NCBI RefSeq assembly: GCF_004217095.1
Contig: NZ_SHKO01000001.1
Coordinates: 1,488,001-1,552,000 of the forward strand
Origin: Advenella incenata
Lineage (GTDB): Bacteria; Pseudomonadota; Gammaproteobacteria; Burkholderiales; Burkholderiaceae_B
DNA: 64,000 nucleotides
Reading direction: 5' to 3'
Under the pieces are notes generated by a model. It was not told where the DNA came from and made no database searches. It saw only the letters and a list, made by a program, of their open reading frames with translations. Position 1 is the first letter of the stretch, and every line of letters begins with the position of its first letter. Both the position numbers and the translations under genes were made by a program. Shown in pieces: positions 1-64,000 of the stretch.

Positions 1-1
1 T

Positions 2-1384
2 GGGCTGGTGGCGTACTTCCCCGGCCTGGCAGGCGATGAAGTGCTTACCGCTCATTTGCTTGCCGTGTCCCAGGAGGCCAGTCGTGCTGACCAGCCTTAC
101 GCCATTCCAAAAGCGTATCGTGAAAAAATGCTGGAAGGCCTGATGGCCTATGTAACCGGCAAAATCCGTTCGACTGCATGGCAGCCCAAACAGGACAACG
201 GCGAACGCAGGCTGATGGTGCTGGAGGCCTTGTCACGTGCCGGCATGGTTACCCCCCGCTTGCTATCCACCGTTGAATTTGATCGTGAGCACATGAGTAC
301 GGCTGCGCTGGTAGACTGGCTCAGCATTGTGTCGCGCGTCAAGAACTTGCCGGATCAGGCCCAAACGCTGTCCACACTGCGTTCGGCCCTGCTGTCACGC
401 ATGAGCCGGCAGGGCACCAGCCTGGTGCTGGCAGATGACGATGATGCCTATCCCTGGTGGATGATGAGCAATCGCGCCACGGTAACGGCCAAACTGCTTG
501 TTGCGGTCATGAACAACAAGGCCTGGGAGAAGGATATTCCCGTGCTGTTGACCGGTCTGCTTGGTCAGCAGCAGCGCGGCGCCTGGTCTACGACAACGGC
601 GAATGTCTGGGGTACCCTGGCGGTTCGCGCCTTTTCCGCGACCTTTGAAAAAACGCCGGTCAAGGGAACGCTGTCCATGTCGCTGCAATCTGTCGGTGCC
701 GCCACGGCATCAGCAGACCAGCAGTGGGAAGGGCTGCTGCCGACGCAAAAAATCCTGGTGCCATGGAAAAACAATGATCCCCAGCAACTGTCGCTTTCGC
801 TGCAGGGAACCGGGCGTGTCTGGGCATCCATGGCAGCCCAGGCGGCGGTGCCGGTAAGCAAACCAATCTACGCGGGCTATACGCTCAGTCGCAATATCGT
901 TCCGGTTTCACAGGCGGTAAACGGCAAATGGTCAGTGGGCGACATCTATCGCGTCCATCTGGATATCACTGCCAAGACTGCGATGAACTGGGTGGTGCTC
1001 AGTGATCCGGTGCCGGCCGGTGCGACGGTTCTGGGTGGCGGCCTGGGCCGGGATTCCGCTGTGGCAACCCAGGGTGAGAAGCAGGACGACAATGGCATGT
1101 CGCCCAGCTTTGCCGAACGCAAAAGCGAACTGTATCGTGCCTATTATGCATGGTTGCCGGCGGGCAAGACATCGCTGGAGTACACAGTGAGGCTCAATAC
1201 ACCTGGCAGCTATAGTTTGCCGGCCACGCGGGTTCAGGCCATGTATGCGCCGCAGGTTTACGGCGAATTGCCCAACACCGGCGGGTTTACTATTGTTGAA
1301 TCGGCCGGCGAGCCAATGGCGGATTCAACACAACAGGCCGCACCCGCACAAGGGCCCAGCGCTTCGGCAGCGGCAACCCCATGA
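2..1384 (+). CDS. Bacterial alpha-2-macroglobulin, C-terminal part (5' end outside window)
   Basis: The reading frame is open from the window edge, so only the last 460 or so residues are present and any thioester motif (CxEQ) lies upstream and cannot be checked. The visible part fits the end of the helical thioester domain (about the first 200 residues, e.g. the YPWWMMSN and TTANVWGTLA stretches) followed by the beta-rich C-terminal receptor-like domain (PVPAGATVLGGGL, later LEYTVRLNTPGSY) of YfhM-type proteins. It ends in an Ala/Pro/Ser-rich tail. Family knowledge: these envelope proteins trap attacking proteases and are encoded beside the peptidoglycan synthase PBP1C, as here. The stop overlaps the next start as ATGA, implying translational coupling. 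The GTG at position 8 is internal, not a start. Confidence 0.85.
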   Translation, partial: GLVAYFPGLAGDEVLTAHLLAVSQEASRADQPYAIPKAYREKMLEGLMAYVTGKIRSTAWQPKQDNGERRLMVLEALSRAGMVTPRLLSTVEFDREHMSTAALVDWLSIVSRVKNLPDQAQTLSTLRSALLSRMSRQGTSLVLADDDDAYPWWMMSNRATVTAKLLVAVMNNKAWEKDIPVLLTGLLGQQQRGAWSTTTANVWGTLAVRAFSATFEKTPVKGTLSMSLQSVGAATASADQQWEGLLPTQKILVPWKNNDPQQLSLSLQGTGRVWASMAAQAAVPVSKPIYAGYTLSRNIVPVSQAVNGKWSVGDIYRVHLDITAKTAMNWVVLSDPVPAGATVLGGGLGRDSAVATQGEKQDDNGMSPSFAERKSELYRAYYAWLPAGKTSLEYTVRLNTPGSYSLPATRVQAMYAPQVYGELPNTGGFTIVESAGEPMADSTQQAAPAQGPSASAAATP

Positions 1385-3609
1385 TGGCACGGGCAGTCGG
1401 AAAGGCAGCAGAGCGCCGGCGCCGGCCATTCAGACTGCTGGGCTTGTGCCTGGTTGCACTGATGGTCGTGGTTATTGCCGGGCTGGCTGTCTATATCGCC
1501 CGTCTGCCTGTGCCGGAGTACGAGCAGGTGCGCAGCGGGTACCGTGCGTCCTATATCACTTTGCTTGATCGCGATGGGGCGGTGCTGGAGCGGGTACGCA
1601 ACGACTTTCATGAGCGGCGTGACAACTGGACGCCGCTGGGCGAGATCTCTGTTGCCCTGGTCAGCGCTGTGCTGCAGTCCGAAGACCGGCGGTTTTACAG
1701 CCATGCCGGTGTCGATGTACTTGCGCTGGGTGCAGCGGTGCGTGACCGGCTCACCGGGCGTAGCGTGCGCGGCAGCTCGACACTTACGATGCAACTGGCC
1801 GGCATGCTGGACGAGCGCGATGGGCGCAACGGCAGGCGTACGCTGGCACAGAAAACCAGGCAGATGGTTCAGGCACTGGCCATGGAATTGCATTGGAGCA
1901 AATCGCAGATTCTTGAGGCCTACCTGAACCTGGTGCCCTGGCGCGGCGAGCTGTCCGGGGTGACTGCTGCGGCCCGCAGTCTTTTCGGTAAATATCCTGT
2001 TGGACTGGACAGTCGCGAAGCCGCGATTCTTGCGGCCATGCTACGTGCACCCAATGCTGCGCCAACCGTTATTGCGCGCCGGGCTTGTGGCATTCTGAAG
2101 GCGCAATCACAAGCGCAATATTGCGACAATCTTGCGGGCATGATCGAATATCAGTTGAGCCATACGACCAGCGCCTTGCTGGACGATCCTTTTACTGCAT
2201 CTCATTTTGCCCGACGTCGGTTGGCATTGGGAATGCCGCAGCAGGCGCATCTAGTCACCACGATTGATGGCAGGCTACAGCGCACTGCGCAGACCATTGT
2301 CAATCGCGTGGTTCATGAGATTCGCCATAGTCATGCCAATGACGCCGCAGCGGTCGTGCTGGACAACCGTACTGGTCGTATTCTGGCTTACGTGGGCTCA
2401 TCCGGCAACTTGGCCACAGCCCGCTATGTCGATAACGCAGCTGCCTTGCGGCAGGCCGGGTCCACGCTTAAACCCTTCCTGTACGCTCAGGCACTGGAGC
2501 AGCGCCGGATCACGGCGGCCTCCCTGCTGGACGACAGCGCGGTCAATCTGTCTACAGGCAATGGGTTGTATGTGCCGCAAAATTATGACAAGCAGTTTGG
2601 CGGCTGGGTCAGTGCCCGTACTGCTCTGGCTTCATCACTGAATATTCCGGCCGTACGCCTGCTGGTCATGGTCACGCCCGATGTCTTTCATCAGCGACTG
2701 CGCCAGCTTGGATTGCCGCTGGCGCAGTCGGGCGATTATTACGGCTACAGTCTTGCATTGGGCAGCGCCGATGTGACGCTGCTGTCGCTGACCAACGCGT
2801 ATCGGGCGCTTGCCAATCAGGGTATGTACAGCGAAGTGAATTGGGGTGTTGGTGCGGCGCCGCCGGCCAATCGGGTCATGAGTCAAGAGGCGGCCTGGTT
2901 GGTGGGCGATATCCTGTCGGACCGGCAGGCCCGGGCCCGCACCTTTGGCCTGGACAGTGCCTTGTCCACCCCTTTCTGGACGGCGGTAAAAACCGGCACC
3001 AGCAAGGATATGCGCGATAACTGGACAGTGGGCTGGTCTGACAAATATACCGTGGGCGTCTGGGTGGGCAACAGTACCGGCGCCAGCATGCGCCAGGTCA
3101 GTGGTGTTACCGGAGCAGGACCTGCATGGCACGACATCATGCGGTATCTGCATGAGGATCACGCCAGTATGCAACCAACCCGGCCCGCCGGGTTGAGCGC
3201 ACGCGACATCACATTTGAAAATGATCTGGAAGCAGCCCGGGCCGAATATTTTCTGCCGGGCACCGAGATGTCGCGCATCGCGCTGGCGTCTTCGGCCGCG
3301 GCACCGGCTTCCGGGCGCATGGTCATTCGCACGCCGGCTGACGGTACCATTATCGCTCTAGATCCGGATATCCCGGCAGATAATCAACGCCTGCAGCTAT
3401 TGACTACAACACCGGCCGGTGGCAGGCACGCAACCGTGCGCTGGTACGTCGACGGTCGTTTTTTGGGCGATACCAATCCCTTTGCCTGGTATCCCGTACC
3501 TGGCAGCCACCTGATTGAAGCGCGCGATGAAAACGACCAGACGCAGGATCGGGTGCGTGTCAATATACGCGGCGCGCAGTTGCGACAGCAACTGGGACAG
3601 CAGCCTTGA
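1381..3609 (+). CDS. pbpC: Penicillin-binding protein 1C (bifunctional peptidoglycan glycosyltransferase/transpeptidase)
   Basis: A 742-residue inner-membrane protein that polymerises and may cross-link peptidoglycan in the periplasm. Visible parts in order: a basic cytoplasmic tail, one membrane anchor (about residues 18-40), a GT51 domain with catalytic Glu101 in QSEDRRFY and the GSSTLTMQ motif at 131-138, then a transpeptidase domain with SxxK (Ser361-Thr-Leu-Lys364), SxN (Ser419-Leu-Asn421) and KTG (Lys537-Thr-Gly), and a C-terminal BiPBP_C-like beta domain (about 655-735). All catalytic motifs are intact and the length is usual for PBP1C. It overlaps the alpha-2-macroglobulin gene by 4 bp, matching the known yfhM-pbpC pairing thought to couple protease trapping with wall repair. 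Confidence 0.95.
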   Translation: MMARAVGKAAERRRRPFRLLGLCLVALMVVVIAGLAVYIARLPVPEYEQVRSGYRASYITLLDRDGAVLERVRNDFHERRDNWTPLGEISVALVSAVLQSEDRRFYSHAGVDVLALGAAVRDRLTGRSVRGSSTLTMQLAGMLDERDGRNGRRTLAQKTRQMVQALAMELHWSKSQILEAYLNLVPWRGELSGVTAAARSLFGKYPVGLDSREAAILAAMLRAPNAAPTVIARRACGILKAQSQAQYCDNLAGMIEYQLSHTTSALLDDPFTASHFARRRLALGMPQQAHLVTTIDGRLQRTAQTIVNRVVHEIRHSHANDAAAVVLDNRTGRILAYVGSSGNLATARYVDNAAALRQAGSTLKPFLYAQALEQRRITAASLLDDSAVNLSTGNGLYVPQNYDKQFGGWVSARTALASSLNIPAVRLLVMVTPDVFHQRLRQLGLPLAQSGDYYGYSLALGSADVTLLSLTNAYRALANQGMYSEVNWGVGAAPPANRVMSQEAAWLVGDILSDRQARARTFGLDSALSTPFWTAVKTGTSKDMRDNWTVGWSDKYTVGVWVGNSTGASMRQVSGVTGAGPAWHDIMRYLHEDHASMQPTRPAGLSARDITFENDLEAARAEYFLPGTEMSRIALASSAAAPASGRMVIRTPADGTIIALDPDIPADNQRLQLLTTTPAGGRHATVRWYVDGRFLGDTNPFAWYPVPGSHLIEARDENDQTQDRVRVNIRGAQLRQQLGQQP

Positions 3610-3691
3610 TCGGCCGTTACGATGCCTATCGGACACACGCCATGCGATCTGTTGCATAATTGAATAAACAGTCCAATCAGGTGGTGCCTCA

Positions 3692-4534
3692 ATGAAAACC
3701 AATACAAGCAACTCACAACTGAAAGTTGGCGTCGGCCAGTTTGCTGCCGTCAACGAGATCGAACCCAATAAGGAACATATCCACACCCTGGTAACGCAGG
3801 CGGCAGAGCAGGGCGTGCAACTGCTGGTCCTGCCCGAGGCGTCCATGTGTTCTTTCGGCTCGCCGCTGCCGCAATTGCGCGAGACGGCCGGCAACAACTC
3901 GCCTGCCTTTGTTCGCTACATGCAGGATCTGGCACGCGACCATAACATGCACATCGTGGTTGGTGTGCTGAGCCTGGCAGACCAGCCGGGCGATGAACGG
4001 GTGACCAATCAGTTGCTGGTTCTTGACGATACCGGCGCGCAGGTGCTTCGTTATACCAAAATGCATGTCTATGATGCATTCAAGTTCAAGGAGTCAGACA
4101 AAGTGCGGCCCGGCAGTTTTGGCCAGGAAAACGCCGAACTGGGTCTGTTCGATATCAAAGGGTTTCGGGTTGGCCTGATCAACTGCTATGATCTGCGTTT
4201 TCCGGAAATGGCTCGCGCGCTTATTGACCAGGGAGCAGATGTGCTGTCGGTCAGTGCGGCCTGGCTTGCCGGCCCGCTTAAGGAAAACCATTGGGAAATA
4301 TTGCTGCGGGCACGCGCCATTGAAAACACCAGCTATGTGCTGGCATCGGGGCAGACTGCACCACGCAATTGCGGCCTGAGCATGATTGTGGATCCACTGG
4401 GTATGGTGCTGGGCACTGCCACCGCTGACCCGGGTCTGGCTGTTCATACTCTGTCATCACAACGCATTGCTGAAGTTCGCGAGCTGTTGCCATGTCTGCA
4501 AAATCGTCGTTATCAGGTATCAGGATTGAAATGA
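3692..4534 (+). CDS. Carbon-nitrogen hydrolase (Nit/omega-amidase-like)
   Basis: A 280-residue cytosolic nitrilase-superfamily amidase. The Glu-Lys-Cys catalytic triad is visible as Glu49 (LVLPEAS), Lys123 (RYTKMHVYD) and Cys165 (INCYDLRFPE). The CYDLRFPE block and the length resemble Nit1/YbeM-type deaminated-glutathione amidases and related omega-amidases, but substrate cannot be fixed from sequence. The ATG follows an AGGTGG ribosome-binding site. Its TGA overlaps the next ATG (ATGA), so it is probably co-translated with the molybdopterin gene mog, although no functional link is known to me. The final residues (NRRYQVSGLK) are complete and there is no sign of damage. Confidence 0.88.
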   Translation: MKTNTSNSQLKVGVGQFAAVNEIEPNKEHIHTLVTQAAEQGVQLLVLPEASMCSFGSPLPQLRETAGNNSPAFVRYMQDLARDHNMHIVVGVLSLADQPGDERVTNQLLVLDDTGAQVLRYTKMHVYDAFKFKESDKVRPGSFGQENAELGLFDIKGFRVGLINCYDLRFPEMARALIDQGADVLSVSAAWLAGPLKENHWEILLRARAIENTSYVLASGQTAPRNCGLSMIVDPLGMVLGTATADPGLAVHTLSSQRIAEVRELLPCLQNRRYQVSGLK

Positions 4535-5160
4535 ATACAACTGCAATAAAAAGAACGCATCCGGACGAACTCATTGTCGGGCTGGTTTCCGTCTCGGACC
4601 GGGCAACATCCGGCGTCTACGAGGACAAAGGCATCCCCTCGCTGCAGGCCTGGCTGGAGCGCGCCATGCAGTCGCCGTTTCGCATCTGCCCCAGGCTGAT
4701 TGCAGATGATCAGCAGACCATTTCCGACACGCTGATCGAGCTGGTGGACCAGCAGGGATGCGATCTGGTGCTCACCACTGGTGGCACGGGCCCGGCGCGG
4801 CGCGACGTTACACCCGAAGCGACATTGGCGGTTGCCAGCAAGCACATGCCCGGTTTCGGTGAACAGATGCGACAAATCAGCCTGGCCTTTGTGCCTACCG
4901 CCATTTTGTCCCGACAGGTCGCTGTCATCCGCGAAGCGGCTGAACATGCTGCGCTGATTATCAATCTGCCGGGGCAACCCAAAGCCATACAGGAAACCCT
5001 GGAAGGCTTGCGTGATGAACAGGGCAAAGTAAAAGTGCCGGGCATCTTTGCCGCCGTGCCTTATTGTATTGACCTGATCGGCGGTCCCTATATAGAGACC
5101 CGAGACGATGTGGTCGCGGCTTTTAGGCCAAAATCGGCCCGGCGTGAGCCCAAAGCTTGA
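4531..5160 (+). CDS. mog: Molybdopterin adenylyltransferase
   Basis: A 209-residue MoCF_biosynth protein that adenylylates molybdopterin before molybdate insertion. The N-terminal GLVSVSDRATSGVYEDKG block and the central TTGGTGPARRDVTPEA block closely resemble E. coli MogA and distinguish it from MoaB by the longer C-terminal part. The start was set at the ATG at 4531, which overlaps the stop of the amidase gene as ATGA; an upstream in-frame ATG at 4492 would add 13 residues inside that gene and is less likely. Its end (RREPKA) is followed at once by a TTGTGA/TCACAA palindrome. No other molybdenum-cofactor gene is in the window. Confidence 0.92.
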   Translation: MNTTAIKRTHPDELIVGLVSVSDRATSGVYEDKGIPSLQAWLERAMQSPFRICPRLIADDQQTISDTLIELVDQQGCDLVLTTGGTGPARRDVTPEATLAVASKHMPGFGEQMRQISLAFVPTAILSRQVAVIREAAEHAALIINLPGQPKAIQETLEGLRDEQGKVKVPGIFAAVPYCIDLIGGPYIETRDDVVAAFRPKSARREPKA

Positions 5161-5163
5161 CAG

Positions 5164-5177
5164 TTGTGATGTCACAA
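5164..5177. promoter_or_regulatory. 14-bp palindrome upstream of fba
   Basis: TTGTGA and TCACAA are perfect 6-bp inverted arms around TG, starting 4 nt after the mog stop codon and about 100 nt before fba. It is CRP/FNR-like in half-site style but the spacer is only 2 bp, shorter than a classical CRP site. It may be an operator for the fba promoter; the regulator is unknown. Confidence 0.35.
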
Positions 5178-5278
5178 TTGGTAAATTTGGTAAAAAGGCG
5201 GGTTCCAGCGCCTTATATGCGGTTTCCCACTTAAAATAGTGGCTGTTCAGATATTTTTCAATTTCAGGAGATCGTTAC

Positions 5279-6343
5279 ATGGCACTCGTTTCTATGCGCC
5301 AATTACTGGATCATGCCGCGGAAAACGGCTATGGTATTCCCGCCTTCAACGTGAACAATCTGGAGCAGGTGCAGGCCATCATGGAAGCGGCCAAGGAAAC
5401 CAACAGTCCGGTCATCATGCAGGCGTCTGCTGGTGCGCGTAAATACGCAGGCGAAGGTTTTCTCAAGTACCTGATCCAGGCTGCGGTAGAGAGCTATCCG
5501 GAAATCCCGGTAGTCATGCACCAGGATCATGGCCAGTCACCTGAAATCTGTCAGGGCGCCATCAATCTTGGCTTTTCAAGTGTCATGATGGACGGCTCTC
5601 TCATGGCCGACGGTAAAACCATTGCCGATTATGAATACAACGTGGAAGTAACCAAGAAAGTTGTTGATCTTGCACACAAGGTCGGCGTCACCGTAGAAGG
5701 TGAACTGGGTTGCCTGGGCTCGCTTGAAACCATGAAAGGCGACAAGGAAGACGGCCACGGTGCAGAAGGCACCCTGACCATGGAGCAATTGCTTACCGAT
5801 CCGGAGCAGGCTGCAGATTTTGTCCGTCGCACCCAATTGGATGCGCTGGCGATCGCGATTGGTACAAGCCATGGCGCTTACAAATTTACCCGCAAGCCTA
5901 CAGGCGATATTCTGTCTATCAATCGCATCAAGGAAATCCACGCCCGCTTGCCCAACACGCACCTGGTCATGCATGGCAGCTCCAGTGTTCCCCAGGAATT
6001 GCTGGCCGAAATCCGTGAGTTCGGTGGCGACATGAAAGAAACCTATGGTGTGCCGGTCGAAGAAATTCAGGAAGCCATCAAGTTTGGCGTGCGCAAGGTC
6101 AATATCGATACCGATATCCGTCTTGCCATGACAGGCGCCATTCGCCGTTTCCTGGGCGAAAACCCCGGCAAATTCGACCCACGTGAATACAACAAGCCTG
6201 CCCGCGAAGCCGCCAAGAAAATCTGCGTGGCGCGCTATCAGGAATTTGGTACCGCCGGCAACGCCAGCAAAATCAAGCCGATTGCTCTGTCTGAAATGGC
6301 CGCAGCCTATGCTGCAGGCAAGCTGTCTCAACAGATCAAATAA
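5279..6343 (+). CDS. fba: Class II fructose-bisphosphate aldolase
   Basis: A 354-residue zinc-dependent aldolase of glycolysis, gluconeogenesis and the Calvin cycle, cleaving fructose 1,6-bisphosphate to dihydroxyacetone phosphate and glyceraldehyde 3-phosphate. Signature blocks are [21 protein letters not shown] (zinc His and catalytic Asp), [14 protein letters not shown] and [10 protein letters not shown]; the length and the C-terminal [11 protein letters not shown] region fit the Calvin-cycle subtype common in betaproteobacteria. The ATG has an AGGAG site 8 nt upstream (TTCAGGAGATCGTTAC). It stands at the head of the conserved fba-purC-purE-purK-sua5 neighbourhood. A GC-rich hairpin with a T-run follows the gene. 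High expression is expected for this housekeeping enzyme. Confidence 0.97.
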
Positions 6344-6380
6344 GACGATTGCGCCGTCTCCTGGGACGGCCTGTCAGGGA

Positions 6381-6416
6381 AACCCCGTCACGACGATGCG
6401 TTGTGGCGGGGTTTTT
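6381..6416 (+). terminator. Rho-independent terminator of fba (copy 1 of a duplicated terminator)
   Basis: AACCCCGTCAC pairs with GTGGCGGGGTT (one T-G wobble) around an 11-nt loop, ending in TTTTT. The 35 bases 6382-6416 match 7212-7246 with only two differences, exactly 830 bp apart, so this sequence is also the left half of a direct repeat bracketing the toxin-antitoxin pair. Confidence 0.85.
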
Positions 6417-6443
6417 CTTGTGGGTTTCCGTAATAGTAAATGA

Positions 6444-6470
6444 TACCCGTAACGGGTACACTGCTATAAT
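6444..6470 (+). promoter_or_regulatory. Toxin-antitoxin promoter with overlapping operator
   Basis: A 15-bp palindrome (TACCCGT-A-ACGGGTA, 6444-6458) ends 6 bp before a perfect TATAAT box at 6465-6470; the toxin ATG is at 6492. No good -35 hexamer is seen where the palindrome sits. This is the expected layout for autorepression by the antitoxin or toxin-antitoxin complex. Confidence 0.7.
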
Positions 6471-6491
6471 TTAGCAAGACGCAGTGGCAGT

Positions 6492-6875
6492 ATGAGAGTG
6501 TTAAAGCGCAGAGCGTTTGCGAAGTGGCAATTGCGTGAAAAATTGCCTGACGCTGTTTTATGTTGGGCGGTCATGGAAATGGAGCACGGGCTGATCGACG
6601 CCGATTTGGGTGGAAAACTTTATAAAAAACGGGTGCCTGGCACTGGTCGCGGTAAAAGCCGGGGGTACCGAACATTGCTTTCGGCTCGAATAGGTAGTCG
6701 GTACATTTTCCTGCATGGTTTTCTCAAAAGTGAGCAGTCCAATATTTCTCCGAAACAAAAGCAGGCCTTAAGCTATGCCGGCCAGGTATTTCTGGCCCTA
6801 TCAGATGACGATTTGGTTCTTGCCCTGCAAACCGGCGTCCTACAGGAGTTGCATTGTGACAGGAAAAATCATTGA
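6492..6875 (+). CDS. RelE-superfamily toxin (Gp49/DUF1044-like)
   Basis: A 127-residue protein whose core GRGKSRGYRTLLSARIGSRYIFLHGFLKSEQSNIS matches (in family style) the phage-derived Gp49-like RelE toxins, ribosome-dependent mRNA interferases. The basic stretch around residues 52-62 and the conserved FLHGFLKSE strand are typical. Toxin-first order with an XRE antitoxin downstream is that of HigBA-type modules. The start ATG lies 22 nt after a TATAAT box and has only a weak ribosome-binding site. The 3' end overlaps the antitoxin start by 20 nt. The module sits alone between housekeeping genes and between repeated terminators, which suggests recent acquisition. Toxicity itself is inferred from family only. 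Confidence 0.8.
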   Translation: MRVLKRRAFAKWQLREKLPDAVLCWAVMEMEHGLIDADLGGKLYKKRVPGTGRGKSRGYRTLLSARIGSRYIFLHGFLKSEQSNISPKQKQALSYAGQVFLALSDDDLVLALQTGVLQELHCDRKNH

Positions 6876-7161
6876 ATCATTGCGCGGTGAACTGGCTGAA
6901 CTACAGACTGTGGGTGCGATCAGCAAGACGACAATGCGCGAGTTTGATACGCTTTTTCCGTTGCCTGTGAGGAATTTTACGGCGACAGATATACGAAAGT
7001 TGCGCGAGTCACTTAATATCAGCCAGCCTGTCTTTGCGCTTCATTTACATACCACGGCCTCTACTATACGTAAATGGGAGCAGGGTCATACGCGCCCGTC
7101 CGGACCTGCGTTGAAATTGCTCAATGTGATCGCCGACAAGGGGCTGCAAGCCATTCTGTAA
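6856..7161 (+). CDS. HigA/XRE-family antitoxin
   Basis: A 101-residue protein with a helix-turn-helix of the XRE type: the recognisable part is TDIRKLRESLNISQPVFALH (helices 1-2), then TTASTIRKWEQGHTRPSG, as in NadS/HigA-like antitoxins. The start is set at GTG 6856, which has CAGGAG seven bases upstream (6843-6848) and overlaps the toxin gene by 20 nt; an in-frame ATG at 6775 would place 27 extra residues inside the toxin gene and is not credible. It should neutralise the toxin and repress the promoter at 6444-6470. Overlap implies translational coupling. Confidence 0.82.
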   Translation: MTGKIIESLRGELAELQTVGAISKTTMREFDTLFPLPVRNFTATDIRKLRESLNISQPVFALHLHTTASTIRKWEQGHTRPSGPALKLLNVIADKGLQAIL

Positions 7162-7210
7162 GATGCTCTTGCCGTATGAGGGAGCACGCTTATGTTGCGG
7201 GCCGCTAGCG

Positions 7211-7246
7211 GACCCCGCCACGACGATGCGTTCTGGCGGGGTTTTT
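7211..7246 (+). terminator. Terminator after the toxin-antitoxin genes (copy 2)
   Basis: ACCCCGCCA pairs perfectly with TGGCGGGGT around a 13-nt loop (CGACGATGCGTTC) followed by TTTTT. It is a near-duplicate of the fba terminator 830 bp upstream, even in its loop, where sequence is not constrained by pairing. Confidence 0.85.
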
Positions 7247-7375
7247 TACATTCAAGCGCGGCATATGGCGGTAAAATAACGGATTATTCCCATTTCTATT
7301 CCATGATCGTACGCCCGCGCCAGTATTTCACGCGCCGGCGTACCGCATGATATTTTCCCTTGCAAAGGATTTCCG

Positions 7376-8257
7376 GTGACATCTGCGCTTCTTCAATCTG
7401 ATATTCAGTCCCTGCCACTGCTGGCACGCGGCAAAGTCCGTGATATGTACGCCGTGGGCGACGACAAACTGTTGATTGTTGCTTCTGATCGTATTTCTGC
7501 GTTTGATGTGATTCTGGATGATCCTATTCCCGGCAAGGGCCAGGTGCTTACCGAACTCACTGAGTTCTGGCTGAAGAAACTGGGACATATCATTCCCACC
7601 CATGTGACTGGCATCGCTCCCGAAGAGGTCGTTCAGCCTTCGGAAGCAGACCAAGTCCGCGGCCGGGCCATGGTCGTCAAGCGCCTGAAGCCTGTGCTGG
7701 TGGAAGCCGTCGCCCGGGGTTATCTGATCGGGTCCGGCTGGAACGACTATCAGAAAACCGGCGCCATCTGCGGCGTTAGCCTGCCTGCTGGTCTGGTGCA
7801 GGCGCAGAAACTGGCAGCGCCTATCTTTACGCCGGCGGCCAAGGCCGAAATGGGTTCTCATGATGAGAATGTAGACTTTGCCCATGTCGTGCGCGAAGTC
7901 GGGCAAGAGGTTGCCGAGCAGATTCGTGATATCACGCTGCGTCTTTATACAGAGGCGGCCGATTATGCCGCAGAAAAAGGCATCATCATTGCCGATACCA
8001 AATTTGAATTCGGCCTGGACGACAAGGGTGTCCTGCATCTGATGGACGAAGTGCTCACGCCCGACTCTTCCCGTTTCTGGCCTGCAGACTCGTATCAGAC
8101 GGGCATCAGTCCGCCATCCTTCGACAAGCAATTTGTGCGCGACTGGTTGGAAACGCAGCCCTGGGATAAGACAGCGCCCGCACCGCGGCTGCCACAGGAC
8201 GTTTTGCAGAAAACGGCCGACAAATATCGTGAGGCGGCCACCCGCCTGATCGGATAA
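7376..8257 (+). CDS. purC: SAICAR synthase (phosphoribosylaminoimidazole-succinocarboxamide synthase)
   Basis: A 293-residue cytosolic enzyme that joins CAIR and aspartate with ATP in purine synthesis. The N-terminal [30 protein letters not shown] and the later [10 protein letters not shown] and LTPDSSRFW blocks are diagnostic. This is the longer (about 295 aa) form found in betaproteobacteria and yeast-like enzymes rather than the 237-residue E. coli form. The start is GTG with AAGGA upstream (CAAAGGATTTCCG); an ATG alternative is not available nearby. It opens the purCEK run, with purE 10 nt downstream, so the three genes are probably one operon. Confidence 0.96.
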
Positions 8258-8267
8258 GCAGGACGTT

Positions 8268-8816
8268 ATGAACGAAACAGTCAACTCAGGTAATCACAAT
8301 ACCGATTCAAGACAGGCAGATCAGGCGCAGGTCGGTGTCATCATGGGTTCGTCCAGCGATTGGGACGTCATGAAAAATGCCACGGACATGCTCGAGCAAT
8401 TCGGCGTGTCTTACAAGGCCCAGGTCATTTCAGCGCATCGTATGCCACAAGATATGGCCGATTATGGCGCGACAGCCTATGATCGCGGCCTGCGGGCAAT
8501 TATTGCTGGCGCCGGCGGTGCAGCGCATTTGCCTGGCATGATGGCCGCGCTGACCGAGGTGCCGGTGTTTGGCGTGCCGGTCCCGTCGCGCTATCTGCGC
8601 GGCGAAGATTCCCTGCTATCCATTGTGCAAATGCCCAAGGGAGTACCTGTTGCCACGTTTGCCATCGGTGAAGCCGGCGCAGCCAATGCAGCACTACATG
8701 TGATTGCCATGCTGGCCATGAACAATCCGGCGTTGCGCGAACAATTGCGCGCGTTCCGCGAGAAACAGACCAATACGGCAAGGGCGATGACATTGCCACC
8801 GGCTACTAAGAACTGA
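8268..8816 (+). CDS. purE: N5-carboxyaminoimidazole ribonucleotide mutase
   Basis: A 182-residue class I PurE that converts N5-CAIR to CAIR. The VGVIMGSSSDWDVM start of the fold, the ISAHRMPQDM block and the GAGGAAHLPGMMAA block with the catalytic His are all present. It carries roughly 20 extra polar residues at its N terminus compared with the core. Presence of purK directly downstream supports the two-step bacterial route (N5-CAIR synthetase plus mutase). The ATG follows CAGGA closely. It is spaced 10 nt from purC and 15 nt from purK. Confidence 0.96.
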   Translation: MNETVNSGNHNTDSRQADQAQVGVIMGSSSDWDVMKNATDMLEQFGVSYKAQVISAHRMPQDMADYGATAYDRGLRAIIAGAGGAAHLPGMMAALTEVPVFGVPVPSRYLRGEDSLLSIVQMPKGVPVATFAIGEAGAANAALHVIAMLAMNNPALREQLRAFREKQTNTARAMTLPPATKN

Positions 8817-8831
8817 AAGAGAATTTTCGCA

Positions 8832-10019
8832 ATGCACACACCAATAGCACTTTCTGACCGCATTCAGCCTGGCGAATGGCTGGGCATGCTGGGCGGCGGC
8901 CAGCTGGGTCGCATGTTCTGCCACGAAGCGCAGAAACTGGGATACAAGGTCGTTGTTCTGGATCCGTCCGGCAACAGTCCTGCTGGCATGGTGGCCGAGC
9001 GGCATATGGCCGCAGCCTACGATGATATTGTTGCACTCAGGGAGCTGGCCGCGATCACGCCCGCGGTCACGACGGAATTTGAAAACGTGCCGGCCAGCAG
9101 TCTGAAGCAGCTATCTGCGAGCTGCCGCGTGACGCCTGGCGCGGCGGCGGTCGCCGTCGTGCAGGACCGGATTGCCGAAAAGGCATTTATCAGTGCCCAG
9201 GATATTCCTGTTGCGCCTTATTGCGAGGTTCGCGAGGTGAGTGACCTGGAGCAGGCGCAGGACGCCCTGTTTCCCGGCATTCTGAAAGTAGCGCGCCTGG
9301 GTTATGACGGCAAGGGCCAGCAACGGGTCTCGACCCGCACTGAAGCCATTGAAGCTTTTCGTGACTTTGGTCAAATACCCTGCGTGCTTGAAGCCATGTT
9401 GCCGCTGGATCATGAAATTTCAGTTGTCATGGCGCGGGCGATCAGCGGAGAGACTGCGATTTTTCCGATTGGCATTAATACCCATGAAAACGGCATTCTT
9501 GCCAGTACGGTTGTCGCCTCAGGTCTGATCAACGAAGACCTGGCCAGGCAGGCCAGGGAAGCCGCCCTGCGCATTGCCGAAGGACTCAATTACCAGGGCG
9601 TGTTGTGTGTCGAATTCTTTGTGCTGTCCGACGGTCGCCTGATTGCAAACGAAATTGCCCCACGTCCGCACAACAGTGGCCACTACACGATGGACGCCTG
9701 TGTCACCAGCCAGTTTGAACAGCAGGTGCGTGTCATGACGGGCATGCCGCTGGGAGCGACAGACCTGCTCACGCCCGTGGTCATGCTCAATATCCTGGGC
9801 GACTGCTGGTTCAATGGCAATGCCAGCCATGCGCGGGAACCGCAATGGCATGACATTCTTGCCATCCCGGGTGTATCGTTGCATCTGTATGGCAAGGACG
9901 AGCCGCGCCCGGGACGCAAGGTCGGGCATATCAACGTTGTGGGCACCACCATTGAGCAGGCCAAGGAACGGGCACGGGATGTAATCCGTAAAATGGGAAT
10001 TCGCACCGTTTTGTCCTGA
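8832..10019 (+). CDS. purK: N5-carboxyaminoimidazole ribonucleotide synthase
   Basis: A 395-residue ATP-grasp enzyme that carboxylates AIR with bicarbonate and ATP, feeding PurE. Visible parts: GMLGGGQLGRMF at the N-terminal pre-ATP-grasp domain, the ATP-binding stretch FPGILKVARLGYDGKGQ, the LPLDHEISVVMAR strand, and VEFFVLSDGRLIANEIAPRPHNSGHYT with the metal-binding Glu and Asn residues. The length is slightly above E. coli PurK (355 aa). It closes the purCEK operon; sua5 follows after 95 nt, which may contain its own promoter. Confidence 0.96.
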   Translation: MHTPIALSDRIQPGEWLGMLGGGQLGRMFCHEAQKLGYKVVVLDPSGNSPAGMVAERHMAAAYDDIVALRELAAITPAVTTEFENVPASSLKQLSASCRVTPGAAAVAVVQDRIAEKAFISAQDIPVAPYCEVREVSDLEQAQDALFPGILKVARLGYDGKGQQRVSTRTEAIEAFRDFGQIPCVLEAMLPLDHEISVVMARAISGETAIFPIGINTHENGILASTVVASGLINEDLARQAREAALRIAEGLNYQGVLCVEFFVLSDGRLIANEIAPRPHNSGHYTMDACVTSQFEQQVRVMTGMPLGATDLLTPVVMLNILGDCWFNGNASHAREPQWHDILAIPGVSLHLYGKDEPRPGRKVGHINVVGTTIEQAKERARDVIRKMGIRTVLS

Positions 10020-10114
10020 CCTGCTTTAACCGTATACCTATACCCTGTAATCTTAAGAAGCAGTCCCGGCAATCCTGGATTGCACCCGATCACCACGCGA
10101 CACAGAACCTTTCC

Positions 10115-11125
10115 ATGACCGATATGACTAGCTCGATTGACCATGCCGCGCGCGTTTTGAACGAAGGCGGCTTGGTGGCGCTGCCTACCGAGACGGTTTA
10201 TGGTCTGGGCGCCGACGCCGAGAGTGCGCAGGCCGTGGCCAAAATCTACCAGGCCAAGCAGCGGCCAGCCAACCATCCACTTATTGTTCATATCGCGCCG
10301 GAGGCGGATCTGTCCTATTGGACGCGGGACGTTCCGGCAGAAGCGCAAAAGCTGATGCAGGCGTTCTGGCCGGGACCATTGACGCTGATCCTGCCGAAAA
10401 ACCCGGCCATCACCGATGCGGTGACCGGCGGACAAGACAGTATCGGCCTGCGATGCCCGTCGCACCCGGTCGCGCTGGCGCTGATCCGCGCTTTTGCCCG
10501 CCTGCGCCCCTCGGGGCAGGCCGGTATTGCAGCGCCTTCTGCCAACCGGTTCGGCCATGTGTCTCCGACCAAAGCCCAGCACGTACGCGACGAATTTCCC
10601 CAGGAATGTGCTGATGGCATGCCGGTACTGGAAGGCGGCGACACCGACATCGGCATTGAATCGACGATTGTGGACGTCTCGCGCATTGCGCAGGGCATGC
10701 CGGTCGTACTGCTTCGTCCTGGTCATATTTCCGCCGCGCAACTGGCGCAGGTACTGGGCTATACCCCGGCCAGCCCGGACGCTGCGGTTCCTCGTGCATC
10801 GGGCACGCTGAAGGCCCATTACGCGCCGCAAACCCGGCTCAGCCTGTTCGACGCCACAAACCTGGAAGGCATGCTGGCCGCCCGACCCGGGCACGAGCGC
10901 TGGGCCATCTATGCGTTTGACGCGCCGCCACCGGCCTTGCCTGCACAGCTGCAGTGGCACCAGGTGTCTTCTGACCCGGTCCGCTATGCACATGACCTGT
11001 ATGCACTGCTGCGCGAGGCAGACCAGCAGAATTTGGACCATTTGCTGATCCAGCGCCTGCCCGCAGACCAGCGGTGGGATGCGGTTGCCGATCGCCTGCA
11101 GCGCGCCGCCGCCGCTTTCGAATAA
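10115..11125 (+). CDS. L-threonylcarbamoyladenylate synthase (Sua5 type)
   Basis: A 336-residue enzyme making threonylcarbamoyl-AMP for the t6A37 modification of ANN-decoding tRNAs. The N-terminal YrdC domain (about 1-205) has GGLVALPTETVYGLGADA, the KQRPANHPLIVH basic patch and SIGLRCPSHPVA; after a linker the C-terminal Sua5 domain (about 235-335) starts at SGTLKAHYAPQTRLSLF. The two-domain length marks it as Sua5 rather than TsaC. It follows purK in the order conserved across Burkholderiales. Its stop codon lies inside the left arm of its terminator. Confidence 0.93.
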   Translation: MTDMTSSIDHAARVLNEGGLVALPTETVYGLGADAESAQAVAKIYQAKQRPANHPLIVHIAPEADLSYWTRDVPAEAQKLMQAFWPGPLTLILPKNPAITDAVTGGQDSIGLRCPSHPVALALIRAFARLRPSGQAGIAAPSANRFGHVSPTKAQHVRDEFPQECADGMPVLEGGDTDIGIESTIVDVSRIAQGMPVVLLRPGHISAAQLAQVLGYTPASPDAAVPRASGTLKAHYAPQTRLSLFDATNLEGMLAARPGHERWAIYAFDAPPPALPAQLQWHQVSSDPVRYAHDLYALLREADQQNLDHLLIQRLPADQRWDAVADRLQRAAAAFE

Positions 11126-11164
11126 AGCATTCCCGGCCACGGGTTTGGTCAGGAATGCTTTATT
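11121..11164 (+). terminator. Terminator of sua5
   Basis: AATAAAGCATTCC (11121-11133) and GGAATGCTTTATT (11152-11164) are perfect 13-bp arms around an 18-nt loop, followed by TTCC. The sua5 stop (11123-11125) is in the left arm. Symmetric A and T runs would let it work in both directions. Confidence 0.8.
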
Positions 11165-11275
11165 TTCCAGTCTGTTACGCCAATTGCAGCAGTTTATTCT
11201 GGAAAACGCATGGCCGCTTTGCCAGTTGGCCTAAACCGGATTATGATGATTCTATTGGAATCTCCGGAACACAAT

Positions 11276-12469
11276 ATGTTAGAAATCAAGAATCTTCAGG
11301 AAATGGTGGATGTGCGCAGGGATATCCACGCCCACCCCGAACTGGCTTACGAAGAAAATCGGACCGCACAGGTCATTTGTCGCAAGCTCAAGGAATGGGG
11401 TATCCCTTACGAAGCGGGCATCGGCAAAACCGGCGTGGTTGCAACCATCCGGGCTGGCAGCGCCGACAAGGCCATTGCGTTGCGCGCCGATATGGACGCG
11501 CTACCCATGCAGGAAGAAAACCGTTTTGCACACCGTTCGCAGCATGATGGCAAAATGCATGGCTGCGGCCACGATGGGCATACCACCATGCTGCTTACTG
11601 CGGCGCATTACCTGAACGAGACACGCAATTTCGACGGTACGGTTCACCTGATATTTCAGCCAGCCGAAGAGGGTGCCGCGGGCGCCAAAGCCATGCTTGA
11701 CGACGGGTTGCTGGAACGGTTTCCCTGCGAAGCCATTTTCGGCATGCACAATTGGCCTGGGCTGCCCGAAGGGGCATTCGGCTATCGCAGCGGGCCGCTG
11801 ATGGCCTCCAGTAATGTATTCAGAATCACCGTTTCTGGAAAAGGCGGTCACGCGGCAGCGCCCGCCGATTGCGCCGATCCGGTGCCGGCGATTGCCCAGA
11901 TTGCGGTGGCGCTGCAAACCATCGTATCGCGTTCGGTTCGTCCAATTGACCCGGCAGTCTTGTCCATTACGCAAATTCATACCGGGTCGGCCAATAATGT
12001 CATTCCCGACAGTGGCTGGCTTGCCGGCGCTGTGCGCTGTTTTTCCGATGACGTGATTGACGTGATGGAAAAACGCATGCGCGAATTGGCTACGCAGATT
12101 GCCAGCAGCTTTGGCTGTACCTGCGAAGTTGAATTTGACCGCAGATATCCGCCACTGGTGAACACGCCCGACGAAACCGAGTTCTGCCGCCAGGTCATGG
12201 AGTCCCTGTATGGCGAGCGCAGCGCCGAGATGGTGCGAGAGAATGTGCAGGTCATGCCCTCCGAAGATTTCTCTTTCTTCCTGCGCGAACGGCCTGGCAG
12301 TTATGTCTTTTTGGGAAATGGCGAGGGTAACCACCGCGAGCCGGACCATGGTCTGGGCCCTTGCATGCTGCACAACCCGAGCTATGATTTCAACGACAAT
12401 CTGATCCCGATCGGCGCCAGCTACTGGATTCGCCTGACTGAAATGTATCTGGCGTCCAAAGCCAGCTAA
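11276..12469 (+). CDS. M20 family amidohydrolase (hippurate hydrolase/N-acyl amino acid deacylase type)
   Basis: A 397-residue di-metal amidohydrolase of the M20D/AmhX-HipO group. RRDIHAHPELAYEE, the metal site MHGCGHDGHTTML, HLIFQPAEEGAAGA (catalytic Glu pair), MHNWPGLPEG and MPSEDFSFF are all present, so both metal ions and the dimerisation lid are probably intact. Substrates of the family are N-acyl or N-benzoyl amino acids; the specific one is not readable. The ATG at 11276 was chosen because homologues begin close to the VRRDIHAHPEL motif; upstream in-frame starts at 11210 and after would add a non-conserved leader. It is a single-gene unit between two hairpins. Confidence 0.88.
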   Translation: MLEIKNLQEMVDVRRDIHAHPELAYEENRTAQVICRKLKEWGIPYEAGIGKTGVVATIRAGSADKAIALRADMDALPMQEENRFAHRSQHDGKMHGCGHDGHTTMLLTAAHYLNETRNFDGTVHLIFQPAEEGAAGAKAMLDDGLLERFPCEAIFGMHNWPGLPEGAFGYRSGPLMASSNVFRITVSGKGGHAAAPADCADPVPAIAQIAVALQTIVSRSVRPIDPAVLSITQIHTGSANNVIPDSGWLAGAVRCFSDDVIDVMEKRMRELATQIASSFGCTCEVEFDRRYPPLVNTPDETEFCRQVMESLYGERSAEMVRENVQVMPSEDFSFFLRERPGSYVFLGNGEGNHREPDHGLGPCMLHNPSYDFNDNLIPIGASYWIRLTEMYLASKAS

Positions 12470-12485
12470 CAGCACACTTCTAGCG

Positions 12486-12512
12486 ATTCCCGGTATCGAT
12501 GCGACCGGGAAT
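12486..12512. terminator. Hairpin after the amidohydrolase gene
   Basis: ATTCCCGGT and ACCGGGAAT form perfect 9-bp arms with a 9-nt loop, 16 nt after the stop codon. There is no T-run, so it may be a weak or Rho-assisted terminator or an mRNA-stabilising hairpin. Confidence 0.5.
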
Positions 12513-12867
12513 GACGCACTGCGGTCATGTTGACGCACGCAATTGGCAAGCGCAAAAATACCTGCGCCTGGGTAGCGAGCACCATCAGCTGGTCATTCGG
12601 CCAACATGGGGCCATCATCATGGTTCGTATTTATCATATTCCTCGAATTTCTCGCATGTGGAACCGAGTGCTGAACGCCACGGGAGCCTTGCCAAAGTAA
12701 TTGCGCTTATCAACCAACCGAACGGTTGGCGGATACTTGATCCGCTCAGATGATATTGCTTTTGTCATGATTGGAGTTGGCATTCTGGTTATTTTAATGA
12801 CTTGGCAATACCCATGATCAACGTTACCATGAGTTCAAATCTGGCGTGATACCAAGGAGCTTGTTCA
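12513..12867. other. Gene-free stretch upstream of the pilus locus
   Basis: No convincing gene is seen here. It becomes AT-rich toward the chaperone gene and holds a 16-bp inverted repeat (CCAACCG-AA-CGGTTGG, 12714-12729) that could be an operator for the pilus operon. A possible promoter is TTGGAG (12771-12776) with TTTAAT (12793-12798), spacer 16 bp. No regulator gene for the pilus is adjacent. Confidence 0.4.
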
Positions 12868-13587
12868 ATGCGATCGTTGTTTCGTTATATAGTACTTGCG
12901 GTTTTATTTGCGAGCGGACAATTTGCCATTGGGGCTGGCCTGCAGGTCACACCCATTGTCCTGGATATCAAGCAGACACAAAAATCCGATGGCTTGTGGC
13001 TGACCAATACTTCAAATGCTGCAATGGACGTGCAGGTTCGGGTGTTTGAATGGGTGCAAAATCATAAAACGGATGTACTTGCACCAACGACAGACTTCGT
13101 GGCCAGCCCTCCCATGGCAAAAATCCCCGGCGGTGGCAAACAATTTGTCCGTTTGGTCAAAGTGGGGCAGCCTGCAGTTCCGATAGAGCGTTCATACCGT
13201 ATTGTCGTGGATGAATTGCCATTGGAGAGCGCCACGAGCAAAGGCTTGACATTCGCCCTGAGATATTCCATCCCGGTGTTTATTCACGGAGCCAATGCAC
13301 CCACGTCGCCGCAACTGAGCTGGTATCTGGCAGCGGATCCCAAAGGCGGTGTACTGTTAACGGTAAACAATTCAGGAACAACCCGGGCAAAATTGAGTGA
13401 TTTGACCTTCACAAGCAAAAGCGGGCAGACCCTTGCGATAAACAAAGGATTGTTTGGTTACGCGCTGGCCAATAGTGGCAGACAGTGGTCTATTTCTACA
13501 AATACCCGTTTGTTTTCGAGAGGGGGAACCTTTCAAGCAGTCATGAACGGCAAGGCAATAGAGATCTCTGTTCCTGGCATCAGGTAA
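12868..13587 (+). CDS. Periplasmic pilus chaperone (PapD-like, CsuC type)
   Basis: A 239-residue secreted protein with a signal peptide (MRSLFRYIVLAVLFASG, cleavage probably around residue 22) and two Ig-like domains. GLQVTPIVLDI, QVRVFEWVQ, KQFVRLVKVG with the conserved Arg that anchors subunit C termini, and ERSYRIVVDELP are typical of chaperones of the archaic (Csu/sigma) chaperone-usher class. It folds pilin subunits by donor-strand complementation and hands them to the usher. The start has AAGGAG eight bases upstream. It is first in the locus, whereas in csu operons the chaperone normally follows the pilin genes. Confidence 0.9.
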   Translation: MRSLFRYIVLAVLFASGQFAIGAGLQVTPIVLDIKQTQKSDGLWLTNTSNAAMDVQVRVFEWVQNHKTDVLAPTTDFVASPPMAKIPGGGKQFVRLVKVGQPAVPIERSYRIVVDELPLESATSKGLTFALRYSIPVFIHGANAPTSPQLSWYLAADPKGGVLLTVNNSGTTRAKLSDLTFTSKSGQTLAINKGLFGYALANSGRQWSISTNTRLFSRGGTFQAVMNGKAIEISVPGIR

Positions 13588-13692
13588 ATACTGCAAAACC
13601 GTGGGCGATTGAGCGAGTGCTCTGGTTATTGATTGAAAGGTAACTTTATTGTAACAGTATTGTTTAAATGCAACATTGCGCCATTTTGGTGC

Positions 13693-13721
13693 TTGAATCA
13701 AATTATCACATTTGCTATTGT
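13693..13721 (+). promoter_or_regulatory. Probable promoter of the pilin gene
   Basis: TTGAAT (13693-13698) and TATTGT (13716-13721) with a 17-bp spacer lie in the 198-bp AT-rich gap between the chaperone and pilin genes, 65 nt before the pilin ATG. A separate promoter would allow the abundant pilin to be made in excess of chaperone and usher. Confidence 0.5.
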
Positions 13722-13785
13722 GGCTCAATAGGTAAGGCAACGGGCTTTATCATAAATGTAGCACCAACCAATAATAGGAATAATA

Positions 13786-14313
13786 ATGAAAACCAAGATA
13801 ATGGTCATGTGTGTGGGGATGGCAGTCACGCTGGTTTCCATGAGTGCCCGAGCGGCATCGGAGGCTACGACGTTTGATGTTACTATTTCCATCACACCTT
13901 CGTGCAATATCAGCACATTGGGAAATGGCGTATCAACATTGGCCTTTGGCTCGCATGATTCTTTCCAGACGCAGGTCGCGGGTTCGACTGATTTGGTCGT
14001 CACTTGTACCAATGGCGCCGCCTATCAATTGGGCTTGAACGAAGGGCTGCATGCCAGTACGGCAGCGGATGTCAACACCCGGCGGATGATCGGTGTCAGC
14101 ACTGCACCAGACAATACCGCGGATTTTGTGCCTTATCAGCTTTATCAGGATGCGAGCTATGCGACTGTCTGGGGCAACACGCTTGATACCAATACCAAAG
14201 CTGCGACGGGAACCGGCACGCAGGATACTCACACCGTATATGGCCGGGTTCCAAGCACCAACTACACTGTCGGAAATTATCAAGACACCATTACGGCTAC
14301 AGTGACATTTTGA
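13786..14313 (+). CDS. Spore coat protein U (SCPU) domain pilin, probable main pilus subunit
   Basis: A 175-residue secreted subunit with a signal peptide (MKTKIMVMCVGMAVTLVSMSARA). The mature protein is a single SCPU domain: FDVTISITPSCNISTLGNG with the first Cys, LVVTCTNGAAYQLGLNEGLHA with the second Cys, YQLYQDASYATVWGNT and the C-terminal VYGRVPSTNYTVGNYQDTITATVTF beta-strand region ending in hydrophobic residues that the chaperone would bind. This is the CsuA/B type of archaic pili, surface fibres used for adhesion and biofilm. AGGAATAAT precedes the ATG. Because it is one-domain, it is more likely the shaft than the tip. Confidence 0.88.
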   Translation: MKTKIMVMCVGMAVTLVSMSARAASEATTFDVTISITPSCNISTLGNGVSTLAFGSHDSFQTQVAGSTDLVVTCTNGAAYQLGLNEGLHASTAADVNTRRMIGVSTAPDNTADFVPYQLYQDASYATVWGNTLDTNTKAATGTGTQDTHTVYGRVPSTNYTVGNYQDTITATVTF

Positions 14314-14359
14314 TCGCCTGTTAAACCAATAGGTCTTAGGAATATGACTATGACTGCGA

Positions 14360-16714
14360 ATGGTTGAATGGGTAAGACCGGGAAAGGTTGTTGCTCTGCT
14401 AACGATATGTTGCGCGCTTGCTGAATCGGCCAACGCACAACATATTCCGCCACCGGTCCGCCAGAAAGATGGCTACGCACCAGCTCAGGCGGGATTCAAT
14501 ACTGTTTATCTTGAGACTTCGCTGAACGGCAATCCTATCGGCAATCTGACCCCCTTCATAGAGAAAAACGGCAAATTGTCTGCCAGTCCTAGCGTCTTGC
14601 GCAGCATGGGTTTTCGCGTGCCTGACGATTCCTCGTCACCCATTGCGCTGGATGATATTGATCGGCTCAGTTACCGTTACAGCCAGGACGTACAGCGAAT
14701 CTCTATGACAGCACCACTGGATGAACTGGATCTGGAAGCCACCGAGCTGACCAATGAAAGCTCCCCTGATATTGATGTGTCTACTGGCACAGGGCTGTTG
14801 CTCAATTATGATATTTACGCATGGCACTCAACACATCGCTATAAATCCATCAGCGCTTTTTCCGAGTTAAGGTTTTTCAGCCCGCTGGGCGTGTTAAGCA
14901 ATACGGCGCTGTTCAAGAAAGAATCAGGCACTCAGCAGATTGCAGGGCAGAGCGATTCGGTACGCCTGGATACGCAATGGGAAACCTCCTGGCCTGGCAG
15001 CGCCGTGAGCCTGCGGCTGGGCGATACCCATACCGCGGCAGTACCATGGTCGCGGGCGACGCGCATTGGCGGTATTCAGCTGAGTCGCAATTTTGCCCTG
15101 AAGCCGTATTTTTCCACCGCACCCTTGCCGTCGTTTCTGGGGTCTGCAGATATTCCTTCCAATGCTGAACTCTATGTGAATGGGATTAAACAGTTTGAAC
15201 AAGAGGTACCTGCAGGTCCCTTCAATATTCAGACGATGCCTTATATCAGCGGGGCAGGCAATGCCACATTGGTTTTGACCGATGCAATGGGCAAGCAGCG
15301 GGCAGTGGAACTGCCGTTTTACAACAGCACAACGTTATTGAAAAAAGGACTGGCCGACTGGTCCATCGAGGCCGGTTATGTGCGCAAATCATATGGGATA
15401 AAATCATTTGATTACGGCCATGATCCCATGTATTCAGGTTCAATTCGCTACGGGGTTACCAATGCAATCACTGCCGAAGCTCATGCAGAAAGTACAAAGA
15501 AACTGGTCAATTACGGTGCCGGCGTAAACGTGCGTCTCGGCCAATTCGGTGTGGTGACCGGTTCCTATGCAAGCAGCAGGCATAATCATGTCAAAGGCGG
15601 CATGTACAGTTGGGGATATCAGTGGCAGGGCAGTCGGTTCCATGTGAGTACTGATCTGAAAAAAGCACAGAAGACCTATCGTGATGTTGCCTCGCTGTAC
15701 GGCTCAGAAGTGCCTGAAACCAACCGGATTTTGTCGGCTGGTGTCAATATGGATCAATGGGGTCAACTGGGCGTGAGCTACATTAACCTCAAGTATTTCG
15801 GACAACCTGCAGATCGCTACCTGAATGTTTATTGGAGCAAGCAGATCAATGACACAGTGAATGTGGCACTGAACTACAACAAGGATTTGAACAAATCCGG
15901 GCGCCAGACGCTGTTTCTGGGCGTCTCGTTCAGTTTTGATAAACGCTATTCGGCCTATGTGTCGGCCACCGCACTCAATGACACCAATCGCTACACGGCC
16001 AGTGTATTCCGGCGCTCTGAAGACGATGAAGGGTTGTCATGGATGGTGCAGTCGCAATACGAACGACAGTCTGCTGGGTTGTATGCAAGCGCAAATTATC
16101 GTGGCCGTTATGGCGAATATTCAGCCGGGGTCCAGAGCGACCGGGGCAACAGTGCCGCATACGCGAATACGACGGGTTCGCTGGTGCTGATGTCCGGTGG
16201 CGTGTTTGCCAGTCGGCAGATTACAGACGGGTTTGCCGTAGTCTCGACCAATGGTGTCAAGGATGTGCCAGTCCAGCTGGAGAACCGCAACTATGGCACA
16301 ACCAATAATAGCGGTTTGCTGATCGTGACGCCTTTGAATTCGTATCAAAAAAATCAAATTGCCATTGACCCGTCGGTACTGCCGGCGAACATGATGATAG
16401 ATAAAGTGAATACGACCGTCGCGCCGGAAAGAGGATCGGGTACGCGGGTCCTCTTTAAGATTGCACCAGCCCGCGCGGCAACGGTGATTTTGCATGATCG
16501 TAACGGTCAGCCGCTGCCATTGGGAACACGGGTTGTGCTCAATGGCGGCTCGGAAACCATTGTGGGTTATGACGGTATTGCGTATCTGGAACAATTGCAG
16601 TCGCGCAACCAAGTTGTAGCATCATTGCCCTCTGGCACCTGCCGGGTAGGCTTTGAGTTCACTAATACAGAAGACACGATACCACGGCTTGGGCCGCTGG
16701 TATGCAAGGAATAA
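14360..16714 (+). CDS. Outer-membrane usher (FimD/PapC superfamily, CsuD type)
   Basis: A 784-residue outer-membrane beta-barrel that secretes and assembles chaperone-bound pilins. A signal peptide (VVALLTICCALAESANA) is followed by the usher N domain (FNTVYLETSLNGNPIGNL), the long barrel with the plug region (LYVNGIKQFEQEVPAGPF is the hallmark block near residue 275), and C-terminal domains (about 640-784) with a disulfide-forming Cys pair near the end. The start is uncertain: the best ribosome-binding site (TTAGGA, 14336-14341) serves ATG 14344 or 14350 in another frame, which reads only to a TGA at 14365-14367. Either a mini-ORF is coupled to the usher or one inserted base has shifted its natural start. 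The tip gene follows after 6 nt. Confidence 0.9.
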   Translation: MVEWVRPGKVVALLTICCALAESANAQHIPPPVRQKDGYAPAQAGFNTVYLETSLNGNPIGNLTPFIEKNGKLSASPSVLRSMGFRVPDDSSSPIALDDIDRLSYRYSQDVQRISMTAPLDELDLEATELTNESSPDIDVSTGTGLLLNYDIYAWHSTHRYKSISAFSELRFFSPLGVLSNTALFKKESGTQQIAGQSDSVRLDTQWETSWPGSAVSLRLGDTHTAAVPWSRATRIGGIQLSRNFALKPYFSTAPLPSFLGSADIPSNAELYVNGIKQFEQEVPAGPFNIQTMPYISGAGNATLVLTDAMGKQRAVELPFYNSTTLLKKGLADWSIEAGYVRKSYGIKSFDYGHDPMYSGSIRYGVTNAITAEAHAESTKKLVNYGAGVNVRLGQFGVVTGSYASSRHNHVKGGMYSWGYQWQGSRFHVSTDLKKAQKTYRDVASLYGSEVPETNRILSAGVNMDQWGQLGVSYINLKYFGQPADRYLNVYWSKQINDTVNVALNYNKDLNKSGRQTLFLGVSFSFDKRYSAYVSATALNDTNRYTASVFRRSEDDEGLSWMVQSQYERQSAGLYASANYRGRYGEYSAGVQSDRGNSAAYANTTGSLVLMSGGVFASRQITDGFAVVSTNGVKDVPVQLENRNYGTTNNSGLLIVTPLNSYQKNQIAIDPSVLPANMMIDKVNTTVAPERGSGTRVLFKIAPARAATVILHDRNGQPLPLGTRVVLNGGSETIVGYDGIAYLEQLQSRNQVVASLPSGTCRVGFEFTNTEDTIPRLGPLVCKE

Positions 16715-16720
16715 AACATC

Positions 16721-17701
16721 ATGCGCATGCTTAAATTGCTCAGCCTGTCATTTGTTTTCGTGTTGGCTTCGCTGTTTGTGGCCGGGAAGGCGCAGGCGGC
16801 CTGTACCGCGACAGTAACTGCGCTCAATTTTGGGCCGATCAATCCGGTGTCCCCAGGTTCTTTTGATGTCAACGCAACGGTCAGCTATAGCTGCAGCTCA
16901 CTGATTTCCTTACTGAGCTATATAAAGGTGTGCATCGAAATCGGGCCAGGTCCGCAAGACGCTGATGTGACCAACCGAGTATTGACCCATTCTGCCATCT
17001 CGTCTGAAAAGTTGACATATAACGTCTATTCCAATCCCGCAAGAACAACAGTATTTGGTAATGTTTACGGATCGGGTAGCCCGCCGGTCACAATTCTTCA
17101 TGGTCCGTACACCCTCGGATTGCTTGCGACTGCCAGTGGTTCGCAAACCGTTTATGGCCGGCTGGCAGCGGCCAATCCGTTTATGCAACGCAACATTGGG
17201 CAGTACACTTCGACGCTGCCCGTCACCGTGCGGATGGCGCTTGTGTCGGTAGCGGGCCAGAGCCCTTGCCTGGATTTATCACCTGCGAACATTCCGTTGT
17301 CAATTACAGCAACCTTGATCAGCGCCTGCAAGATCAGTGCCCAGCCTTTGAGTTTCGGTATTCATCCAAGTAACTTTTCCGCAAACGTCACATCAACCTC
17401 GACGATCGCTTCATCTTGCACCAAAGCCACGCCTTATCAAATTGGCTTGAATAATGGTTTGCATGCTATGGGGAATCAGCGGCGTATGAAAGCGGGAGAT
17501 GGTCAGTTCATCAATTACGAGTTGTACAAAGATGCGGCCCGTGCGCAGCGCTGGGGGGCTGCGCTCAATACGGCCGAGACGCTTGCCGGCGTGGCAACAG
17601 GATTAACGCAAAATGCGACTGTATATGGCAGCGTCCCACCGCAGGCCGGGTTAAGGGCAGCCGATTACAAGGATACCATCACGGTAACCATCACGTATTA
17701 A
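16721..17701 (+). CDS. Two-domain SCPU protein, probable pilus tip subunit (CsuE-like)
   Basis: A 326-residue secreted protein with a signal peptide (LLSLSFVFVLASLFVAGKAQA). It carries two SCPU-like domains: domain 1 (about 27-185, CTATVTALNFGPINPVSPG to TVYGRLAAANPFMQRNIGQY) and domain 2 (about 190-326, ITATLISACKISAQPLSFG to VYGSVPPQAGLRAADYKDTITVTITY). Domain 2 resembles the main pilin in the YQIGLNNGLHA and YELYKDAARAQRWG blocks. A donor-strand-accepting pilin domain after a distal domain is the organisation of the CsuE tip adhesin of archaic pili. It is 6 nt after the usher and ends the locus. Confidence 0.85.
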   Translation: MRMLKLLSLSFVFVLASLFVAGKAQAACTATVTALNFGPINPVSPGSFDVNATVSYSCSSLISLLSYIKVCIEIGPGPQDADVTNRVLTHSAISSEKLTYNVYSNPARTTVFGNVYGSGSPPVTILHGPYTLGLLATASGSQTVYGRLAAANPFMQRNIGQYTSTLPVTVRMALVSVAGQSPCLDLSPANIPLSITATLISACKISAQPLSFGIHPSNFSANVTSTSTIASSCTKATPYQIGLNNGLHAMGNQRRMKAGDGQFINYELYKDAARAQRWGAALNTAETLAGVATGLTQNATVYGSVPPQAGLRAADYKDTITVTITY

Positions 17702-17863
17702 TGTGCGAATGGTAGGTTAGCTTGTAAGCTTTAAGGGTCGAGCTCCCGTCTCTTTCCTGAAACACGCGCAGGCATTCAACAGGATCGGCTGTTTCGCTCT
17801 TTCAGAGTTATGGATGAGTACGAATGAAAATGCAACCCACTATGCGGATGGCTTTGGGAGCGA

Positions 17864-17980
17864 TCAGACAACGTGAAACGCCAACGACTTACCAAGTGTC
17901 TTAAATGCCTGGTCGATTGTATCGACCTTTGTCACCATAAACCCCGGGCCATCGGGTGTCAGCATAAATGGATATTTCAT
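17864..17980 (-). CDS. Small hypothetical protein coupled to the photolyase gene (HicB-like N terminus)
   Basis: A 38-codon ORF whose ATG overlaps the photolyase stop as ATGA, so it would be translated by re-initiation. The product begins MKYPFMLTPDGPGFMVTKVD, which resembles in style the first strands of HicB-like antitoxins, but it stops after about 38 residues, far short of a full HicB (more than 100 aa), and no HicA toxin is seen. It may be a decayed remnant or a genuine short protein. Confidence is low; the evidence is the tight start overlap and the family-like opening. Confidence 0.4.
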   Translation of the reverse strand: MKYPFMLTPDGPGFMVTKVDTIDQAFKTLGKSLAFHVV

Positions 17981-19431
17981 ATTGCGTTCTTTTCTGTCAA
18001 TTCCCCATATCTGGCCAGCGCAATTCTGCGCGCAGCGTTGTGATCCACAATAGGGCGTGGATACGTTCTATCCAGCTCAATCTGCGCGCTCGCCAGTATC
18101 TGATCGCCTGCCGTCCATGGAGCATGGATGTGCTTACCGGATAAGGCCATCAGCTCGGGCACATAACGACGTATGAATTTTCCGTCCGGATCGAATTTCT
18201 GTGATTGGGTGATTGGGTTGAATATACGGAAATAGGGCTGGGCGTCACAACCGGTAGAGGCGGCCCATTGCCAGCCGCCGTTGTTTGCGGCCAGATCAAA
18301 ATCATTCAACTTCAACGCGAAGTATTGCTCACCGCGCTTCCAGTCGATACCCAGGTCCTTGGTCAGAAAGCTGGCAACAATCATGCGCAACCGGTTGTGC
18401 ATATAGCCCGTTTGATTAAGCTGTCGCATGCCTGCATCGACAATCGGATAACCTGTTTCGCCCAGGCACCACGCCAGGAAGTGGCGCTCGGCTTGCGGTC
18501 CGCTTTCCCATTCAATCGCCTCATATTTGGCGTTGAAAGCGTGTTCGACCACCTGCGGATAATGATGCAGGATCATGAAATAAAAGTCTCGCCAGATCAG
18601 CTCGCTCAACCAAGTCTCAGCGCCCTGGTCGCCCGCGGACATTGCCGAAAAGGCGGCCTTGACCAACGTGCGAATAGATACGGTGCCGAACCGCAGGTGC
18701 ACAGATAAATAGCTTGGGCCTCGCAGAGCCGGATAATCACGTTTGGCATCATAGGCCTTCATGCGGGGCAGAAAATCCTGCAGTGCATCCTGGGCGCCGC
18801 TGCTGCCGGCCGGCATCGGCACCGGCTGCGCTGGCGGTTTGAAGCCGATCTCTTCCAGGCACGGGCGTTGCGCCAGTGCTTGCGGGGCAGGCGCCAATGC
18901 GCCCACCAATGATTCGACGGGCACAGCAGCGTAGTGTTCGCTGTGCAAGGTTTTTAGCCAGGCGTTTTTGTAAGCGGTAAATACCTTGTACGGGCGACCT
19001 TGTCCGTTGAGTATTTCGTCGGTTTCAAAAATGACCTGATCCTTGAACAGGAGAAGCGCACGGTTCTCCGACTGCAGCATTGTGCCAACCTGCTGGTCGC
19101 GCTCTTTTGCCTGTGGCTCGTAATCACTGCCGACAAACACTGCCTCTACGTTCAACTGCCGTGCGATGGCCGGGATGATTTGCTGTGGTGTACCGTGACA
19201 CACGATCAGCCCCGAACCTGCTTGCTGCAATTGGCGCTGCAGATCGTCCAGGCATGCATCAATGAATGCCACGCGGCGATCGTCAGGGGGGAGGGTAGAA
19301 AGAATATGGGTGTCGAAGATAAACAGGCAGAACACCGTGTCACATTGACGCAGCGCTTGAAACAGGGGGCGGTTGTCAGTCATGCGCAGGTCACGACGGA
19401 ACCACATCAAACCATGGCTATATTGTTTCAT
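17977..19431 (-). CDS. phrB: Deoxyribodipyrimidine photolyase
   Basis: A 484-residue light-driven enzyme that splits cyclobutane pyrimidine dimers. The N-terminal antenna-chromophore domain opens with LMWFRRDLRMTDNRPL; the C-terminal FAD domain contains SELIWRDFYFMIL, GYPIVDAGMRQLNQTGYMHNRLRM, the Trp-rich NDFDLAANNGGWQWAASTGCDAQPYFRIFNP block that holds FAD and the electron-transfer tryptophans, and FDPDGKFIRRYVPEL. This is a class I CPD photolyase close to E. coli length (472 aa). It is the last recognised gene of a leftward unit; a 38-codon ORF overlaps its stop. Confidence 0.95.
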   Translation of the reverse strand: MKQYSHGLMWFRRDLRMTDNRPLFQALRQCDTVFCLFIFDTHILSTLPPDDRRVAFIDACLDDLQRQLQQAGSGLIVCHGTPQQIIPAIARQLNVEAVFVGSDYEPQAKERDQQVGTMLQSENRALLLFKDQVIFETDEILNGQGRPYKVFTAYKNAWLKTLHSEHYAAVPVESLVGALAPAPQALAQRPCLEEIGFKPPAQPVPMPAGSSGAQDALQDFLPRMKAYDAKRDYPALRGPSYLSVHLRFGTVSIRTLVKAAFSAMSAGDQGAETWLSELIWRDFYFMILHHYPQVVEHAFNAKYEAIEWESGPQAERHFLAWCLGETGYPIVDAGMRQLNQTGYMHNRLRMIVASFLTKDLGIDWKRGEQYFALKLNDFDLAANNGGWQWAASTGCDAQPYFRIFNPITQSQKFDPDGKFIRRYVPELMALSGKHIHAPWTAGDQILASAQIELDRTYPRPIVDHNAARRIALARYGELTEKNAI

Positions 19432-19766
19432 GGGTCAGGTTTTTGGATAAACAATCGTGGAAACACGAGCTTAACTGAATTTCCTGAAAAATACATTGAA
19501 CCGCTCTTGTGCTGGTGTTCTTATCCAGCAGTCCTTTGCGCGGCGGGCACTTGGCCGATTCTGCCCGGTCTTCATTGTTTCCAATGATCAATCACGAGGC
19601 CAGAGGCCGTACCGGAGGTGATGCCGCCCGATGCAGGCGCCTGGCCGCAAGCGGGCGCGCATGCATCGATAGTTCGGGCATTACATGTTGTGTTTGATTT
19701 GACCACAATTGAGATCTCAACCGGGCTCAACAAAGCAGTAGGGCAGGCTGAATATCAGTTGGGGCG
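19432..19766. other. Gene-free stretch between phrB and tetR
   Basis: About 335 bp with no convincing gene on either strand and no strong hairpin with a T-run. It should contain the phrB promoter (leftward) and the end of the tetR transcript. A small hairpin CGTG-gaaa-CACG lies close upstream of phrB. Confidence 0.4.
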
Positions 19767-20471
19767 TTATTTGCTGTCGGACAGAACCAATTTTTCCAGG
19801 TAATCCAGATCCTCACGTACCAGACGCAGCGATTCCCTTACATCCGGCACTTCGGGTCGCCTTGCTGCATCACGCAACAGCGAATTGACAGCCATGTCAG
19901 CCATGATCCCGGCGACATTGGCGCGATCCAGTCTGCCCTCGGGCTTATACCACCAAGCCGACCAGTTGCACATGCCAATCAGACTGAAAGCGGCTACATG
20001 TGCGTCAACCATGCGAAACACGCCTTCCCGGATCCCTCTTTCTATGACATGGCTGAAGTTCTCAAGCACATTACGGCGTGCATTTTGCACTGATATGCGT
20101 TGTTTCGGTGACAAGTCGGCCTCGGTACGATCTGCAACGCGAAACTCTGCAGGGCGGGACAGTATCAGGTCGGCGTGCTGGGTGACCAGCGCGCGCAACG
20201 CCGTCACCGGGTCAAGATCGTCGCGGGCAACCGTGTCGCCGGCCAGTTTGCGCGCCGCACTGAGCACTTCCTCTGTCAGCGATTGCTGAATCTGTTCCTT
20301 GTTCTTGAAATAGTAATACACCGCCGTACGGCTCAATCCCAGCGCTTCGGCAATGTCCTGGATGCTGGTGCCGCCGGTGCCTCGTTCAATGAAAAGCGTT
20401 GCCGCCACATCCAGGATGGCACTGCGTAGCGCTTCTCCTTTGAGCGTAGCCTTTGTAGAAATGTCGTTCAT
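19767..20471 (-). CDS. TetR-family transcriptional regulator of the adjacent aromatic-acid operon
   Basis: A 234-residue repressor. The N-terminal DNA-binding domain is clear: RSAILDVAATLFIERGTGGTSIQDIAEALGLSRTAVYYYFKNKEQI (about residues 16-61). The C-terminal ligand domain is of the type found next to CoA-dependent catabolic operons (e.g. HADLILSRPAEFRVADRTEADLSP), but its ligand cannot be deduced. It starts with a GGAG site and is divergent from the hydrolase-ligase-hydroxylase operon; two matching inverted repeats lie between them. The natural effector is probably an acyl-CoA intermediate or the aromatic acid itself (inference). Confidence 0.9.
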   Translation of the reverse strand: MNDISTKATLKGEALRSAILDVAATLFIERGTGGTSIQDIAEALGLSRTAVYYYFKNKEQIQQSLTEEVLSAARKLAGDTVARDDLDPVTALRALVTQHADLILSRPAEFRVADRTEADLSPKQRISVQNARRNVLENFSHVIERGIREGVFRMVDAHVAAFSLIGMCNWSAWWYKPEGRLDRANVAGIMADMAVNSLLRDAARRPEVPDVRESLRLVREDLDYLEKLVLSDSK

Positions 20472-20544
20472 GTGGTACTCCCTGTCGCAACGCAGCCATT
20501 AAACCCTAGTTGGCTGCCGGTTGTATAGCCCATTATTTTCCTTG

Positions 20545-20564
20545 ATTTGACGGATTCGTCAAAT
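20545..20564. promoter_or_regulatory. Probable TetR operator 1
   Basis: TTGAC-GGATTC-GTCAA at 20547-20562, extended to perfect 8-bp arms (20545-20564). Its centre is exactly 30 bp from the second copy (three helical turns), and it lies between tetR and the operon, suited to controlling both promoters. Confidence 0.75.
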
Positions 20565-20576
20565 ATTAAAATTTAA

Positions 20577-20605
20577 TTGACATTAAAGTCAAATAATTAT
20601 CTAAT
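20577..20605 (+). promoter_or_regulatory. Probable TetR operator 2 overlapping the operon promoter
   Basis: TTGAC-ATTAAA-GTCAA at 20577-20592 repeats the design of operator 1. Its left half is also a perfect -35 box TTGACA (20577-20582); TCTAAT (20600-20605) lies 17 bp downstream as a possible -10. A protein bound here would block RNA polymerase. A further GTCAAAT half-site follows at about 20608. Confidence 0.7.
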
Positions 20606-20648
20606 ATGTCAAATAACACATCGATGATATTTGGAAAGGAGAACGATT

Positions 20649-21908
20649 GTGGCAACAAACCCATCTGCAAATCCGGTTACCGCGGGGTTTCTGAACACGG
20701 ACTGGAATCCACGCGATTTGCCCGCAGGCGCCTCGACACGCAACGTGGTCCTGCGCTGCGCCGATGGCGCCGCCACCTCTGGCTCTCTGTATCAGCCAGC
20801 CGGCAAGCGCTGCAGGACGGTAGTATGCATCATGCATCCACGTGAGTTCATGGCATGCCACTACCTTATTCCAGATATTGTTGCGGCAGGCTGTGCCGCC
20901 TGGTCTCAGGGTGCACGATCAGTGGGCAATGACCTGCGCCTGGAGCATGAATTTGCATTGCATGATGTCACCGCAGGCCTGACCTTTCTGCGTGAACAGG
21001 GATTCGACAATATTGTTCTGCTGGGCAATTCGGGCGGCGCGGGGCTGTATTCGCTTTACGCTGAACAATCGGCACTGCCTGGAGCACAACGGATTGCGCG
21101 CAGCCCGGCAGGAAAGCGCACCGGCTTGGGCGAGCTGGACATGCCTTGCGTTCAGGGCATGGTTTTGGTCGGCCCGCATCCTGGTCAGGGTGCATTGTTA
21201 ATGAATTGTATTGACCCGTCTGTCGCACAGGAGGGTGATGCCTTGTCTGTCGTGCCGCACCTGGACCCGCTGGATCCGGCAAACGGCTACAAGCCGAATG
21301 GGCAGGCGCGTTACTCGGCGCAATTTATCGAACGCTACCGCGCCGGCCAGCACGCCAGGGTGGCTCGCCTGGATGCGATCGCGCATCAAATGATCGACAC
21401 GCGGCTAAAGGCGCGAGAACGGGTGAAAACGCAGGCTGACAGTTCTGCAGATGGCAAACGGCTGGCCGCTCATACACCGGTGTTGATCGTCTGGCGCACA
21501 GATGCAGACTTGCGTTGCCTGGATCTTAGCCTGGATCCTTCTGACCGGCACCCCGGCTCCTTATGGGGAAAAAATCCTTATTCCTCCAACTATGGTGCTG
21601 TGGGGTTCGCCCGTTTTTGTACGCCCGAGAGCTGGCTGTCAACCTGGTCTGCGCTTTCATCCAATGCCAGCCTGTCGCGTACCGCCCCGGCGATCGACAT
21701 ACCATCACTGGTGATCGAATACACGGGTGATCAGGCCTGCTTTCCGGGTGATGTACAGACGATTTACGACGCACTGGCGGCGAACGATAAGCAGCATCTT
21801 CGCATTCGCGGCGACCACCATGGCCGCGCCCTGACCGACGATGAGGAGCCGGGCCGCTATCAGGCCGGTCGCGATCTGGCTCGCTGGTTGCAGGCGCGTT
21901 TTCTTTGA
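20649..21908 (+). CDS. Alpha/beta hydrolase of the aromatic-acid operon
   Basis: A 419-residue alpha/beta-hydrolase. The nucleophile elbow is GNSGGAG with Ser128; likely acid and base partners are the Asp in LVIEYTGDQACFPGD and the His pair in RGDHHGRALTDDE near the C terminus. There is no signal peptide, so it should act in the cytosol. The start is GTG 20649, with AAAGGAG seven bases upstream; the in-frame TTG at 20631 lies before that site and is rejected. It could hydrolyse a ring-fission product, an ester or a thioester; the substrate is unknown. It is first in the TetR-controlled operon, with the VOC gene 23 nt downstream. Confidence 0.8.
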   Translation: MATNPSANPVTAGFLNTDWNPRDLPAGASTRNVVLRCADGAATSGSLYQPAGKRCRTVVCIMHPREFMACHYLIPDIVAAGCAAWSQGARSVGNDLRLEHEFALHDVTAGLTFLREQGFDNIVLLGNSGGAGLYSLYAEQSALPGAQRIARSPAGKRTGLGELDMPCVQGMVLVGPHPGQGALLMNCIDPSVAQEGDALSVVPHLDPLDPANGYKPNGQARYSAQFIERYRAGQHARVARLDAIAHQMIDTRLKARERVKTQADSSADGKRLAAHTPVLIVWRTDADLRCLDLSLDPSDRHPGSLWGKNPYSSNYGAVGFARFCTPESWLSTWSALSSNASLSRTAPAIDIPSLVIEYTGDQACFPGDVQTIYDALAANDKQHLRIRGDHHGRALTDDEEPGRYQAGRDLARWLQARFL

Positions 21909-21931
21909 TTAATGCCTAATGGAGATTTGAC

Positions 21932-22828
21932 ATGACTGTTTTTCACGATACGCCTGGTGCACTGCGGCTGCATGGCGTTGACCATACTGCGAGACCGACC
22001 TGGCGCTTGCGCGAGACGGTCGCGTTTTATCGCGATGTGCTTGGCTTGCGTCTGGCCCATGTTATTTCTGCTCGCGGGTGGGGGCCAGCGAGCCACCCGG
22101 ATTTTCTGCATTTCTTTTTCGATAGCGGCAATGGCAGCACGATCGCGTTTTTCTACTATCTGGGCTCTCAGGAACCTGAAACCATGCGGGGGCGCAGCAG
22201 TATGCGACCATTGCCTGAAGATCATGTCGCAGACGCGACGCATACTGCCTGGCTGGTGCGCAGTGAAGACGAGCTCAAAGCCTGGAAACAAAGGCTTGAG
22301 GATGCGAATCTGGACGTCTCGGTCGAGACGCGTCATGAGGTGATTGAGTCGATCTATGTTCGCGATCCCAATGGCTATTTCATTGAATTTACCCGTAAAT
22401 TGAGACCGTTGGGTCGGGTGGACGAAGTTGACGCCGATCTGACGATACAGGCAGCGATACAGGCCGAAGACAGCGCGCTTTCCAAAGGCGAGCGCATCCG
22501 TCATATTGACGAAGTATGGGCCCGCAAGGCGACATTGCTTGAGCAGCAAGGCGCAATGGCTCAAATGCCGACTGCGGGCGTTCGCATCTTTGTGCCCTGC
22601 GTCGAGGAGTTTGCGCCGCTGGTGCGTGATGCAGAACAACGCGATGACTGTCAGGTTATCAAGAGTGAATATTTCGATTGTATTTGTGCGGACGAGCCGC
22701 TGGAGTTTCGCCGCAAGGTGCTCGGCTTGAAACCCGCTGTGTGGTATGGCCTGTTCACAGGCGGTGTCAGCGGCGTCATTGAAGTGCTGGACCGGGACCG
22801 GGTCCGAATCGTGCCCGCGGCAGGCTGA
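21932..22828 (+). CDS. VOC-superfamily metalloenzyme (extradiol dioxygenase/glyoxalase-like)
   Basis: A 298-residue protein with paired beta-alpha-beta-beta-beta modules. The first half has candidate metal ligands of the 2-His-1-Glu type: His in LHGVDHTARPTWRL, His in DATHTAWLV and Glu in DPNGYFIEFTRKL. The N-terminal RLRETVAFYRDVLGLRL is the typical VOC helix. The last third (about 200-298) is a less typical module (RIFVPCVEEFAPLV). Known members include type I extradiol dioxygenases and glyoxalases, so it is a candidate ring-opening or isomerising enzyme for this operon; that role is inference from context. GGAG precedes the ATG. Confidence 0.8.
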   Translation: MTVFHDTPGALRLHGVDHTARPTWRLRETVAFYRDVLGLRLAHVISARGWGPASHPDFLHFFFDSGNGSTIAFFYYLGSQEPETMRGRSSMRPLPEDHVADATHTAWLVRSEDELKAWKQRLEDANLDVSVETRHEVIESIYVRDPNGYFIEFTRKLRPLGRVDEVDADLTIQAAIQAEDSALSKGERIRHIDEVWARKATLLEQQGAMAQMPTAGVRIFVPCVEEFAPLVRDAEQRDDCQVIKSEYFDCICADEPLEFRRKVLGLKPAVWYGLFTGGVSGVIEVLDRDRVRIVPAAG

Positions 22829-22851
22829 TTTATTGGCAGGAGACAACAGAC

Positions 22852-24540
22852 ATGCAAAATATTCGTTACCCCATAGAGGGTGTTATTTATCATGAAAAGG
22901 AGCGCGCACGCACCTGGTATGACAATGGTGCGTGGCAGCAGCAGACGGTTGGCCACTTGCTGCAAGCCACGGCGCGTCGGTGTCCAGAACGACAAGCGAT
23001 CATCACCGAGGAGGGCAGCGTCACGTTTGCGCAATTGGATGAGCAAACCGAGCGGCTGGCTGCGGCGCTGCTGAACCTGGGCCTGGACCCTGGCGATCGT
23101 GCTATCTTTCAGATGGGCACCACGCTTGAGACCGTCATTGCGTTGCTGGCCTGTTATAAAGCGGGCATCGTACCAGTGTGTTCATTGCCGCAGCACCGGG
23201 AACTGGAAATTGGTCAATTGGTCCGTCAGTCTGGCGCACGCGGATACTTTGTGCAGGCTGACTTTAGCGCCTTTGATCTGGTTGCTTTCGCGCAGCAGAT
23301 GATGTCCGAGCATGCCGGATTGACACAACTGGTTGTGGCGCGCGGGACTTCATCGGCCGGCAACGATATGCGCGCGCTGATCGAGGCCATGCCGCACGCG
23401 CGAGCGCAGGCAATTGTCGCCGAGCACGCACCAGCCTGCGAGGATGTACTGGCGTTCCAGTTGTCTGGTGGCACGACCGGCATTCCAAAAATCATTCCGC
23501 GTTTTCATGCTGAGTACATAGCGCACTCACTTGCCTGTGCGAAGAACTATCAACTTGGCCAAGATGATCGTTTCATTTGGGCTTTGCCGTTATTGCACAA
23601 TGCCGCGCAGGTGTATGTCCTGATGCCGGTCATCGCGATGGGCGTGTCAGCAGTGCTCATGCCCCGGGTCGATGTGCCGCTTATGTTGACGCTGATTGAG
23701 CGGTATCGGGTGACGCGGGCAATTTCAATTGGGCCGATCGCCCCACAATTGATGGCTTATTCCGATCTGGCGCGGCATGACTTGTCGTCGCTACGTCTAT
23801 TTATCACAATGAGCGCAGCCGAGCGACTGGAAGAACATTTGCGCATTCCATGCTCCAACTTGTTCGGTATTACCGAGGGCTTGCTGCTTGGATCACCAGC
23901 CGGTGCAGCGCCTTACCTGCGCCACAAAACGCAGGGCCGCTCGGGCTGCGCCGATGACGAAATCCGCTTGCTGGTGCCCGGGACAGAAGTGGGCGTTGAA
24001 ACGGGACAGATGGGCGAATTGTGTTTTCGCGGTCCTGCTACCGTTCCCGGCTTCTTCGACGCACCGGCAGCCAATGCCCAGGCGTACACGTCTGATGGCT
24101 TTTACCGAACAGGCGACATGATGATAGAGCGGATTGTTGATGGCCGGTCCTATTACAGCTTTGAAGGAAGGTTGCGCGACAACATCAATCGCGGCGGCGA
24201 AAAGATCGGATGTGAAGAGGTTGAATCACTGGTCAGTGCACATCAGGCCATTTCCGAAGCACGTCTTGTCGCCATGCCAGACCCCATTTACGGAGAAAAG
24301 GGCTGCGTCTTCATCACATTGCGGCCTGGTCACGCCGCGCCTTCTGTCCAGGAATTGATGATGTTTCTCGTTGAAAAGGGCTTGGCCAAATATAAGTGTC
24401 CCGAACGCGTCGAGGTGATTGAGGCCTTTCCGGTTACCAAAGTGGGCAAGCTGGACAAAATGATGTTGCGCAGAATGATTGCAGAATTAATCAATCACGA
24501 GGCCCGGCAGGGCACGGGGGAACGTAATGATAAGTACTGA
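22852..24540 (+). CDS. Aryl-AMP/aryl-CoA ligase (EntE/DhbE-like, ANL superfamily)
   Basis: A 562-residue adenylating enzyme. ANL motifs are complete: LSGGTTGIPKIIPR (A3), LFGITEG (A5), FYRTGDMM (A7), GRLRDNINRGGEKIGCEEVE (A8) and the catalytic Lys in VTKVGKLDK (A10). The aryl pocket motif LPLLHNAAQVYV keeps the His-Asn pair that in DhbE/EntE contacts ortho-hydroxybenzoates; the residue six after the His is Tyr instead of the Ser tied to 3-OH recognition in DhbE, so salicylate or a related 2-substituted benzoate is a better guess than 2,3-dihydroxybenzoate. No siderophore carrier or NRPS gene is nearby, so a catabolic CoA-ligase role is likely. It overlaps the thioesterase gene by 14 bp. Confidence 0.85.
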   Translation: MQNIRYPIEGVIYHEKERARTWYDNGAWQQQTVGHLLQATARRCPERQAIITEEGSVTFAQLDEQTERLAAALLNLGLDPGDRAIFQMGTTLETVIALLACYKAGIVPVCSLPQHRELEIGQLVRQSGARGYFVQADFSAFDLVAFAQQMMSEHAGLTQLVVARGTSSAGNDMRALIEAMPHARAQAIVAEHAPACEDVLAFQLSGGTTGIPKIIPRFHAEYIAHSLACAKNYQLGQDDRFIWALPLLHNAAQVYVLMPVIAMGVSAVLMPRVDVPLMLTLIERYRVTRAISIGPIAPQLMAYSDLARHDLSSLRLFITMSAAERLEEHLRIPCSNLFGITEGLLLGSPAGAAPYLRHKTQGRSGCADDEIRLLVPGTEVGVETGQMGELCFRGPATVPGFFDAPAANAQAYTSDGFYRTGDMMIERIVDGRSYYSFEGRLRDNINRGGEKIGCEEVESLVSAHQAISEARLVAMPDPIYGEKGCVFITLRPGHAAPSVQELMMFLVEKGLAKYKCPERVEVIEAFPVTKVGKLDKMMLRRMIAELINHEARQGTGERNDKY

Positions 24541-25003
24541 GTACGTTGTGAACGAAGCGCCGTTTGTGATTCGTCGACGGGTCAAGTGGGGCGATTGCGA
24601 TCCTGCAGGGGTGGTCTACACCGTCACATTCAGCGAGTATGTCATCTCGGCTGCTGAGCTTTTTTACGGCCACCTGCTGGGTGGCACACCGCAGCGCGTG
24701 AAGGACGAGCATGGCTTTGGCACGCCAACGCGTGCTTTGGCCTTTGATTTTCGCGCCTCACTCTGGCCTGATGAAGAGTTTGACATGGCTGTCTATGTTG
24801 AAAATATCGGCCAGCGAACTTATACCTTGCACATCGCCGGTAGTGTGCGTGGTCAGGCAGCGTTCGATGCACGATTGACGCCCATTTGTGTGGCTCGCGG
24901 CGAGCGCCGGGCCATTGCCTTGCCCGACATACTGCGCGATGCGCTGCTCGGCTATCAGCATGACTGCGAACAGCAGGCGCCATATGGGAGTACGAACCAA
25001 TGA
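24527..25003 (+). CDS. Acyl-CoA thioesterase, hotdog fold (4-hydroxybenzoyl-CoA thioesterase type)
   Basis: A 158-residue single-hotdog protein. RRRVKWGDCDPAGVVYTVTFSEYV is the 4HBT signature with the catalytic Asp, followed by the long helix and the FDFRASLWPDEEFDMAVYVENIG strands. It should release an aromatic acid from CoA in the cytosol, as expected after hydroxylation of a CoA-activated aromatic acid. The start overlaps the ligase end and its stop overlaps the flavoprotein start (ATGA), so ligase, thioesterase and hydroxylase are translationally coupled, which argues for one pathway. Confidence 0.87.
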   Translation: MISTEYVVNEAPFVIRRRVKWGDCDPAGVVYTVTFSEYVISAAELFYGHLLGGTPQRVKDEHGFGTPTRALAFDFRASLWPDEEFDMAVYVENIGQRTYTLHIAGSVRGQAAFDARLTPICVARGERRAIALPDILRDALLGYQHDCEQQAPYGSTNQ

Positions 25004-26166
25004 AGATTGCAGTTATTGGCGCCGGCCCCGCCGGCCTGTATTTTTCTCTCCTGGCAAAGAAACAGGATCCTGCCCATGATATACGGGTTTATGAGCAAAA
25101 TCCGCGAGGCGCCACCTACGGTTGGGGCGTGGTATTTTCCGACGTGGGACTGGCTTTCCTGCGTGAGGCCGATCCTGCATTTTTCGACACATTCGTGGCG
25201 CATCACGAGCGCTGCGACTATATGCAGATTATTCACCAGGGTACGAGTGTCCAGGTGCACGGCAATCATTTCTCACGCACCGCGAGACTGGATATGCTGG
25301 ATGTCCTGGAGCAGGCATGCCTGCGGGCCGGCGTGCAAATCGAGCACGATTGTCGCATTGACGATATTGAACAGCTGGCTGCCGAGGTTGATATGGTGGT
25401 GGCGGCAGATGGCAGCAATAGCGCAGTTCGCAAGCAATACACCGATCAATTCCGCCCGAGTTTTGAGCGCCGCCGCAATAAATTTGCCTGGTATGGAACG
25501 CATCAGCGCTTTCATCCTGTCTCGCTGATCTTTCGTGAAACGGACCATGGCATTTTTATTGCGCACAGTTATCAATACAGTGCGACGTTAAGTACGTTTC
25601 TGGTCGAGGTAGACCCGGATACCTGGCACCGCGCTGGCCTGGATGTTGCCAGCGAAGAGCAGAGTCGTCGCTATTGTGCCGAGGTTTTTCGCGCCGATCT
25701 GGGCGCGAACGAACTGCTGACCAATCGCTCTCTGTGGTTTGAAGCAAATATCGTTCGTAATGAAAACTGGTCATACCGTAACATCGTCTTGCTGGGCGAT
25801 GCCTTGCGGACGGTTCATTTTTCGCTTGGTTCAGGTACCCGCATGGCCATGCAGGATGCCATCGCACTCAATGAGGGACTGCGGCAATATCCGGGCGATG
25901 CCCAGGCTGCATTTGGCGTATTCGAATCCCGGCGCAGGCAGGCCTCATCCAATTTCCAGCATGCAGCAGCACGCAGCCTGGACTGGTACGAGAACGTCGC
26001 GGACAAGATGCAGCTGGATCCGGTGTCCTTTGCCTATGACTACATGAGACGCACCGGGCAGGTCAGCCATGATGATTTGCGCCAACGGGATCCGGGTTTT
26101 ACTGCCGCCTATGAGCTAAGGCATCCCACCGAGTTTCCACAGAATGCATATGACGTAAACAATTAA
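25000..26166 (+). CDS. FAD-dependent aryl-CoA monooxygenase (salicylyl-CoA 5-hydroxylase-like)
   Basis: A 388-residue group A flavoprotein hydroxylase. GAGPAG at residues 7-12 binds FAD; TYGWGVVFSD, the VDMVVAADGSNSAVRK block, KFAWYGTHQRFHPVSLIF and the second FAD motif LLGDALRTVHFSLGSGTRMAMQDA are those of the salicylyl-CoA 5-hydroxylase and 2-aminobenzoyl-CoA monooxygenase group, which act on CoA thioesters. It is a single-domain enzyme without the reductase extension of 2-aminobenzoyl-CoA monooxygenase/reductase. With the ligase and thioesterase it would turn salicylate into gentisate by way of the CoA esters; substrate identity is inferred, not seen. GGGAG precedes its coupled ATG. Confidence 0.87.
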   Translation: MKIAVIGAGPAGLYFSLLAKKQDPAHDIRVYEQNPRGATYGWGVVFSDVGLAFLREADPAFFDTFVAHHERCDYMQIIHQGTSVQVHGNHFSRTARLDMLDVLEQACLRAGVQIEHDCRIDDIEQLAAEVDMVVAADGSNSAVRKQYTDQFRPSFERRRNKFAWYGTHQRFHPVSLIFRETDHGIFIAHSYQYSATLSTFLVEVDPDTWHRAGLDVASEEQSRRYCAEVFRADLGANELLTNRSLWFEANIVRNENWSYRNIVLLGDALRTVHFSLGSGTRMAMQDAIALNEGLRQYPGDAQAAFGVFESRRRQASSNFQHAAARSLDWYENVADKMQLDPVSFAYDYMRRTGQVSHDDLRQRDPGFTAAYELRHPTEFPQNAYDVNN

Positions 26167-26205
26167 ATAACAGACCCGATAACCATCCATTCAATTGGAG
26201 GAGAC

Positions 26206-27180
26206 ATGAAAAAAATACTTACTCTGGCAACGCTCATCCTGGGCGTACTGACCTGTTCGGCGCAGGCGCAATCCTCAACCTATCCGACTCGCAGTGTTCG
26301 TGCCGTTTTGCCCTATTCGGTCGGAAGCGGTCCGGACACGGTCGCAAGAATGATTGGGGAGCAATTGTCGGCGGCATGGAAACAGCCGTTCATTGTCGAG
26401 AATAAACCCGGCGCCAATGGGTGGCTTGCTCTCGGAGAGGTCAAACGATCTGCAGCGGACGGGTACTCCGTGGCGATCGTGGATAATACCCATATGACGC
26501 TGCAGCCTCATTTGTATAAAAAAATGCCGTTTGATCCTGCGCGAGATTTTGTCGCGGCAGCACCCATTTACTCTACGCACTTTTTCATTGTCGTTTCAGC
26601 CAATTCGCCGTGGCGCAATGTTGAGGATCTGGTCCAGGCCGCGAACAAAGCGAACGGACATCTCACGTACGGTACCTGGGGGATAGGCAGCGTTGCGCAT
26701 CTGGGGTCGACTATTTTGCAGCAACGGACACAGACGACCATGACGCACATTCCATACAAGGATTTGTCACAGTTATATACCGCAGTGGCAAATGGCGATG
26801 TGGACTGGGCTTTTGGTACAGCAGCGACAGTACAGAATCTCTATCAGGCAAAGCGGGTGAAGTTGCTCGCGCTGGCGGCTCCTGCCCGTCTGGCTTCGTA
26901 TCCTGATGTGCCCACGGTAGCACAGGCAGGTGGGCCGAATGACTTCGAACTGAAGACCTGGGTGGCTGCGTTTGCCCCTCGGGGTACGCCGCAAGATGTC
27001 ATTGAGCGCATCAATACGGCGATCGCTGCTGCGTTACGCACACCTGCCATCAAGCAGCGTTTTGAAACCTTTGGTTTTAATGCATGGTCTGTCGATGCCT
27101 CTGGCTTGGCGCGGGCGGTGGATGAGGACTCGGCACATTTTGGCCAGATCGTACAGAAGGCCAATATTGCCCTGGACTAG
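26206..27180 (+). CDS. Tripartite tricarboxylate transporter receptor (Bug/TctC family)
   Basis: A 324-residue periplasmic binding protein with a signal peptide (LTLATLILGVLTCSAQAQ). The Bug family signature YPTRSVRAVLPYSVGSGPDTVARMI, the NKPGANGWLA loop, LTYGTWGIGSVAHLG and PTVAQAGGPNDFELKTWVAAFAPRGTP are present. Such receptors bind carboxylates, often aromatic acids, and this one is the last gene of the aromatic operon, so it probably recognises the pathway substrate. The TctA/TctB membrane parts are not in the window and would have to be encoded elsewhere. AGGAG precedes the ATG and a hairpin follows the stop. Confidence 0.9.
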   Translation: MKKILTLATLILGVLTCSAQAQSSTYPTRSVRAVLPYSVGSGPDTVARMIGEQLSAAWKQPFIVENKPGANGWLALGEVKRSAADGYSVAIVDNTHMTLQPHLYKKMPFDPARDFVAAAPIYSTHFFIVVSANSPWRNVEDLVQAANKANGHLTYGTWGIGSVAHLGSTILQQRTQTTMTHIPYKDLSQLYTAVANGDVDWAFGTAATVQNLYQAKRVKLLALAAPARLASYPDVPTVAQAGGPNDFELKTWVAAFAPRGTPQDVIERINTAIAAALRTPAIKQRFETFGFNAWSVDASGLARAVDEDSAHFGQIVQKANIALD

Positions 27181-27206
27181 GTGTCAAGCTGACAGATAGG
27201 GTTGGA

Positions 27207-27246
27207 GGTGGATATGGCCGCCACAAGCATAGCGGTCATATCCACC
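27207..27246. terminator. Hairpin between convergent operons
   Basis: GGTGGATATGGCCGC pairs with GCGGTCATATCCACC (15 bp with one G-T wobble, 10-nt loop) between the convergent Bug and P1 peptidase genes. T-runs are poor on both sides, so it may act as a bidirectional or Rho-assisted terminator. Confidence 0.65.
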
Positions 27247-27265
27247 CTTGTCTACAAGCCGTATC

Positions 27266-28504
27266 CTATTTTATGGCGCCATACTTTTTCAGAATGTCGA
27301 CGGTTTTGTCTATCGGCAATGCCTCCACAACACGGCCGTCCCTGCCCGTGGTTGTTTTTGCTTTAAGCAACGAGTTATAAATGGCTTCCTCGGTTGCTTC
27401 TACGGTCGCCAGAAAGAGCGGTGACATGGCGTTATTGCCAAGCACTTTCGTTTCCCGTATTGCATCAGACGAATTGATCCGGCCCTCCGGTGCAGTGCTA
27501 AAAGCAATGACGTAATCTCCACTGCCATTGGTCGCCGGCGATCCCGTGCGGGCCAGCCCGAGCATCGCTCTTTTGGCCAGTCGTTCCAGGTTTCTGCTAC
27601 CCAGTGGTGCATCGGTGGCAACAATCATCATGATGGAGCCATCCGCACGATCGCTGACGTGATCAAGCTGGATCGGATCATTCTGCGTTAGCATCAATGC
27701 GCTATTGCCGGCATGCGCGCTGACCTTTTTACCTTCAAGCGCTTCTTTCAAATAGTAGCGGCCCAATTCCTTACCTACAGGTGCGCCGTTCATGGTAAGC
27801 ACGCCGCCGAAGTTGGTCTGCACCAGCACGCCCACCGTATAGCCGCCTGCGCTTTCAGGCACAATCCGCGATGACGTGCCGATGCCGCCCTTGAATCCGA
27901 AGGCCTCTGTGCCAGTGCCAGCACCCACGGCGCCTTCTTCGACGGGTCCATTACTGGCCGATTTTAATGCGGCGAATACTTGCTCCTGGCCAACGTGCCG
28001 GCCACGCAGGTCGTTAAGCTGGCCATCATTGGTCTCGCCCACCACGGCATTGATCGACCTTACGTCCTCGTTGCCCGGCAACGCGAGCATCCAGTCCAGC
28101 AAGGCGTCGGCCACCCGTGGCACGTTAAGCGTGCCGGTCAACAGGATGGGCGTCTCGATCTCGCCCAGTTCGCTGATCTGGGTTGAGCCCATGAGTTTAC
28201 CGAACCCGTTACCGACATGAACAGCGGCTGCCACCTTCTCTTTGAAGAGGTTGCCCGCATGGGGCAGGATTGCCGTTACGCCGGTACGTATGTCGTCGCC
28301 CTTGTTCAGTGTGGTCTGTCCTACCAGCACACCGTTGACGTCTGTGATTGCATTCAGTTTGCCGGGCGGCAGCACGCCGCTGATCAGACCGATATCGCGC
28401 GCCCGTGGGCGGTTGTCATTGTCATTGGCAAGTGCCTGTACGTGAGCACAGGCCAAGACAGAGGCTAACAGGACTGAAAGTAATTTTGGTGCAGCACAGC
28501 GCAT
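27266..28504 (-). CDS. P1-family peptidase (DmpA/BapA-like aminopeptidase), exported
   Basis: A 412-residue Ntn-type hydrolase with a signal peptide (LLSVLLASVLACAHVQALA), so it acts in the periplasm. GKLNAITDVNGVLVGQTTL, GVTAILPHAG, GGIGTSSRIVPE and the self-processing site ATNGSGDYVIAFST are those of the P1 family: the Gly-Ser bond in NGSGD is cut and the Ser becomes the N-terminal nucleophile. Family members release N-terminal L- or D-amino acids, amides or beta-amino acids. ATG 28504 follows GGAG by six bases; an in-frame TTG 12 nt upstream precedes that site and is not used. It is the last gene of the leftward cluster and about 280 bp from the deacylase gene. Confidence 0.9.
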   Translation of the reverse strand: MRCAAPKLLSVLLASVLACAHVQALANDNDNRPRARDIGLISGVLPPGKLNAITDVNGVLVGQTTLNKGDDIRTGVTAILPHAGNLFKEKVAAAVHVGNGFGKLMGSTQISELGEIETPILLTGTLNVPRVADALLDWMLALPGNEDVRSINAVVGETNDGQLNDLRGRHVGQEQVFAALKSASNGPVEEGAVGAGTGTEAFGFKGGIGTSSRIVPESAGGYTVGVLVQTNFGGVLTMNGAPVGKELGRYYLKEALEGKKVSAHAGNSALMLTQNDPIQLDHVSDRADGSIMMIVATDAPLGSRNLERLAKRAMLGLARTGSPATNGSGDYVIAFSTAPEGRINSSDAIRETKVLGNNAMSPLFLATVEATEEAIYNSLLKAKTTTGRDGRVVEALPIDKTVDILKKYGAIK

Positions 28505-28781
28505 TTGGATCTCCAAAAAAAGAACAACAATAAATTGAAAATAGCTGAAAAAAAATCCGGATATAAGGTGTCATGGGCATGTGCTTGCTGGCGCGTCGAG
28601 CCTGGCGTTTACACGCCTACACAATGATTGCCAAGCCCGATGCTCGGCCTGTTCAAGGTCTTGCGGCTAAGTTCGCGCATTGATTTGTACGCGACGTATG
28701 GTTGCTATGTCGGCCTGGACAAATGGTGATCAGTTAGCCAAGCAGGCGATCAAACGACGACGGCGGAGCACGCAAAAAAAA

Positions 28782-30233
28782 TCAGCTGGTTCGGTTCAGG
28801 ACCCGGCCCGGGCGGGCACCGCTTGGCTTGCCGTCTTGCCATGCGACGATGCCGTTGACTAGCACCGTTTTGATGCCTATTGAGGGCAGGATGGGATCAG
28901 CATACGTTGCCGCGTCTTCGATGGTACTGGCGTTGAACAGGGTGATGTCGGCAAATGCGCCTTCTCGAATGATGCCGCGATCTCTCAGGCCGAAATTTCC
29001 TGCGGTCAGGCCGGTCATCTTGTGTACAGCAGTTTCAAGTGGGAACAGGTTCAGCTTGCGGCCGTAGTGGCCCAGTACACGCGGGAAAGAGCCCCACAGG
29101 CGCGGATGCGGTTTTTCGTCATGCGGCAAGCCGTCAGAGCCAATCATGGTCTGATCGAATGCCAGTATGTATTGAACATCGGAATCATTGGCCTGGTGGT
29201 AAATGGCGCCCGCCGGCGAGAGCTTGTCTATCACCTCCTGTTGGGAGCCACCCAGCTGTTTCATGATATCGGGCAGATCCATGCCAGCGTACTGCGGCAG
29301 ACTCTTGGACCATGTCACAGTGACTCGGTTGGCGTTATTGGCCATTTTTGATGTAAGAATCGTGGAGGATGCCGCGTAGGGGTAGCAATCCAGGCAGATG
29401 GACTGCGATGCCATATGGCCTTCAATGAATTTCAGGGTCTCGGCTGCGCGGCCATAGTTCTTGATGCCGGCAACTTTAAAATGGGAAATGACCACGGGTA
29501 CGTTGACTTCTCGACCGATGCGAAATGTTTCCGTCAATGCTTCCAGAATGTGATCGCCCTGATTGCGCATATGCGTGCAATAGATACCGCCGTGCGCATT
29601 TAATGGTTCGCAAATCGCGATAATTTCTTCTGTCGTGGATGCCGTCGCAGGTGCATACGACAAGCCTGTTGAAACGCCGATTGCGCCGGCCTGCATGGCT
29701 TGGTCCACCAGTTCTCGCATGGCGGCAATTTCGCTTTCGTTGGCGGGCCGATCCAGATCATCCATGGTGGCCACCCGTAGCGTGGAGTGGCCAACCAGCA
29801 TGGCGCAGTTGGTGGCCGCTGGCTGCGTTCGCAATGCCTCAAGGTAATCGGAGAATCGGGGGTAGCGGAACCATTCTCCTGCTTCGTCAAGCAGATTCAA
29901 CGGCGGTGTGACGGGATCAGGAATGGGACGCGGCATGGGCGCCAGCGAAATCCCGCAATTGCCGCCCACGATGGTGGTAACTCCCTGGCTGATCTTGGGC
30001 GCCATGTCTCCATGCGACAGCATCAGACGGTCGTCGTGCGTATGCGCGTCGATAAAACCGGGAGCAAGAACCAGGCCAGCAGCATCGATCTCGGCGTCAG
30101 CGGTGGCCTGGGCCAGATCGCCGATGCGCGCAATGCGGTCGCCCTTGATGGCAACGTCGCCGTCATAGCGCTGGGCGCCGCTTCCATCAACGATTGAAGC
30201 GTTGCGGATCAGGACATCGTAATGAGTATTCAT
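28782..30233 (-). CDS. N-acyl-D-amino-acid deacylase (D-aminoacylase)
   Basis: A 483-residue amidohydrolase-superfamily enzyme. It has the small N-terminal beta domain (YDVLIRNASIVDGSG), the metal-binding AHTHDDRLML, TTIVGGNCGISLAP with the Cys typical of D-aminoacylases, CTHMRNQGD, VVISHFKV, and MIGSDGLPHDEKPHPRLWGSFPRVLG near the C terminus with the catalytic Asp. It has no signal peptide and should free D-amino acids from N-acyl forms in the cytosol. It lies between two P1 peptidases and next to a peptide receptor, which suggests use of D-amino-acid-containing peptides. AAAAGG precedes the ATG. Confidence 0.9.
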   Translation of the reverse strand: MNTHYDVLIRNASIVDGSGAQRYDGDVAIKGDRIARIGDLAQATADAEIDAAGLVLAPGFIDAHTHDDRLMLSHGDMAPKISQGVTTIVGGNCGISLAPMPRPIPDPVTPPLNLLDEAGEWFRYPRFSDYLEALRTQPAATNCAMLVGHSTLRVATMDDLDRPANESEIAAMRELVDQAMQAGAIGVSTGLSYAPATASTTEEIIAICEPLNAHGGIYCTHMRNQGDHILEALTETFRIGREVNVPVVISHFKVAGIKNYGRAAETLKFIEGHMASQSICLDCYPYAASSTILTSKMANNANRVTVTWSKSLPQYAGMDLPDIMKQLGGSQQEVIDKLSPAGAIYHQANDSDVQYILAFDQTMIGSDGLPHDEKPHPRLWGSFPRVLGHYGRKLNLFPLETAVHKMTGLTAGNFGLRDRGIIREGAFADITLFNASTIEDAATYADPILPSIGIKTVLVNGIVAWQDGKPSGARPGRVLNRTS

Positions 30234-30325
30234 GGTTTACCTTTTGGAGCGTACTGTAGATAGTGTTGCGAACAAATGAACGAACAAAAGCAAAGCAATT
30301 TTCGTGCCATTTGAACGATGAAGTC

Positions 30326-31924
30326 TTACTCTTCTGCCTTTTTCATGTTCCAGAACACGGTGATCGGTGAATCGAGCACACCGCTTAGCCTATTGTTGTA
30401 GGCGGCAGGCACCACGAACTGACCCATCGGTCCAATGACCCCCTCGTCTATAGCGAGTTTTTGAATCTGTTCGGTAATCTGCTTGCGGTCGGCGGGCACC
30501 GTAGCGCGGGCGAATTTCATTCGCAGCGCTTCTATCTCTGGCACGCTGGGCCACCCGGACCAACCACTTGCGCCGGGCGCAGAGACGGTGCCGTTGCTGA
30601 ATGGATCGCCACTTGTGGCAAGCGTGCTGTACGTTGAATACAGGCTCCAGCCACCGTCGCTGGCCGGTTTTTTGTTTTCCCTCAGCGCGACCAGGGTTTG
30701 CCAATCCATTGCCTTGAGCTGCACGTTAAAGCCAGCCTTGCGCAAGGCTGCTGCGATGACCACGGGCGGGGCCGAAAGCATGGCGATATCAGTCGGGTGC
30801 ATAATCACCACCGGGGTATTATCATATTTGGCTTCTTTGAGCAATTGTCGAGCTTTTTCTATGTTCGAGGGAACAACGATGTCTTCGCCATAGGCGTTAG
30901 CGTATGGCGTGCCGCATCCAAGAATGGCCGCACACGTTTTGTAGTAGTCAGGGTTGCCTATCATCGCGCTCAGAATCTCTTTCTGGCCGATGGCATACAT
31001 GGCAGCTTGCCGAATGAGCTTGTTATTGAAGGGCGGCTGCAGGTGATTGAAGCGGTAATAGCCCCAATTTCCCAGTTTGTCGACGACGGTCGCCTTGATG
31101 TCCTTGTTGCCTTCAAGCATGGGCAGCAGATCGAAAGGCACTTGCTGTATATAGTCGATCTCATCGTTCATCAAGGCATTGATGGCGGTCATCTGATCGG
31201 GCATGCTGATCCACTGGACGCGATCCACATTGACGACTTTGCCGCCAGCGGTCCAATTGACCGGTTCCTTGCGTGGTACGTACGCTTTGTTTTTTTCGTA
31301 AACGACTTTAAGGCCAGGCTGAAACTCTGAGTTGACAAATTTGAACGGCCCTGAGCCGATGTATTCCTTGATGGGCTGCGTAGCGGGTGTTTCGGCAATA
31401 CGTTTGGGCATCATGAACGCCGGGCGCGAACTCAGTTTTGCCAGTCCTTGCAGAAGCAGGTCTGTCGGCCCTTTCAGTACGATCTGAAATGACTTTTCAT
31501 CGAGCACTTTCATTTCGGCAATCATGGGCATGAGCACCATGCCGATAGAATCTTTTTGGGCCCACCGTTTGATCGATGTGACACAATCGTCTGCGACGAC
31601 AGACGCGCCATCGTGCCATTTAAGGCCATCCCGTAATGTGAACGTGTAGACCTTTGCATCAGCTGACACTTTCCAATCGGCCATTTGTGGCTTGACCTCG
31701 AAATTGGCATTTAGACCAACCAGCGTGTCGTAAATCATGTAGCCATGATCGCGTGTAATGTAGGCCGTGGTCAAAACCGGGTCAGTGACGCGCAGGCCTG
31801 ACTGCATCACGGTGGTCACGGTTTGCGCAGTAGCGGCTGAAGCCAGCAAAAATGAGAATGCAGCGCACGTTGCGCCAAGTGCCAGCGCGGGTGCGGTGAA
31901 AAAGGAACTGAGCTTGAATGACAT
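30326..31924 (-). CDS. ABC transporter solute-binding protein, dipeptide/oligopeptide type (family 5)
   Basis: A 532-residue periplasmic receptor with a signal peptide (cleavage after the ALASAATAQ-type site, about residue 33). HGYMIYDTLVGLNANFEVKPQMADWKVSADAKVYTFTLRDGLKWHDG is the family 5 signature, and LATSGDPFSNGTVSAPGASGWSGWPSVPEIEALRMKFARA is the C-terminal block. It should deliver peptides or amino-acid conjugates, but no permease (DppBC) or ATPase (DppDF) genes are adjacent. GGAG precedes the ATG. Immediately upstream lies a decayed second copy of its C-terminal region. Confidence 0.92.
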   Translation of the reverse strand: MSFKLSSFFTAPALALGATCAAFSFLLASAATAQTVTTVMQSGLRVTDPVLTTAYITRDHGYMIYDTLVGLNANFEVKPQMADWKVSADAKVYTFTLRDGLKWHDGASVVADDCVTSIKRWAQKDSIGMVLMPMIAEMKVLDEKSFQIVLKGPTDLLLQGLAKLSSRPAFMMPKRIAETPATQPIKEYIGSGPFKFVNSEFQPGLKVVYEKNKAYVPRKEPVNWTAGGKVVNVDRVQWISMPDQMTAINALMNDEIDYIQQVPFDLLPMLEGNKDIKATVVDKLGNWGYYRFNHLQPPFNNKLIRQAAMYAIGQKEILSAMIGNPDYYKTCAAILGCGTPYANAYGEDIVVPSNIEKARQLLKEAKYDNTPVVIMHPTDIAMLSAPPVVIAAALRKAGFNVQLKAMDWQTLVALRENKKPASDGGWSLYSTYSTLATSGDPFSNGTVSAPGASGWSGWPSVPEIEALRMKFARATVPADRKQITEQIQKLAIDEGVIGPMGQFVVPAAYNNRLSGVLDSPITVFWNMKKAEE

Positions 31925-32012
31925 GGTAGGTCTCCTCGCGATAATTCATCGCGAATCAGGTAGCAGTCAGGCTGACCACGGCTGTTGGGTGGCACCTGGC
32001 CTGCTGATCAGA

Positions 32013-32331
32013 TTAATCGGCTTTTTTGATATTCCAGAAAACCGTGATGGGCGAATGGGGAACGTCGCTCAACGTCGTACTGTAGGCTGCCGGGACCACG
32101 AATTTGCCCAGTGGTCCTGGCCACGCCTTCGTCAATCACCAATTTTTGTATCTGCTCGGTGATGCGCTTGCTTTGCTCCGTATCAGCGGCAAAGGCAAAC
32201 TTGCTTCGTAGTGCTTCAATCTCGGGTACATCCGGCCACCCGGCCCAGGCTTTGCGGCCGTTGGCGGCGAAGGTGCCATTACTGAACGGATTGCCACTGG
32301 TTGCCATATTTTCAGTGGGTGCTGCGCTTTA
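32013..32331 (-). pseudogene. Truncated, frameshifted remnant of a second family 5 solute-binding protein gene
   Basis: Read leftward, ATSGNPFSNGTFAANGRKAWAGWPDVPEIEALRSKF and ITEQIQKLVIDEGVARTTG match the C-terminal 100 residues of the neighbouring receptor. After that point the match continues in another frame (KFVVPAAYSTTLSDV, then HSPITVFWNIKKAD and a stop at 32013-32015), so one base has been gained or lost near 32110. A TAA closes the frame just upstream of 32331, so more than 80 percent of the gene is missing. The fragment diverges from the intact copy, so it is an old duplicate or the scar of a lost operon, not a fresh duplication. Confidence 0.88.
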
Positions 32332-32423
32332 AGCTTCACTACCATGGTAATTTTCCTCACCCGAGTAAATGCAAATGAAATAATCAGATCGTGCTGCATA
32401 CGTACCGATTGACCGCTTTGGAA

Positions 32424-33464
32424 TCAGCACGGCCAATCAGTAATCAAGCTGGTAATATTTTGACGTGTATGCCCATTTCTCCCGGTGACCGATTCTGCAC
32501 TCCACAGGGCTTTCAGGATCGCCTGTTCTACGGCTTCTGCGCATGCCTGAAATAGTGGATCGAGCAGCGCGTCATGCAGCAATTGCAAAACCGGCATGTC
32601 CGGGCCAGGTATATGGGGAACGGTATAGGCGGTTGAAAAGGCGAGCGCTATATCGCCGCTGCCATGGCCAAATATTGAACCGGTCCGGCACAGGCCGGCC
32701 GCCGCGCGGGAAGAGACGCGGCGCAGCTGGCGTGCATCCAGGGGCGCATCTGTTGCAATGAGAATGATGATGGAGCCTTTTTCAGGCGAGTCGTCGTGAG
32801 CGTCCTGCAAAGCCTGTAGTCGAGTTCCAATCGCTTGTCCAGCAATCGTGAGCAGCGGCAATTTGCCGAAATTGGCAAGCACCAATGCGCCTACGGTGTA
32901 ATGGCCAACACCGACGACCGGTGCAATACGCGATGCAGAACCAATACCACCCTTGAGCTGGAAACAGGACATGCCTCGTCCGGCGCCAACGGAGCCTAGT
33001 TCAAAATCGGGCTGCGCGCCGGCATGTGCTGTCAGATAATCAGCCTGTGTCAGGTCCATTGCCTGGATATCGTTCAGATAGCCATCATTACATTCAAATA
33101 CCAGGGGATTGACGGTAGGCAGCGTTCGACCGATTTCCGGATTGGCACGCACTGCCTGACGGATTTGGGCCTGGGCCATCGTGGCGACCGCGAATGTATT
33201 CGTGAGGGCGATGGGGGTTTCCAGTACGCCCAATTCTTCGATTTGCAGCAGGCCAATGCTCTTGGCAAAACCGTTGAGCACGGTGACCGCTGCTGGAACC
33301 TTATGCAGAAAAATATTGTCGGGATGTGGTTGAACCACAGTCACGCCGGTTTGTATCGCGCCGTCCGATTTGGTGACATGGCCGACGGTGATCCCGCCTA
33401 CGTCTGAAATGAGGTCCCTGGCGCCTGATTGCAAGGTGCCAATACGCGGGGCAAGAGTGGTCAT
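32424..33464 (-). CDS. P1-family peptidase (DmpA-like), cytosolic paralogue
   Basis: A 346-residue paralogue of the exported P1 peptidase but without a signal peptide. DLISDVGGITVGHVT, GVTVVQPHPDNIFLHKVPAA, ECNDGYLND, GAGRGMSCFQLKGGIGSASR and the self-cleavage site FGHGSGDIALAFST (Gly-Ser bond) are visible. It should process internally and remove N-terminal residues from peptides or amides in the cytosol, complementing the periplasmic enzyme at 27266. It lies 57 bp downstream of the RpiR regulator gene, on the same strand, so the two are likely co-transcribed. Confidence 0.9.
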   Translation of the reverse strand: MTTLAPRIGTLQSGARDLISDVGGITVGHVTKSDGAIQTGVTVVQPHPDNIFLHKVPAAVTVLNGFAKSIGLLQIEELGVLETPIALTNTFAVATMAQAQIRQAVRANPEIGRTLPTVNPLVFECNDGYLNDIQAMDLTQADYLTAHAGAQPDFELGSVGAGRGMSCFQLKGGIGSASRIAPVVGVGHYTVGALVLANFGKLPLLTIAGQAIGTRLQALQDAHDDSPEKGSIIILIATDAPLDARQLRRVSSRAAAGLCRTGSIFGHGSGDIALAFSTAYTVPHIPGPDMPVLQLLHDALLDPLFQACAEAVEQAILKALWSAESVTGRNGHTRQNITSLITDWPC

Positions 33465-33520
33465 GTCGTTTTTACTTTGTCAGTGATGGGCAATGAGGCG
33501 GCAGGCTGTTGCAAGGTTGA

Positions 33521-34396
33521 TCATTCCGGATCTTTTTCATACGCCAGCCATGGCAACACCGACACGGCCAGCCCGGTTGCTGATTCGAGCGTATCTTTTG
33601 CCTTATATGCGGTGGCGGCACATAAGGCTTCGATCAAGCCAAGTGCAGCAGTTTCAGAAGCCGCGCTGTAGCGGCGCTCGCTATGGGCGTAGAGCGCAAC
33701 GGACGCTTCTGAGGCCAGGGGTGCTGTCGGTTTGTCGGTCAAAACGATCAGCGATGCTCCCGCTTTAATGGCGGCACGACCCAATGCGATGCTGTCGGCA
33801 AGGTATCGTGGAAAGGAAATGACAATAATCAGGTCCTTTTTGGTTAATCGGGACATGCGGCGCGCGGCATGGGAGGCGCCGCCGGCGCCAGACAAACTCT
33901 CGACGTAGTCACATGAGAAACACAGGCCGCGATGCAGCAAGCCAGCCAGAAACCCGCTGCCGCCAAAACCGACGGTAAAAATTCTATCGGCAGATAAAAT
34001 CAAATCCACGGCCTGTTCGCATGCCTGCTGGTTCAGTGTGCGACACGTGTGTTGAAAATTATGAATATCTTCTTGCAGCGACGCTGCGAATACATCTGCT
34101 GCACTACTTGGATGCGATAGTTCGGATCGCAATTTTTCAATCGGATCCAGCGTTGTCTGAAATCCACGAGCCAATTCGGCACGAAATTGAAGATAGCCAG
34201 GCAAGCCCAGGTGGCGAACCAGCCGATTGGCTGTAGCTGTGGATACGCCAACCGCGGCTGCAAACTGGTCAATGGTCATCATGGCCACTTCAAACTGATG
34301 AGCCAGTAAATAATCTGCCATGCGTTTTTGTGTACGGCTCATCGTCGAGGAGGTGGACTCCACCCGTTCGGCAATTGTCGGCGAAGCTGTGCTCAT
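33521..34396 (-). CDS. RpiR/MurR-family transcriptional regulator
   Basis: A 291-residue regulator with an N-terminal HTH (MADYLLAHQFEVAMMTIDQFAAAVGVSTATANRLVRHLGLPGYLQFR) and a C-terminal SIS domain (RIFTVGFGGSGFLAGLLHRGL, DLIIVISFPRYLADSIALGRAAIKAGASLIVLTD). SIS domains usually sense phosphosugars, though RpiR members beside amino-acid catabolic genes are known. The ATG at 34396 was chosen because it starts the conserved region; a further in-frame start at 34438 would lie at the edge of the upstream inverted repeat. It probably controls the leftward peptide-utilisation cluster and itself. Confidence 0.87.
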   Translation of the reverse strand: MSTASPTIAERVESTSSTMSRTQKRMADYLLAHQFEVAMMTIDQFAAAVGVSTATANRLVRHLGLPGYLQFRAELARGFQTTLDPIEKLRSELSHPSSAADVFAASLQEDIHNFQHTCRTLNQQACEQAVDLILSADRIFTVGFGGSGFLAGLLHRGLCFSCDYVESLSGAGGASHAARRMSRLTKKDLIIVISFPRYLADSIALGRAAIKAGASLIVLTDKPTAPLASEASVALYAHSERRYSAASETAALGLIEALCAATAYKAKDTLESATGLAVSVLPWLAYEKDPE

Positions 34397-34421
34397 ATAG
34401 GAAAAATCCTGTTTAAGTAGT

Positions 34422-34492
34422 CCAGCGTAAGAGAGCATAAGTAAATTATTTTCATAAAGTATATATTAAGAAAATAATTTACTTAACGCTGG
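34422..34492. promoter_or_regulatory. Nested inverted repeat upstream of the RpiR gene, probable operator
   Basis: AAGTAAATTATTTTC (34439-34453) and GAAAATAATTTACTT (34470-34484) are perfect 15-bp arms around a 16-nt AT-only-style loop containing TATATATT. Outside them CCAGCGT (34422-34428) and ACGCTGG (34486-34492) form a second inverted pair. The position just upstream of the regulator start fits autoregulation. Too AT-rich and with no T-tract logic for a terminator. Confidence 0.7.
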
Positions 34493-34897
34493 TAAACCCT
34501 AGAATGGGGAGCGTTAGCCCGGATCAATACATTGCTCGCCAGCTCCCCTGATCAAACGCGGCAAGGCAAAGCAAACGTGCGGGCTCAACGCTTTGGTATA
34601 GCGTTTTGACCGAAACATCGGCCGGTGCTGGGTATGCCAACTTGTTTACAACTGCAACCCACATGGTGATGAAGTCAAGGCCAATACAAAATTTTGCGGA
34701 GAAAAAATTTATTTTTTTAAAGAGAAAAATATCGTATCTGGCTTAAGTAGGCCGTGGCAGAGGCGCCGGTCAGTAAGTTGCGTCTGGCAGGCACGGGCAC
34801 ATAGGGTTATTCCGGTCGTTGAATATTTCAAATATGTATATTATTCATAATAATGAAAATTTCATTTTGAATATAACGGACACAATGGGTGAAGATC
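34493..34897. other. Gene-free, partly AT-rich divergent region
   Basis: About 400 bp with no convincing gene. It holds the promoter side of the rightward XRE-cupin operon. Visible sites: AACGCT/AGCGTT (34587-34605), and overlapping palindromes near the XRE gene, TTCAT-AATA-ATGAA (34844-34857) and AATGAAA-A-TTTCATT (34852-34866), which are good candidates for the XRE regulator operator. Confidence 0.5.
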
Positions 34898-35521
34898 ATG
34901 GACACCGTTACGCCGCCTTCAGGTGCTAAATTCACTGGAAAAATCGTGTCATTCGTCGATTTCTGGCTGGGGCAACAACTGCGTGAGATCAGACGCGAAC
35001 AAAACCTGTCGCTGGAACAGGTCGCACGCAAGGCAGATATCTCCATTGGTTCGCTCAGTCAGATTGAGCGCGGCATGACCTCTCCGACCGTCAATATGCT
35101 GAACCGGATTTCGGGGGCACTCAATATTTCACTTGGGGAACTGCTCAGTAACACCGAGTGCACTGATGAACAGACCGATGGCTGGATTGCCAGGGCCGCT
35201 TCGCACAAGCAGGTGGTGATGAAAGACAAGAAGATCATCAAGAAAATTATCACACCGTTGCGCTGCCGCTCGGTGGATCTGTATCAGGCCATTATCCAGC
35301 CAGGTGGCAGTTCGGGCGATGAATGGATCACCACGCGCAGCGGAGAAATCAGCGGGCTGGTGATCTATGGACAATTGCAGTTGTGGTTTGACAAACGTTA
35401 CGTGAAGCTCGAACAGAACGATACGTTCTGCTATACGAGCGATATGCCACGCAAGTGGAACAATCCGACCGATCAGGACACATGTGTGCTGTGGGTTATT
35501 ACCAAACCCGAAAGGGAATAG
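34898..35521 (+). CDS. XRE-family regulator with C-terminal cupin sensor domain
   Basis: A 207-residue regulator. The HTH (LGQQLREIRREQNLSLEQVARKADISIGSLSQIERGMTSPTVNML, about 25-70) is followed by a cupin domain (IIQPGGSSGDEWITTRSGEISGLVIYGQLQLWFD and QNDTFCYTSDMPRKWNNP). Such XRE-cupin proteins (PuuR-like) sense small metabolites and control amine or amino-acid catabolism. Start choice: ATG 34898 with GGGTGA upstream; GTG 34889 is the alternative, adding three residues. It is 9 nt upstream of the receptor gene, so it heads the transporter operon. Confidence 0.88.
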   Translation: MDTVTPPSGAKFTGKIVSFVDFWLGQQLREIRREQNLSLEQVARKADISIGSLSQIERGMTSPTVNMLNRISGALNISLGELLSNTECTDEQTDGWIARAASHKQVVMKDKKIIKKIITPLRCRSVDLYQAIIQPGGSSGDEWITTRSGEISGLVIYGQLQLWFDKRYVKLEQNDTFCYTSDMPRKWNNPTDQDTCVLWVITKPERE

Positions 35522-35530
35522 GAGAACTTC

Positions 35531-36283
35531 ATGGGAATGAAAAAACTGTTATCTGTATGTATGCTGGCGGCATGTCTGAACGGCTCGGTTGCACTGGCTG
35601 CAGACAACTATAAGGTCGGCTCTACACCCACCGGCATGCCCTTTACCTATCTGGATGCCACGTCAGGAAAAATTGCGGGTGTGATGGTCGATGTGATTGA
35701 CGCGGTCTCAAAGAAAGCCGGCTTTACCTATGAAATCAGCCCCATGGTGTTTTCGGCCCTGATCGGGTCCCTGCAATCGAAGCGGATCGATATTATTTCG
35801 GCAGCCATGATCAAGACAGATGAACGTGCAAAAATCATTGACTACACCAATACCATCTTCAGCTATGGAGAAGGGCTGGTGGTGCCCGATAGCGACAAAA
35901 CGCAATACACCAGCCTGGAGCAGTTGAAGGATAAAACTGTGGGTATCCAGATTGGTACCGCCTATATTGCACCGGCGCAGAAAGCCGGGGTGACGGATGT
36001 AAAACTGTATGATGCATCAACCGATATGATGCGTGATCTGGAAAAAGGCCGGGTGCAGGCTGTACTGGTGGATCAGCCGATTGCTGCGGCGTACCTGAGC
36101 AACAATATGTTCAAGAATGTGCGGCTGGTGGAAAGTTACAAGCCGGTCGTGGTGCGCGACCTGGGGTTGATTACACGCAAGGGTGAGACTGAACTGCAGC
36201 AGAAACTCAATACGGCGATTGATGCGCTCAAGGCCGATGGCACCATTGCGTCCATTCTGAAAAAATGGAAGCTTGAAAAATAA
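35531..36283 (+). CDS. Amino-acid ABC transporter solute-binding protein (family 3)
   Basis: A 250-residue periplasmic receptor with a signal peptide (MGMKKLLSVCMLAACLNGSVALA). YKVGSTPTGMPFTYLDATSGKIAGVMVDVIDAVSKKAGF is the family 3 start, followed by IISAAMIKTDERAKIIDYTN and VGIQIGTAYIAPAQKAG. The ligand-contact Arg usually found in the TxxR motif is represented by KTDERAK. Its length and form fit polar amino acids or opine-like compounds; specificity is not readable. It is in one operon with the permease, ATPase and flavoprotein downstream, so its ligand is probably their substrate. Confidence 0.9.
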   Translation: MGMKKLLSVCMLAACLNGSVALAADNYKVGSTPTGMPFTYLDATSGKIAGVMVDVIDAVSKKAGFTYEISPMVFSALIGSLQSKRIDIISAAMIKTDERAKIIDYTNTIFSYGEGLVVPDSDKTQYTSLEQLKDKTVGIQIGTAYIAPAQKAGVTDVKLYDASTDMMRDLEKGRVQAVLVDQPIAAAYLSNNMFKNVRLVESYKPVVVRDLGLITRKGETELQQKLNTAIDALKADGTIASILKKWKLEK

Positions 36284-36356
36284 TCATGCCGCTGGCGCCG
36301 GCACCAATGCGTGCCGGCACCTCGACGGCCACACGCAACAGGAATAATGGCTCCCT

Positions 36357-37010
36357 ATGGATGAATTGTCGGTACGCATTGCCCAGTATTTCCCTGTGCT
36401 TTTGCAGGGTGTCAAGGCAACCCTTATTGTCACGGCAGGCTCGTTGCTGCTCTCTACGGTGCTTGGTCTGATCTGGGCGCTCATGCGCAGTTCCGGTATA
36501 CGCTGGCTGGCGTGGCTAAGCGAGAGCGCCGTCAATATTATTCGCGGCATTCCTATTATCGTTATTCTGTTCTACGTCTATTTTGTCTTTCCCGATATCG
36601 GCATCGATGTCAATGCAGTCCAGGCTTCCATTCTGGGTCTGGGCGTCGCCTATTCGGCATACCAGTCAGAAAATTTCCGGGCTGGGATCGAAGCAATTGA
36701 CCATGGTCAGGTAGAGGCGTCGCAGTCCATGGGTATGACCTGGGCAACCATGATGCGTCGGGTGATCCTGCCGCAGGCGGTGCGCATTACATTGCCGCCG
36801 TATGGCAACACCATGATCATGATGCTTAAGGATTCGTCTCAGGCGTCAACCATTACCGTGGCGGAGCTGGCCATGCAGGGCAAGCTGCTGGCAACATCAA
36901 ATTTTGACAATGTCACCGTATTTACCATGGTTGCGATCATGTATCTGGTGATGTGCATGCCACTTATTTTTCTTGTGAAGTACCTGGAAAAACGGACAAA
37001 GAAAGCATGA
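36357..37010 (+). CDS. Amino-acid ABC transporter permease (HisM/GlnP type)
   Basis: A 217-residue inner-membrane protein with about five membrane segments. [39 protein letters not shown], and the EAA loop [37 protein letters not shown]-like region (here [20 protein letters not shown]) that contacts the ATPase are visible. Only one permease gene is present, so the pore would be a homodimer. Its TGA overlaps the ATPase ATG (ATGA). Confidence 0.92.
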
Positions 37011-37738
37011 TCACACTTGAAAATGTTCATAAGCGCTTCGGGCAGAATCATGTTTTGCGCGGCGTCAACGCAAAAGTTGAAAACGGTGAAGTCGTCTGCA
37101 TTGTGGGTCCGTCTGGATCGGGCAAATCAACCATCCTGCGCTGTATCAATGGGCTGGAAAGCTACGAAGAAGGGGCTATCCACATTGACGAGAAAATAGT
37201 CGATCGCAAGAGCAACCATCTGCGACAGATTCGTCAGGAAGTGGCCATGGTGTTTCAGCGCTTCAATTTGTTTCCACATCGTACCGCGCTGGAAAATGTC
37301 ATGGAAGGGCCCATCTACGTCAAAGGCATTGAACGGAAACAGGCACGGGAAGCGGCAACGCAATATCTGGAAAAGGTCGGGCTGGCAGACAAGCTGTCGT
37401 CATACCCACAGCAGCTTTCGGGCGGACAGCAGCAACGGGTCGCGATTGCGCGTGCGCTTGCCATGGAGCCGCAGGCCATTCTGTTTGATGAGCCCACGTC
37501 TGCGCTGGATCCGGAACTGGTTGGCGAAGTGCTCAATGTCATGGCCGATATGGCACGCGCAGGCATGACCATGATCGTGGTGACCCATGAAATGGCTTTT
37601 GCCAAAGAGGTGGCCGATCGCGTGCTGTTCTTTGATCAGGGCGTGATTGTGGAACAGGGCAAAGCCACGGATATCCTCAATGCCCCGCAGCATCCGCGGA
37701 CCCAGGATTTTCTTCGACGGGTACTGCACCCGTTCTGA
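37007..37738 (+). CDS. Amino-acid ABC transporter ATP-binding protein (GlnQ/HisP type)
   Basis: A 243-residue ABC ATPase. Walker [10 protein letters not shown], the Q-loop [12 protein letters not shown], signature [15 protein letters not shown], Walker [13 protein letters not shown] and the switch His in MIVVTHEM are all intact. It powers the receptor-permease pair upstream. The start is the ATG overlapping the permease stop; an in-frame ATG at 36953 would lie inside that gene. It is followed after 30 nt by the flavoprotein gene, keeping import and oxidation in one operon. Confidence 0.95.
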
Positions 37739-37768
37739 TTTTATTGCATTTGTATTAAAGGACGTACC

Positions 37769-39061
37769 ATGTTTCCAGCTAACCGGTTTCCCCTGGCTCC
37801 CGCTTTGTGGCACGATACTGCCGTCGCGCCTCCGGTAACCACTCCGCTGAAGGCAGCGGCCGACACGGATACGCTGATTATCGGGGCAGGGTATGCGGGC
37901 CTGAGCACAGCGTTGCATCTGGCACAGTCGGGAGAGCAGTGCATGGTGCTCGATGCCAGGGAAATCGGGTTTGGCGGGTCCGGCCGCAATGGCGGGCAAC
38001 TGGTGCCAGGCTTGAAAAAAGATCCTGCCCAATTGCTTAGCGCTTACGGGCCCGAGCGCGGCAGGCAATTGATCGAGTTTGCCAGCACCACCGCCAGTAC
38101 TGTTTTCTCATTGATTGATCACTACAACTTGAATGTGCCGCATACGCGCAATGGCTGGATACAGCCAGCGCACTCCCAGTCGGCGCTGGCGATTGTAAAA
38201 AAGCGTGTTGCAGACTGGCAAAATCAAGATGCGCCGGTCAGACCCTTGTCGCGCAGCGAGGTTGCCGATTTGCTGGGAACAGACCAGTATTACGGCGGCT
38301 GGTTCGATGAGCGCGGCGGTTCATTGCAACCGCTAAGCTATGTACGTGAACTGGCGCGTGTCACGCTTGCAGCCGGGGTGCCGGTGCATACCGGTACGCC
38401 AGTGCTGTCTATAGAAAAAAAAGGCAGTGGCTGGCAGGTGACCACCGACAGCGGGCATGTCGTCCAGGCCCGCCGCGTGGTGGTCTGCACCAATGCGTAT
38501 AGCGACGGGATCTGGAAAAACCTGAAAGAGACGGTTGTAGATCCGAATACCTATCAGGTGGCGACCGCGCCGTTGCCCGATGATATCGCCAGGACCATTC
38601 TACCGCAGGGGCAGCCGGTGTCGGACACACGCAATTTGCTGCTTTATTTTCGCAAGGACCATACCGGCCGCTTTCTGATGGGAGGCCGGGGACCCTTTCG
38701 TGAACCGCGCGGCAAACAGGATTGGGATCATCTGAAAAAGGCCATTACATTGCTTTATCCTCAACTGAAGGATATTGAATTTGAATACTACTGGTGTGGA
38801 CGGGTGTCGGTGACGCAGGACTATATGCCGCATTTGCATCAACCTGAACCGGGCCTGATCCTCAATATCGGTTGTCAGGGACGCGGCATCGGCTTGCAGA
38901 CAGCAATGGGCAAAGCCATAGCGAACTATCTGCAATCGGGCAATGAAGCTGCGCTTCCTGTACCATTTACCCCGGTGCAACGGTTGCCGTTTTACGGACT
39001 GCGCAAGCTGTATGTCGGCGCATTGATTTCCTGGTACCGTTATCTGGACAGCCGCAGCTAG
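37769..39061 (+). CDS. FAD-dependent amine/amino-acid oxidoreductase (DAO family, PuuB-like)
   Basis: A 430-residue flavoprotein. TDTLIIGAGYAGLSTALHLAQSGEQCMVLDA is the Rossmann FAD site; GFGGSGRNGGQLVPG is the second signature of the OrdL/PuuB group; FLMGGRGPFREPRGKQDWD and the YYWCGRVSVTQDYMPHLH block with a C-terminal GCQGRGIGLQTAMGKAIANYL follow. Members oxidise gamma-glutamylputrescine, sarcosine-like amines or D-amino acids. It has no signal peptide and should act on the compound imported by the preceding ABC transporter. The product would be an aldehyde or alpha-keto acid, consistent with the reductase gene downstream. Confidence 0.87.
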   Translation: MFPANRFPLAPALWHDTAVAPPVTTPLKAAADTDTLIIGAGYAGLSTALHLAQSGEQCMVLDAREIGFGGSGRNGGQLVPGLKKDPAQLLSAYGPERGRQLIEFASTTASTVFSLIDHYNLNVPHTRNGWIQPAHSQSALAIVKKRVADWQNQDAPVRPLSRSEVADLLGTDQYYGGWFDERGGSLQPLSYVRELARVTLAAGVPVHTGTPVLSIEKKGSGWQVTTDSGHVVQARRVVVCTNAYSDGIWKNLKETVVDPNTYQVATAPLPDDIARTILPQGQPVSDTRNLLLYFRKDHTGRFLMGGRGPFREPRGKQDWDHLKKAITLLYPQLKDIEFEYYWCGRVSVTQDYMPHLHQPEPGLILNIGCQGRGIGLQTAMGKAIANYLQSGNEAALPVPFTPVQRLPFYGLRKLYVGALISWYRYLDSRS

Positions 39062-39114
39062 GCTTGCGGCCATTTACTCATTATTATCGAATTTGACATA
39101 AAGCAGGACAATAT

Positions 39115-40056
39115 ATGATTCCCGTCGTACTCGCATCGGAAAGCGGTGCCGCCGTGCAGAAATGGCTGAAGGTGATTCAGCAGCACTTTCCTGATCTGGA
39201 TGCCCATATCTTTGACCCTCAGGCAACATCCCCGGCGCCGGACGTGCGCGCTGCGATCGTCTGGAAGCCGCCGGCAGGGCTGTTCGCGCGTTATCGCGCC
39301 CTGGATCTGGTATTCAATATGGGCGCAGGTGTAGACGCTATTTTGCGTCAGCCCGAGATTGCCGACACTACCCGCATTATTCGCCTGGAAGACGCAGGGC
39401 TGGCCAATCCCATGACCGAATACGTCATCCATTATCTGTCGGGCATCACGCGTAATTTCGGCGTTTATGAGCAGCACAGGGAAAGTCGCCTGTGGCAGGG
39501 AGCAGAACAGACACCAGTACAAAATTGCACGATCGGCGTCATGGGACTGGGCGTAATTGGTGCGCGGATAGCGCAGGCGTTAAGTGCGCTCGATTATCCC
39601 GTCCAGGGCTGGTCGCGTAGCCCGAAGGCATTGCCGGCAATCAGGAGTTTTCATGGTGAAGACCAGTTTGCGGCCTTTCTGGCGTCAAGCCAGTTTCTGA
39701 TCAACGTACTGCCACTGACCGATCAGACGCGCGATATCCTTAATCGTGACAGTCTGGGGCATTTGCCAAAGGGCGCTGTACTGATGAATATCGGCCGGGG
39801 CGAACATCTGGTAGAGGCCGACCTGATTGCTTTGCTGGACTCGGGGCATCTGTCGCGAGCGGTTCTTGACGTGGCACGACAAGAACCGCTGCCAGCCGAT
39901 CATGCTTTCTGGACCCACCCGGCGATCACGCTGACACCGCATATTTCCGGACCCACCAATCATTATCTGGCGATCAGGCAGATTCGCGACAAGCTGCAGA
40001 ATGCATTGCAGGGTAAACCTATCAGCGGCGAAGTCTTCCGGGAATCGGGATACTGA
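39115..40056 (+). CDS. ghrA: Glyoxylate/hydroxypyruvate reductase A-like 2-hydroxyacid dehydrogenase
   Basis: A 313-residue D-isomer-specific 2-hydroxyacid dehydrogenase. The N-terminal half has FNMGAGVDAIL and ANPMTEYVIHYL; the NAD(P) site is IGVMGLGVIGARIAQAL; catalytic residues are Arg in LMNIGRGEHLVEADL, Glu in DVARQEPLPADH and His in LTPHISGPTN. This matches the GhrA type, which reduces glyoxylate and hydroxypyruvate to glycolate and glycerate. It lies 53 nt after the flavoprotein gene and could reduce the keto acid made by it (inference); the symbol reflects family, not proven specificity. Confidence 0.83.
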   Translation: MIPVVLASESGAAVQKWLKVIQQHFPDLDAHIFDPQATSPAPDVRAAIVWKPPAGLFARYRALDLVFNMGAGVDAILRQPEIADTTRIIRLEDAGLANPMTEYVIHYLSGITRNFGVYEQHRESRLWQGAEQTPVQNCTIGVMGLGVIGARIAQALSALDYPVQGWSRSPKALPAIRSFHGEDQFAAFLASSQFLINVLPLTDQTRDILNRDSLGHLPKGAVLMNIGRGEHLVEADLIALLDSGHLSRAVLDVARQEPLPADHAFWTHPAITLTPHISGPTNHYLAIRQIRDKLQNALQGKPISGEVFRESGY

Positions 40057-40278
40057 TCATTGCCGGGGCAATAGCGCTGCCCAGCCGGGTTAAATAGATT
40101 TGCCCGGTGTAAAAGTGGTCACTGCCTGGTTGATGTCGCTGCAGCGTTCAGTCATCATTCGGGCTGTGCGGGCCGCTGTACAAACCGCGGTATGGCTGCG
40201 TCATTGGCGGTACAATCGGACAGACCAACGAAACGTACACGTTATGCACACGACTAGCTGACGAATGGGGAGCCATCA

Positions 40279-40704
40279 ATGTCGACCGCTCAAGCACCGA
40301 TACCGCAACCTGGGGCTGCATCGCCCGCGCCGCGCGCGATCATCTCGCATCTGAAAGACGCGACGTTCGACCGCGGCTTGCGGGAGTTCTTTGAGTACCG
40401 CGATCTGGGGGTGGCCCAGGCAACGGCCGGCGCCTATTCCGTGCACGTGATTCGTGCGCTGGATGGCCATGAAGCGTCGGGTGTGCCGCATCTGCATCAA
40501 CTGGATTTTCAGTTCGTATACGTGCTGCAAGGCTGGGTTCAGTTCGAGTACGAACAAACGGGTGTGGTCCGCCTGGAGCGGGGCGATTCGGTTTATCAAC
40601 CCCCAGGCATCCGTCATCGCGAAATTTCCCACAGCGCCGATCTGGAAATGCTGGAAGTGGTCGCGCCGGCAACGTTTCATACTGCCACGCTGGAGCAAGT
40701 CTGA
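40279..40704 (+). CDS. Cupin-domain protein
   Basis: A 141-residue single cupin with an N-terminal 35-residue extension. VSGVPHLHQLDFQFVYVLQGWVQFEYEQTG and GDSVYQPPGIRHREI form the two cupin motifs with two His in HLHQ and a distal His. It could bind a metal and act as a small isomerase or dioxygenase, or only as a sensor domain; no specific function is readable. A gap of about 220 bp separates it from ghrA, and it is 3 nt from dtd, so it is linked more to dtd than to the transporter operon. Confidence 0.75.
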   Translation: MSTAQAPIPQPGAASPAPRAIISHLKDATFDRGLREFFEYRDLGVAQATAGAYSVHVIRALDGHEASGVPHLHQLDFQFVYVLQGWVQFEYEQTGVVRLERGDSVYQPPGIRHREISHSADLEMLEVVAPATFHTATLEQV

Positions 40705-40707
40705 GTT

Positions 40708-41157
40708 ATGAAGGTGCTGGTTCAGCGAGTACGTCAGGCGCGCGTGTGCGTCGATGGCAGCGAGGTTTCCGCAATTGGTGCCGGCATGTTGCTGCTGGTT
40801 GGCATCGCGCAGGATGATACAGAACAGGATGCGCAGTATCTGCTGCGAAAAACGCTGGCGTTGCGTATCTTCAACGATGACAATGGCGTGATGAATCGCT
40901 CGGTACTGGATGTGGGTGCACAGATTCTGGCTGTCAGCCAGTTTACCCTGATGGCCGATACGCGCAAGGGCAATCGCCCGTCCTATACGGCAGCGGCGCG
41001 TCCTGAGTTTGCCAAACCGTATTTTGAACGCTTCGTGCAGCTGCTTTCAGCAGGCCTGGGGCAAGCGGTGCCTGTTGGCGTTTTTGGCGCCGATATGCAG
41101 GTGTCCCTTATCAATGACGGCCCCGTCACGATTTTGCTGGACAGTCGTGACCGATAA
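40708..41157 (+). CDS. dtd: D-aminoacyl-tRNA deacylase
   Basis: A 149-residue proofreading enzyme that hydrolyses D-aminoacyl-tRNA (and Gly-tRNA-Ala). The N-terminal MKVLVQRVRQARVCVDG, the cross-subunit catalytic motif SQFTLMADTRKGNRPSY and the Gly-cis-Pro-like NDGPVTILLDS near the C terminus are all present. Length is normal. It is directly downstream of the cupin gene. In this window, with D-aminoacylase and P1 peptidases encoded nearby, a D-amino-acid theme is noticeable but probably chance for this housekeeping gene. Confidence 0.96.
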   Translation: MKVLVQRVRQARVCVDGSEVSAIGAGMLLLVGIAQDDTEQDAQYLLRKTLALRIFNDDNGVMNRSVLDVGAQILAVSQFTLMADTRKGNRPSYTAAARPEFAKPYFERFVQLLSAGLGQAVPVGVFGADMQVSLINDGPVTILLDSRDR

Positions 41158-41220
41158 ACATACATGCAATGATGCACACCAGCGATCCACCTTTGCGCTG
41201 ATCTGCGGCAGGGAGTGGTA

Positions 41221-41970
41221 ATGGATACAATTTATGTTTATGTGATCCTGGGGGCAGTGGTTGCCGGGTTTGTACAGGGTCTGTCGGGGTTTGGCTTCGG
41301 CCTGGTGTCCATGGCACTGTGGGCGTGGGTGCTGGATCCGCGTCTGGCTGCCGTGCTGGCGGTGTTTGGCGGGATGACCGGGCAAATCGTGGGGGCATTG
41401 TCGCTGCGACGCGGGTTTGATTGGCGCATTCTGGTGCCATATGTATTGGGTGGGATAGCAGGCATCCCGCTGGGCGTTATGCTATTGCCCATGCTTGATG
41501 TAAACATGTTTAAGGCGGCGCTGGGATGCCTGCTGATCGTCTGGTGCCCGGTCATGATATTTGCCAGGCAGCTTCCCAAAATCACCTTTGGCGGCAATAT
41601 TGCCAATGCCGTTGTGGGCCTGGGGGGCGGCATTATGGGCGGGTTGGGTGGTTTTTCCGGTGTATTGCCCACACTGTGGTGTACGCTGCGCTATTCCAAT
41701 CGTGATACGCAGCGGGCCATTATCCAGAATTTCAATCTCTCCATGCTGTCACTGACGATGCTGTCCTACATCGTTTCCGGTATGGTAACGCGTCCCATGC
41801 TGCCCATGTTTCTGCTGGTGGTGCCGGCGATTCTCATTCCGTCCTTTATCGGTACCCGAGTGTATGCGGGATTCAGTCCGGAGCGCTTTCGCCTGGTGGT
41901 GCTGATGCTGCTGACGGTCTCGGGCCTGGCGCTGCTTGCTTCTGCTGTGCCTCATCTTGTTGCTGCGTAA
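41221..41970 (+). CDS. TSUP (TauE/SafE) family membrane permease
   Basis: A 249-residue inner-membrane protein with about seven or eight hydrophobic segments. FVQGLSGFGFGLVSMALWAW and VVGLGGGIMGGLGGFSGVLPTLWCTLRYSN are the two inverted TSUP repeats. Family members export sulfite, sulfoacetate or other organic anions. The start is ATG 41221 with GGGAG five bases upstream; GTG 41215 inside that site is less likely. It stands alone after dtd, so the substrate cannot be guessed from context. Confidence 0.88.
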   Translation: MDTIYVYVILGAVVAGFVQGLSGFGFGLVSMALWAWVLDPRLAAVLAVFGGMTGQIVGALSLRRGFDWRILVPYVLGGIAGIPLGVMLLPMLDVNMFKAALGCLLIVWCPVMIFARQLPKITFGGNIANAVVGLGGGIMGGLGGFSGVLPTLWCTLRYSNRDTQRAIIQNFNLSMLSLTMLSYIVSGMVTRPMLPMFLLVVPAILIPSFIGTRVYAGFSPERFRLVVLMLLTVSGLALLASAVPHLVAA

Positions 41971-42103
41971 GGGGCGACTGGGCGCTATTGATTACCTTCA
42001 AGCGCCATCGATTACCCCGTCGGCAGTACCGGACCATATCTGCGCCGCGAGCACAATATAGAAATGATCGCGCGTGATCCGACGGCTTGCTACTGGCCTG
42101 CAC

Positions 42104-42787
42104 TCAGAAGAACAGGAAGTACAGCACCGGTATCACAATGGCGGTAAAGATGCCGTTCAGGCTCATTCCCAGACTGGCGTAAGAGCCGGCCTCCTGACTG
42201 TGCTTGAACTCCGTGGCCGTACCGATCACATGTGAGGTCACGCCCATGGCGAGGCCGCGCACGTCATCATGCTGGATGTTCATCCATTTGAAAATGAACG
42301 GGCCGATGGTGGCTCCCAGAATACCGGTAAAAAAAACAAACGCGGCGGTCAGTGCAATTGCACCATCGAGCGAACGGGCCAGTTCCAGTGCAATGGGCAT
42401 GGTGGCTGCTTTGACCGACAGGCCGACCAAAATGTTGCGATCGGCTCCCATCAACCAGGCCAGACCGACCGAAGTGCACACGGCAACCAGCGAAGAGACC
42501 ACCAGAGCCAGCAGAATGGGACGCAGCTTTTTCTTGATGGTCCTGCTGTGCATGGCGATCGGCACCGCCAGTCCGACGGTGGCAGGTCCCAGCAACAGCG
42601 AAAGATAATGGGCGCCCAGCAGATAGCTGCTGTACTCGATATTCAGGAGCTGCAGGCTCAGAATGATAAGGGTGGTGGCCACCAGCACGGGATTGAGCAA
42701 CGGGAAGTAAGCGCTGCGGGCGAACAGCCAGGACGCCAGACAATAGGCCATGATCGTCAGCAGCAAACCAGTTAGAACGGCAAGCAC
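42104..42787 (-). CDS. LrgB/CidB-like membrane protein
   Basis: A 227-residue inner-membrane protein with about six segments. LLLGPATVGLAVPIAMH, SVGLAWLMGADRNILVGLSVKAATMPIALELARSL, and GVTSHVIGTATEFKHSQEAGSYASLGMSLNGIFTA are typical of the LrgB family (holin-regulator or glycolate/pyruvate-transport related). It follows the LrgA-like gene on the same strand after 156 bp, an unusually long gap for this pair, and has its own start context AGTTACCGTGCTTGCCG without a strong ribosome-binding site. Confidence 0.9.
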   Translation of the reverse strand: MLAVLTGLLLTIMAYCLASWLFARSAYFPLLNPVLVATTLIILSLQLLNIEYSSYLLGAHYLSLLLGPATVGLAVPIAMHSRTIKKKLRPILLALVVSSLVAVCTSVGLAWLMGADRNILVGLSVKAATMPIALELARSLDGAIALTAAFVFFTGILGATIGPFIFKWMNIQHDDVRGLAMGVTSHVIGTATEFKHSQEAGSYASLGMSLNGIFTAIVIPVLYFLFF

Positions 42788-42943
42788 GGTAACTCCAATA
42801 ATAAGATTGTCATCTGTTCACGCTCAGCGCATAGTTGCGCCTGGCTAGCCGTTGTGCACGAACGTGAGGGAGCCGCAGCAGCGAGCCAGGGTCGACAGGT
42901 TTGCCGCTGCGGCGCGATCAGCCCGGGCAGGTGTCGACAGGTT

Positions 42944-43324
42944 TTAACGCTGCTTGTCTGCATAACGAAATACCAGAATACCCGCCAGTAGCGAGAGGAC
43001 CGTGCTGACAATGACAGCTGTGATAACGGCGGGCCAGTATCCATCCAGCAGCCTGTAGCTGACCATGATGCCTACCGTCGCAGGTAAGAACAGGAGTGCC
43101 AGATGCGAGAGCAGGGCGGGTATATGTCTGGCCATCAGCGTAAACAGGGCTGGCCGAAGTTTAAACGCCAGCAGTAGCAGGAGCAGGCCCACAATAGGGC
43201 CGGGCAGAGGCAGGGGCAGCACGCGGCTGACACCTTCACCGGCAAAATAGAAAACTGCAATCACAAGGAGAGATACGAGCATGAGCGTCAATTGTCTGGG
43301 ACAAAGGTAAGAAGGGTGCTCCAT
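42944..43324 (-). CDS. LrgA/CidA-like membrane protein
   Basis: A 126-residue inner-membrane protein with four hydrophobic segments. GEGVSRVLPLPLPGPIVGLLLLLLAF, LALLFLPATVGIMVSY and the LLAGILVFRYADKQR end are typical of LrgA/CidA. In Staphylococcus and Bacillus LrgAB act in autolysis control or pyruvate uptake; in betaproteobacteria the role is open. It heads the leftward lrgAB pair. A perfect 12-bp palindrome lies 9 bp upstream of the start codon. Confidence 0.9.
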   Translation of the reverse strand: MEHPSYLCPRQLTLMLVSLLVIAVFYFAGEGVSRVLPLPLPGPIVGLLLLLLAFKLRPALFTLMARHIPALLSHLALLFLPATVGIMVSYRLLDGYWPAVITAVIVSTVLSLLAGILVFRYADKQR

Positions 43325-43332
43325 TATACTTT

Positions 43333-43344
43333 CTTCTTAAGAAG
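43333..43344. promoter_or_regulatory. 12-bp palindrome upstream of the lrgA-like gene
   Basis: CTTCTTAAGAAG is perfectly self-complementary and sits 9-20 nt upstream of the lrgA start, overlapping its ribosome-binding region. It is a candidate operator for a dimeric regulator. Confidence 0.45.
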
Positions 43345-43551
43345 GTAATATTGGGTGTGCAATCAGTATATTTTTTACTTAAAGTTAATGATCAAAGGGC
43401 ACACCATTGTCGATAAAAGCGCTCATCGTTGCCTTGCTGCGGCGGCTCCCGAATCAGGATTGCGCATCGGTGTGAGTTCGGCCCGGGGGATATGGTACTC
43501 TTTGAATATTCAGTGATAGAGTCGTTCAATAACAGGATCGGGAGTCAATCT

Positions 43552-44997
43552 ATGAAGCTTAAGAATGCCAGTCTGCTTAAAGACAAATGTTATATCAACG
43601 GTAAATGGATCGGTGGCAAGGAGGTCATCGAGGTGACCAATCCGGCAACCGGCAAGCGCGTTGGCACGGTACCCAAACTGGGTAAAAAGGAAACGGCAGA
43701 GGCCATCAAGGGGGCCGATAAGGCCTGGCCGGCATGGAAGGGGCTGACGGCCAAAGAGCGTGCGGCCATTCTTCGCAAGTGGTTCACGCTAATCAATGAA
43801 AATGCGGATGACCTGGCTTACATCATGACATCCGAGCAGGGCAAACCCTTGGCCGAAGCAAAAGGCGAAGTCACCTACGCCGCCTCGTTCGTCGAATGGT
43901 TTGCCGAAGAGGCCAAGCGTGTCTATGGCGATACGATCCCTGCGCCGCAAAATTCCCAGCGCATTGTCGTGACCAAGGAACCTATCGGCGTATGTGCCGC
44001 CATCACACCCTGGAATTTCCCGGCGGCGATGATTACCCGCAAGGTAGCGCCTGCGCTGGCCGCCGGCTGCACGGTCGTGATCAAGCCGGCATCGCAAACC
44101 CCGCTTACCGCATTGGCGTTGATCGAACTGGCCGAACAGGCGGGCATTCCACCTGGCGTTATGTCTCTTATTACCGGTAATTCATCTGAAATTGGCACGG
44201 AGCTGTGCACTAACCCGCTGGTGCGCAAGGTCAGTTTTACAGGATCAACTGAAGTGGGGCGCCTTCTGATGGAGCAGTCGGCCAGCACCATCAAGAAAGT
44301 GTCCATGGAGCTGGGCGGCAATGCGCCATTCATCGTTTTTGACGACGCCGACATTGATGCGGCGGTCGAAGGCGCCATGATTTCCAAATACCGGAATGCC
44401 GGTCAGACCTGCGTATGCGCCAACCGTATCTATGTGCAAAAAGGCGTGTACAAGGAATTTGTCAAAAAACTGGTAGCTGCAGTTGAAAAACTGGTCGTGG
44501 GCGACGGCACCGGCAAGAATGTGCAGATTGGTCCGCTGATCGACGAGAAGGCGGTGGAAAAAGTGGAAAGCCACATCAGCGATGCCCTGGGACACAAGGC
44601 CAAGGTTCTGACGGGCGGTAAACGCAGCAAGCTGGGCGGGTTGTTTTTTGAACCTACGGTCATCGGTGGTGCCACGCAGGATATGGCGTTTGCCCGTGAA
44701 GAGACATTCGGCCCACTGGCGCCGGTGTTCAAATTCGAAACGGACGAAGATGTCATCAAAATGGCTAACGATACCGAGTTCGGCCTGGCTGCCTATTTTT
44801 ATGCGCGCGATCTGGGACGTGTCTGGCGGGTTGCAGAGCAGCTGGAATACGGCATTGTCGGTATCAATACGGGTCTGATTTCGACCGAAGTAGCCCCGTT
44901 CGGCGGCGTCAAGCAATCCGGTCTGGGTCGTGAAGGCTCGCACTACGGTATCGACGATTACCTGGTCATCAAGTATATGTTGATGGGCGGTATCTGA
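43552..44997 (+). CDS. gabD: NAD(P)-dependent succinate-semialdehyde dehydrogenase
   Basis: An 481-residue aldehyde dehydrogenase. EPIGVCAAITPWNFPAAMITRKVAPALAAGC, VSFTGSTEVGRLLMEQ, the catalytic Glu in MELGGNAPFIVFDDAD and the Cys in NAGQTCVCANRIYVQKG are intact, and the EVAPFGGVKQSGLGREG end is that of GabD-type enzymes. It turns succinate semialdehyde into succinate (GABA shunt); other semialdehydes are possible. The start is ATG 43552 with GGGAG seven bases upstream; an in-frame start at 43429 would add 41 unrelated residues. The aldolase gene follows after 88 nt. Confidence 0.93.
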   Translation: MKLKNASLLKDKCYINGKWIGGKEVIEVTNPATGKRVGTVPKLGKKETAEAIKGADKAWPAWKGLTAKERAAILRKWFTLINENADDLAYIMTSEQGKPLAEAKGEVTYAASFVEWFAEEAKRVYGDTIPAPQNSQRIVVTKEPIGVCAAITPWNFPAAMITRKVAPALAAGCTVVIKPASQTPLTALALIELAEQAGIPPGVMSLITGNSSEIGTELCTNPLVRKVSFTGSTEVGRLLMEQSASTIKKVSMELGGNAPFIVFDDADIDAAVEGAMISKYRNAGQTCVCANRIYVQKGVYKEFVKKLVAAVEKLVVGDGTGKNVQIGPLIDEKAVEKVESHISDALGHKAKVLTGGKRSKLGGLFFEPTVIGGATQDMAFAREETFGPLAPVFKFETDEDVIKMANDTEFGLAAYFYARDLGRVWRVAEQLEYGIVGINTGLISTEVAPFGGVKQSGLGREGSHYGIDDYLVIKYMLMGGI

Positions 44998-45085
44998 TAA
45001 AACCCTGCGCCCGGTATGCAAGTGGCAGCCGGGCATTTAACATTCATTAGTCAATATTCTATTAACCGAGCAGATACGTCTTAAC

Positions 45086-45847
45086 ATGAAACAGCAGATA
45101 CCCAATACCTTTCGCCAGAAATTGCTGGCCCGTGAAACACTCATCGGCACGTGGCTGAGCACCACCAGTCCCATGCTTGCTGAAGTGGCGGGCGTTTGCG
45201 GTTATGACTGGCTGCTGCTGGATGGCGAGCATGCGCCCAACGATATCCCTTCGCTGACCGCTCAGCTGCAGGCCATCAACTCCAGCAACAGTGCGGGTAT
45301 CGGCCGTCCGCCTGTCAATGACCAGACCTTGATCAAGCAGTATCTGGATATCGGTTTTTACAACTTGCTGATTCCGTTCATTGAGTCTGGCGAGCAGGCT
45401 GAATATGCCGTGGCGGCAACCCGCTATCCGCCGGCAGGGGTACGTGGCGTTGCCGGCATGACCCGGGCCAGTGCCTATGGCACCGAGGCAGATTATTTCA
45501 AGCAGGTCAATGACCATATCGGCGTGATCTTGCAAATTGAGAGCCGTGCGGGCGTGGAAGCGGTAGAAGACATTGTTGCCGTAGATGGCGTGGATGCCAT
45601 ATTCATTGGTCCTTCCGATCTGTCGGCCGCATATGGGTATCTGGGGCAACCGCAGCATCCAGAAGTGCAACAGGCCATTGCCCATGTTCATAAAGTGGCC
45701 GCCGCCGCCGGCAAAGCCAGTGGTATCCTTGCGGTCGTGCCGGATGAGGCTGCCGCTTATATCCAGCAGGGCTTTAGCTTCGTGGGTGTTGGCGTTGATC
45801 TTTCCGTCTATAAAAATGCCTTGATGAGCTTGCGCAACCGGTTTTAA
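45086..45847 (+). CDS. HpcH/HpaI-family class II aldolase (2-keto-3-deoxy-acid aldolase type)
   Basis: A 253-residue metal-dependent aldolase. GTWLSTTSPMLAEVAGVCGYDWLLLDGEHAPND carries the catalytic His; FYNLLIPFIESGEQAEYAVAATRYPPAGVRG, LQIESRAGVEAVEDIVAVDGVDAIFIGPSDLSAAYG with the metal-binding Glu and Asp are the signature blocks. It cleaves 2-keto-3-deoxy sugar acids or 4-hydroxy-2-oxoheptanedioate to pyruvate and an aldehyde such as succinate semialdehyde, which would explain its placement right after gabD. Inference: the two may act in sequence. Confidence 0.9.
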   Translation: MKQQIPNTFRQKLLARETLIGTWLSTTSPMLAEVAGVCGYDWLLLDGEHAPNDIPSLTAQLQAINSSNSAGIGRPPVNDQTLIKQYLDIGFYNLLIPFIESGEQAEYAVAATRYPPAGVRGVAGMTRASAYGTEADYFKQVNDHIGVILQIESRAGVEAVEDIVAVDGVDAIFIGPSDLSAAYGYLGQPQHPEVQQAIAHVHKVAAAAGKASGILAVVPDEAAAYIQQGFSFVGVGVDLSVYKNALMSLRNRF

Positions 45848-45905
45848 TCGCGGTGTAGCGCCAGTGTCATAGCGGCGTTTTATAGTAAGTCTATAAACGA
45901 GGATA

Positions 45906-47102
45906 GTGACAAGTTTGAAACTTAGGACAATTTTTGCTAGCTTTATTTCTTTTCTGATTTTTCCTGCCGGCTCATTGTCCGCCCAAACCATCACATATGC
46001 AATGGGCGATGATGCGCCGCGCAGTGTGCAGACTGTTAGCCCCGAGAGTGCATCGGGGGCTGCGACCGAGCTGCAGCCCGCCTGGCCATTCGATCCGGAA
46101 AAAAACAAAATTATCCTGCTTCCAGTGGATGAACCAATCGATGCACCTGTGCCTGGAGAGGCCGTGCCGCTTGAGCAACTGGTTACTGCCGATGCGTTGC
46201 GTGGCGTAGACAACTGGGAAAATTATCAGTACGAATCTGGTGGCGGTCCGTTCATGACGAACCCGGGCGCCGTCGAGTTGCGCAGGCCTTCATCCAGAAT
46301 AACGCTCAAGCCCGTGCAAAATTTTTCCACCGGTACGCGCAGCTGGAATCTGACGACCGAGGACCGAAACCGGATCTCACTGGGGTCCAATCAGGTCGTG
46401 AACCCGATCGGCCAGAGTGGCTTTCGAATCGGCGGCATGCAGTTGAGCCGACAGCCGGATGGCACGCAGGACAATTGGTTTATCGATAGTAACCAGTTGG
46501 CCTATTCCACGGCGGCGGGGGCCATGGATTATTCGGCTGCCTCTGGCGATAATGCCAGCTTTCACTTCGGCAGTGGCGCCGCCAATACCGCTGTGCGCTA
46601 TGGATTGAGCGATTCGGCTTCGGTAGACACGCAAGTGCAATTGGCCCGCTCGCTCAAGAACGTTGGCCTTGGCGCCAGCTACGCCCTGGATGACATGGGT
46701 GATTTGCGACTGACCGTGAATGCGGGCAAGTACGAGGACGATTCAAACTGGCGCTCAATGTTTGCCTATCGGGCCAAAGTGTTCGATCTGGCCACCTTGC
46801 AGTTCTCCAACGAGCTGACCAGCGCTCACTACATGGATTTGTCCAGGCTGTCGCAGGATCCGTTGTCGGACCGCGCCATTCGCAACCAGGTCAAGCTGAC
46901 CTATCCGCTGGATACGCAGTCGCAAGTGTCGGGCACGTTTGAAAACAGCCGGGTGTTTAACGGTGCTTCAGAACAGCGCTTCGGTGTGGAACAAAGCTAC
47001 AAGCTGGAGTCGGTTCTGCTCAAATTGAAGGCACAACGCGCCGTGAACAGCGACAACGGCTTATTGCAGTTCAATGTGGATATTCCCATCGGCGGCCCGT
47101 AA
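45906..47102 (+). CDS. Exported protein of unknown function, probably outer-membrane associated
   Basis: A 398-residue protein I do not recognise. A signal peptide is likely (TIFASFISFLIFPAGSLSAQ), after which come about 115 residues of low-complexity-like acidic/Pro segments and then a region rich in alternating polar/hydrophobic strands (TRSWNLTTEDRNRISLGSNQV, NASFHFGSGAANTAVRYGL, RLTVNAGKYEDD, NQVKLTYPLDTQ, ending LLQFNVDIPIGGP), as in small porin-like barrels. The start is GTG 45906 after GAGGATA, or TTG 45915. It stands alone 58 nt after the aldolase gene. Confidence 0.6.
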   Translation: MTSLKLRTIFASFISFLIFPAGSLSAQTITYAMGDDAPRSVQTVSPESASGAATELQPAWPFDPEKNKIILLPVDEPIDAPVPGEAVPLEQLVTADALRGVDNWENYQYESGGGPFMTNPGAVELRRPSSRITLKPVQNFSTGTRSWNLTTEDRNRISLGSNQVVNPIGQSGFRIGGMQLSRQPDGTQDNWFIDSNQLAYSTAAGAMDYSAASGDNASFHFGSGAANTAVRYGLSDSASVDTQVQLARSLKNVGLGASYALDDMGDLRLTVNAGKYEDDSNWRSMFAYRAKVFDLATLQFSNELTSAHYMDLSRLSQDPLSDRAIRNQVKLTYPLDTQSQVSGTFENSRVFNGASEQRFGVEQSYKLESVLLKLKAQRAVNSDNGLLQFNVDIPIGGP

Positions 47103-47187
47103 TGCAGCCGTTAAATGGCAACCCTTCGTTCCCGGCCCATTACGTGGCTCTTAATGTGCTCCATAACAGTAGCCCATAATGTAGCCG

Positions 47188-47213
47188 AAAAAAAAGGAGG
47201 CTTTTGCCCCCTT
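47188..47213 (-). terminator. Terminator of the glycosyltransferase gene
   Basis: Read leftward, AAGGGGGC pairs with GCCTCCTT (one G-T wobble) around AAAA and is followed by a run of Ts (A-run 47188-47195 on the plus strand). It begins 6 nt after the stop of the leftward gene. Confidence 0.85.
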
Positions 47214-47218
47214 CGAGT

Positions 47219-48385
47219 TCAGTCGGTGGTGCTGGCAGAGGGCAGGGGCGCCTGTTCTGCGATCTCGTTTTGCGCCAGGATGCGCGCGAGAATGTCGGGT
47301 ACTTCGAATACGGCCTGGTTGTCTTGCGCTTTAACCCGTTGCCGATAGCTATCGAGATTTTCCAGTAAGTAATGCACCGCCGTGTTGATTTTCGCAAAGC
47401 TGGGCAGCACAATGCCCAAGCCGTTCTTCGTGACCCATTCGCCGTTATAGCGCTCCTGGATCATGGTCCATTTGTTGCAGACGATAATGACGGGCATATC
47501 TTTGCGGATGGCTTCACTGATGCTACCGGGGCCGGGCTTGCCGATAAAGAAATCGGCCATTTCCATGAAGATGGGCATTTGCGTGGTGAACCCTTCCACC
47601 AGCTTGTGCGCGCGCGTCTGCATCTTGCTGATTTTCTTGGCCAGCGCCGCGTTGTGGCCGCAAATGTAGATCATCTGTACATCAGACAGTTGTTTGGCGA
47701 TCTTGATCATGGTCTTTGAACCGTGACCGCCGAACATGACCAGGCCCACCGGTTTGTCCGGATCAAAGCCTGCTGCGATCAACTGTTCGCGGCGATCGAT
47801 CTCGGGCTTTTTGTAGAAATCAGGATGCAGCAGCATACCCGAGCTTGCATGGATATGGGAATCGGGATGGCCTGCGGCACGCGCTTGTTCCAGTGCCTTG
47901 TCCGTACCGCAGATGAAATGTTGTTGCTGGTTCTTTTCAATCCAGAAATGGGGTGCATTGTCAGCCAGATCGGTCAGAATCGTGACATAAGGCACGCCTG
48001 GCAGCGATGAAACCAAGCTTTCGTACATGGCCCGGTTGAAATTGGGGACCAGCGAGACTACCATGTCTGGCTCGGTTTCAATCCAGTGTTCCTGCAGCCG
48101 TTTGACCATCACCTGGTGGGTCAGCCGGATAAATGCCTGCAGAATACGCAGTTCCGGCGTCATGGCCATGGTCCAGCCTTTGGCCAGTTGCCGATTATAA
48201 AATTCCTCGGGAGCGACGCCGGTAACCCGTTTATATACCTGCCGTGAATCGAGTACTTCAAACAGGTTGACGAGCCTGACGTTCCAGTGAGGATGGCTGT
48301 TTTTCAGCACCGCCTCAAGGGCCCGGGCCGATGCCCGATGACCGCCGCCCGCATTGAAATAGATCAAGTCAATATTTTTATTCAT
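47219..48385 (-). CDS. MGDG-synthase-like glycosyltransferase (GT28 family)
   Basis: A 388-residue GT-B glycosyltransferase. The N-terminal domain opens IDLIYFNAGGGHRASARALEAVL, as in plant and bacterial mono-galactosyl/glucosyl-diacylglycerol synthases; the C-terminal nucleotide-sugar domain has GLVMFGGHGSKTMIKIA, IYICGHNAALAKKI and the donor-binding FFIGKPGPGSISEAI. MurG and lipid glycosyltransferases share this fold. There is no membrane anchor, so it should be a peripheral membrane enzyme making a glycolipid, possibly under phosphate limitation (family knowledge). The gene is monocistronic with its own terminator. Confidence 0.85.
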   Translation of the reverse strand: MNKNIDLIYFNAGGGHRASARALEAVLKNSHPHWNVRLVNLFEVLDSRQVYKRVTGVAPEEFYNRQLAKGWTMAMTPELRILQAFIRLTHQVMVKRLQEHWIETEPDMVVSLVPNFNRAMYESLVSSLPGVPYVTILTDLADNAPHFWIEKNQQQHFICGTDKALEQARAAGHPDSHIHASSGMLLHPDFYKKPEIDRREQLIAAGFDPDKPVGLVMFGGHGSKTMIKIAKQLSDVQMIYICGHNAALAKKISKMQTRAHKLVEGFTTQMPIFMEMADFFIGKPGPGSISEAIRKDMPVIIVCNKWTMIQERYNGEWVTKNGLGIVLPSFAKINTAVHYLLENLDSYRQRVKAQDNQAVFEVPDILARILAQNEIAEQAPLPSASTTD

Positions 48386-48604
48386 AAATGGCTTTCTCTC
48401 AATGGTTCAGATGAACAGTTTATGACCGTATTGTGGCATGAATATGAATTGACGCAAATTATAAAATGTGTCGGACTGATACGAATAGAGAAAGCTACTG
48501 CGCGGTCTTGCAGGTAAAGGCGTACAAGCGCTCGCCATGTCGAAACAGGCTTGCCTTTTTGGCCGCCAGGCTGTTTGCGGGCGCAGCACTTTTCCTCGGT
48601 CGAT

Positions 48605-48634
48605 AAAAAACCCGGCTGCCTGGGGCAACCGGGT
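48605..48634 (-). terminator. Terminator of mmsA
   Basis: Read leftward, ACCCGGTTGCC and GGCAGCCGGGT pair over 11 bp (one G-T wobble, CCAG loop) and end in TTTTTT. It lies 31 nt past the mmsA stop codon. Confidence 0.88.
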
Positions 48635-48664
48635 CGGTATAAATGCAATTATGTTGATAAAACG

Positions 48665-50158
48665 CTATTTTTGCGCGATGGTGGTGTTGACACCCGTATC
48701 ATGCGAAGCCCAGCGCGCGGTAATCGACTTGGTCTGGGTCCAGAACATGACCGCCTGCTTGCCGTTAGGCCCCAGATCGCCCAGTTTGGAGCCGCGCGAA
48801 CCGGTGAAGCTGAACCATGCGACGGGAACCGGGATCGGAATATTGATGCCGATCTGTCCCACATCGATATTGTTCTGGAAATAGCGCGCATTGCCGCCGC
48901 TTTGCGTGAATACGGCAACGCCATTGCCATTCGGATTGCGGTTGACGAACTCCACGGCTTCTTCCAAAGTATCGACGCACACGATGCACAGGACCGGGCC
49001 GAAAACTTCTTCGCGATAAATCGCCATATTCTCTTTGACATCGGAAAAAATGGTTGGGCCAATGAAGTTGCCGTCTTTATAGTCGCTGACAACGACGTTG
49101 CGGCCATCCAGCAGCAAGGTGGCTTTTTCGTCTATGCCGCTCTGGATCAGCTGTGCGACGCGCTGCTTTGCGCGGGGCGAGACCAGCGGGCCCAGATCTG
49201 CCTGGCGATCAATGCCGGCATTGACTTTCAGACCTTTGGATTTTTCTACAAACTCGTCAATCCATTCGCGGGCCTGGCCCACCATGACGGCTACCGACGT
49301 GGCCATGCATCTCTGACCCGCTGCGCCGAATGCGGCGCCGACCAGTTGGTTAAGGGCCACTTCCTTATCGGCATCGGGCAGGATGACGCAGTGATTCTTG
49401 GCGCCCATCATGGCCTGGCAGCGTTTGCCTGCATTGGATGCGCGCTGATAAATCTGCGTGCCCACATGCGTGGAACCGATAAACGACACTGCTTTTACAT
49501 CTGGATGTTCGCAAAGCCGGTTGGCCACGTCCGGGCCACCGTGTACTACATTGAGCACGCCGGGTGGCAGGCCCGCTTCGTGCGCCAGTTCAGCCAGATA
49601 CAGCGATGCGCTGGGGTCCTGTTCTGATGGTTTCAGCACAAATGTGTTGCCGCAGGCCACCGCAATGGGAAACATGAAGCAGGGCAGCATGACCGGGAAA
49701 TTGAAAGCGGTAATCCCGACACACACACCAAGTGGCTGAATCAAGGTATATACATCGATTCCGGTGCCGGCGTTTTCTGCATATTCTCCCATCTGCAGGC
49801 TGACGATTGAACATGCGTGTTCGATGACTTCAAGACCACGGCCCACTTCACCTTCTGCATCGGGCAGCGTTTTGCCATGCTCCAGCGTGATCAGTTCGGC
49901 CAGTTTTGCCGTGTTGTCGCGTACCAGTTGCTGCAGTTTGAGCATGACGCGCATGCGGTTGCCCTGGCTGGTATTGCGCCAGGTCGCAAATGCGGCCTTG
50001 GCGCTGGCAACCGCCTCATCCACTTCCGAGATCGGCGCCAGCGGGACGCGGGCCACCACTTCCTGGTTGGCCGGGTTAACGACATCCAGCCAATCCTTGG
50101 CCGAAGACTGGACTTTTTTTCCGTTGATCAGCAGCGGAATATTGGGTATGGCACTCAT
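48665..50158 (-). CDS. mmsA: Methylmalonate-semialdehyde dehydrogenase (CoA-acylating)
   Basis: A 497-residue aldehyde dehydrogenase that converts methylmalonate or malonate semialdehyde plus CoA to propionyl- or acetyl-CoA. PLGVCVGITAFNFPVMLPCFMFPIAVACGN, FIGSTHVGTQIYQRA, and the catalytic Cys in GAAGQRCMATSVAVMVG are MmsA-specific (no general-base Glu is required in this group, and the usual ELGGK motif is replaced by MMGAKNH). AAAGGA precedes the ATG. It is 12 nt downstream of a LivK-type receptor gene and under a LysR gene transcribed the other way, suggesting a valine, beta-alanine or inositol-type pathway. Confidence 0.95.
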   Translation of the reverse strand: MSAIPNIPLLINGKKVQSSAKDWLDVVNPANQEVVARVPLAPISEVDEAVASAKAAFATWRNTSQGNRMRVMLKLQQLVRDNTAKLAELITLEHGKTLPDAEGEVGRGLEVIEHACSIVSLQMGEYAENAGTGIDVYTLIQPLGVCVGITAFNFPVMLPCFMFPIAVACGNTFVLKPSEQDPSASLYLAELAHEAGLPPGVLNVVHGGPDVANRLCEHPDVKAVSFIGSTHVGTQIYQRASNAGKRCQAMMGAKNHCVILPDADKEVALNQLVGAAFGAAGQRCMATSVAVMVGQAREWIDEFVEKSKGLKVNAGIDRQADLGPLVSPRAKQRVAQLIQSGIDEKATLLLDGRNVVVSDYKDGNFIGPTIFSDVKENMAIYREEVFGPVLCIVCVDTLEEAVEFVNRNPNGNGVAVFTQSGGNARYFQNNIDVGQIGINIPIPVPVAWFSFTGSRGSKLGDLGPNGKQAVMFWTQTKSITARWASHDTGVNTTIAQK

Positions 50159-50170
50159 AACATCAATCCT

Positions 50171-51376
50171 TTAATTTTTTACAAGAGGGCAGGTAGATTC
50201 GGACAGGGGGCTAAATGCTTCTGCAGCCGGAATGGTGGCGATCAGTTTCGAATAGTCCCATTCGCCTTTCTTCTCACCCGGCTTTTTGACTTCGTACAGG
50301 TACATATCGTGAATAACCCGGCCATCGGCACGGATAGAGGCGTTATGCATGATCGGATCCTCGATCGGCAGCTTTCGCATCTGTTCTGCAACCTTGGCGC
50401 CGTCCGTGGTGCCGGCAGCGGCCACGGCTTTGAGGTAATGCAGTACGCTTGAATACACGCCGGCTTGGGTCATGGTGGGTTTCAGGCCTTTATAGGCTTT
50501 GGCAAAGCGCTCGGACCACTGGCGGGTGCCGTCATCAAAGTCCCAGTAAAAGCCGTCCACGTAGGTCAGGCCCTGAGCGTTGTCGTTGCCCAGCGCGCGC
50601 AGGTCCGACAGGAATATCAGCAGCGCAACCAGGCGCTGGTCACCACCACTGACGCCGAACTCCTTAGCCTGCTTGACAGCATTGACCGTGTCCTGGCCGC
50701 CGTTGGCCAAGGCGACAACCTGCGCGCCGCTGCTTTGCGCCTGCAACAGGAACGAGGCATAGTCGCTGTTGTTCAATGGATGGCGCACCTGGCCAACCAC
50801 CGTGCCGCCCAGTTTCTTGACCATTTTCGCGGTATCGGCTTCAAGCGAATGACCAAATGCGTAATCCACTGTCAGAAAGAACCAGGATTTGCCGCCGGCC
50901 TGAACCGTGGCTTTTGCACCGCCCACCGATTGGGAATAGGTATCGAACATCCAGTGAAAGCCCACGGCAGAGCAGGATTTATTGGTCAGGGCAGTGGTGG
51001 CCGGCCCCGAGAACAGCGCAATGCGGTTTTTTTCCCTGGCTACGTTCTGCACCGCCAGCGCTACCGCTGAATTGGTCAGATCGGCAATGGCGGTGACACC
51101 CTGGCGGTCAAACCATTCCCGGGCCTTGGCCGCGCCTACGTCGGCCTTGTTCTGGTTGTCGGCAGACACCAGCTCGATTTTCATGCCCTTGCATGGACCT
51201 GCAAGGCATTCATCGATGGCAAGTTGCGCTGCCGCAACCGAACCGGCGCCGCCCATGGATGCATAGGTGCCCGACATATCGGTAAGCACGCCCACTTTTA
51301 CTTCGGGCGCATCGGCGGCCCAGGCATTAAGCGCCAAGCATGACGCTGCTGCCAGTACTGTTTTCCTGATCAACAT
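50171..51376 (-). CDS. Branched-chain-type ABC transporter solute-binding protein (orphan LivK-like)
   Basis: A 401-residue periplasmic receptor with a signal peptide (MLIRKTVLAAASCLALNAWAA). PEVKVGVLTDMSGTYASMGGAGSVAAAQLAID, SADNQNKADVGAAKAREWF, and QTVDYAFGHSLEADTAKM-like blocks are of the leucine/amide-binding family. No permease or ATPase gene accompanies it, only mmsA 12 nt downstream. The ATG at 51376 (GGAGACCCCTTT upstream) starts the signal peptide; the open frame extends 33 codons further but lacks signal-peptide logic. It could share a permease with another operon, such as the Liv-like transporter near 60-64 kb. Confidence 0.9.
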   Translation of the reverse strand: MLIRKTVLAAASCLALNAWAADAPEVKVGVLTDMSGTYASMGGAGSVAAAQLAIDECLAGPCKGMKIELVSADNQNKADVGAAKAREWFDRQGVTAIADLTNSAVALAVQNVAREKNRIALFSGPATTALTNKSCSAVGFHWMFDTYSQSVGGAKATVQAGGKSWFFLTVDYAFGHSLEADTAKMVKKLGGTVVGQVRHPLNNSDYASFLLQAQSSGAQVVALANGGQDTVNAVKQAKEFGVSGGDQRLVALLIFLSDLRALGNDNAQGLTYVDGFYWDFDDGTRQWSERFAKAYKGLKPTMTQAGVYSSVLHYLKAVAAAGTTDGAKVAEQMRKLPIEDPIMHNASIRADGRVIHDMYLYEVKKPGEKKGEWDYSKLIATIPAAEAFSPLSESTCPLVKN

Positions 51377-51539
51377 AAAGGGGTCTCCTGAATTTTTTAA
51401 TAGTTTTATCGTTTTGTTTGCAAAACGTATCCAGTTTGATGTGTATAAATCAATTTTGCAATAGAATATTTGCACATTTAATGTTCATTTTTGCACAACC
51501 ATTGCATAACCCCGTTACCTAACCTTTACACAACAACGC

Positions 51540-52457
51540 ATGCCTGACTGGGACGATATCCGCTATTTTCTGGAAGTGGCCAGAACACACAGAGCCAGTG
51601 CCGCGGCAGCCCGGCTGGGGGTAGAGCACACCACCGTCACCCGACGCATCGGCCGTCTGGAAGAGGATCTGGGGCAGCTGCTTTTCGATAAATCGCGCAG
51701 CTCCGGATTTACCCTGACGCGCTCGGGGCAGCAACTGCTCACGCATGCAGAGCAGATGGAAACGCATTTATACAATGCGCAGGAGCAGATTCTGGGGGTC
51801 AGCCAGAGTCCGGCCGGGCATGTGCGGGTGGCAGCGACAGAAGCCTTCGGCTCGTGCATTATTGCGCCCCTGTGCGCGCAGTTCCAGAGCCAGTTTCCCG
51901 ACATGACCATAGACGTGCTGCCGGTTCCCCGCTTTGTCAGTCTGACCCGTCGCGAAGCCGATATCGCCATTACCATAGAACGCCCGGCGCGCGGGCCTTA
52001 TGTAACCCGCAAACTGACCGACTATACGCTGTTGCTGTATGGCACTCAGTCCTGCTTTGATCGCTACGGCGTGGTCAATACCGAAGCGGATCTGCATCAT
52101 CATCGTTTTATCAGCTATGTGGATGAGCTGCTGTTCAGCGACCAATTGCGCTATCTTGAGGATATCCTGCCGTTTACCAAACCTGTCATAAAAAGCACAA
52201 GTGTCATTGCGCAATATTACAGTTGTCTGCAAGGCCATGGGCTGGCCATTCTGCCGTGTTTTCTGGCCGGCCAGAATCCGCAGCTTATTCCGGTGCTGCA
52301 GGACAGAATCGGGATCACGCGCAGTTTCTGGATTTACTATCATGAAGAACTGAAACGGCTGAAACGTATTGTGATGCTTTCGGAACACTTATGTGACATC
52401 ATAGGAAATAACCGATTGCTGGTACAGGGCAGGATGCCGGTGCAGCAGGTACAATGA
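51540..52457 (+). CDS. LysR-family transcriptional regulator
   Basis: A 305-residue LTTR. The winged HTH is DDIRYFLEVARTHRASAAAARLGVEHTTVTRRIGRLEEDLGQLLFDKS (about residues 5-52), followed by the periplasmic-binding-protein-like effector domain. TRSGQQLLTHAEQME connects them. It is divergent from the orphan receptor-mmsA operon with a 163-bp intergenic region rich in TTTGCA/TGCAAA-like elements (e.g. TTTGCACA), so it probably controls that operon. The genus-specific effector is unknown. MmsA operons in Pseudomonas use an AraC-type regulator instead. Confidence 0.9.
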   Translation: MPDWDDIRYFLEVARTHRASAAAARLGVEHTTVTRRIGRLEEDLGQLLFDKSRSSGFTLTRSGQQLLTHAEQMETHLYNAQEQILGVSQSPAGHVRVAATEAFGSCIIAPLCAQFQSQFPDMTIDVLPVPRFVSLTRREADIAITIERPARGPYVTRKLTDYTLLLYGTQSCFDRYGVVNTEADLHHHRFISYVDELLFSDQLRYLEDILPFTKPVIKSTSVIAQYYSCLQGHGLAILPCFLAGQNPQLIPVLQDRIGITRSFWIYYHEELKRLKRIVMLSEHLCDIIGNNRLLVQGRMPVQQVQ

Positions 52458-52506
52458 CAATTGAAAAGTGATTTGTGACAACCTGATTTCCAGAAGGAGT
52501 ACATGC

Positions 52507-53163
52507 ATGACCATTACACTGACAGCAGCAGACGGGCATATTCTGCAGGCCTATACAGCCGGCGCCGAAGATGCGGAACGGGGCATTGTGGTCCTGCAGG
52601 AAATTTTCGGCGTCAATAGCCACATTCGCGATGTCTGTGATTTCTATGCTTCAAAGGGTTATCGCGTGATTGCGCCGGCGCTGTTTGACCGCATCGAGCC
52701 GGACTTAGAAATGGGCTACACCGCCCAGGACGTCGAGCGCGGCAAAGAACTGAAAGCCAAGGTAAGCTACGAGGATGCGCTCAAGGACATCGAGGCTGCG
52801 GCAGCGGCCTTGTCGACGCAGAAAAAAATCGGCGTGGTCGGCTTTTGCTGGGGCGGCACCCTGACATGGCTTGCAGCCTGCCGAAGCGCCGCGTTTTCGG
52901 CAGCTTCCTGCTGGTATGGCGCCGGCATTGCCGAGTTGCGCGAGGAAAAGGCTCAATGCCCGGTGCAGATGCACTTCGGCGAAAAAGACAAATCCATTCC
53001 GCCTTCAGATGTCCAGGCTATCCGCGCTGCCCAGCCAGACGTCGATGTTTGCATCTATGATGCGGATCACGGCTTCGGATGTGACCAGCGCGGCTCTTAC
53101 GATCCGTTTGCCAGTGAACTGGCGCGCACGCGCACGGTGGAATTTTTCAAGGCGCATCTGTAA
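52507..53163 (+). CDS. Dienelactone hydrolase-family protein
   Basis: A 218-residue alpha/beta-hydrolase. The nucleophile is Cys in GVVGFCWGGTLTW, with Asp and His from SIPPSDVQAIRAAQPD and YDADHGFGCDQRGSYD; GIVVLQEIFGVNSHIRDVCDFYASKGYRVIAPALFDR is the DLH signature. Family members hydrolyse dienelactones in chlorocatechol degradation but many act on other esters. No dioxygenase or muconate gene is nearby, so the substrate is unclear. The start is ATG 52507 with AAGGAG seven bases upstream (the ATG 4 nt earlier is out of frame). Confidence 0.9.
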   Translation: MTITLTAADGHILQAYTAGAEDAERGIVVLQEIFGVNSHIRDVCDFYASKGYRVIAPALFDRIEPDLEMGYTAQDVERGKELKAKVSYEDALKDIEAAAAALSTQKKIGVVGFCWGGTLTWLAACRSAAFSAASCWYGAGIAELREEKAQCPVQMHFGEKDKSIPPSDVQAIRAAQPDVDVCIYDADHGFGCDQRGSYDPFASELARTRTVEFFKAHL

Positions 53164-53273
53164 CCTTGCCTTGCAGCCAATGCAATGTCATACGCCCGAT
53201 TATCGGCGCTGTGCAGGCGTCGGGCGCAGGTGTGTCCCGGCCGGCCATTAAATCACGACAGGTGAAAAAATTT

Positions 53274-54905
53274 ATGACGTTTTCGACAATGCTGTCTGCG
53301 GTATCATTTTCTCTCATGCTTGCCACCACCGTGCATGCGCAGGCGCCGCAGAATAGTGAAGCAGCGCCGTTTAAAGTTCCGGATAGCGGGATTACCATCC
53401 CGCCGGACTTTTCCAGCGCGACCTTTGATGCACCTGCAGTAAGCTGGATTGAAGACGGGCGTCCGATCGAACAGGCCAAAGATGCCCTTGAACTGCTGGC
53501 AACCGCAGACAAACATGGCCTGGATCCTCGCTGGTTTAATATTGCACAATTACAGTCGCAATGGGAACGGGTCAGCTACGCCGCTTCTGCCGAAGAAACG
53601 GCGCAGTTTGACGGCAATCTGACCACGCAGATGCGTACCTATGTCAAATTTCTGAAAAACGGTCGTATTTCGCCGTCCTTGATCAAAAACCGCTATTCCA
53701 AACCGATGTTTTCTGATGCCGATGCCGATCTGTTTCTGGCGACGGCGATCAGCAATGGCAATCTGAAGGCCTCGATCAAGGCGCTCACCGACAGCATTCC
53801 CATGTACAACTCGCTGATGCAGGCGCTGGTTGTATTTCGTCAATTACAGCAAAATCCGACAATGAACCAGGCGCTGCCTGCGGTACCTGGCGGCAAACTG
53901 ACCGAAGGCCAGCCCTATCCGGGTATGCCCGCACTGATTGAGCGACTGGTCCTGCTGGGTGACCTGCCGCAAGGCACACCGGCGCGGCCGATCTACGACG
54001 CCGCGGTCATGGCAGGCGTCAAAAATTTCCAGCAACGCCATGGGCTGGAGCCCGATGGCGTGATCGGCAAGGGAACGCTGGAGCAGTTGAATACGCGTCC
54101 CATTGACCGCATCCGCCAGATCCAGATCAGTATGGAACGGCTACGCTGGACCCCGCTGATAGAAGGCGAGCGCCGCATTGTTGTCAATGTGCCCGAGTTC
54201 GTGCTGCGCGCCTATCACATCCGCAATCAGAAGGCGGAAAACATCATTGAAATGAAAGTGATTGTGGGCAAATCCTTCAACACCAGCACGCCGCTGTTCG
54301 ATGGCGCGGTCAGCAAAATCGAGTTCAGCCCGTACTGGAATGTGCCTATCTCCATTTCCCGCAAGGAACTCATCCCGCGTTTGCGCAGTAATCCCTCTTA
54401 TCTGCAGAGCCAGGGATTTGAGTTTGTCACCCAGTCGGGCGTGTCGCAAACCGTCAGCGACGCCAACCTGAACGCGGTGTTAAATGGCCAGGCGCGTATT
54501 CGTCAGCGCCCCGGGCCAAAAAACTCGCTGGGCGATATCAAGTTCATTTTCCCCAACAACGATGCCATTTACCTGCATCATACCCCCAGCACGCAGCTGT
54601 TTGACCGCACGCGGCGCGATCTGAGCCACGGCTGCATCCGGGTGGAAGAACCGGTGAAACTGGCGCAATTTGTGTTGGAAAAACAACCGCAGTGGACTGC
54701 AGGCGCTATTGAGAAGGCCATGACAGCAAAAAAATCCAAAACAATCAACGTATTGGAGCCTGTTCCTGTTGTATTGGGTTATAGTACCGTGGTAGTTAAA
54801 AACAATAAAATTCACTTTTTCCCCGACATCTACGGACAGGACAAGATTCTGGACAATGCCATCAAGAAGATGGCCGCCTCACGTAACATTCCACCTGCCT
54901 CGTAA
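53274..54905 (+). CDS. ldtD: L,D-transpeptidase (LdtD/YcbB type)
   Basis: A 543-residue periplasmic enzyme that makes 3-3 cross-links in peptidoglycan. A signal peptide (TMLSAVSFSLMLATTVHAQ) is followed by a long N-terminal scaffold, a peptidoglycan-binding domain (AGVKNFQQRHGLEPDGVIGKGTLEQLN, about 245-275) and a YkuD domain with SPYWNVPISISRKELIP, YLHHTPSTQLFDRTRRDLSHGCIRVEEP with the catalytic Cys in SHGCIRV. ATG 53274 is chosen for its AGGTGA site; GTG 53262 is an alternative with a weaker context. The order with a YcbK homologue 22 nt downstream is that of E. coli ycbB-ycbK. Confidence 0.93.
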   Translation: MTFSTMLSAVSFSLMLATTVHAQAPQNSEAAPFKVPDSGITIPPDFSSATFDAPAVSWIEDGRPIEQAKDALELLATADKHGLDPRWFNIAQLQSQWERVSYAASAEETAQFDGNLTTQMRTYVKFLKNGRISPSLIKNRYSKPMFSDADADLFLATAISNGNLKASIKALTDSIPMYNSLMQALVVFRQLQQNPTMNQALPAVPGGKLTEGQPYPGMPALIERLVLLGDLPQGTPARPIYDAAVMAGVKNFQQRHGLEPDGVIGKGTLEQLNTRPIDRIRQIQISMERLRWTPLIEGERRIVVNVPEFVLRAYHIRNQKAENIIEMKVIVGKSFNTSTPLFDGAVSKIEFSPYWNVPISISRKELIPRLRSNPSYLQSQGFEFVTQSGVSQTVSDANLNAVLNGQARIRQRPGPKNSLGDIKFIFPNNDAIYLHHTPSTQLFDRTRRDLSHGCIRVEEPVKLAQFVLEKQPQWTAGAIEKAMTAKKSKTINVLEPVPVVLGYSTVVVKNNKIHFFPDIYGQDKILDNAIKKMAASRNIPPAS

Positions 54906-54927
54906 TATTTTCAGGAGCCAGTACGGT

Positions 54928-55497
54928 ATGACGTTTACGCCCCCTCAGTTACACCGCCGCCAGTTTTTAAGAAGTTCTTCTTCTCTGCTTGTTGCCGGTG
55001 CCATGTTCTCCATTGGCACCAATTCCGCCCGCGCCAGTATCGGCGGGGGCGGTTTCAGGCAAATCTCGCTCGACCACCTGCATACCAATGAGAAAATCAC
55101 CCTGGCTTACGCCAACGGCGACGCCTATATTCCCGCCGCGATGCAACGGCTGAACCGTTTCTTGCGGGACCATTATTCGGGTGTGGTCGGACACATGGAT
55201 CCGACGCTGTTTGATCTGATCAACAAGGTCAGGGCATCGCTCAAGACCGATGTGGCCATCGAGGTCATTTCAGGCTATCGCGACCCGCATACCAACGAAC
55301 GTCTGCGTAAGACGCGTGGCGGCGGCGTAGCCAAACGCAGCCTTCACATGGTAGGACAGGCCATGGACTTGCGTCTGAAAGGCGTACCGCTTGATGAATT
55401 GCGGGATGCGGCCAAGGAACTTGCGCTGGGCGGCGTTGGCTATTACCCAAAAGACGGGTTCGTACACATGGATACCGGGCGCGTACGCAGCTGGTAG
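54928..55497 (+). CDS. mepK: Peptidoglycan endopeptidase MepK/YcbK-like (M15/DUF882)
   Basis: A 189-residue exported protein with a twin-arginine signal (HRRQFLRSSSSLLVAGAMF, RR at residues 9-10). The mature part has ISGYRDPHTNERLRKTRGGGVAKRSLHMVGQAMDLRLKGV with His and Asp zinc ligands, and GGVGYYPKDGFVHMDTGRVRSW with the last His. E. coli MepK cleaves 4-3 and 3-3 cross-links. AGGAG precedes the ATG. Directly downstream of ldtD, the pair would make and remodel 3-3 cross-links in the same envelope compartment. Confidence 0.93.
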   Translation: MTFTPPQLHRRQFLRSSSSLLVAGAMFSIGTNSARASIGGGGFRQISLDHLHTNEKITLAYANGDAYIPAAMQRLNRFLRDHYSGVVGHMDPTLFDLINKVRASLKTDVAIEVISGYRDPHTNERLRKTRGGGVAKRSLHMVGQAMDLRLKGVPLDELRDAAKELALGGVGYYPKDGFVHMDTGRVRSW

Positions 55498-55646
55498 CGC
55501 TGGTTCGGTTCACATGGCAACACGAAGCGGGCGTTCGCCAAACGCTTGCAGCGGCTGCACGGTACGACCGTTGATGGATGCCGGCACAGCAATGCCGTGG
55601 TCTCTCTCACTATTATTGCAATACGAAGCAAATAACAAATTCAGTC

Positions 55647-56582
55647 ATGGACAATCGCAACATCAAAACAATCGCCATTATCGGCGCCGGAACCATAGGC
55701 AGCAGCTGGGCTGCCCTTTTTCTTGCCCATGGTTATCACGTGGTGGTGTCGGATCCGGCACCAGACGTTGAGGCCAATACCCGGACGCTGATCGATTCGG
55801 CCTGGCAGACCCTGCGTGAACTGGGAAAAGTGAAGAATGAGTCATTTCTGGATAATCTTCGCTTTGAGTCCGATTTGAACAAGGCGTTGGAAAATGTCGA
55901 TTTCGTGCAGGAGAATGCGCCGGAACGTGAAGACTTTAAAATATCGCTGTTTGCAAAAATGGACGCAGTGCTGCCAGAACACGTTATTATTTCTTCCAGC
56001 TCTTCGGGTCTGCTGGTCAGTCGCATGCAATCGCAGTGCCGGTATCCGCAACGGTGTGTGCTGGGCCATCCATTCAATCCGCCTCATGTGATTCCGCTGG
56101 TGGAAGTGGTCGGGGGCGAGCAGACATCTGAAGACACGATCGAGCGTACGCTGCAATTTTATCGCGCCATAGGCAAGCATCCGATTCGTCTGAACAAGGA
56201 AATTGCCGGGCATATCGCCAACCGCCTGCAGGCAGCGGTGTGGCGGGAGGTCATGCACCTGGTCAACGAAAACGTGGCCAGCGTGCAGGATATCGACGCG
56301 GCCATGAGCAAGGGCCCGGGCCTGCGCTGGGCCATCTTCGGTCCGCAAATGGTTTTTGATCTGGCTGGCGGCCGGGCAGGGCTGGCGCATCTGATCGATC
56401 ATTTGCAGCCGGCTATTGAAACCTGGATGGATGATCTGGGCAATCCACGCATGACCCCTGAGTTACGAGAGCGTATGGTCCAGGGGACGAAACAGGCAAG
56501 GGAAGATAAATCGTTTGAATCGCTGCTGCGCTATCGCGATAGCCATCTGATCGATATTCTTAAAAGTCTGGATAAAAAATAG
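55647..56582 (+). CDS. L-carnitine dehydrogenase-like/3-hydroxyacyl-CoA dehydrogenase-family enzyme
   Basis: A 311-residue NAD-dependent dehydrogenase. The Rossmann site is TIAIIGAGTIGSSWAALFLAHGYHVVVSDP; the catalytic region includes ISSSSSGLLVSRMQS, GHPFNPPHVIPLVEVVGGE and the C-terminal LRWAIFGPQMVFDLAGGRAGLAHLIDHL. The GPGLRWAIFGP block resembles L-carnitine dehydrogenase and L-gulonate dehydrogenase more than fatty-acid enzymes. ATG 55647 is the first start fitting the family; an in-frame start at 55578 would add 23 residues. A divergent cleavage enzyme for beta-keto acids (possibly dehydrocarnitine) lies 1.3 kb away, which would fit carnitine breakdown, but this is inference. Confidence 0.83.
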   Translation: MDNRNIKTIAIIGAGTIGSSWAALFLAHGYHVVVSDPAPDVEANTRTLIDSAWQTLRELGKVKNESFLDNLRFESDLNKALENVDFVQENAPEREDFKISLFAKMDAVLPEHVIISSSSSGLLVSRMQSQCRYPQRCVLGHPFNPPHVIPLVEVVGGEQTSEDTIERTLQFYRAIGKHPIRLNKEIAGHIANRLQAAVWREVMHLVNENVASVQDIDAAMSKGPGLRWAIFGPQMVFDLAGGRAGLAHLIDHLQPAIETWMDDLGNPRMTPELRERMVQGTKQAREDKSFESLLRYRDSHLIDILKSLDKK

Positions 56583-56674
56583 GGCGCTGATGTGCGACTC
56601 CATGTTGGGGTCAGGCATGGTGATCGTGTCAGGCGATACGACGCATACCTGCTGATTATGTCGAATGAATGATA

Positions 56675-57232
56675 ATGTCAATTGAAAAACGTACCCGTGT
56701 GTGGCCGCCGTCCATCGACATGCGAGCGCTGCACGTCGATGACCTGCCGCAGATGCTAGCATTGCAGGCCAGCGTGTATCCGTCGGCGCTGCTGGAAAGC
56801 GCTCAGGTGCTGGCCAGCAAGATCGGCGCCGTTCCGGCTGGCTGGATGTCACTGGCGGCCACCGATGGCGATACGCTATGCGCCTATGCGCTAGGCTACC
56901 CCTGGCGCTCGGACCAGCAGCCCTGCTGGAATCGTCCGCTTGCGCGGCAACAGGATTGCGATGTGCTTTATCTGCATGATGTAGCGGTATCGACTGCCTA
57001 TGCGGGCCGGGGCATTGCAAACGAACTCGTGTCGCAACTGATGCGACAGGGGCAACAGTTTGGTCTGTCGCGTGCCATATTGATTGCGGTCGAAGGCGCG
57101 CAAGGGTACTGGTCGCGACTGGGCTTTGTCGCGCTCCCAACCGGCAACACAGATCCGGCGTTTGGCGGCGATGCGGTGTTGATGCAGCGCGAACTGGCGC
57201 AGCCCGGTTCGATGCAGCCCGATATTGCGTAG
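56675..57232 (+). CDS. GNAT-family N-acetyltransferase
   Basis: A 185-residue GNAT protein. DMRALHVDDLPQMLALQASVYPSALLESAQVLASKIGAVPAGWMSLAATDGDTLCAYALGYPWRSDQQPCW leads to the acetyl-CoA site CDVLYLHDVAVSTAYAGRGIANELVSQLMRQGQQFGLSRAILIAVEGAQGYWSRLGFVALP. The QxxGxA-type P-loop (here YAGRGIANEL) is clear. The acceptor cannot be told. The ATG at 56675 is preferred over the ATG two codons upstream (56669), with little evidence either way. It is the first of two co-oriented genes (mnmM 24 nt downstream). Confidence 0.82.
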   Translation: MSIEKRTRVWPPSIDMRALHVDDLPQMLALQASVYPSALLESAQVLASKIGAVPAGWMSLAATDGDTLCAYALGYPWRSDQQPCWNRPLARQQDCDVLYLHDVAVSTAYAGRGIANELVSQLMRQGQQFGLSRAILIAVEGAQGYWSRLGFVALPTGNTDPAFGGDAVLMQRELAQPGSMQPDIA

Positions 57233-57255
57233 CGCAAGGCACCAGGAAAAACACC

Positions 57256-57822
57256 ATGCCGCTACTGAAGACTGTTGCCTTTGTTCATATGCTGCTTGCC
57301 GGCCACGTGGTGTCCGGGGCGCGCGTCATTGATGCGACGATGGGAAATGGACACGACACGCTAGCACTTGCCCGGCTTGTAGGGGACGCCGGGCATGTGT
57401 ACGCCTTCGATATCCAGAGCGAGGCGTTGGCGGCCACGGCCGCGCGTCTGGATCGCGAGCATCTGCAAGCGCGTGCCACCCTGATTCAAGATAACCATGC
57501 CTGCATGCACGAGCACGTATCGGATCCGGTCAGTGCCATCGTCTTTAATTTGGGCTACCTGCCTGGCACCGATAAAGCCTGCGCCACGCAGGCCACCAAC
57601 ACCCTGGCTGCTGTCAGGAGTGCTTTGACACTGCTTGCGCCCGGCGGTCTATTGCTGATTGCCGTTTACTGGGGACATCCGGCAGGCGCCAGCGAGAAAG
57701 AAGCGCTTGAACCGTTCGTTGCACAACTGTCGCCTGAGCAATACCGGGTGCTCAAATATGAGTTCATTAATCGCGCGAATCCTGCACCCTATTTGCTGGC
57801 CATCGAACGCTTTAGCAACTGA
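57256..57822 (+). CDS. mnmM: tRNA U34 methyltransferase, MnmM-like (YtqB)
   Basis: A 188-residue Rossmann-fold methyltransferase of the pfam06962 type. GARVIDATMGNGHDTLALARLVGDAGHVYAFDIQSEAL is the SAM site (ATMGNGHDT plus Asp-Ile-Gln), then FNLGYLPGTDKACATQATNTLAAVRSALTLLAPGGLLLIAVYWGHPAGASEKEAL. In Bacillus subtilis the YtqB family methylates nm5s2U34 of tRNA in place of the MnmC methyl domain. It is 24 nt after the GNAT gene and ends at a hairpin shared with the convergent operon. Confidence 0.87.
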   Translation: MPLLKTVAFVHMLLAGHVVSGARVIDATMGNGHDTLALARLVGDAGHVYAFDIQSEALAATAARLDREHLQARATLIQDNHACMHEHVSDPVSAIVFNLGYLPGTDKACATQATNTLAAVRSALTLLAPGGLLLIAVYWGHPAGASEKEALEPFVAQLSPEQYRVLKYEFINRANPAPYLLAIERFSN

Positions 57823-57843
57823 GCAGAACACCTCTGATTGTTT

Positions 57844-57881
57844 GACGCCCCAAGCATAGCAATAAGCTTGCTTGTGGCGTC
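57844..57881. terminator. Hairpin between mnmM and the beta-keto acid operon
   Basis: GACGCC-C-CAAGC and GCTTG-T-GGCGTC pair over 11 of 12 positions around a 14-nt loop, 22 nt after the mnmM stop, followed by TTCC. It probably ends both convergent transcripts. Confidence 0.65.
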
Positions 57882-57929
57882 TTCCTGTGCAGTGCAAGAC
57901 CGGGTGTCAGTCGGCGCCGGCCTCAGCGA

Positions 57930-58847
57930 TCACAGCGCAAACGTCGGTCTGACGGGCGCGCCAGGTCGTGGCAAATTGAGCATTTGTCGGGCTTCCTTTG
58001 GCGTTGCCGGCTCATAGCCCATTTCACGCACCAGCCGGACAATTCGTTCAGTCAATTCGATATTGCTGGCCAGCCGGCCTTGCGAGTAATAAAGATTGTC
58101 TTCCAGTCCGACCCGGACGTGTCCACCCAGCAGCAACGAGTTGATGGCGCAGGGCAACTGTGCCGGGCCGATGCCGCTGGCGCCGAAGATGGTCCCCGGC
58201 GGCAGGCACTCCACCATGAACTGCAGATTTTTCGGCGAGTAGGGCATGGCATTCTGAAAACCCCGGTGGACTCCCATGACCAAATTGACATAGGCCGGTT
58301 CTTCATCTGCGCCCATCGCAAGCAACGTCGCTGTGTCCTGCAAAATATGCGTGGGACTGAACACTTCCCATTCGGGTTTGATGCCGCGCTTTTTCATCTC
58401 GTCGGCCAAGAAGCGGCAGCGCGAGGGCGCGGTGTTCATCAGAATTTCCTTGTTATCGAAACTGGCAATAATGGTGGTGGCGTCCAGCGTGCACATTTCG
58501 GCGCCGGCCTCCATGCCTTTGATGCGTTCTTCCCAAAGCAGCTCCCACATGCCGTTTTCGTTTTGTCCGATCATCTCGCCATGGACACCACCACCGGTGG
58601 AGTTATTCAAAATGATGTCGCATTTGGCGCGAATGCGTGTATTCATGTCGTAATAAATATCGGGATTGCAGGTGGCCCCGTCATCTGGATTGCGCGCATG
58701 CAGCGCCACAATGCTCGCTCCGGCGTTATAGCAGTCGTAAACGTCGTCTGCAATCTCCTGCGGTTGCGTGGGCAAGTTCGGGTTCTGGCTTTTATAGGCC
58801 ATGCCGCCGGTCGGGGCAATGGTGATAATGACTTTGGGTGTACTCAT
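57930..58847 (-). CDS. Beta-keto acid cleavage enzyme (BKACE/Kce family)
   Basis: A 305-residue metal-dependent TIM-barrel enzyme of the former DUF849 family. [53 protein letters not shown] carries the metal His, then [42 protein letters not shown]. It cleaves a beta-keto acid with acetyl-CoA to acetoacetate and a new acyl-CoA; substrates across the family include 3-keto-5-aminohexanoate and dehydrocarnitine. Its ATG overlaps the receptor stop (ATGA), so it is the last gene of the Liv-type operon and is probably the first catabolic step for the imported compound. Confidence 0.9.
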
Positions 58848-60076
58848 GATTGCGCTCCTGCAGATTGTTGCACCAGTTTGCAGGCGGAGTCTTCCAGTTT
58901 TCCGTAAAGATCATCGGGCGAAAGCGTTTCAATTTTCCGGTAATAATCCCAGGGGGCAATGGATTCGTCCGGTTTTTTTACCTGCATCAGGTACATCGGA
59001 TTGGTGAGTCTGCCATCGGCACGCACGATGGCGTCTTTGGCGAAAAAGTCTTTGATGCGTTCGGTCTTGAACCGCTTCATGACTGCGTCGGCATCGTCGG
59101 TTTTTAATGTGGCGACTGCCGCAAGATAATTGCTGACTGCCGAATAAGTGCCTGCCTGAATGTAGGTCGGTATGCGATTGGTGATTTTTTTGTATTCGGC
59201 GGTCCACTTGCGGGTGTCATCGTCCAGGTCCCAGTAGAACGGCGTAGTCAGGTACATGCCCTGGGTGACCTGCAAGCCCAGGGAATGGATGTCGGGAATG
59301 AGTACCGTCAGGCCCACCAGATTCATCTGGGTATTTAAGCCAAATTCGTTGGCAGATTTTGCTGCGTTTACAAAATCACCGCCGGCGTTGGCCATGCCCA
59401 GGATCTTGGCGCCTGATGATTGCGCTTGCAATATGTAGGAAGAAAAATCGGAGGCGCCCAGCGGCACTTTGACCGATCCTTTGACGGTGCCGTTGGCTTG
59501 CTTGACGACTTTGGAGGTGGCCGCTTCCAGGGCATGGCCAAAGGCGTAGTCGGTGGTAATGAAGAACCAGTCCTTGCCGCCGTTTTTGACGACAGATTTG
59601 CCCGTGCCGTTGGCCAATGCATCGGTCGAATAGGTGTAGTGGATAATGTAAGGCGAGCATTGTTTGCCGGTGAGGGCCGATGTGCCGCCGCCAGTAGAGA
59701 TAAACAGTTTTTTCTTTTCAGTGGCGACATTGGCCATGGCCAGGCTGACCGCCGAATTGGTCCCGCCAATCAGGATATCTACTTTGTTCACGTCCACCCA
59801 TTCGCGCGATTTGGCGGCAGCAACATCGGCCTTGTTCTGATGATCGGCATAAAGCAGTTCAATTTTCTTGCCGTCGATACTGCCGCCGGCATCGCGGATC
59901 GCCATGCGGATGGCCTGCACACCGCCCTGGCCATCATAGTCGGCGTAAACCCCCGAGATGTCGGTCAGAAAACCGATACGGATGACATCATCGGAGATGC
60001 CGGCGGCATGCGTCGCGCCTGTCGAGGCAAGCAGCATGCCTGTCGCCCATGTGAGTGTGCCCGTTTTGTTCATCAT
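58844..60076 (-). CDS. livK: Branched-chain-type ABC transporter solute-binding protein
   Basis: A 410-residue periplasmic receptor with a signal peptide ([20 protein letters not shown]). [56 protein letters not shown] and [25 protein letters not shown] are the LivK/AmiC-type blocks. It closely resembles in layout the orphan receptor near 50-51 kb. It overlaps the BKACE gene, so the substrate is probably cleaved by that enzyme after import. It lies 140 bp downstream of livF. Confidence 0.9.
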
Positions 60077-60216
60077 TCTCTCCTTTTTTTATACTGTCTC
60101 TCAGAACTGTGCCCGCGACCAGGGCGCTATCGCCGATCGCCGGCAGCGCTTTGGTTGATGCCTGGCAAGGCTTGGGCCCGCCAGGCTACGGTTATTTTTT
60201 CCTGACGCCCTGACTA

Positions 60217-60945
60217 TCAGACGCCCAGATACCGATGGATCTGCGAAGGGTCTTCGCGTAGCTGACTGGCGTCGCCTTCGAGCACAACCCGGCCTTTTTC
60301 CAGCACAACCAACCGGTCCGCCTGCTCCATCACTTTGCGATAATTGCGATCGACCACCATGGTGGCCAGGCCACTGCTGCGGATAAGCCCGATGACACGC
60401 CAGATTTCTTCCACAATCAGCGGCGCCAGGCCTTCAGTGGCTTCGTCCAGAATGATGGCATCCGGATTGGTCATCAGCGCCCGGCCAATCGAGAGCATTT
60501 GCTGTTCGCCACCGGAGAGCTGATCGCCCATGTTGTCCAGGCGCTCTGCGAGCCGGGGGAAGGTCTCCAGTATGCGATTGAGGTCCCATGCCATATGCCC
60601 GTCGCGGCTGGCGCGAGCGCACATCACCAGATTTTCTCGGACCGTCAGGTTGGGAAAAATGCCGCGGCCTTCAGGTACGTAGGCAATGCCCAATTGGGCA
60701 GCCTGATAGGGGCGGGCGCCAGACATCTGCTGCCGCTGCAGTTCGATCAGTCCGCTGCGTTGTTTGACATGACCCAGCAGGCTGCGTATCAGTGTGGATT
60801 TTCCCATGCCGTTGCGACCCAACAGGCCGACCGTCTCACCGCGTCGCAGGTTAAAGTCAATGCCGTGCAGCACGTGGCTGGAACCGTACCAGGCATGGAT
60901 ATCGCGGGCCAGAATGATGTCATCTGTCATCGTTGCATTGCTCAT
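60217..60945 (-). CDS. livF: Branched-chain-type ABC transporter ATP-binding protein LivF
   Basis: A 242-residue ABC ATPase. Walker A GLLGRNGMGKST, Q-loop GIAYVPEGRGIFPNLTV, signature QLSGGEQQMLSIGRAL, Walker B AIILDEATEGLAP and a switch region in which the usual His is Asn-containing (LATMVVDRNYRKVM) are seen. The missing H-loop His is a real oddity for an ABC ATPase and deserves checking: one site of the LivF-LivG pair may be degenerate. Its ATG overlaps the livG stop (ATGA). Confidence 0.92.
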   Translation of the reverse strand: MSNATMTDDIILARDIHAWYGSSHVLHGIDFNLRRGETVGLLGRNGMGKSTLIRSLLGHVKQRSGLIELQRQQMSGARPYQAAQLGIAYVPEGRGIFPNLTVRENLVMCARASRDGHMAWDLNRILETFPRLAERLDNMGDQLSGGEQQMLSIGRALMTNPDAIILDEATEGLAPLIVEEIWRVIGLIRSSGLATMVVDRNYRKVMEQADRLVVLEKGRVVLEGDASQLREDPSQIHRYLGV

Positions 60946-61724
60946 AACGGTAAGGTGTTCGAGTGGTCTGTGGCGTGATCACTCTCGCCAAGATAGGCGG
61001 TCTGTACGGCAGTATTGTTGCGAATGTCATGGGGCAGCCCGCTAGCGAGCACCGCGCCATTGACCATCACCGTCAGGCGATCTGCAACGGCAAAAACGGC
61101 ATCCATGTCGTGTTCGATCAGCAAAATAGCCAGATTCTTTTTCAGCCGGTGCAGTAGCGCCAGCATGCGTTCAGACTCTTCAGCCCCCATGCCTGCCAGC
61201 GGCTCGTCCAGCAGCAGCACCTCGGGTTGCTGGGCCAGACACATGGCCACTTCAAGCTGTCGTTTCTGCCCGTGCGACAGGTTGGCTGCAATGCTCGCGG
61301 CCTGTCCGCTCAGGCCGGCCTGTTCCAGTGCGTGGTCGGCCATCTCAAGGCTGCGCTGGCATTGTTGCGCGGCCGCCCAGAACTGCCACGGTTTCTGGAT
61401 TTTTGCCTGAGCAGCAAGGCGGCAGTTTTCGCGCACGCTCAGTGGCAGAAAAATATTGTTGCGCTGATAGCTGCGACCCAGGCCTGCTTGTGATCTTGCC
61501 GGCTGTGACCACTTGCTGATATCTTTGCCGCGCAAGTACACCTGACCATCGCTCAGAGGCAGTTCGCCTGACAGCAGATAGGTCAGTGTCGATTTTCCGG
61601 CTCCGTTGGTGCCGATCACCGCCAGGATTTCTCCTTCGAACAGTTGCAGCGATACATTGTTTACCGCGACCAGCGCCCCGAATTTGCGGGTCACATTCCT
61701 GGCTTCAAGCAATGCAGTTGTCAT
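60942..61724 (-). CDS. livG: Branched-chain-type ABC transporter ATP-binding protein LivG
   Basis: A 260-residue ABC ATPase. Walker A GTNGAGKST, the LivG-specific LGRSYQRNNIFLPLSVRENCRLAAQ, signature NLSHGQKRQLEVAMCL, Walker B VLLLDEPLAGMG and switch His in LLIEHDMDAVFAVADRL are intact, so it can pair with the degenerate site of LivF. Its ATG at 61724 overlaps the livM stop (ATGA); the long open frame upstream lies inside livM and is not used. Confidence 0.94.
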   Translation of the reverse strand: MTTALLEARNVTRKFGALVAVNNVSLQLFEGEILAVIGTNGAGKSTLTYLLSGELPLSDGQVYLRGKDISKWSQPARSQAGLGRSYQRNNIFLPLSVRENCRLAAQAKIQKPWQFWAAAQQCQRSLEMADHALEQAGLSGQAASIAANLSHGQKRQLEVAMCLAQQPEVLLLDEPLAGMGAEESERMLALLHRLKKNLAILLIEHDMDAVFAVADRLTVMVNGAVLASGLPHDIRNNTAVQTAYLGESDHATDHSNTLPL

Positions 61725-62713
61725 CGGGTTGTGCCTCCCTTGCTTGCGCTGCGAACGCGCCATTCCCGCAGTTGCCGGGGCAGTCCAGCCAGGCCATAGG
61801 GCATCAGCATGACCACGAAAATAATAAAGCCGCCCAACAGCAACTGCCAGTGCTTGGTGATGGTTGTAAACCATTCTGATAGCAGCACGAAAGCGAAGGC
61901 GCCAATAATGGCCCCGCCCAGGCTGCCCAGGCCACCCAGAATAATCATGAGCAATACATTGCCTGACTGATGCCAGGACAACAATTCCGGATTGACATAA
62001 CCGTACTGGCATGCGTACAGGAATCCAGCCAGGCCGGCCAGCATCCCGCTGATGACAAAGCTTGCAATCTTGTATGAGGTCGACTCGAACCCGGCGGCAC
62101 GCATACGTAGCTGGTTGTGCTTGATACCCACAAAGGCATGACCCAGGCGGGAACGCAGGATCAGTTGCAGAATGATAACGGTGATAATAAGCAGTACCAG
62201 CGTGAACCAGTAAAAGGTATTGCCCGATTCAAGATTGAAGGGTTGCCACTGCAAAATGGAAAAATCAGGTTTGAAATAAATATAGGTGCCGTCGGAGCCG
62301 CCGAAGATCTTGATGTCATGAAAGACGAAGTAGACCAGTTGACCGAAGGCCAGCGTAACCATGATGAAATAGACGCCATAGCTGCGCATGACCAGCAGGC
62401 CGATTAACAGCGCCAGCAGCCCGGCGCCGCCAATGCAGATGGCCATCAGCAGCCAGCCATTGCCCGCCTCCGACTCGGGCGAGAAGGTCGCGACCATATA
62501 GGCGGCAAAGCCAAGAAAGGCGGCGTGTCCTAGGCTCACCAGGCCAGTGAACCCCACCAGCAACTGCAGGCTGAGCGCGAAGATGCTCAGAATCATGATT
62601 TTCGTGACCAGATCGCCGTGGTATTTGCTGCCAATGGGCTCGGGCAGCAGCGGCAGCAGTGCCAGCAGGGCCAGGCCGACTACCCACCAGAACAGATTGT
62701 TTTTTGTAATCAT
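61721..62713 (-). CDS. livM: Branched-chain-type ABC transporter permease LivM
   Basis: A 330-residue inner-membrane permease with about nine hydrophobic segments. LQLLVGFTGLVSLGHAAFLGFAAYMVA, RSYGVYFIMVTLAFGQLVYF, GHAFVGIKHNQLRMRAAGFESTSYKIASFVISGMLAGLAGFLYA (contact to ATPase) and ILGGLGSLGGAIIGAF are LivM blocks. It shares start/stop overlap with livG and sits 2 nt after livH. Confidence 0.94.
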   Translation of the reverse strand: MITKNNLFWWVVGLALLALLPLLPEPIGSKYHGDLVTKIMILSIFALSLQLLVGFTGLVSLGHAAFLGFAAYMVATFSPESEAGNGWLLMAICIGGAGLLALLIGLLVMRSYGVYFIMVTLAFGQLVYFVFHDIKIFGGSDGTYIYFKPDFSILQWQPFNLESGNTFYWFTLVLLIITVIILQLILRSRLGHAFVGIKHNQLRMRAAGFESTSYKIASFVISGMLAGLAGFLYACQYGYVNPELLSWHQSGNVLLMIILGGLGSLGGAIIGAFAFVLLSEWFTTITKHWQLLLGGFIIFVVMLMPYGLAGLPRQLREWRVRSASKGGTTR

Positions 62714-62715
62714 GG

Positions 62716-63585
62716 TCAGGTTCCCTGTTTGAACAGGCCCTGGGGCTTGAACAGCAGCACCAGCACCATAAGCAGATAGACCAGTGCGCCTGCACCTTCG
62801 GGCCAGAGCACTTTGCCAAACGTGTCTACGAAGCCGATCAGCAGGGCTGCGACCAGCGCGCCCTTGATGGAGCCGATACCGCCAATGACCACGACCACAA
62901 AACAGATAATCAGTTCATTGCCGCCCATGCCAGGGTAGACCGATGACACCGGCGCCGAGAGCATGCCGGCAAAGATGGCCAGGGCAACGCCGGCTGCAAA
63001 CACGGTGCGGTACAGCACCGAGATATTGACTCCCAGCGATTGCACCATCTCGCGATTGGTGGCGCCGGCGCGGATTTTCATACCCAGCCGGGTATGCTTG
63101 ATCAACAGGTACATGCCAATCGCAATAACCAGGCAGACAAGCGATATGAACAGGCGGTAGACCGGATAGCTCAGCCCATTGCCCAATGCGATAGAGCCGG
63201 CGAGCCAGCCTGGCGGGCTGACACCATGCACATCATCGCCCAGCAGAATGCTGCGCAGCGCTTCAAACACCAGAATCAGCCCGTAGGTCATCAACACCTG
63301 CAACAGATGCTCACGCTCGTACAGAAAGCTGAAAAAGCCCCACTCCAGCAGGTAACCGAAAGCCAGGGCCAGAATAATGCCCAGCATCAGCGCAACGACG
63401 AAGTTATCGATATACATGCCCAGTGCGTATATGAGATACGCGCCGATCATAAAGAAACTGCCGTGCGCCAGGTTGATGACACCCATAATGCCGAAGATCA
63501 GTGTCAGCCCGCTGGCGATCAGAAACAGCAGCAGCCCGTACTGCACACTGTTCAGACACTGAATCAGAAATGTTGTTATATCCAT
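62716..63585 (-). CDS. livH: Branched-chain-type ABC transporter permease LivH
   Basis: A 289-residue inner-membrane permease. QCLNSVQYGLLLFLIASGLTLIFGIMGVINLAHGSFFMIGAYLIYAL is the LivH signature; IRAGATNREMVQSLGVNISVLYRTVFAAGVALAIFAGMLSAPV is the ATPase-contact loop; GGIGSIKGALVAALLIGF follows. With LivM it forms the pore. It begins about 15 nt downstream of a hairpin that separates it from the upstream receptor gene. Confidence 0.94.
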   Translation of the reverse strand: MDITTFLIQCLNSVQYGLLLFLIASGLTLIFGIMGVINLAHGSFFMIGAYLIYALGMYIDNFVVALMLGIILALAFGYLLEWGFFSFLYEREHLLQVLMTYGLILVFEALRSILLGDDVHGVSPPGWLAGSIALGNGLSYPVYRLFISLVCLVIAIGMYLLIKHTRLGMKIRAGATNREMVQSLGVNISVLYRTVFAAGVALAIFAGMLSAPVSSVYPGMGGNELIICFVVVVIGGIGSIKGALVAALLIGFVDTFGKVLWPEGAGALVYLLMVLVLLFKPQGLFKQGT

Positions 63586-63599
63586 ATGTGATCCGAAGA

Positions 63600-63638
63600 A
63601 AAATGCAGGCGCGCGGTTCAGCCGTACGCCTGCATTTT
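63600..63638 (-). terminator. Intra-operon hairpin between receptor and livH
   Basis: AAAATGCAGGCG (63600-63611) and CGCCTGCATTTT (63627-63638) are perfect 12-bp arms around a 15-nt loop, ending in Ts in the leftward direction. It likely reduces read-through so the receptor is made in excess of the permease, or marks the end of a separate receptor transcript. Confidence 0.75.
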
Positions 63639-63642
63639 CGGT

Positions 63643-64000
63643 TTACTTGCTCAGCTTGCAGCCTTTGGCCGGATCTTCCAGATTGGCTACTGCGATTCCC
63701 AGGTTCTTGTTATGGTTGCCCACGACTTCGCGCAGATAAATATTCTGCACCGGGTTGTGCGCCTTGGACATGGTGAATGGCCCGCGCGGGCTATCCACCT
63801 TGGCCTGTTCCATCCCCTCAATGACGGTATCCTTGTTCTTGATATCGCCCTTGGCATGGTTCAGGCCAGCGGCCAGCAACTGGGCTGCGTCGTATCCCTG
63901 CACCGCGTATACGTCCGGCTCCATGCTGAACTTTTCCTGGTAGTGCTTGCGGAACGCTTTGTCTTTCGGATTATTCAGTTCATCGGCATAGTGCAGGGTG
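63643..64000 (-). CDS. Second branched-chain-type ABC transporter solute-binding protein (5' end outside window)
   Basis: The frame runs off the right edge, so only the last 118 codons are visible. KHYQEKFSMEPDVYAVQGYDAAQLLAAGLNHAKGDIKN and IEGMEQAKVDSPRGPFTMSKAHNPVQNIYLREV are those of the LivK C-terminal region, and the protein ends GCKLSK. ATG 63924 is internal. It is co-oriented with the transporter operon, so this operon would have receptors at both ends (this and 58844), perhaps with different ligands feeding the same pore. Confidence 0.85.
   Translation of the reverse strand, partial: TLHYADELNNPKDKAFRKHYQEKFSMEPDVYAVQGYDAAQLLAAGLNHAKGDIKNKDTVIEGMEQAKVDSPRGPFTMSKAHNPVQNIYLREVVGNHNKNLGIAVANLEDPAKGCKLSK

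Follow-up and report, generated by a model that had tools for sequence, protein, structure and literature searches.

A seven-gene locus of Advenella incenata, lying within the 64,000-nt stretch of DNA analysed here (the window), is one copy of a cassette present in many bacteria. The cassette appears to be a widespread, apparently unassigned pathway for the breakdown of salicylate-type aromatic acids, in which a maleate isomerase, a hydrolase and an unusual metal enzyme would replace the textbook gentisate ring-opening enzymes. For the operon itself we lean towards a route of salicylate (ortho-hydroxybenzoate) degradation, whose lower half would be built of enzymes unrelated to the textbook ones. 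The seven genes lie approximately where a previous sequence-only reading had placed them, one on the minus strand for a divergent TetR-type regulator and six on the plus strand (Table 1).

Table 1. Features of the locus, in window coordinates, with proposed functions
Feature	Position	Strand	Basis or remark
TetR-family regulator, divergent from operon	19767..20471	-	PF17932 + PF00440
Palindrome TTGAC-N6-GTCAA, probable operator site 1	20547..20562		
Palindrome TTGAC-N6-GTCAA, probable operator site 2	20577..20592		
Alpha/beta hydrolase, proposed maleylpyruvate (C-C) hydrolase	20649..21908	+	GTG start
VOC metalloprotein with C-terminal extra domain, proposed gentisate 1,2-dioxygenase	21932..22828	+	PF00903 E 2e-15
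EntE-like aryl-acid AMP/CoA ligase, proposed salicylate-CoA ligase	22852..24540	+	TIGR02275 355 bits, below cut-off
4HBT_2 hotdog thioesterase, proposed gentisyl-CoA thioesterase	24527..25003	+	PF13279
Single-domain FAD monooxygenase, proposed salicylyl-CoA 5-hydroxylase	25000..26166	+	NF006101 N-terminal half, VioD
TctC/Bug substrate-binding protein, probable uptake	26206..27180	+	PF03401 E 2.5e-63

Conservation and control of the cassette

The ligase and thioesterase genes overlap by 14 bases and the thioesterase and flavoprotein genes by 4; the remaining intergenic gaps within the operon are 23-39 bases. The compact operon described by the sequence-only reading is confirmed, and its genes also keep company elsewhere. 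Among 93 VOC-bearing loci, which were gathered by VOC similarity and therefore have the VOC gene by construction, we found the ligase in 92, the alpha/beta hydrolase in 91 and the flavoprotein in 89, so that the arrangement is not due to chance. The thioesterase, detected in 61 of the 93 and not detected in 32, is the least constant of the four window-operon enzymes that accompany the VOC protein. The 80 named genome loci were those with the best matches out of 403 relatives, and close congeners are among them. Five families without a cassette label occur in at least 11 loci; two of these are an MFS transporter and an aldehyde dehydrogenase by Pfam, and three resemble, by eye, ABC ATPase, NTF2-like and SDR proteins. 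No operon protein matched a cupin model, the gentisate 1,2-dioxygenase model TIGR02272 included, or an FAH model, which bears out the earlier statement that the operon has neither a cupin dioxygenase nor a fumarylpyruvate hydrolase.

A TetR homologue is within range in 74 of the 80 genome loci. The palindrome TTGAC-N6-GTCAA matches twice in the window, against 0.03 matches expected by chance; it lies within -500 to +150 of the cassette start in 40/80 loci (with nine matches across the other 1.54 Mb), and its extended form TTTGAC-N6-GTCAAA is unique in the A. incenata genome. We predict that the two palindromes are probably the operator of the cassette. A Bug receptor gene is within range in 31/80 loci, others having MFS, TRAP or ABC genes; dedicated uptake by this receptor, as proposed earlier, agrees with the TctC/Bug gene in the operon, but was overstated for a gene that is not a fixed part of the cassette.

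Proposed ring-opening enzymes and maleate isomerase

The VOC protein retains the His-His-Glu set that the sequence-only reading had picked out: the putative metal residues H18, H104 and E152 are identical in all 94 sequences compared, from the window and from 93 loci, as are H60, H135 and Y142. Its best match, both by sequence in the PDB and by Foldseek with a structure model (pLDDT 87.5), is 9u42, a VOC-fold homogentisate 1,2-dioxygenase with which it shares 26% identity and, in the alignment, all six of these residues. The window protein has the VOC fold of paired beta-alpha-beta-beta-beta modules, and its sequence has the 2-His-1-Glu set of type I extradiol-like dioxygenases, H18, H104 and E152 being aligned with 9u42. 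In the structural comparison, which had been suggested as a check, the whole-model superposition on 9u42 is poor (TM 0.24, rmsd 17.7). The extra small domain, fused in the window protein, is a separate gene in many relatives; two copies of this small partner have no Pfam name. Distant VOC relatives were found in 6 of 398 genomes of the phylum, A. incenata included. We found no publication on 9u42 in the open-licence literature, and its titles and abstracts yielded no description of a VOC gentisate dioxygenase or of the present cassette.

For the hydrolase, Pfam and NCBIfam models gave no useful name. Its AlphaFold model (pLDDT 89.9) leads by Foldseek to alpha/beta hydrolases, with no C-C hydrolase prominent among the 50 matches listed, and S128, D361 and H390 are kept in 92/92 sequences. 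A Rhodococcus gene for a relative with 32% identity overlaps a cupin gene weakly like homogentisate dioxygenase, so the hydrolase family pairs with another dioxygenase type too.

In relatives the cassette has a sixth member, found in 60 of the 93 VOC loci, which by sequence is a maleate isomerase. The Variovorax cassette protein matches the solved maleate isomerases 4fq7 (E 2e-83) and 2xec (E 9e-62), the Streptomyces one matches 2xec with E 3e-115, and the A. incenata isomerase matches a solved maleate isomerase with E 1e-84. Where the locus itself has no isomerase gene, one is found elsewhere: 16 of 30 such genome loci were checked, and all 16 genomes have it, in four cases (L041, L042, L059 and L085) at a distance of about 12-20 kb from VOC, on a contig equal in length to that of the cassette. 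The isomerase is thus present in 20/20 cassette genomes checked, 16 of them selected for an isomerase-free locus, versus 4/150 genomes of the order (Fisher p 4e-23, with A. incenata excluded from the control). The control genomes were an even draw of the order, unmatched for size or lineage, with A. incenata among the four positives; the E limit was 1e-60 there and 1e-20 in the cassette genomes, in all 20 of which the best match also passes 1e-60. The A. incenata isomerase gene lies 1.26 Mb from the operon, without the palindrome, and its product is 57% like the Variovorax cassette protein. In three Pseudomonas the stand-alone isomerase gene is preceded by the cassette's palindrome, the probable operator being common to both in these genomes; a separate isomerase gene without the palindrome occurs in two of five cassette genomes examined (L173 and L174). 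Because maleate isomerase belongs to the cassette, the ring opening can be made specific, as a para-diol 1,2-cleavage followed by hydrolysis to maleate. The earlier suggestion that the VOC protein and the hydrolase form a different ring-opening route gains support from this gene.

Ligase, thioesterase and flavoprotein

The ligase is a relative of (2,3-dihydroxybenzoyl)adenylate synthase, not that equivalog (TIGR02275, 355.4 bits versus a curated 723.55), and its best PDB matches are the salicylate-AMP ligases 5wm2 and PchD. H249, N250 and K533 are kept in 93/93 sequences; N250 and K533 align with DhbE N235 and K519, which we take to be the Asn of the HN motif and the catalytic Lys. The flavoprotein matches NF006101, the model of the bifunctional salicylyl-CoA 5-hydroxylase/oxidoreductase, in its N-terminal half only, at 382.8 bits, where the full two-domain protein would exceed 1078 bits. 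Relatives of it (40-44%) are encoded close to gentisate-dioxygenase-like cupins in four genomes, those of Rhizobium AB2/73, Agrobacterium 13-2099-1-2, Rhizorhabdus wittichii RW1 and Variovorax boronicumulans; the ligases of such cupin clusters belong to a different family (26-28% identity). The sequence of CoA activation, hydroxylation and release proposed by the sequence-only reading fits these salicylate-AMP ligase relatives, the half match to NF006101 and the cupin-cluster relatives, but trees decide neither the flavoprotein's substrate nor whether it groups with the SdgC-like single-domain 5-hydroxylases, apart from the bifunctional ones.

In a 48-row flavoprotein tree, three sets meet in one unrooted fork: 9 rows forming the window's clade; 24 rows, of which 6 come from cupin-type loci (two of the six belong to L158, a locus without a listed cupin) and 8 are other cassette rows; and 15 rows that include every one of the 10 bifunctional rows as well as 2 cassette rows from actinobacteria. 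Two distant outgroup rows leave the fork open, and the window flavoprotein groups with the cupin-locus rows only under a midpoint root. Since the outgroup does not settle the three-way fork, the tree is not counted as support for that grouping. In an order-wide set of 12 regions around cassette-free flavoprotein homologues, neither gentisate-dioxygenase seed had a match; in one region (L144) there is, roughly 2 kb upstream, a gene of MaiA type. Fusion-type flavoproteins occur at L152, in the A. incenata genome, and at L153, with further genes that presumably resemble a 2-aminobenzoyl-CoA cluster. A comparison of cupin with VOC lower halves, as a displacement, is informative only on plasmid records, in which the ligase is of the other family. 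One locus with the VOC and hydrolase genes and without the usual flavoprotein (L081) was considered as a pairing with a salicylate 5-hydroxylase; we set it aside because the Rieske protein encoded there scores below the cut-off of the AndAc model and resembles ring-hydroxylating oxygenases of Rhodococcus at 67%.

Proposed route, its alternatives and known pathways

In the route that we favour, the ligase would convert salicylate to salicylyl-CoA, the flavoprotein would hydroxylate this at position 5 to gentisyl-CoA, and the thioesterase would release free gentisate. The VOC protein, with its two His and one Glu, would then cleave gentisate, a para-diol, at the 1,2 position to maleylpyruvate, from which the alpha/beta hydrolase would yield maleate and pyruvate (C7H6O6 + H2O = C4H4O4 + C3H4O3). 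Maleate isomerase, encoded in most relatives' cassettes and elsewhere in the A. incenata genome, would form fumarate. We infer all of the catalytic steps, what the substrate is, and whether the thioesterase acts before the dioxygenase.

A possible objection is that the operon stops at gentisate, the ring being opened by a cupin cluster elsewhere while the VOC protein and hydrolase serve detoxification or another substrate. The genome search for a gentisate dioxygenase, which the sequence-only reading had left as a check, does find such a cluster: contig C5 of A. incenata has genes of 3-hydroxybenzoate 6-hydroxylase, Bug, gentisate-dioxygenase-like cupin, FAH and MaiA types, including the sole TIGR02272 match of the genome, which scores 254 bits where the cut-off is 442. 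This classical cluster, the two palindromes and the maleate isomerase of the relatives' cassettes had all escaped that reading. A survey of 50 of the 80 loci, in 48 genomes, found a TIGR02272 match in 41, 39 of them above cut-off, and on a Streptomyces plasmid gentisate-dioxygenase-like genes adjoin the cassette. However, seven of the 48 genomes have no such match at E 1e-20 (these are drafts, and absences may include assembly gaps), and a cassette strain without one is, for example, the soil bacterium Azospirillum sp. TSH64; the VOC and hydrolase genes are as constant as those of the ligase and flavoprotein, and a maleate isomerase would have no evident role in a fumarylpyruvate branch; we consider an operon ending at gentisate unlikely. 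It is likewise rather improbable, in our view, that the same logic acts on another ortho-substituted acid (e.g. a hydroxypyridine carboxylate or anthranilate), with maleate reached via an amide as in nicotinate catabolism. Maleate isomerase is indeed typical of nicotinate/pyridine pathways, EntE-like ligases accept several ortho-hydroxy aryl acids, and the flavoprotein is weakly similar to 6-hydroxynicotinate 3-monooxygenase (E 1e-8) and is not parted in a rooted tree from the bifunctional type of 2-aminobenzoyl-CoA-like clusters; the Variovorax locus has amidase and nitrilase genes 8 kb upstream on the opposite strand. Yet a maleamate route needs at least one amidase, and there is none, by Pfam or by eye, among the five unlabelled families recurring in at least 11 loci. 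The inconstancy of the thioesterase would suit cleavage on the CoA ester, with the thioesterase acting later and free gentisate never formed, but the nearest known VOC enzyme, 9u42, acts on a free acid (homogentisate, as its depositors name it), and an ester cleaved at the 1,2 position would become an alpha-keto thioester, a product that seems chemically awkward; we give this order of events very little credence.

Returning to the salicylate route with VOC ring opening, its general form would be a cupin-free, FAH-free gentisate pathway in Proteobacteria and Actinobacteria, combining CoA-dependent salicylate 5-hydroxylation, a VOC dioxygenase with its small domain, a serine alpha/beta hydrolase, maleate isomerase and a TetR operator; we put this forward tentatively, at close to an even chance. 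Plants use salicylate as a defence hormone, and it commonly arises when pollutants are broken down. Because the markers used in pathway annotation are the cupin gentisate dioxygenase and the FAH hydrolase, genomes with only the VOC route would score as unable to open the ring. If true, the proposal would give a function to a large VOC/alpha-beta hydrolase pair together with the small protein that partners it, add a case of VOC-fold para-diol cleavage beside the Acinetobacter homogentisate enzyme, and make it possible to test directly how frequently one enzyme has taken the place of an unrelated one in aromatic catabolism.

Individual enzymes of the cassette have counterparts in known systems. 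The Acinetobacter enzyme 9u42 has in common with the window protein the VOC family, the His-His-Glu set with H60, H135 and Y142, and a para-diol type of substrate, but has 182 aa and no C-terminal extra domain. The nicotinate-degradation enzyme 4fq7, presumably from Pseudomonas putida S16, is a close homologue of the cassette isomerase, but the latter goes with an aromatic-acid cassette and not with a pyridine pathway. HbzF belongs to the FAH family, whereas the window's candidate is a serine alpha/beta hydrolase. In Pseudomonas alcaligenes NCIMB 9867, the cited part of PMC5658364 describes HbzF as a maleylpyruvate hydrolase with maleate as its direct product, the same direct hydrolysis as proposed for the window operon. 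The gentisate-type plasmid clusters of Rhizobium and Agrobacterium (L154 and L155) encode a homologue of the flavoprotein (41-43%) next to a CoA ligase, and L155 has a thioesterase as well; they differ in that the ligase is of the benzoate-CoA family and the lower half consists of cupin, MaiA-type isomerase and FAH. A parallel in overall logic is the CoA-dependent conversion of salicylate to gentisate in Streptomyces sp. WA46 and Rhodococcus sp. B4, which the cited part of PMC4600096 describes as proceeding by an AMP/CoA ligase, salicylyl-CoA 5-hydroxylase and hydrolysis. There gentisate 1,2-dioxygenase follows, whereas the window operon has, instead of a cupin, the VOC protein, the alpha/beta hydrolase and, in relatives, maleate isomerase.

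Recurrence of the cassette and its probable operator

The operon is one copy of a recurrent cassette. When genomes were scanned for the VOC protein, one per species, 403 relatives were recovered; for the best 80, a locus of at most 20 kb was retained, and plasmid records added 15 further loci. Proteins of the window and the isomerase from Variovorax served as tblastn queries to count genes in 93 of these loci (the 13 plasmid loci L012-L024, plus L031 and L032-L111 except L039); L025 and L026, which are more distant, were excluded. The ligase was found in 92, the hydrolase in 91, the flavoprotein in 89, the thioesterase in 61 and the maleate isomerase in 60, the VOC protein being present in 93/93 by construction because loci were chosen through it. 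The taxonomic range of the cassette extends to Alphaproteobacteria (Azospirillum, Tistrella, Pseudosulfitobacter), Gammaproteobacteria (Pseudomonas) and Actinobacteria (Rhodococcus, Tsukamurella, Streptomyces); among 300 genomes drawn evenly from the order, the VOC protein occurs in two at E 1e-20, window genome counted.

In the window (C1:1488001-1552000 of the 4.9 Mb genome G000), the operon proposed in the sequence-only reading stands: a TetR gene diverges from a run of six genes sharing one orientation (alpha/beta hydrolase, VOC protein, AMP ligase, thioesterase, FAD monooxygenase and Bug receptor), and the overlaps among ligase, thioesterase and flavoprotein genes (14 and 4 bases) are confirmed as well. 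Its proposal of dedicated Bug uptake suits the window operon, which has a Bug gene, but not the cassette at large, since the transport gene differs between loci: Bug is within range in 31/80, an MFS family (typed from one representative) is found in 31, one of them distant from the cassette, and other loci have TRAP or ABC-type transport genes. Beyond the operon, a D-aminoacylase-like amidohydrolase gene and one that resembles a solute-binding protein gene lie between two S58-type peptidase genes (the first assigned by Pfam, the second by likeness); this cluster may serve the utilisation of D-amino acids or peptides.

The stretch separating the TetR gene from the operon contains two copies of the palindrome TTGAC-N6-GTCAA (chance expectation 0.03), whose extended form TTTGAC-N6-GTCAAA has no further occurrence in the window genome. 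Of the 80 loci, 40 have the palindrome close to the start of the cassette, against nine matches across the other 1.54 Mb. Extra copies in Pseudomonas, about 450-700 bases upstream of the cassette or close to other reading frames, may indicate a larger regulon.

Coordinates of features in the window, its genome and related loci
Feature	Location	Positions	Remarks
VOC C-terminal domain	window	21932-22828	residues about 215-298; in at least 19 loci encoded by its own small gene
Four genes after operon	window	27266-28516, 28782-30233, 30326-31924, 32424-33464	all (-)
Maleate isomerase	window genome	C1:243562-244302	57% to Variovorax protein
Apparent three-subunit molybdenum hydroxylase; isomerase with LysR-like gene	L029 (G000:C1:234000-253000)	647-5101 and 9557-10306	near each other; by eye
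Second, fusion-type flavoprotein	L152 (G000:C2:988000-1007000)	8844-11198	window genome; 784 aa
Cupin, FAH and mycothiol-type maleylpyruvate isomerase genes	L022, Streptomyces chartreusis plasmid	4104-12086	directly before VOC cassette
Distant hydrolase relative (32%)	L160, Rhodococcus opacus	4695-7014	overlaps cupin gene
Shorter VOC protein and related alpha/beta hydrolase	L026	7953-11506	
Shorter VOC protein and related alpha/beta hydrolase	L162	5189-7038	
Extra palindrome	L172, Pseudomonas	15090-15105	
Extra palindromes	L041, L042, L043, L059, Pseudomonas	between 8015 and 8261	

Maleate isomerase

An Asp/Glu-racemase-type protein is a cassette member in Variovorax, Bordetella genomosp. 2, Achromobacter, Pigmentiphaga, Pandoraea, Cupriavidus and actinobacteria. 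By similarity to solved maleate isomerases (Variovorax protein against 4fq7, E 2e-83; Streptomyces protein against 2xec, E 3e-115), it is a predicted maleate isomerase. All 20 cassette genomes checked have the gene, 16 of them without it in the fetched locus; at E 1e-60 it occurs in 4 of 150 control genomes of the order (Fisher p 4e-23 with the window genome removed from the control, the sets being unmatched for genome size). Three Pseudomonas carry the gene away from the rest of the cassette: behind the TetR gene in L040, and at a distance from the VOC gene of about 12 kb in L171 and 20 kb in L172; in these three the palindrome starts 75-83 bases ahead of the isomerase match, and none precedes the gene in two other cases checked (L173, L174).

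The window genome has a clear maleate isomerase. Since its gene lies 1.26 Mb from the operon and a search found no palindromic operator there, we only infer its use by the operon. Its surroundings are perhaps a pyridine-acid pathway.

Proposed ring opening and the classical route

In the simplest reading, every conserved gene would have a job and no step would be empty: salicylate would be converted to gentisate, gentisate to maleylpyruvate, maleylpyruvate to maleate and pyruvate, and maleate to fumarate. A pyridine-type pathway, the less likely reading, would require an amidase or similar gene; none was seen among the five recurrent neighbour families examined, of which two were Pfam-typed and three typed only by eye. 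That the VOC protein and hydrolase have no part in ring opening is likewise unlikely and would leave the isomerase unexplained.

The model of the hydrolase (pLDDT 89.9), with Foldseek rows headed by esterases and lipases, is that of an alpha/beta hydrolase; S128, D361 and H390 are kept in 92/92 sequences, likewise R90, R283 and R300. The cupin beside the Rhodococcus relative matches homogentisate 1,2-dioxygenase weakly (46.6 bits, cut-off 510.75), and further relatives pair with short VOC proteins; these pairings would fit action on para-diol ring-fission products. Also near the Rhodococcus pair are two cysteine hydrolases and a gene annotated as leuD. The short-VOC/hydrolase pair is a sister module whose substrate may be a different para-diol; in L026 it is accompanied by a DUF2783 gene and a flavoprotein of PRK08132 type. 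The small gene corresponding to the VOC C-terminal domain (L014, L016, L018, L022-L024, L094-L102, L105-L107, L109) often overlaps the VOC gene; two copies gave no Pfam match, and its product is an unnamed partner protein of VOC.

A genome search found a gentisate-dioxygenase-like cupin outside the operon, on contig C5 (254 bits, below cut-off). It belongs to a classical cluster with 3-hydroxybenzoate 6-monooxygenase (706 bits, above cut-off), Bug, FAH and MaiA-type genes. At E 1e-20, TIGR02272 matches in 41/48 cassette genomes (39 above cut-off) and not in seven (Pseudomonas, three; Bordetella, Paraburkholderia, Azospirillum and Burkholderia, one each). The cassette thus often coexists with the classical route but appears to be independent of it. 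On the Streptomyces chartreusis plasmid, transposase genes lie between the two.

Ligase, flavoprotein and thioesterase

The ligase is nearest the salicylate-AMP ligases 5wm2 and PchD, does not reach the cut-off set for the dihydroxybenzoate model, and retains the HN motif and lysine in 93/93. The match of the flavoprotein to the salicylyl-CoA 5-hydroxylase model covers the N-terminal half of that model, and the protein also matches VioD. Relatives (40-44%) lie in plasmid clusters with gentisate-dioxygenase-like cupins in Rhizobium AB2/73, Agrobacterium 13-2099-1-2, Rhizorhabdus wittichii RW1 and Variovorax boronicumulans, three of the four with FAH-family genes; the region of the Sulfitobacter CB2047 relative has a thioesterase, a ligase and an FAH gene, with no cupin listed within 15 kb. 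Where these clusters have a ligase, it is 26-28% like the window ligase, and the one tested was of benzoate-CoA type. In flavoprotein trees the window clade, the cupin-locus set and the bifunctional set join at a three-way fork that an outgroup left unresolved; eight other cassette flavoproteins fall inside the set with the cupin-locus rows (99/96). Beside the window genome's fusion-type flavoprotein are genes resembling those for an SDR protein, an acyl-CoA dehydrogenase and a ligase; together they probably form a cluster for 2-aminobenzoyl-CoA (anthranilate).

A published analysis predicts that an Allorhizobium vitis cluster, which may be another kind of locus, degrades salicyl-CoA via gentisic acid (PMC9219206). 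The literature also describes a hotdog gentisyl-CoA thioesterase in Bacillus halodurans (PMC516016).
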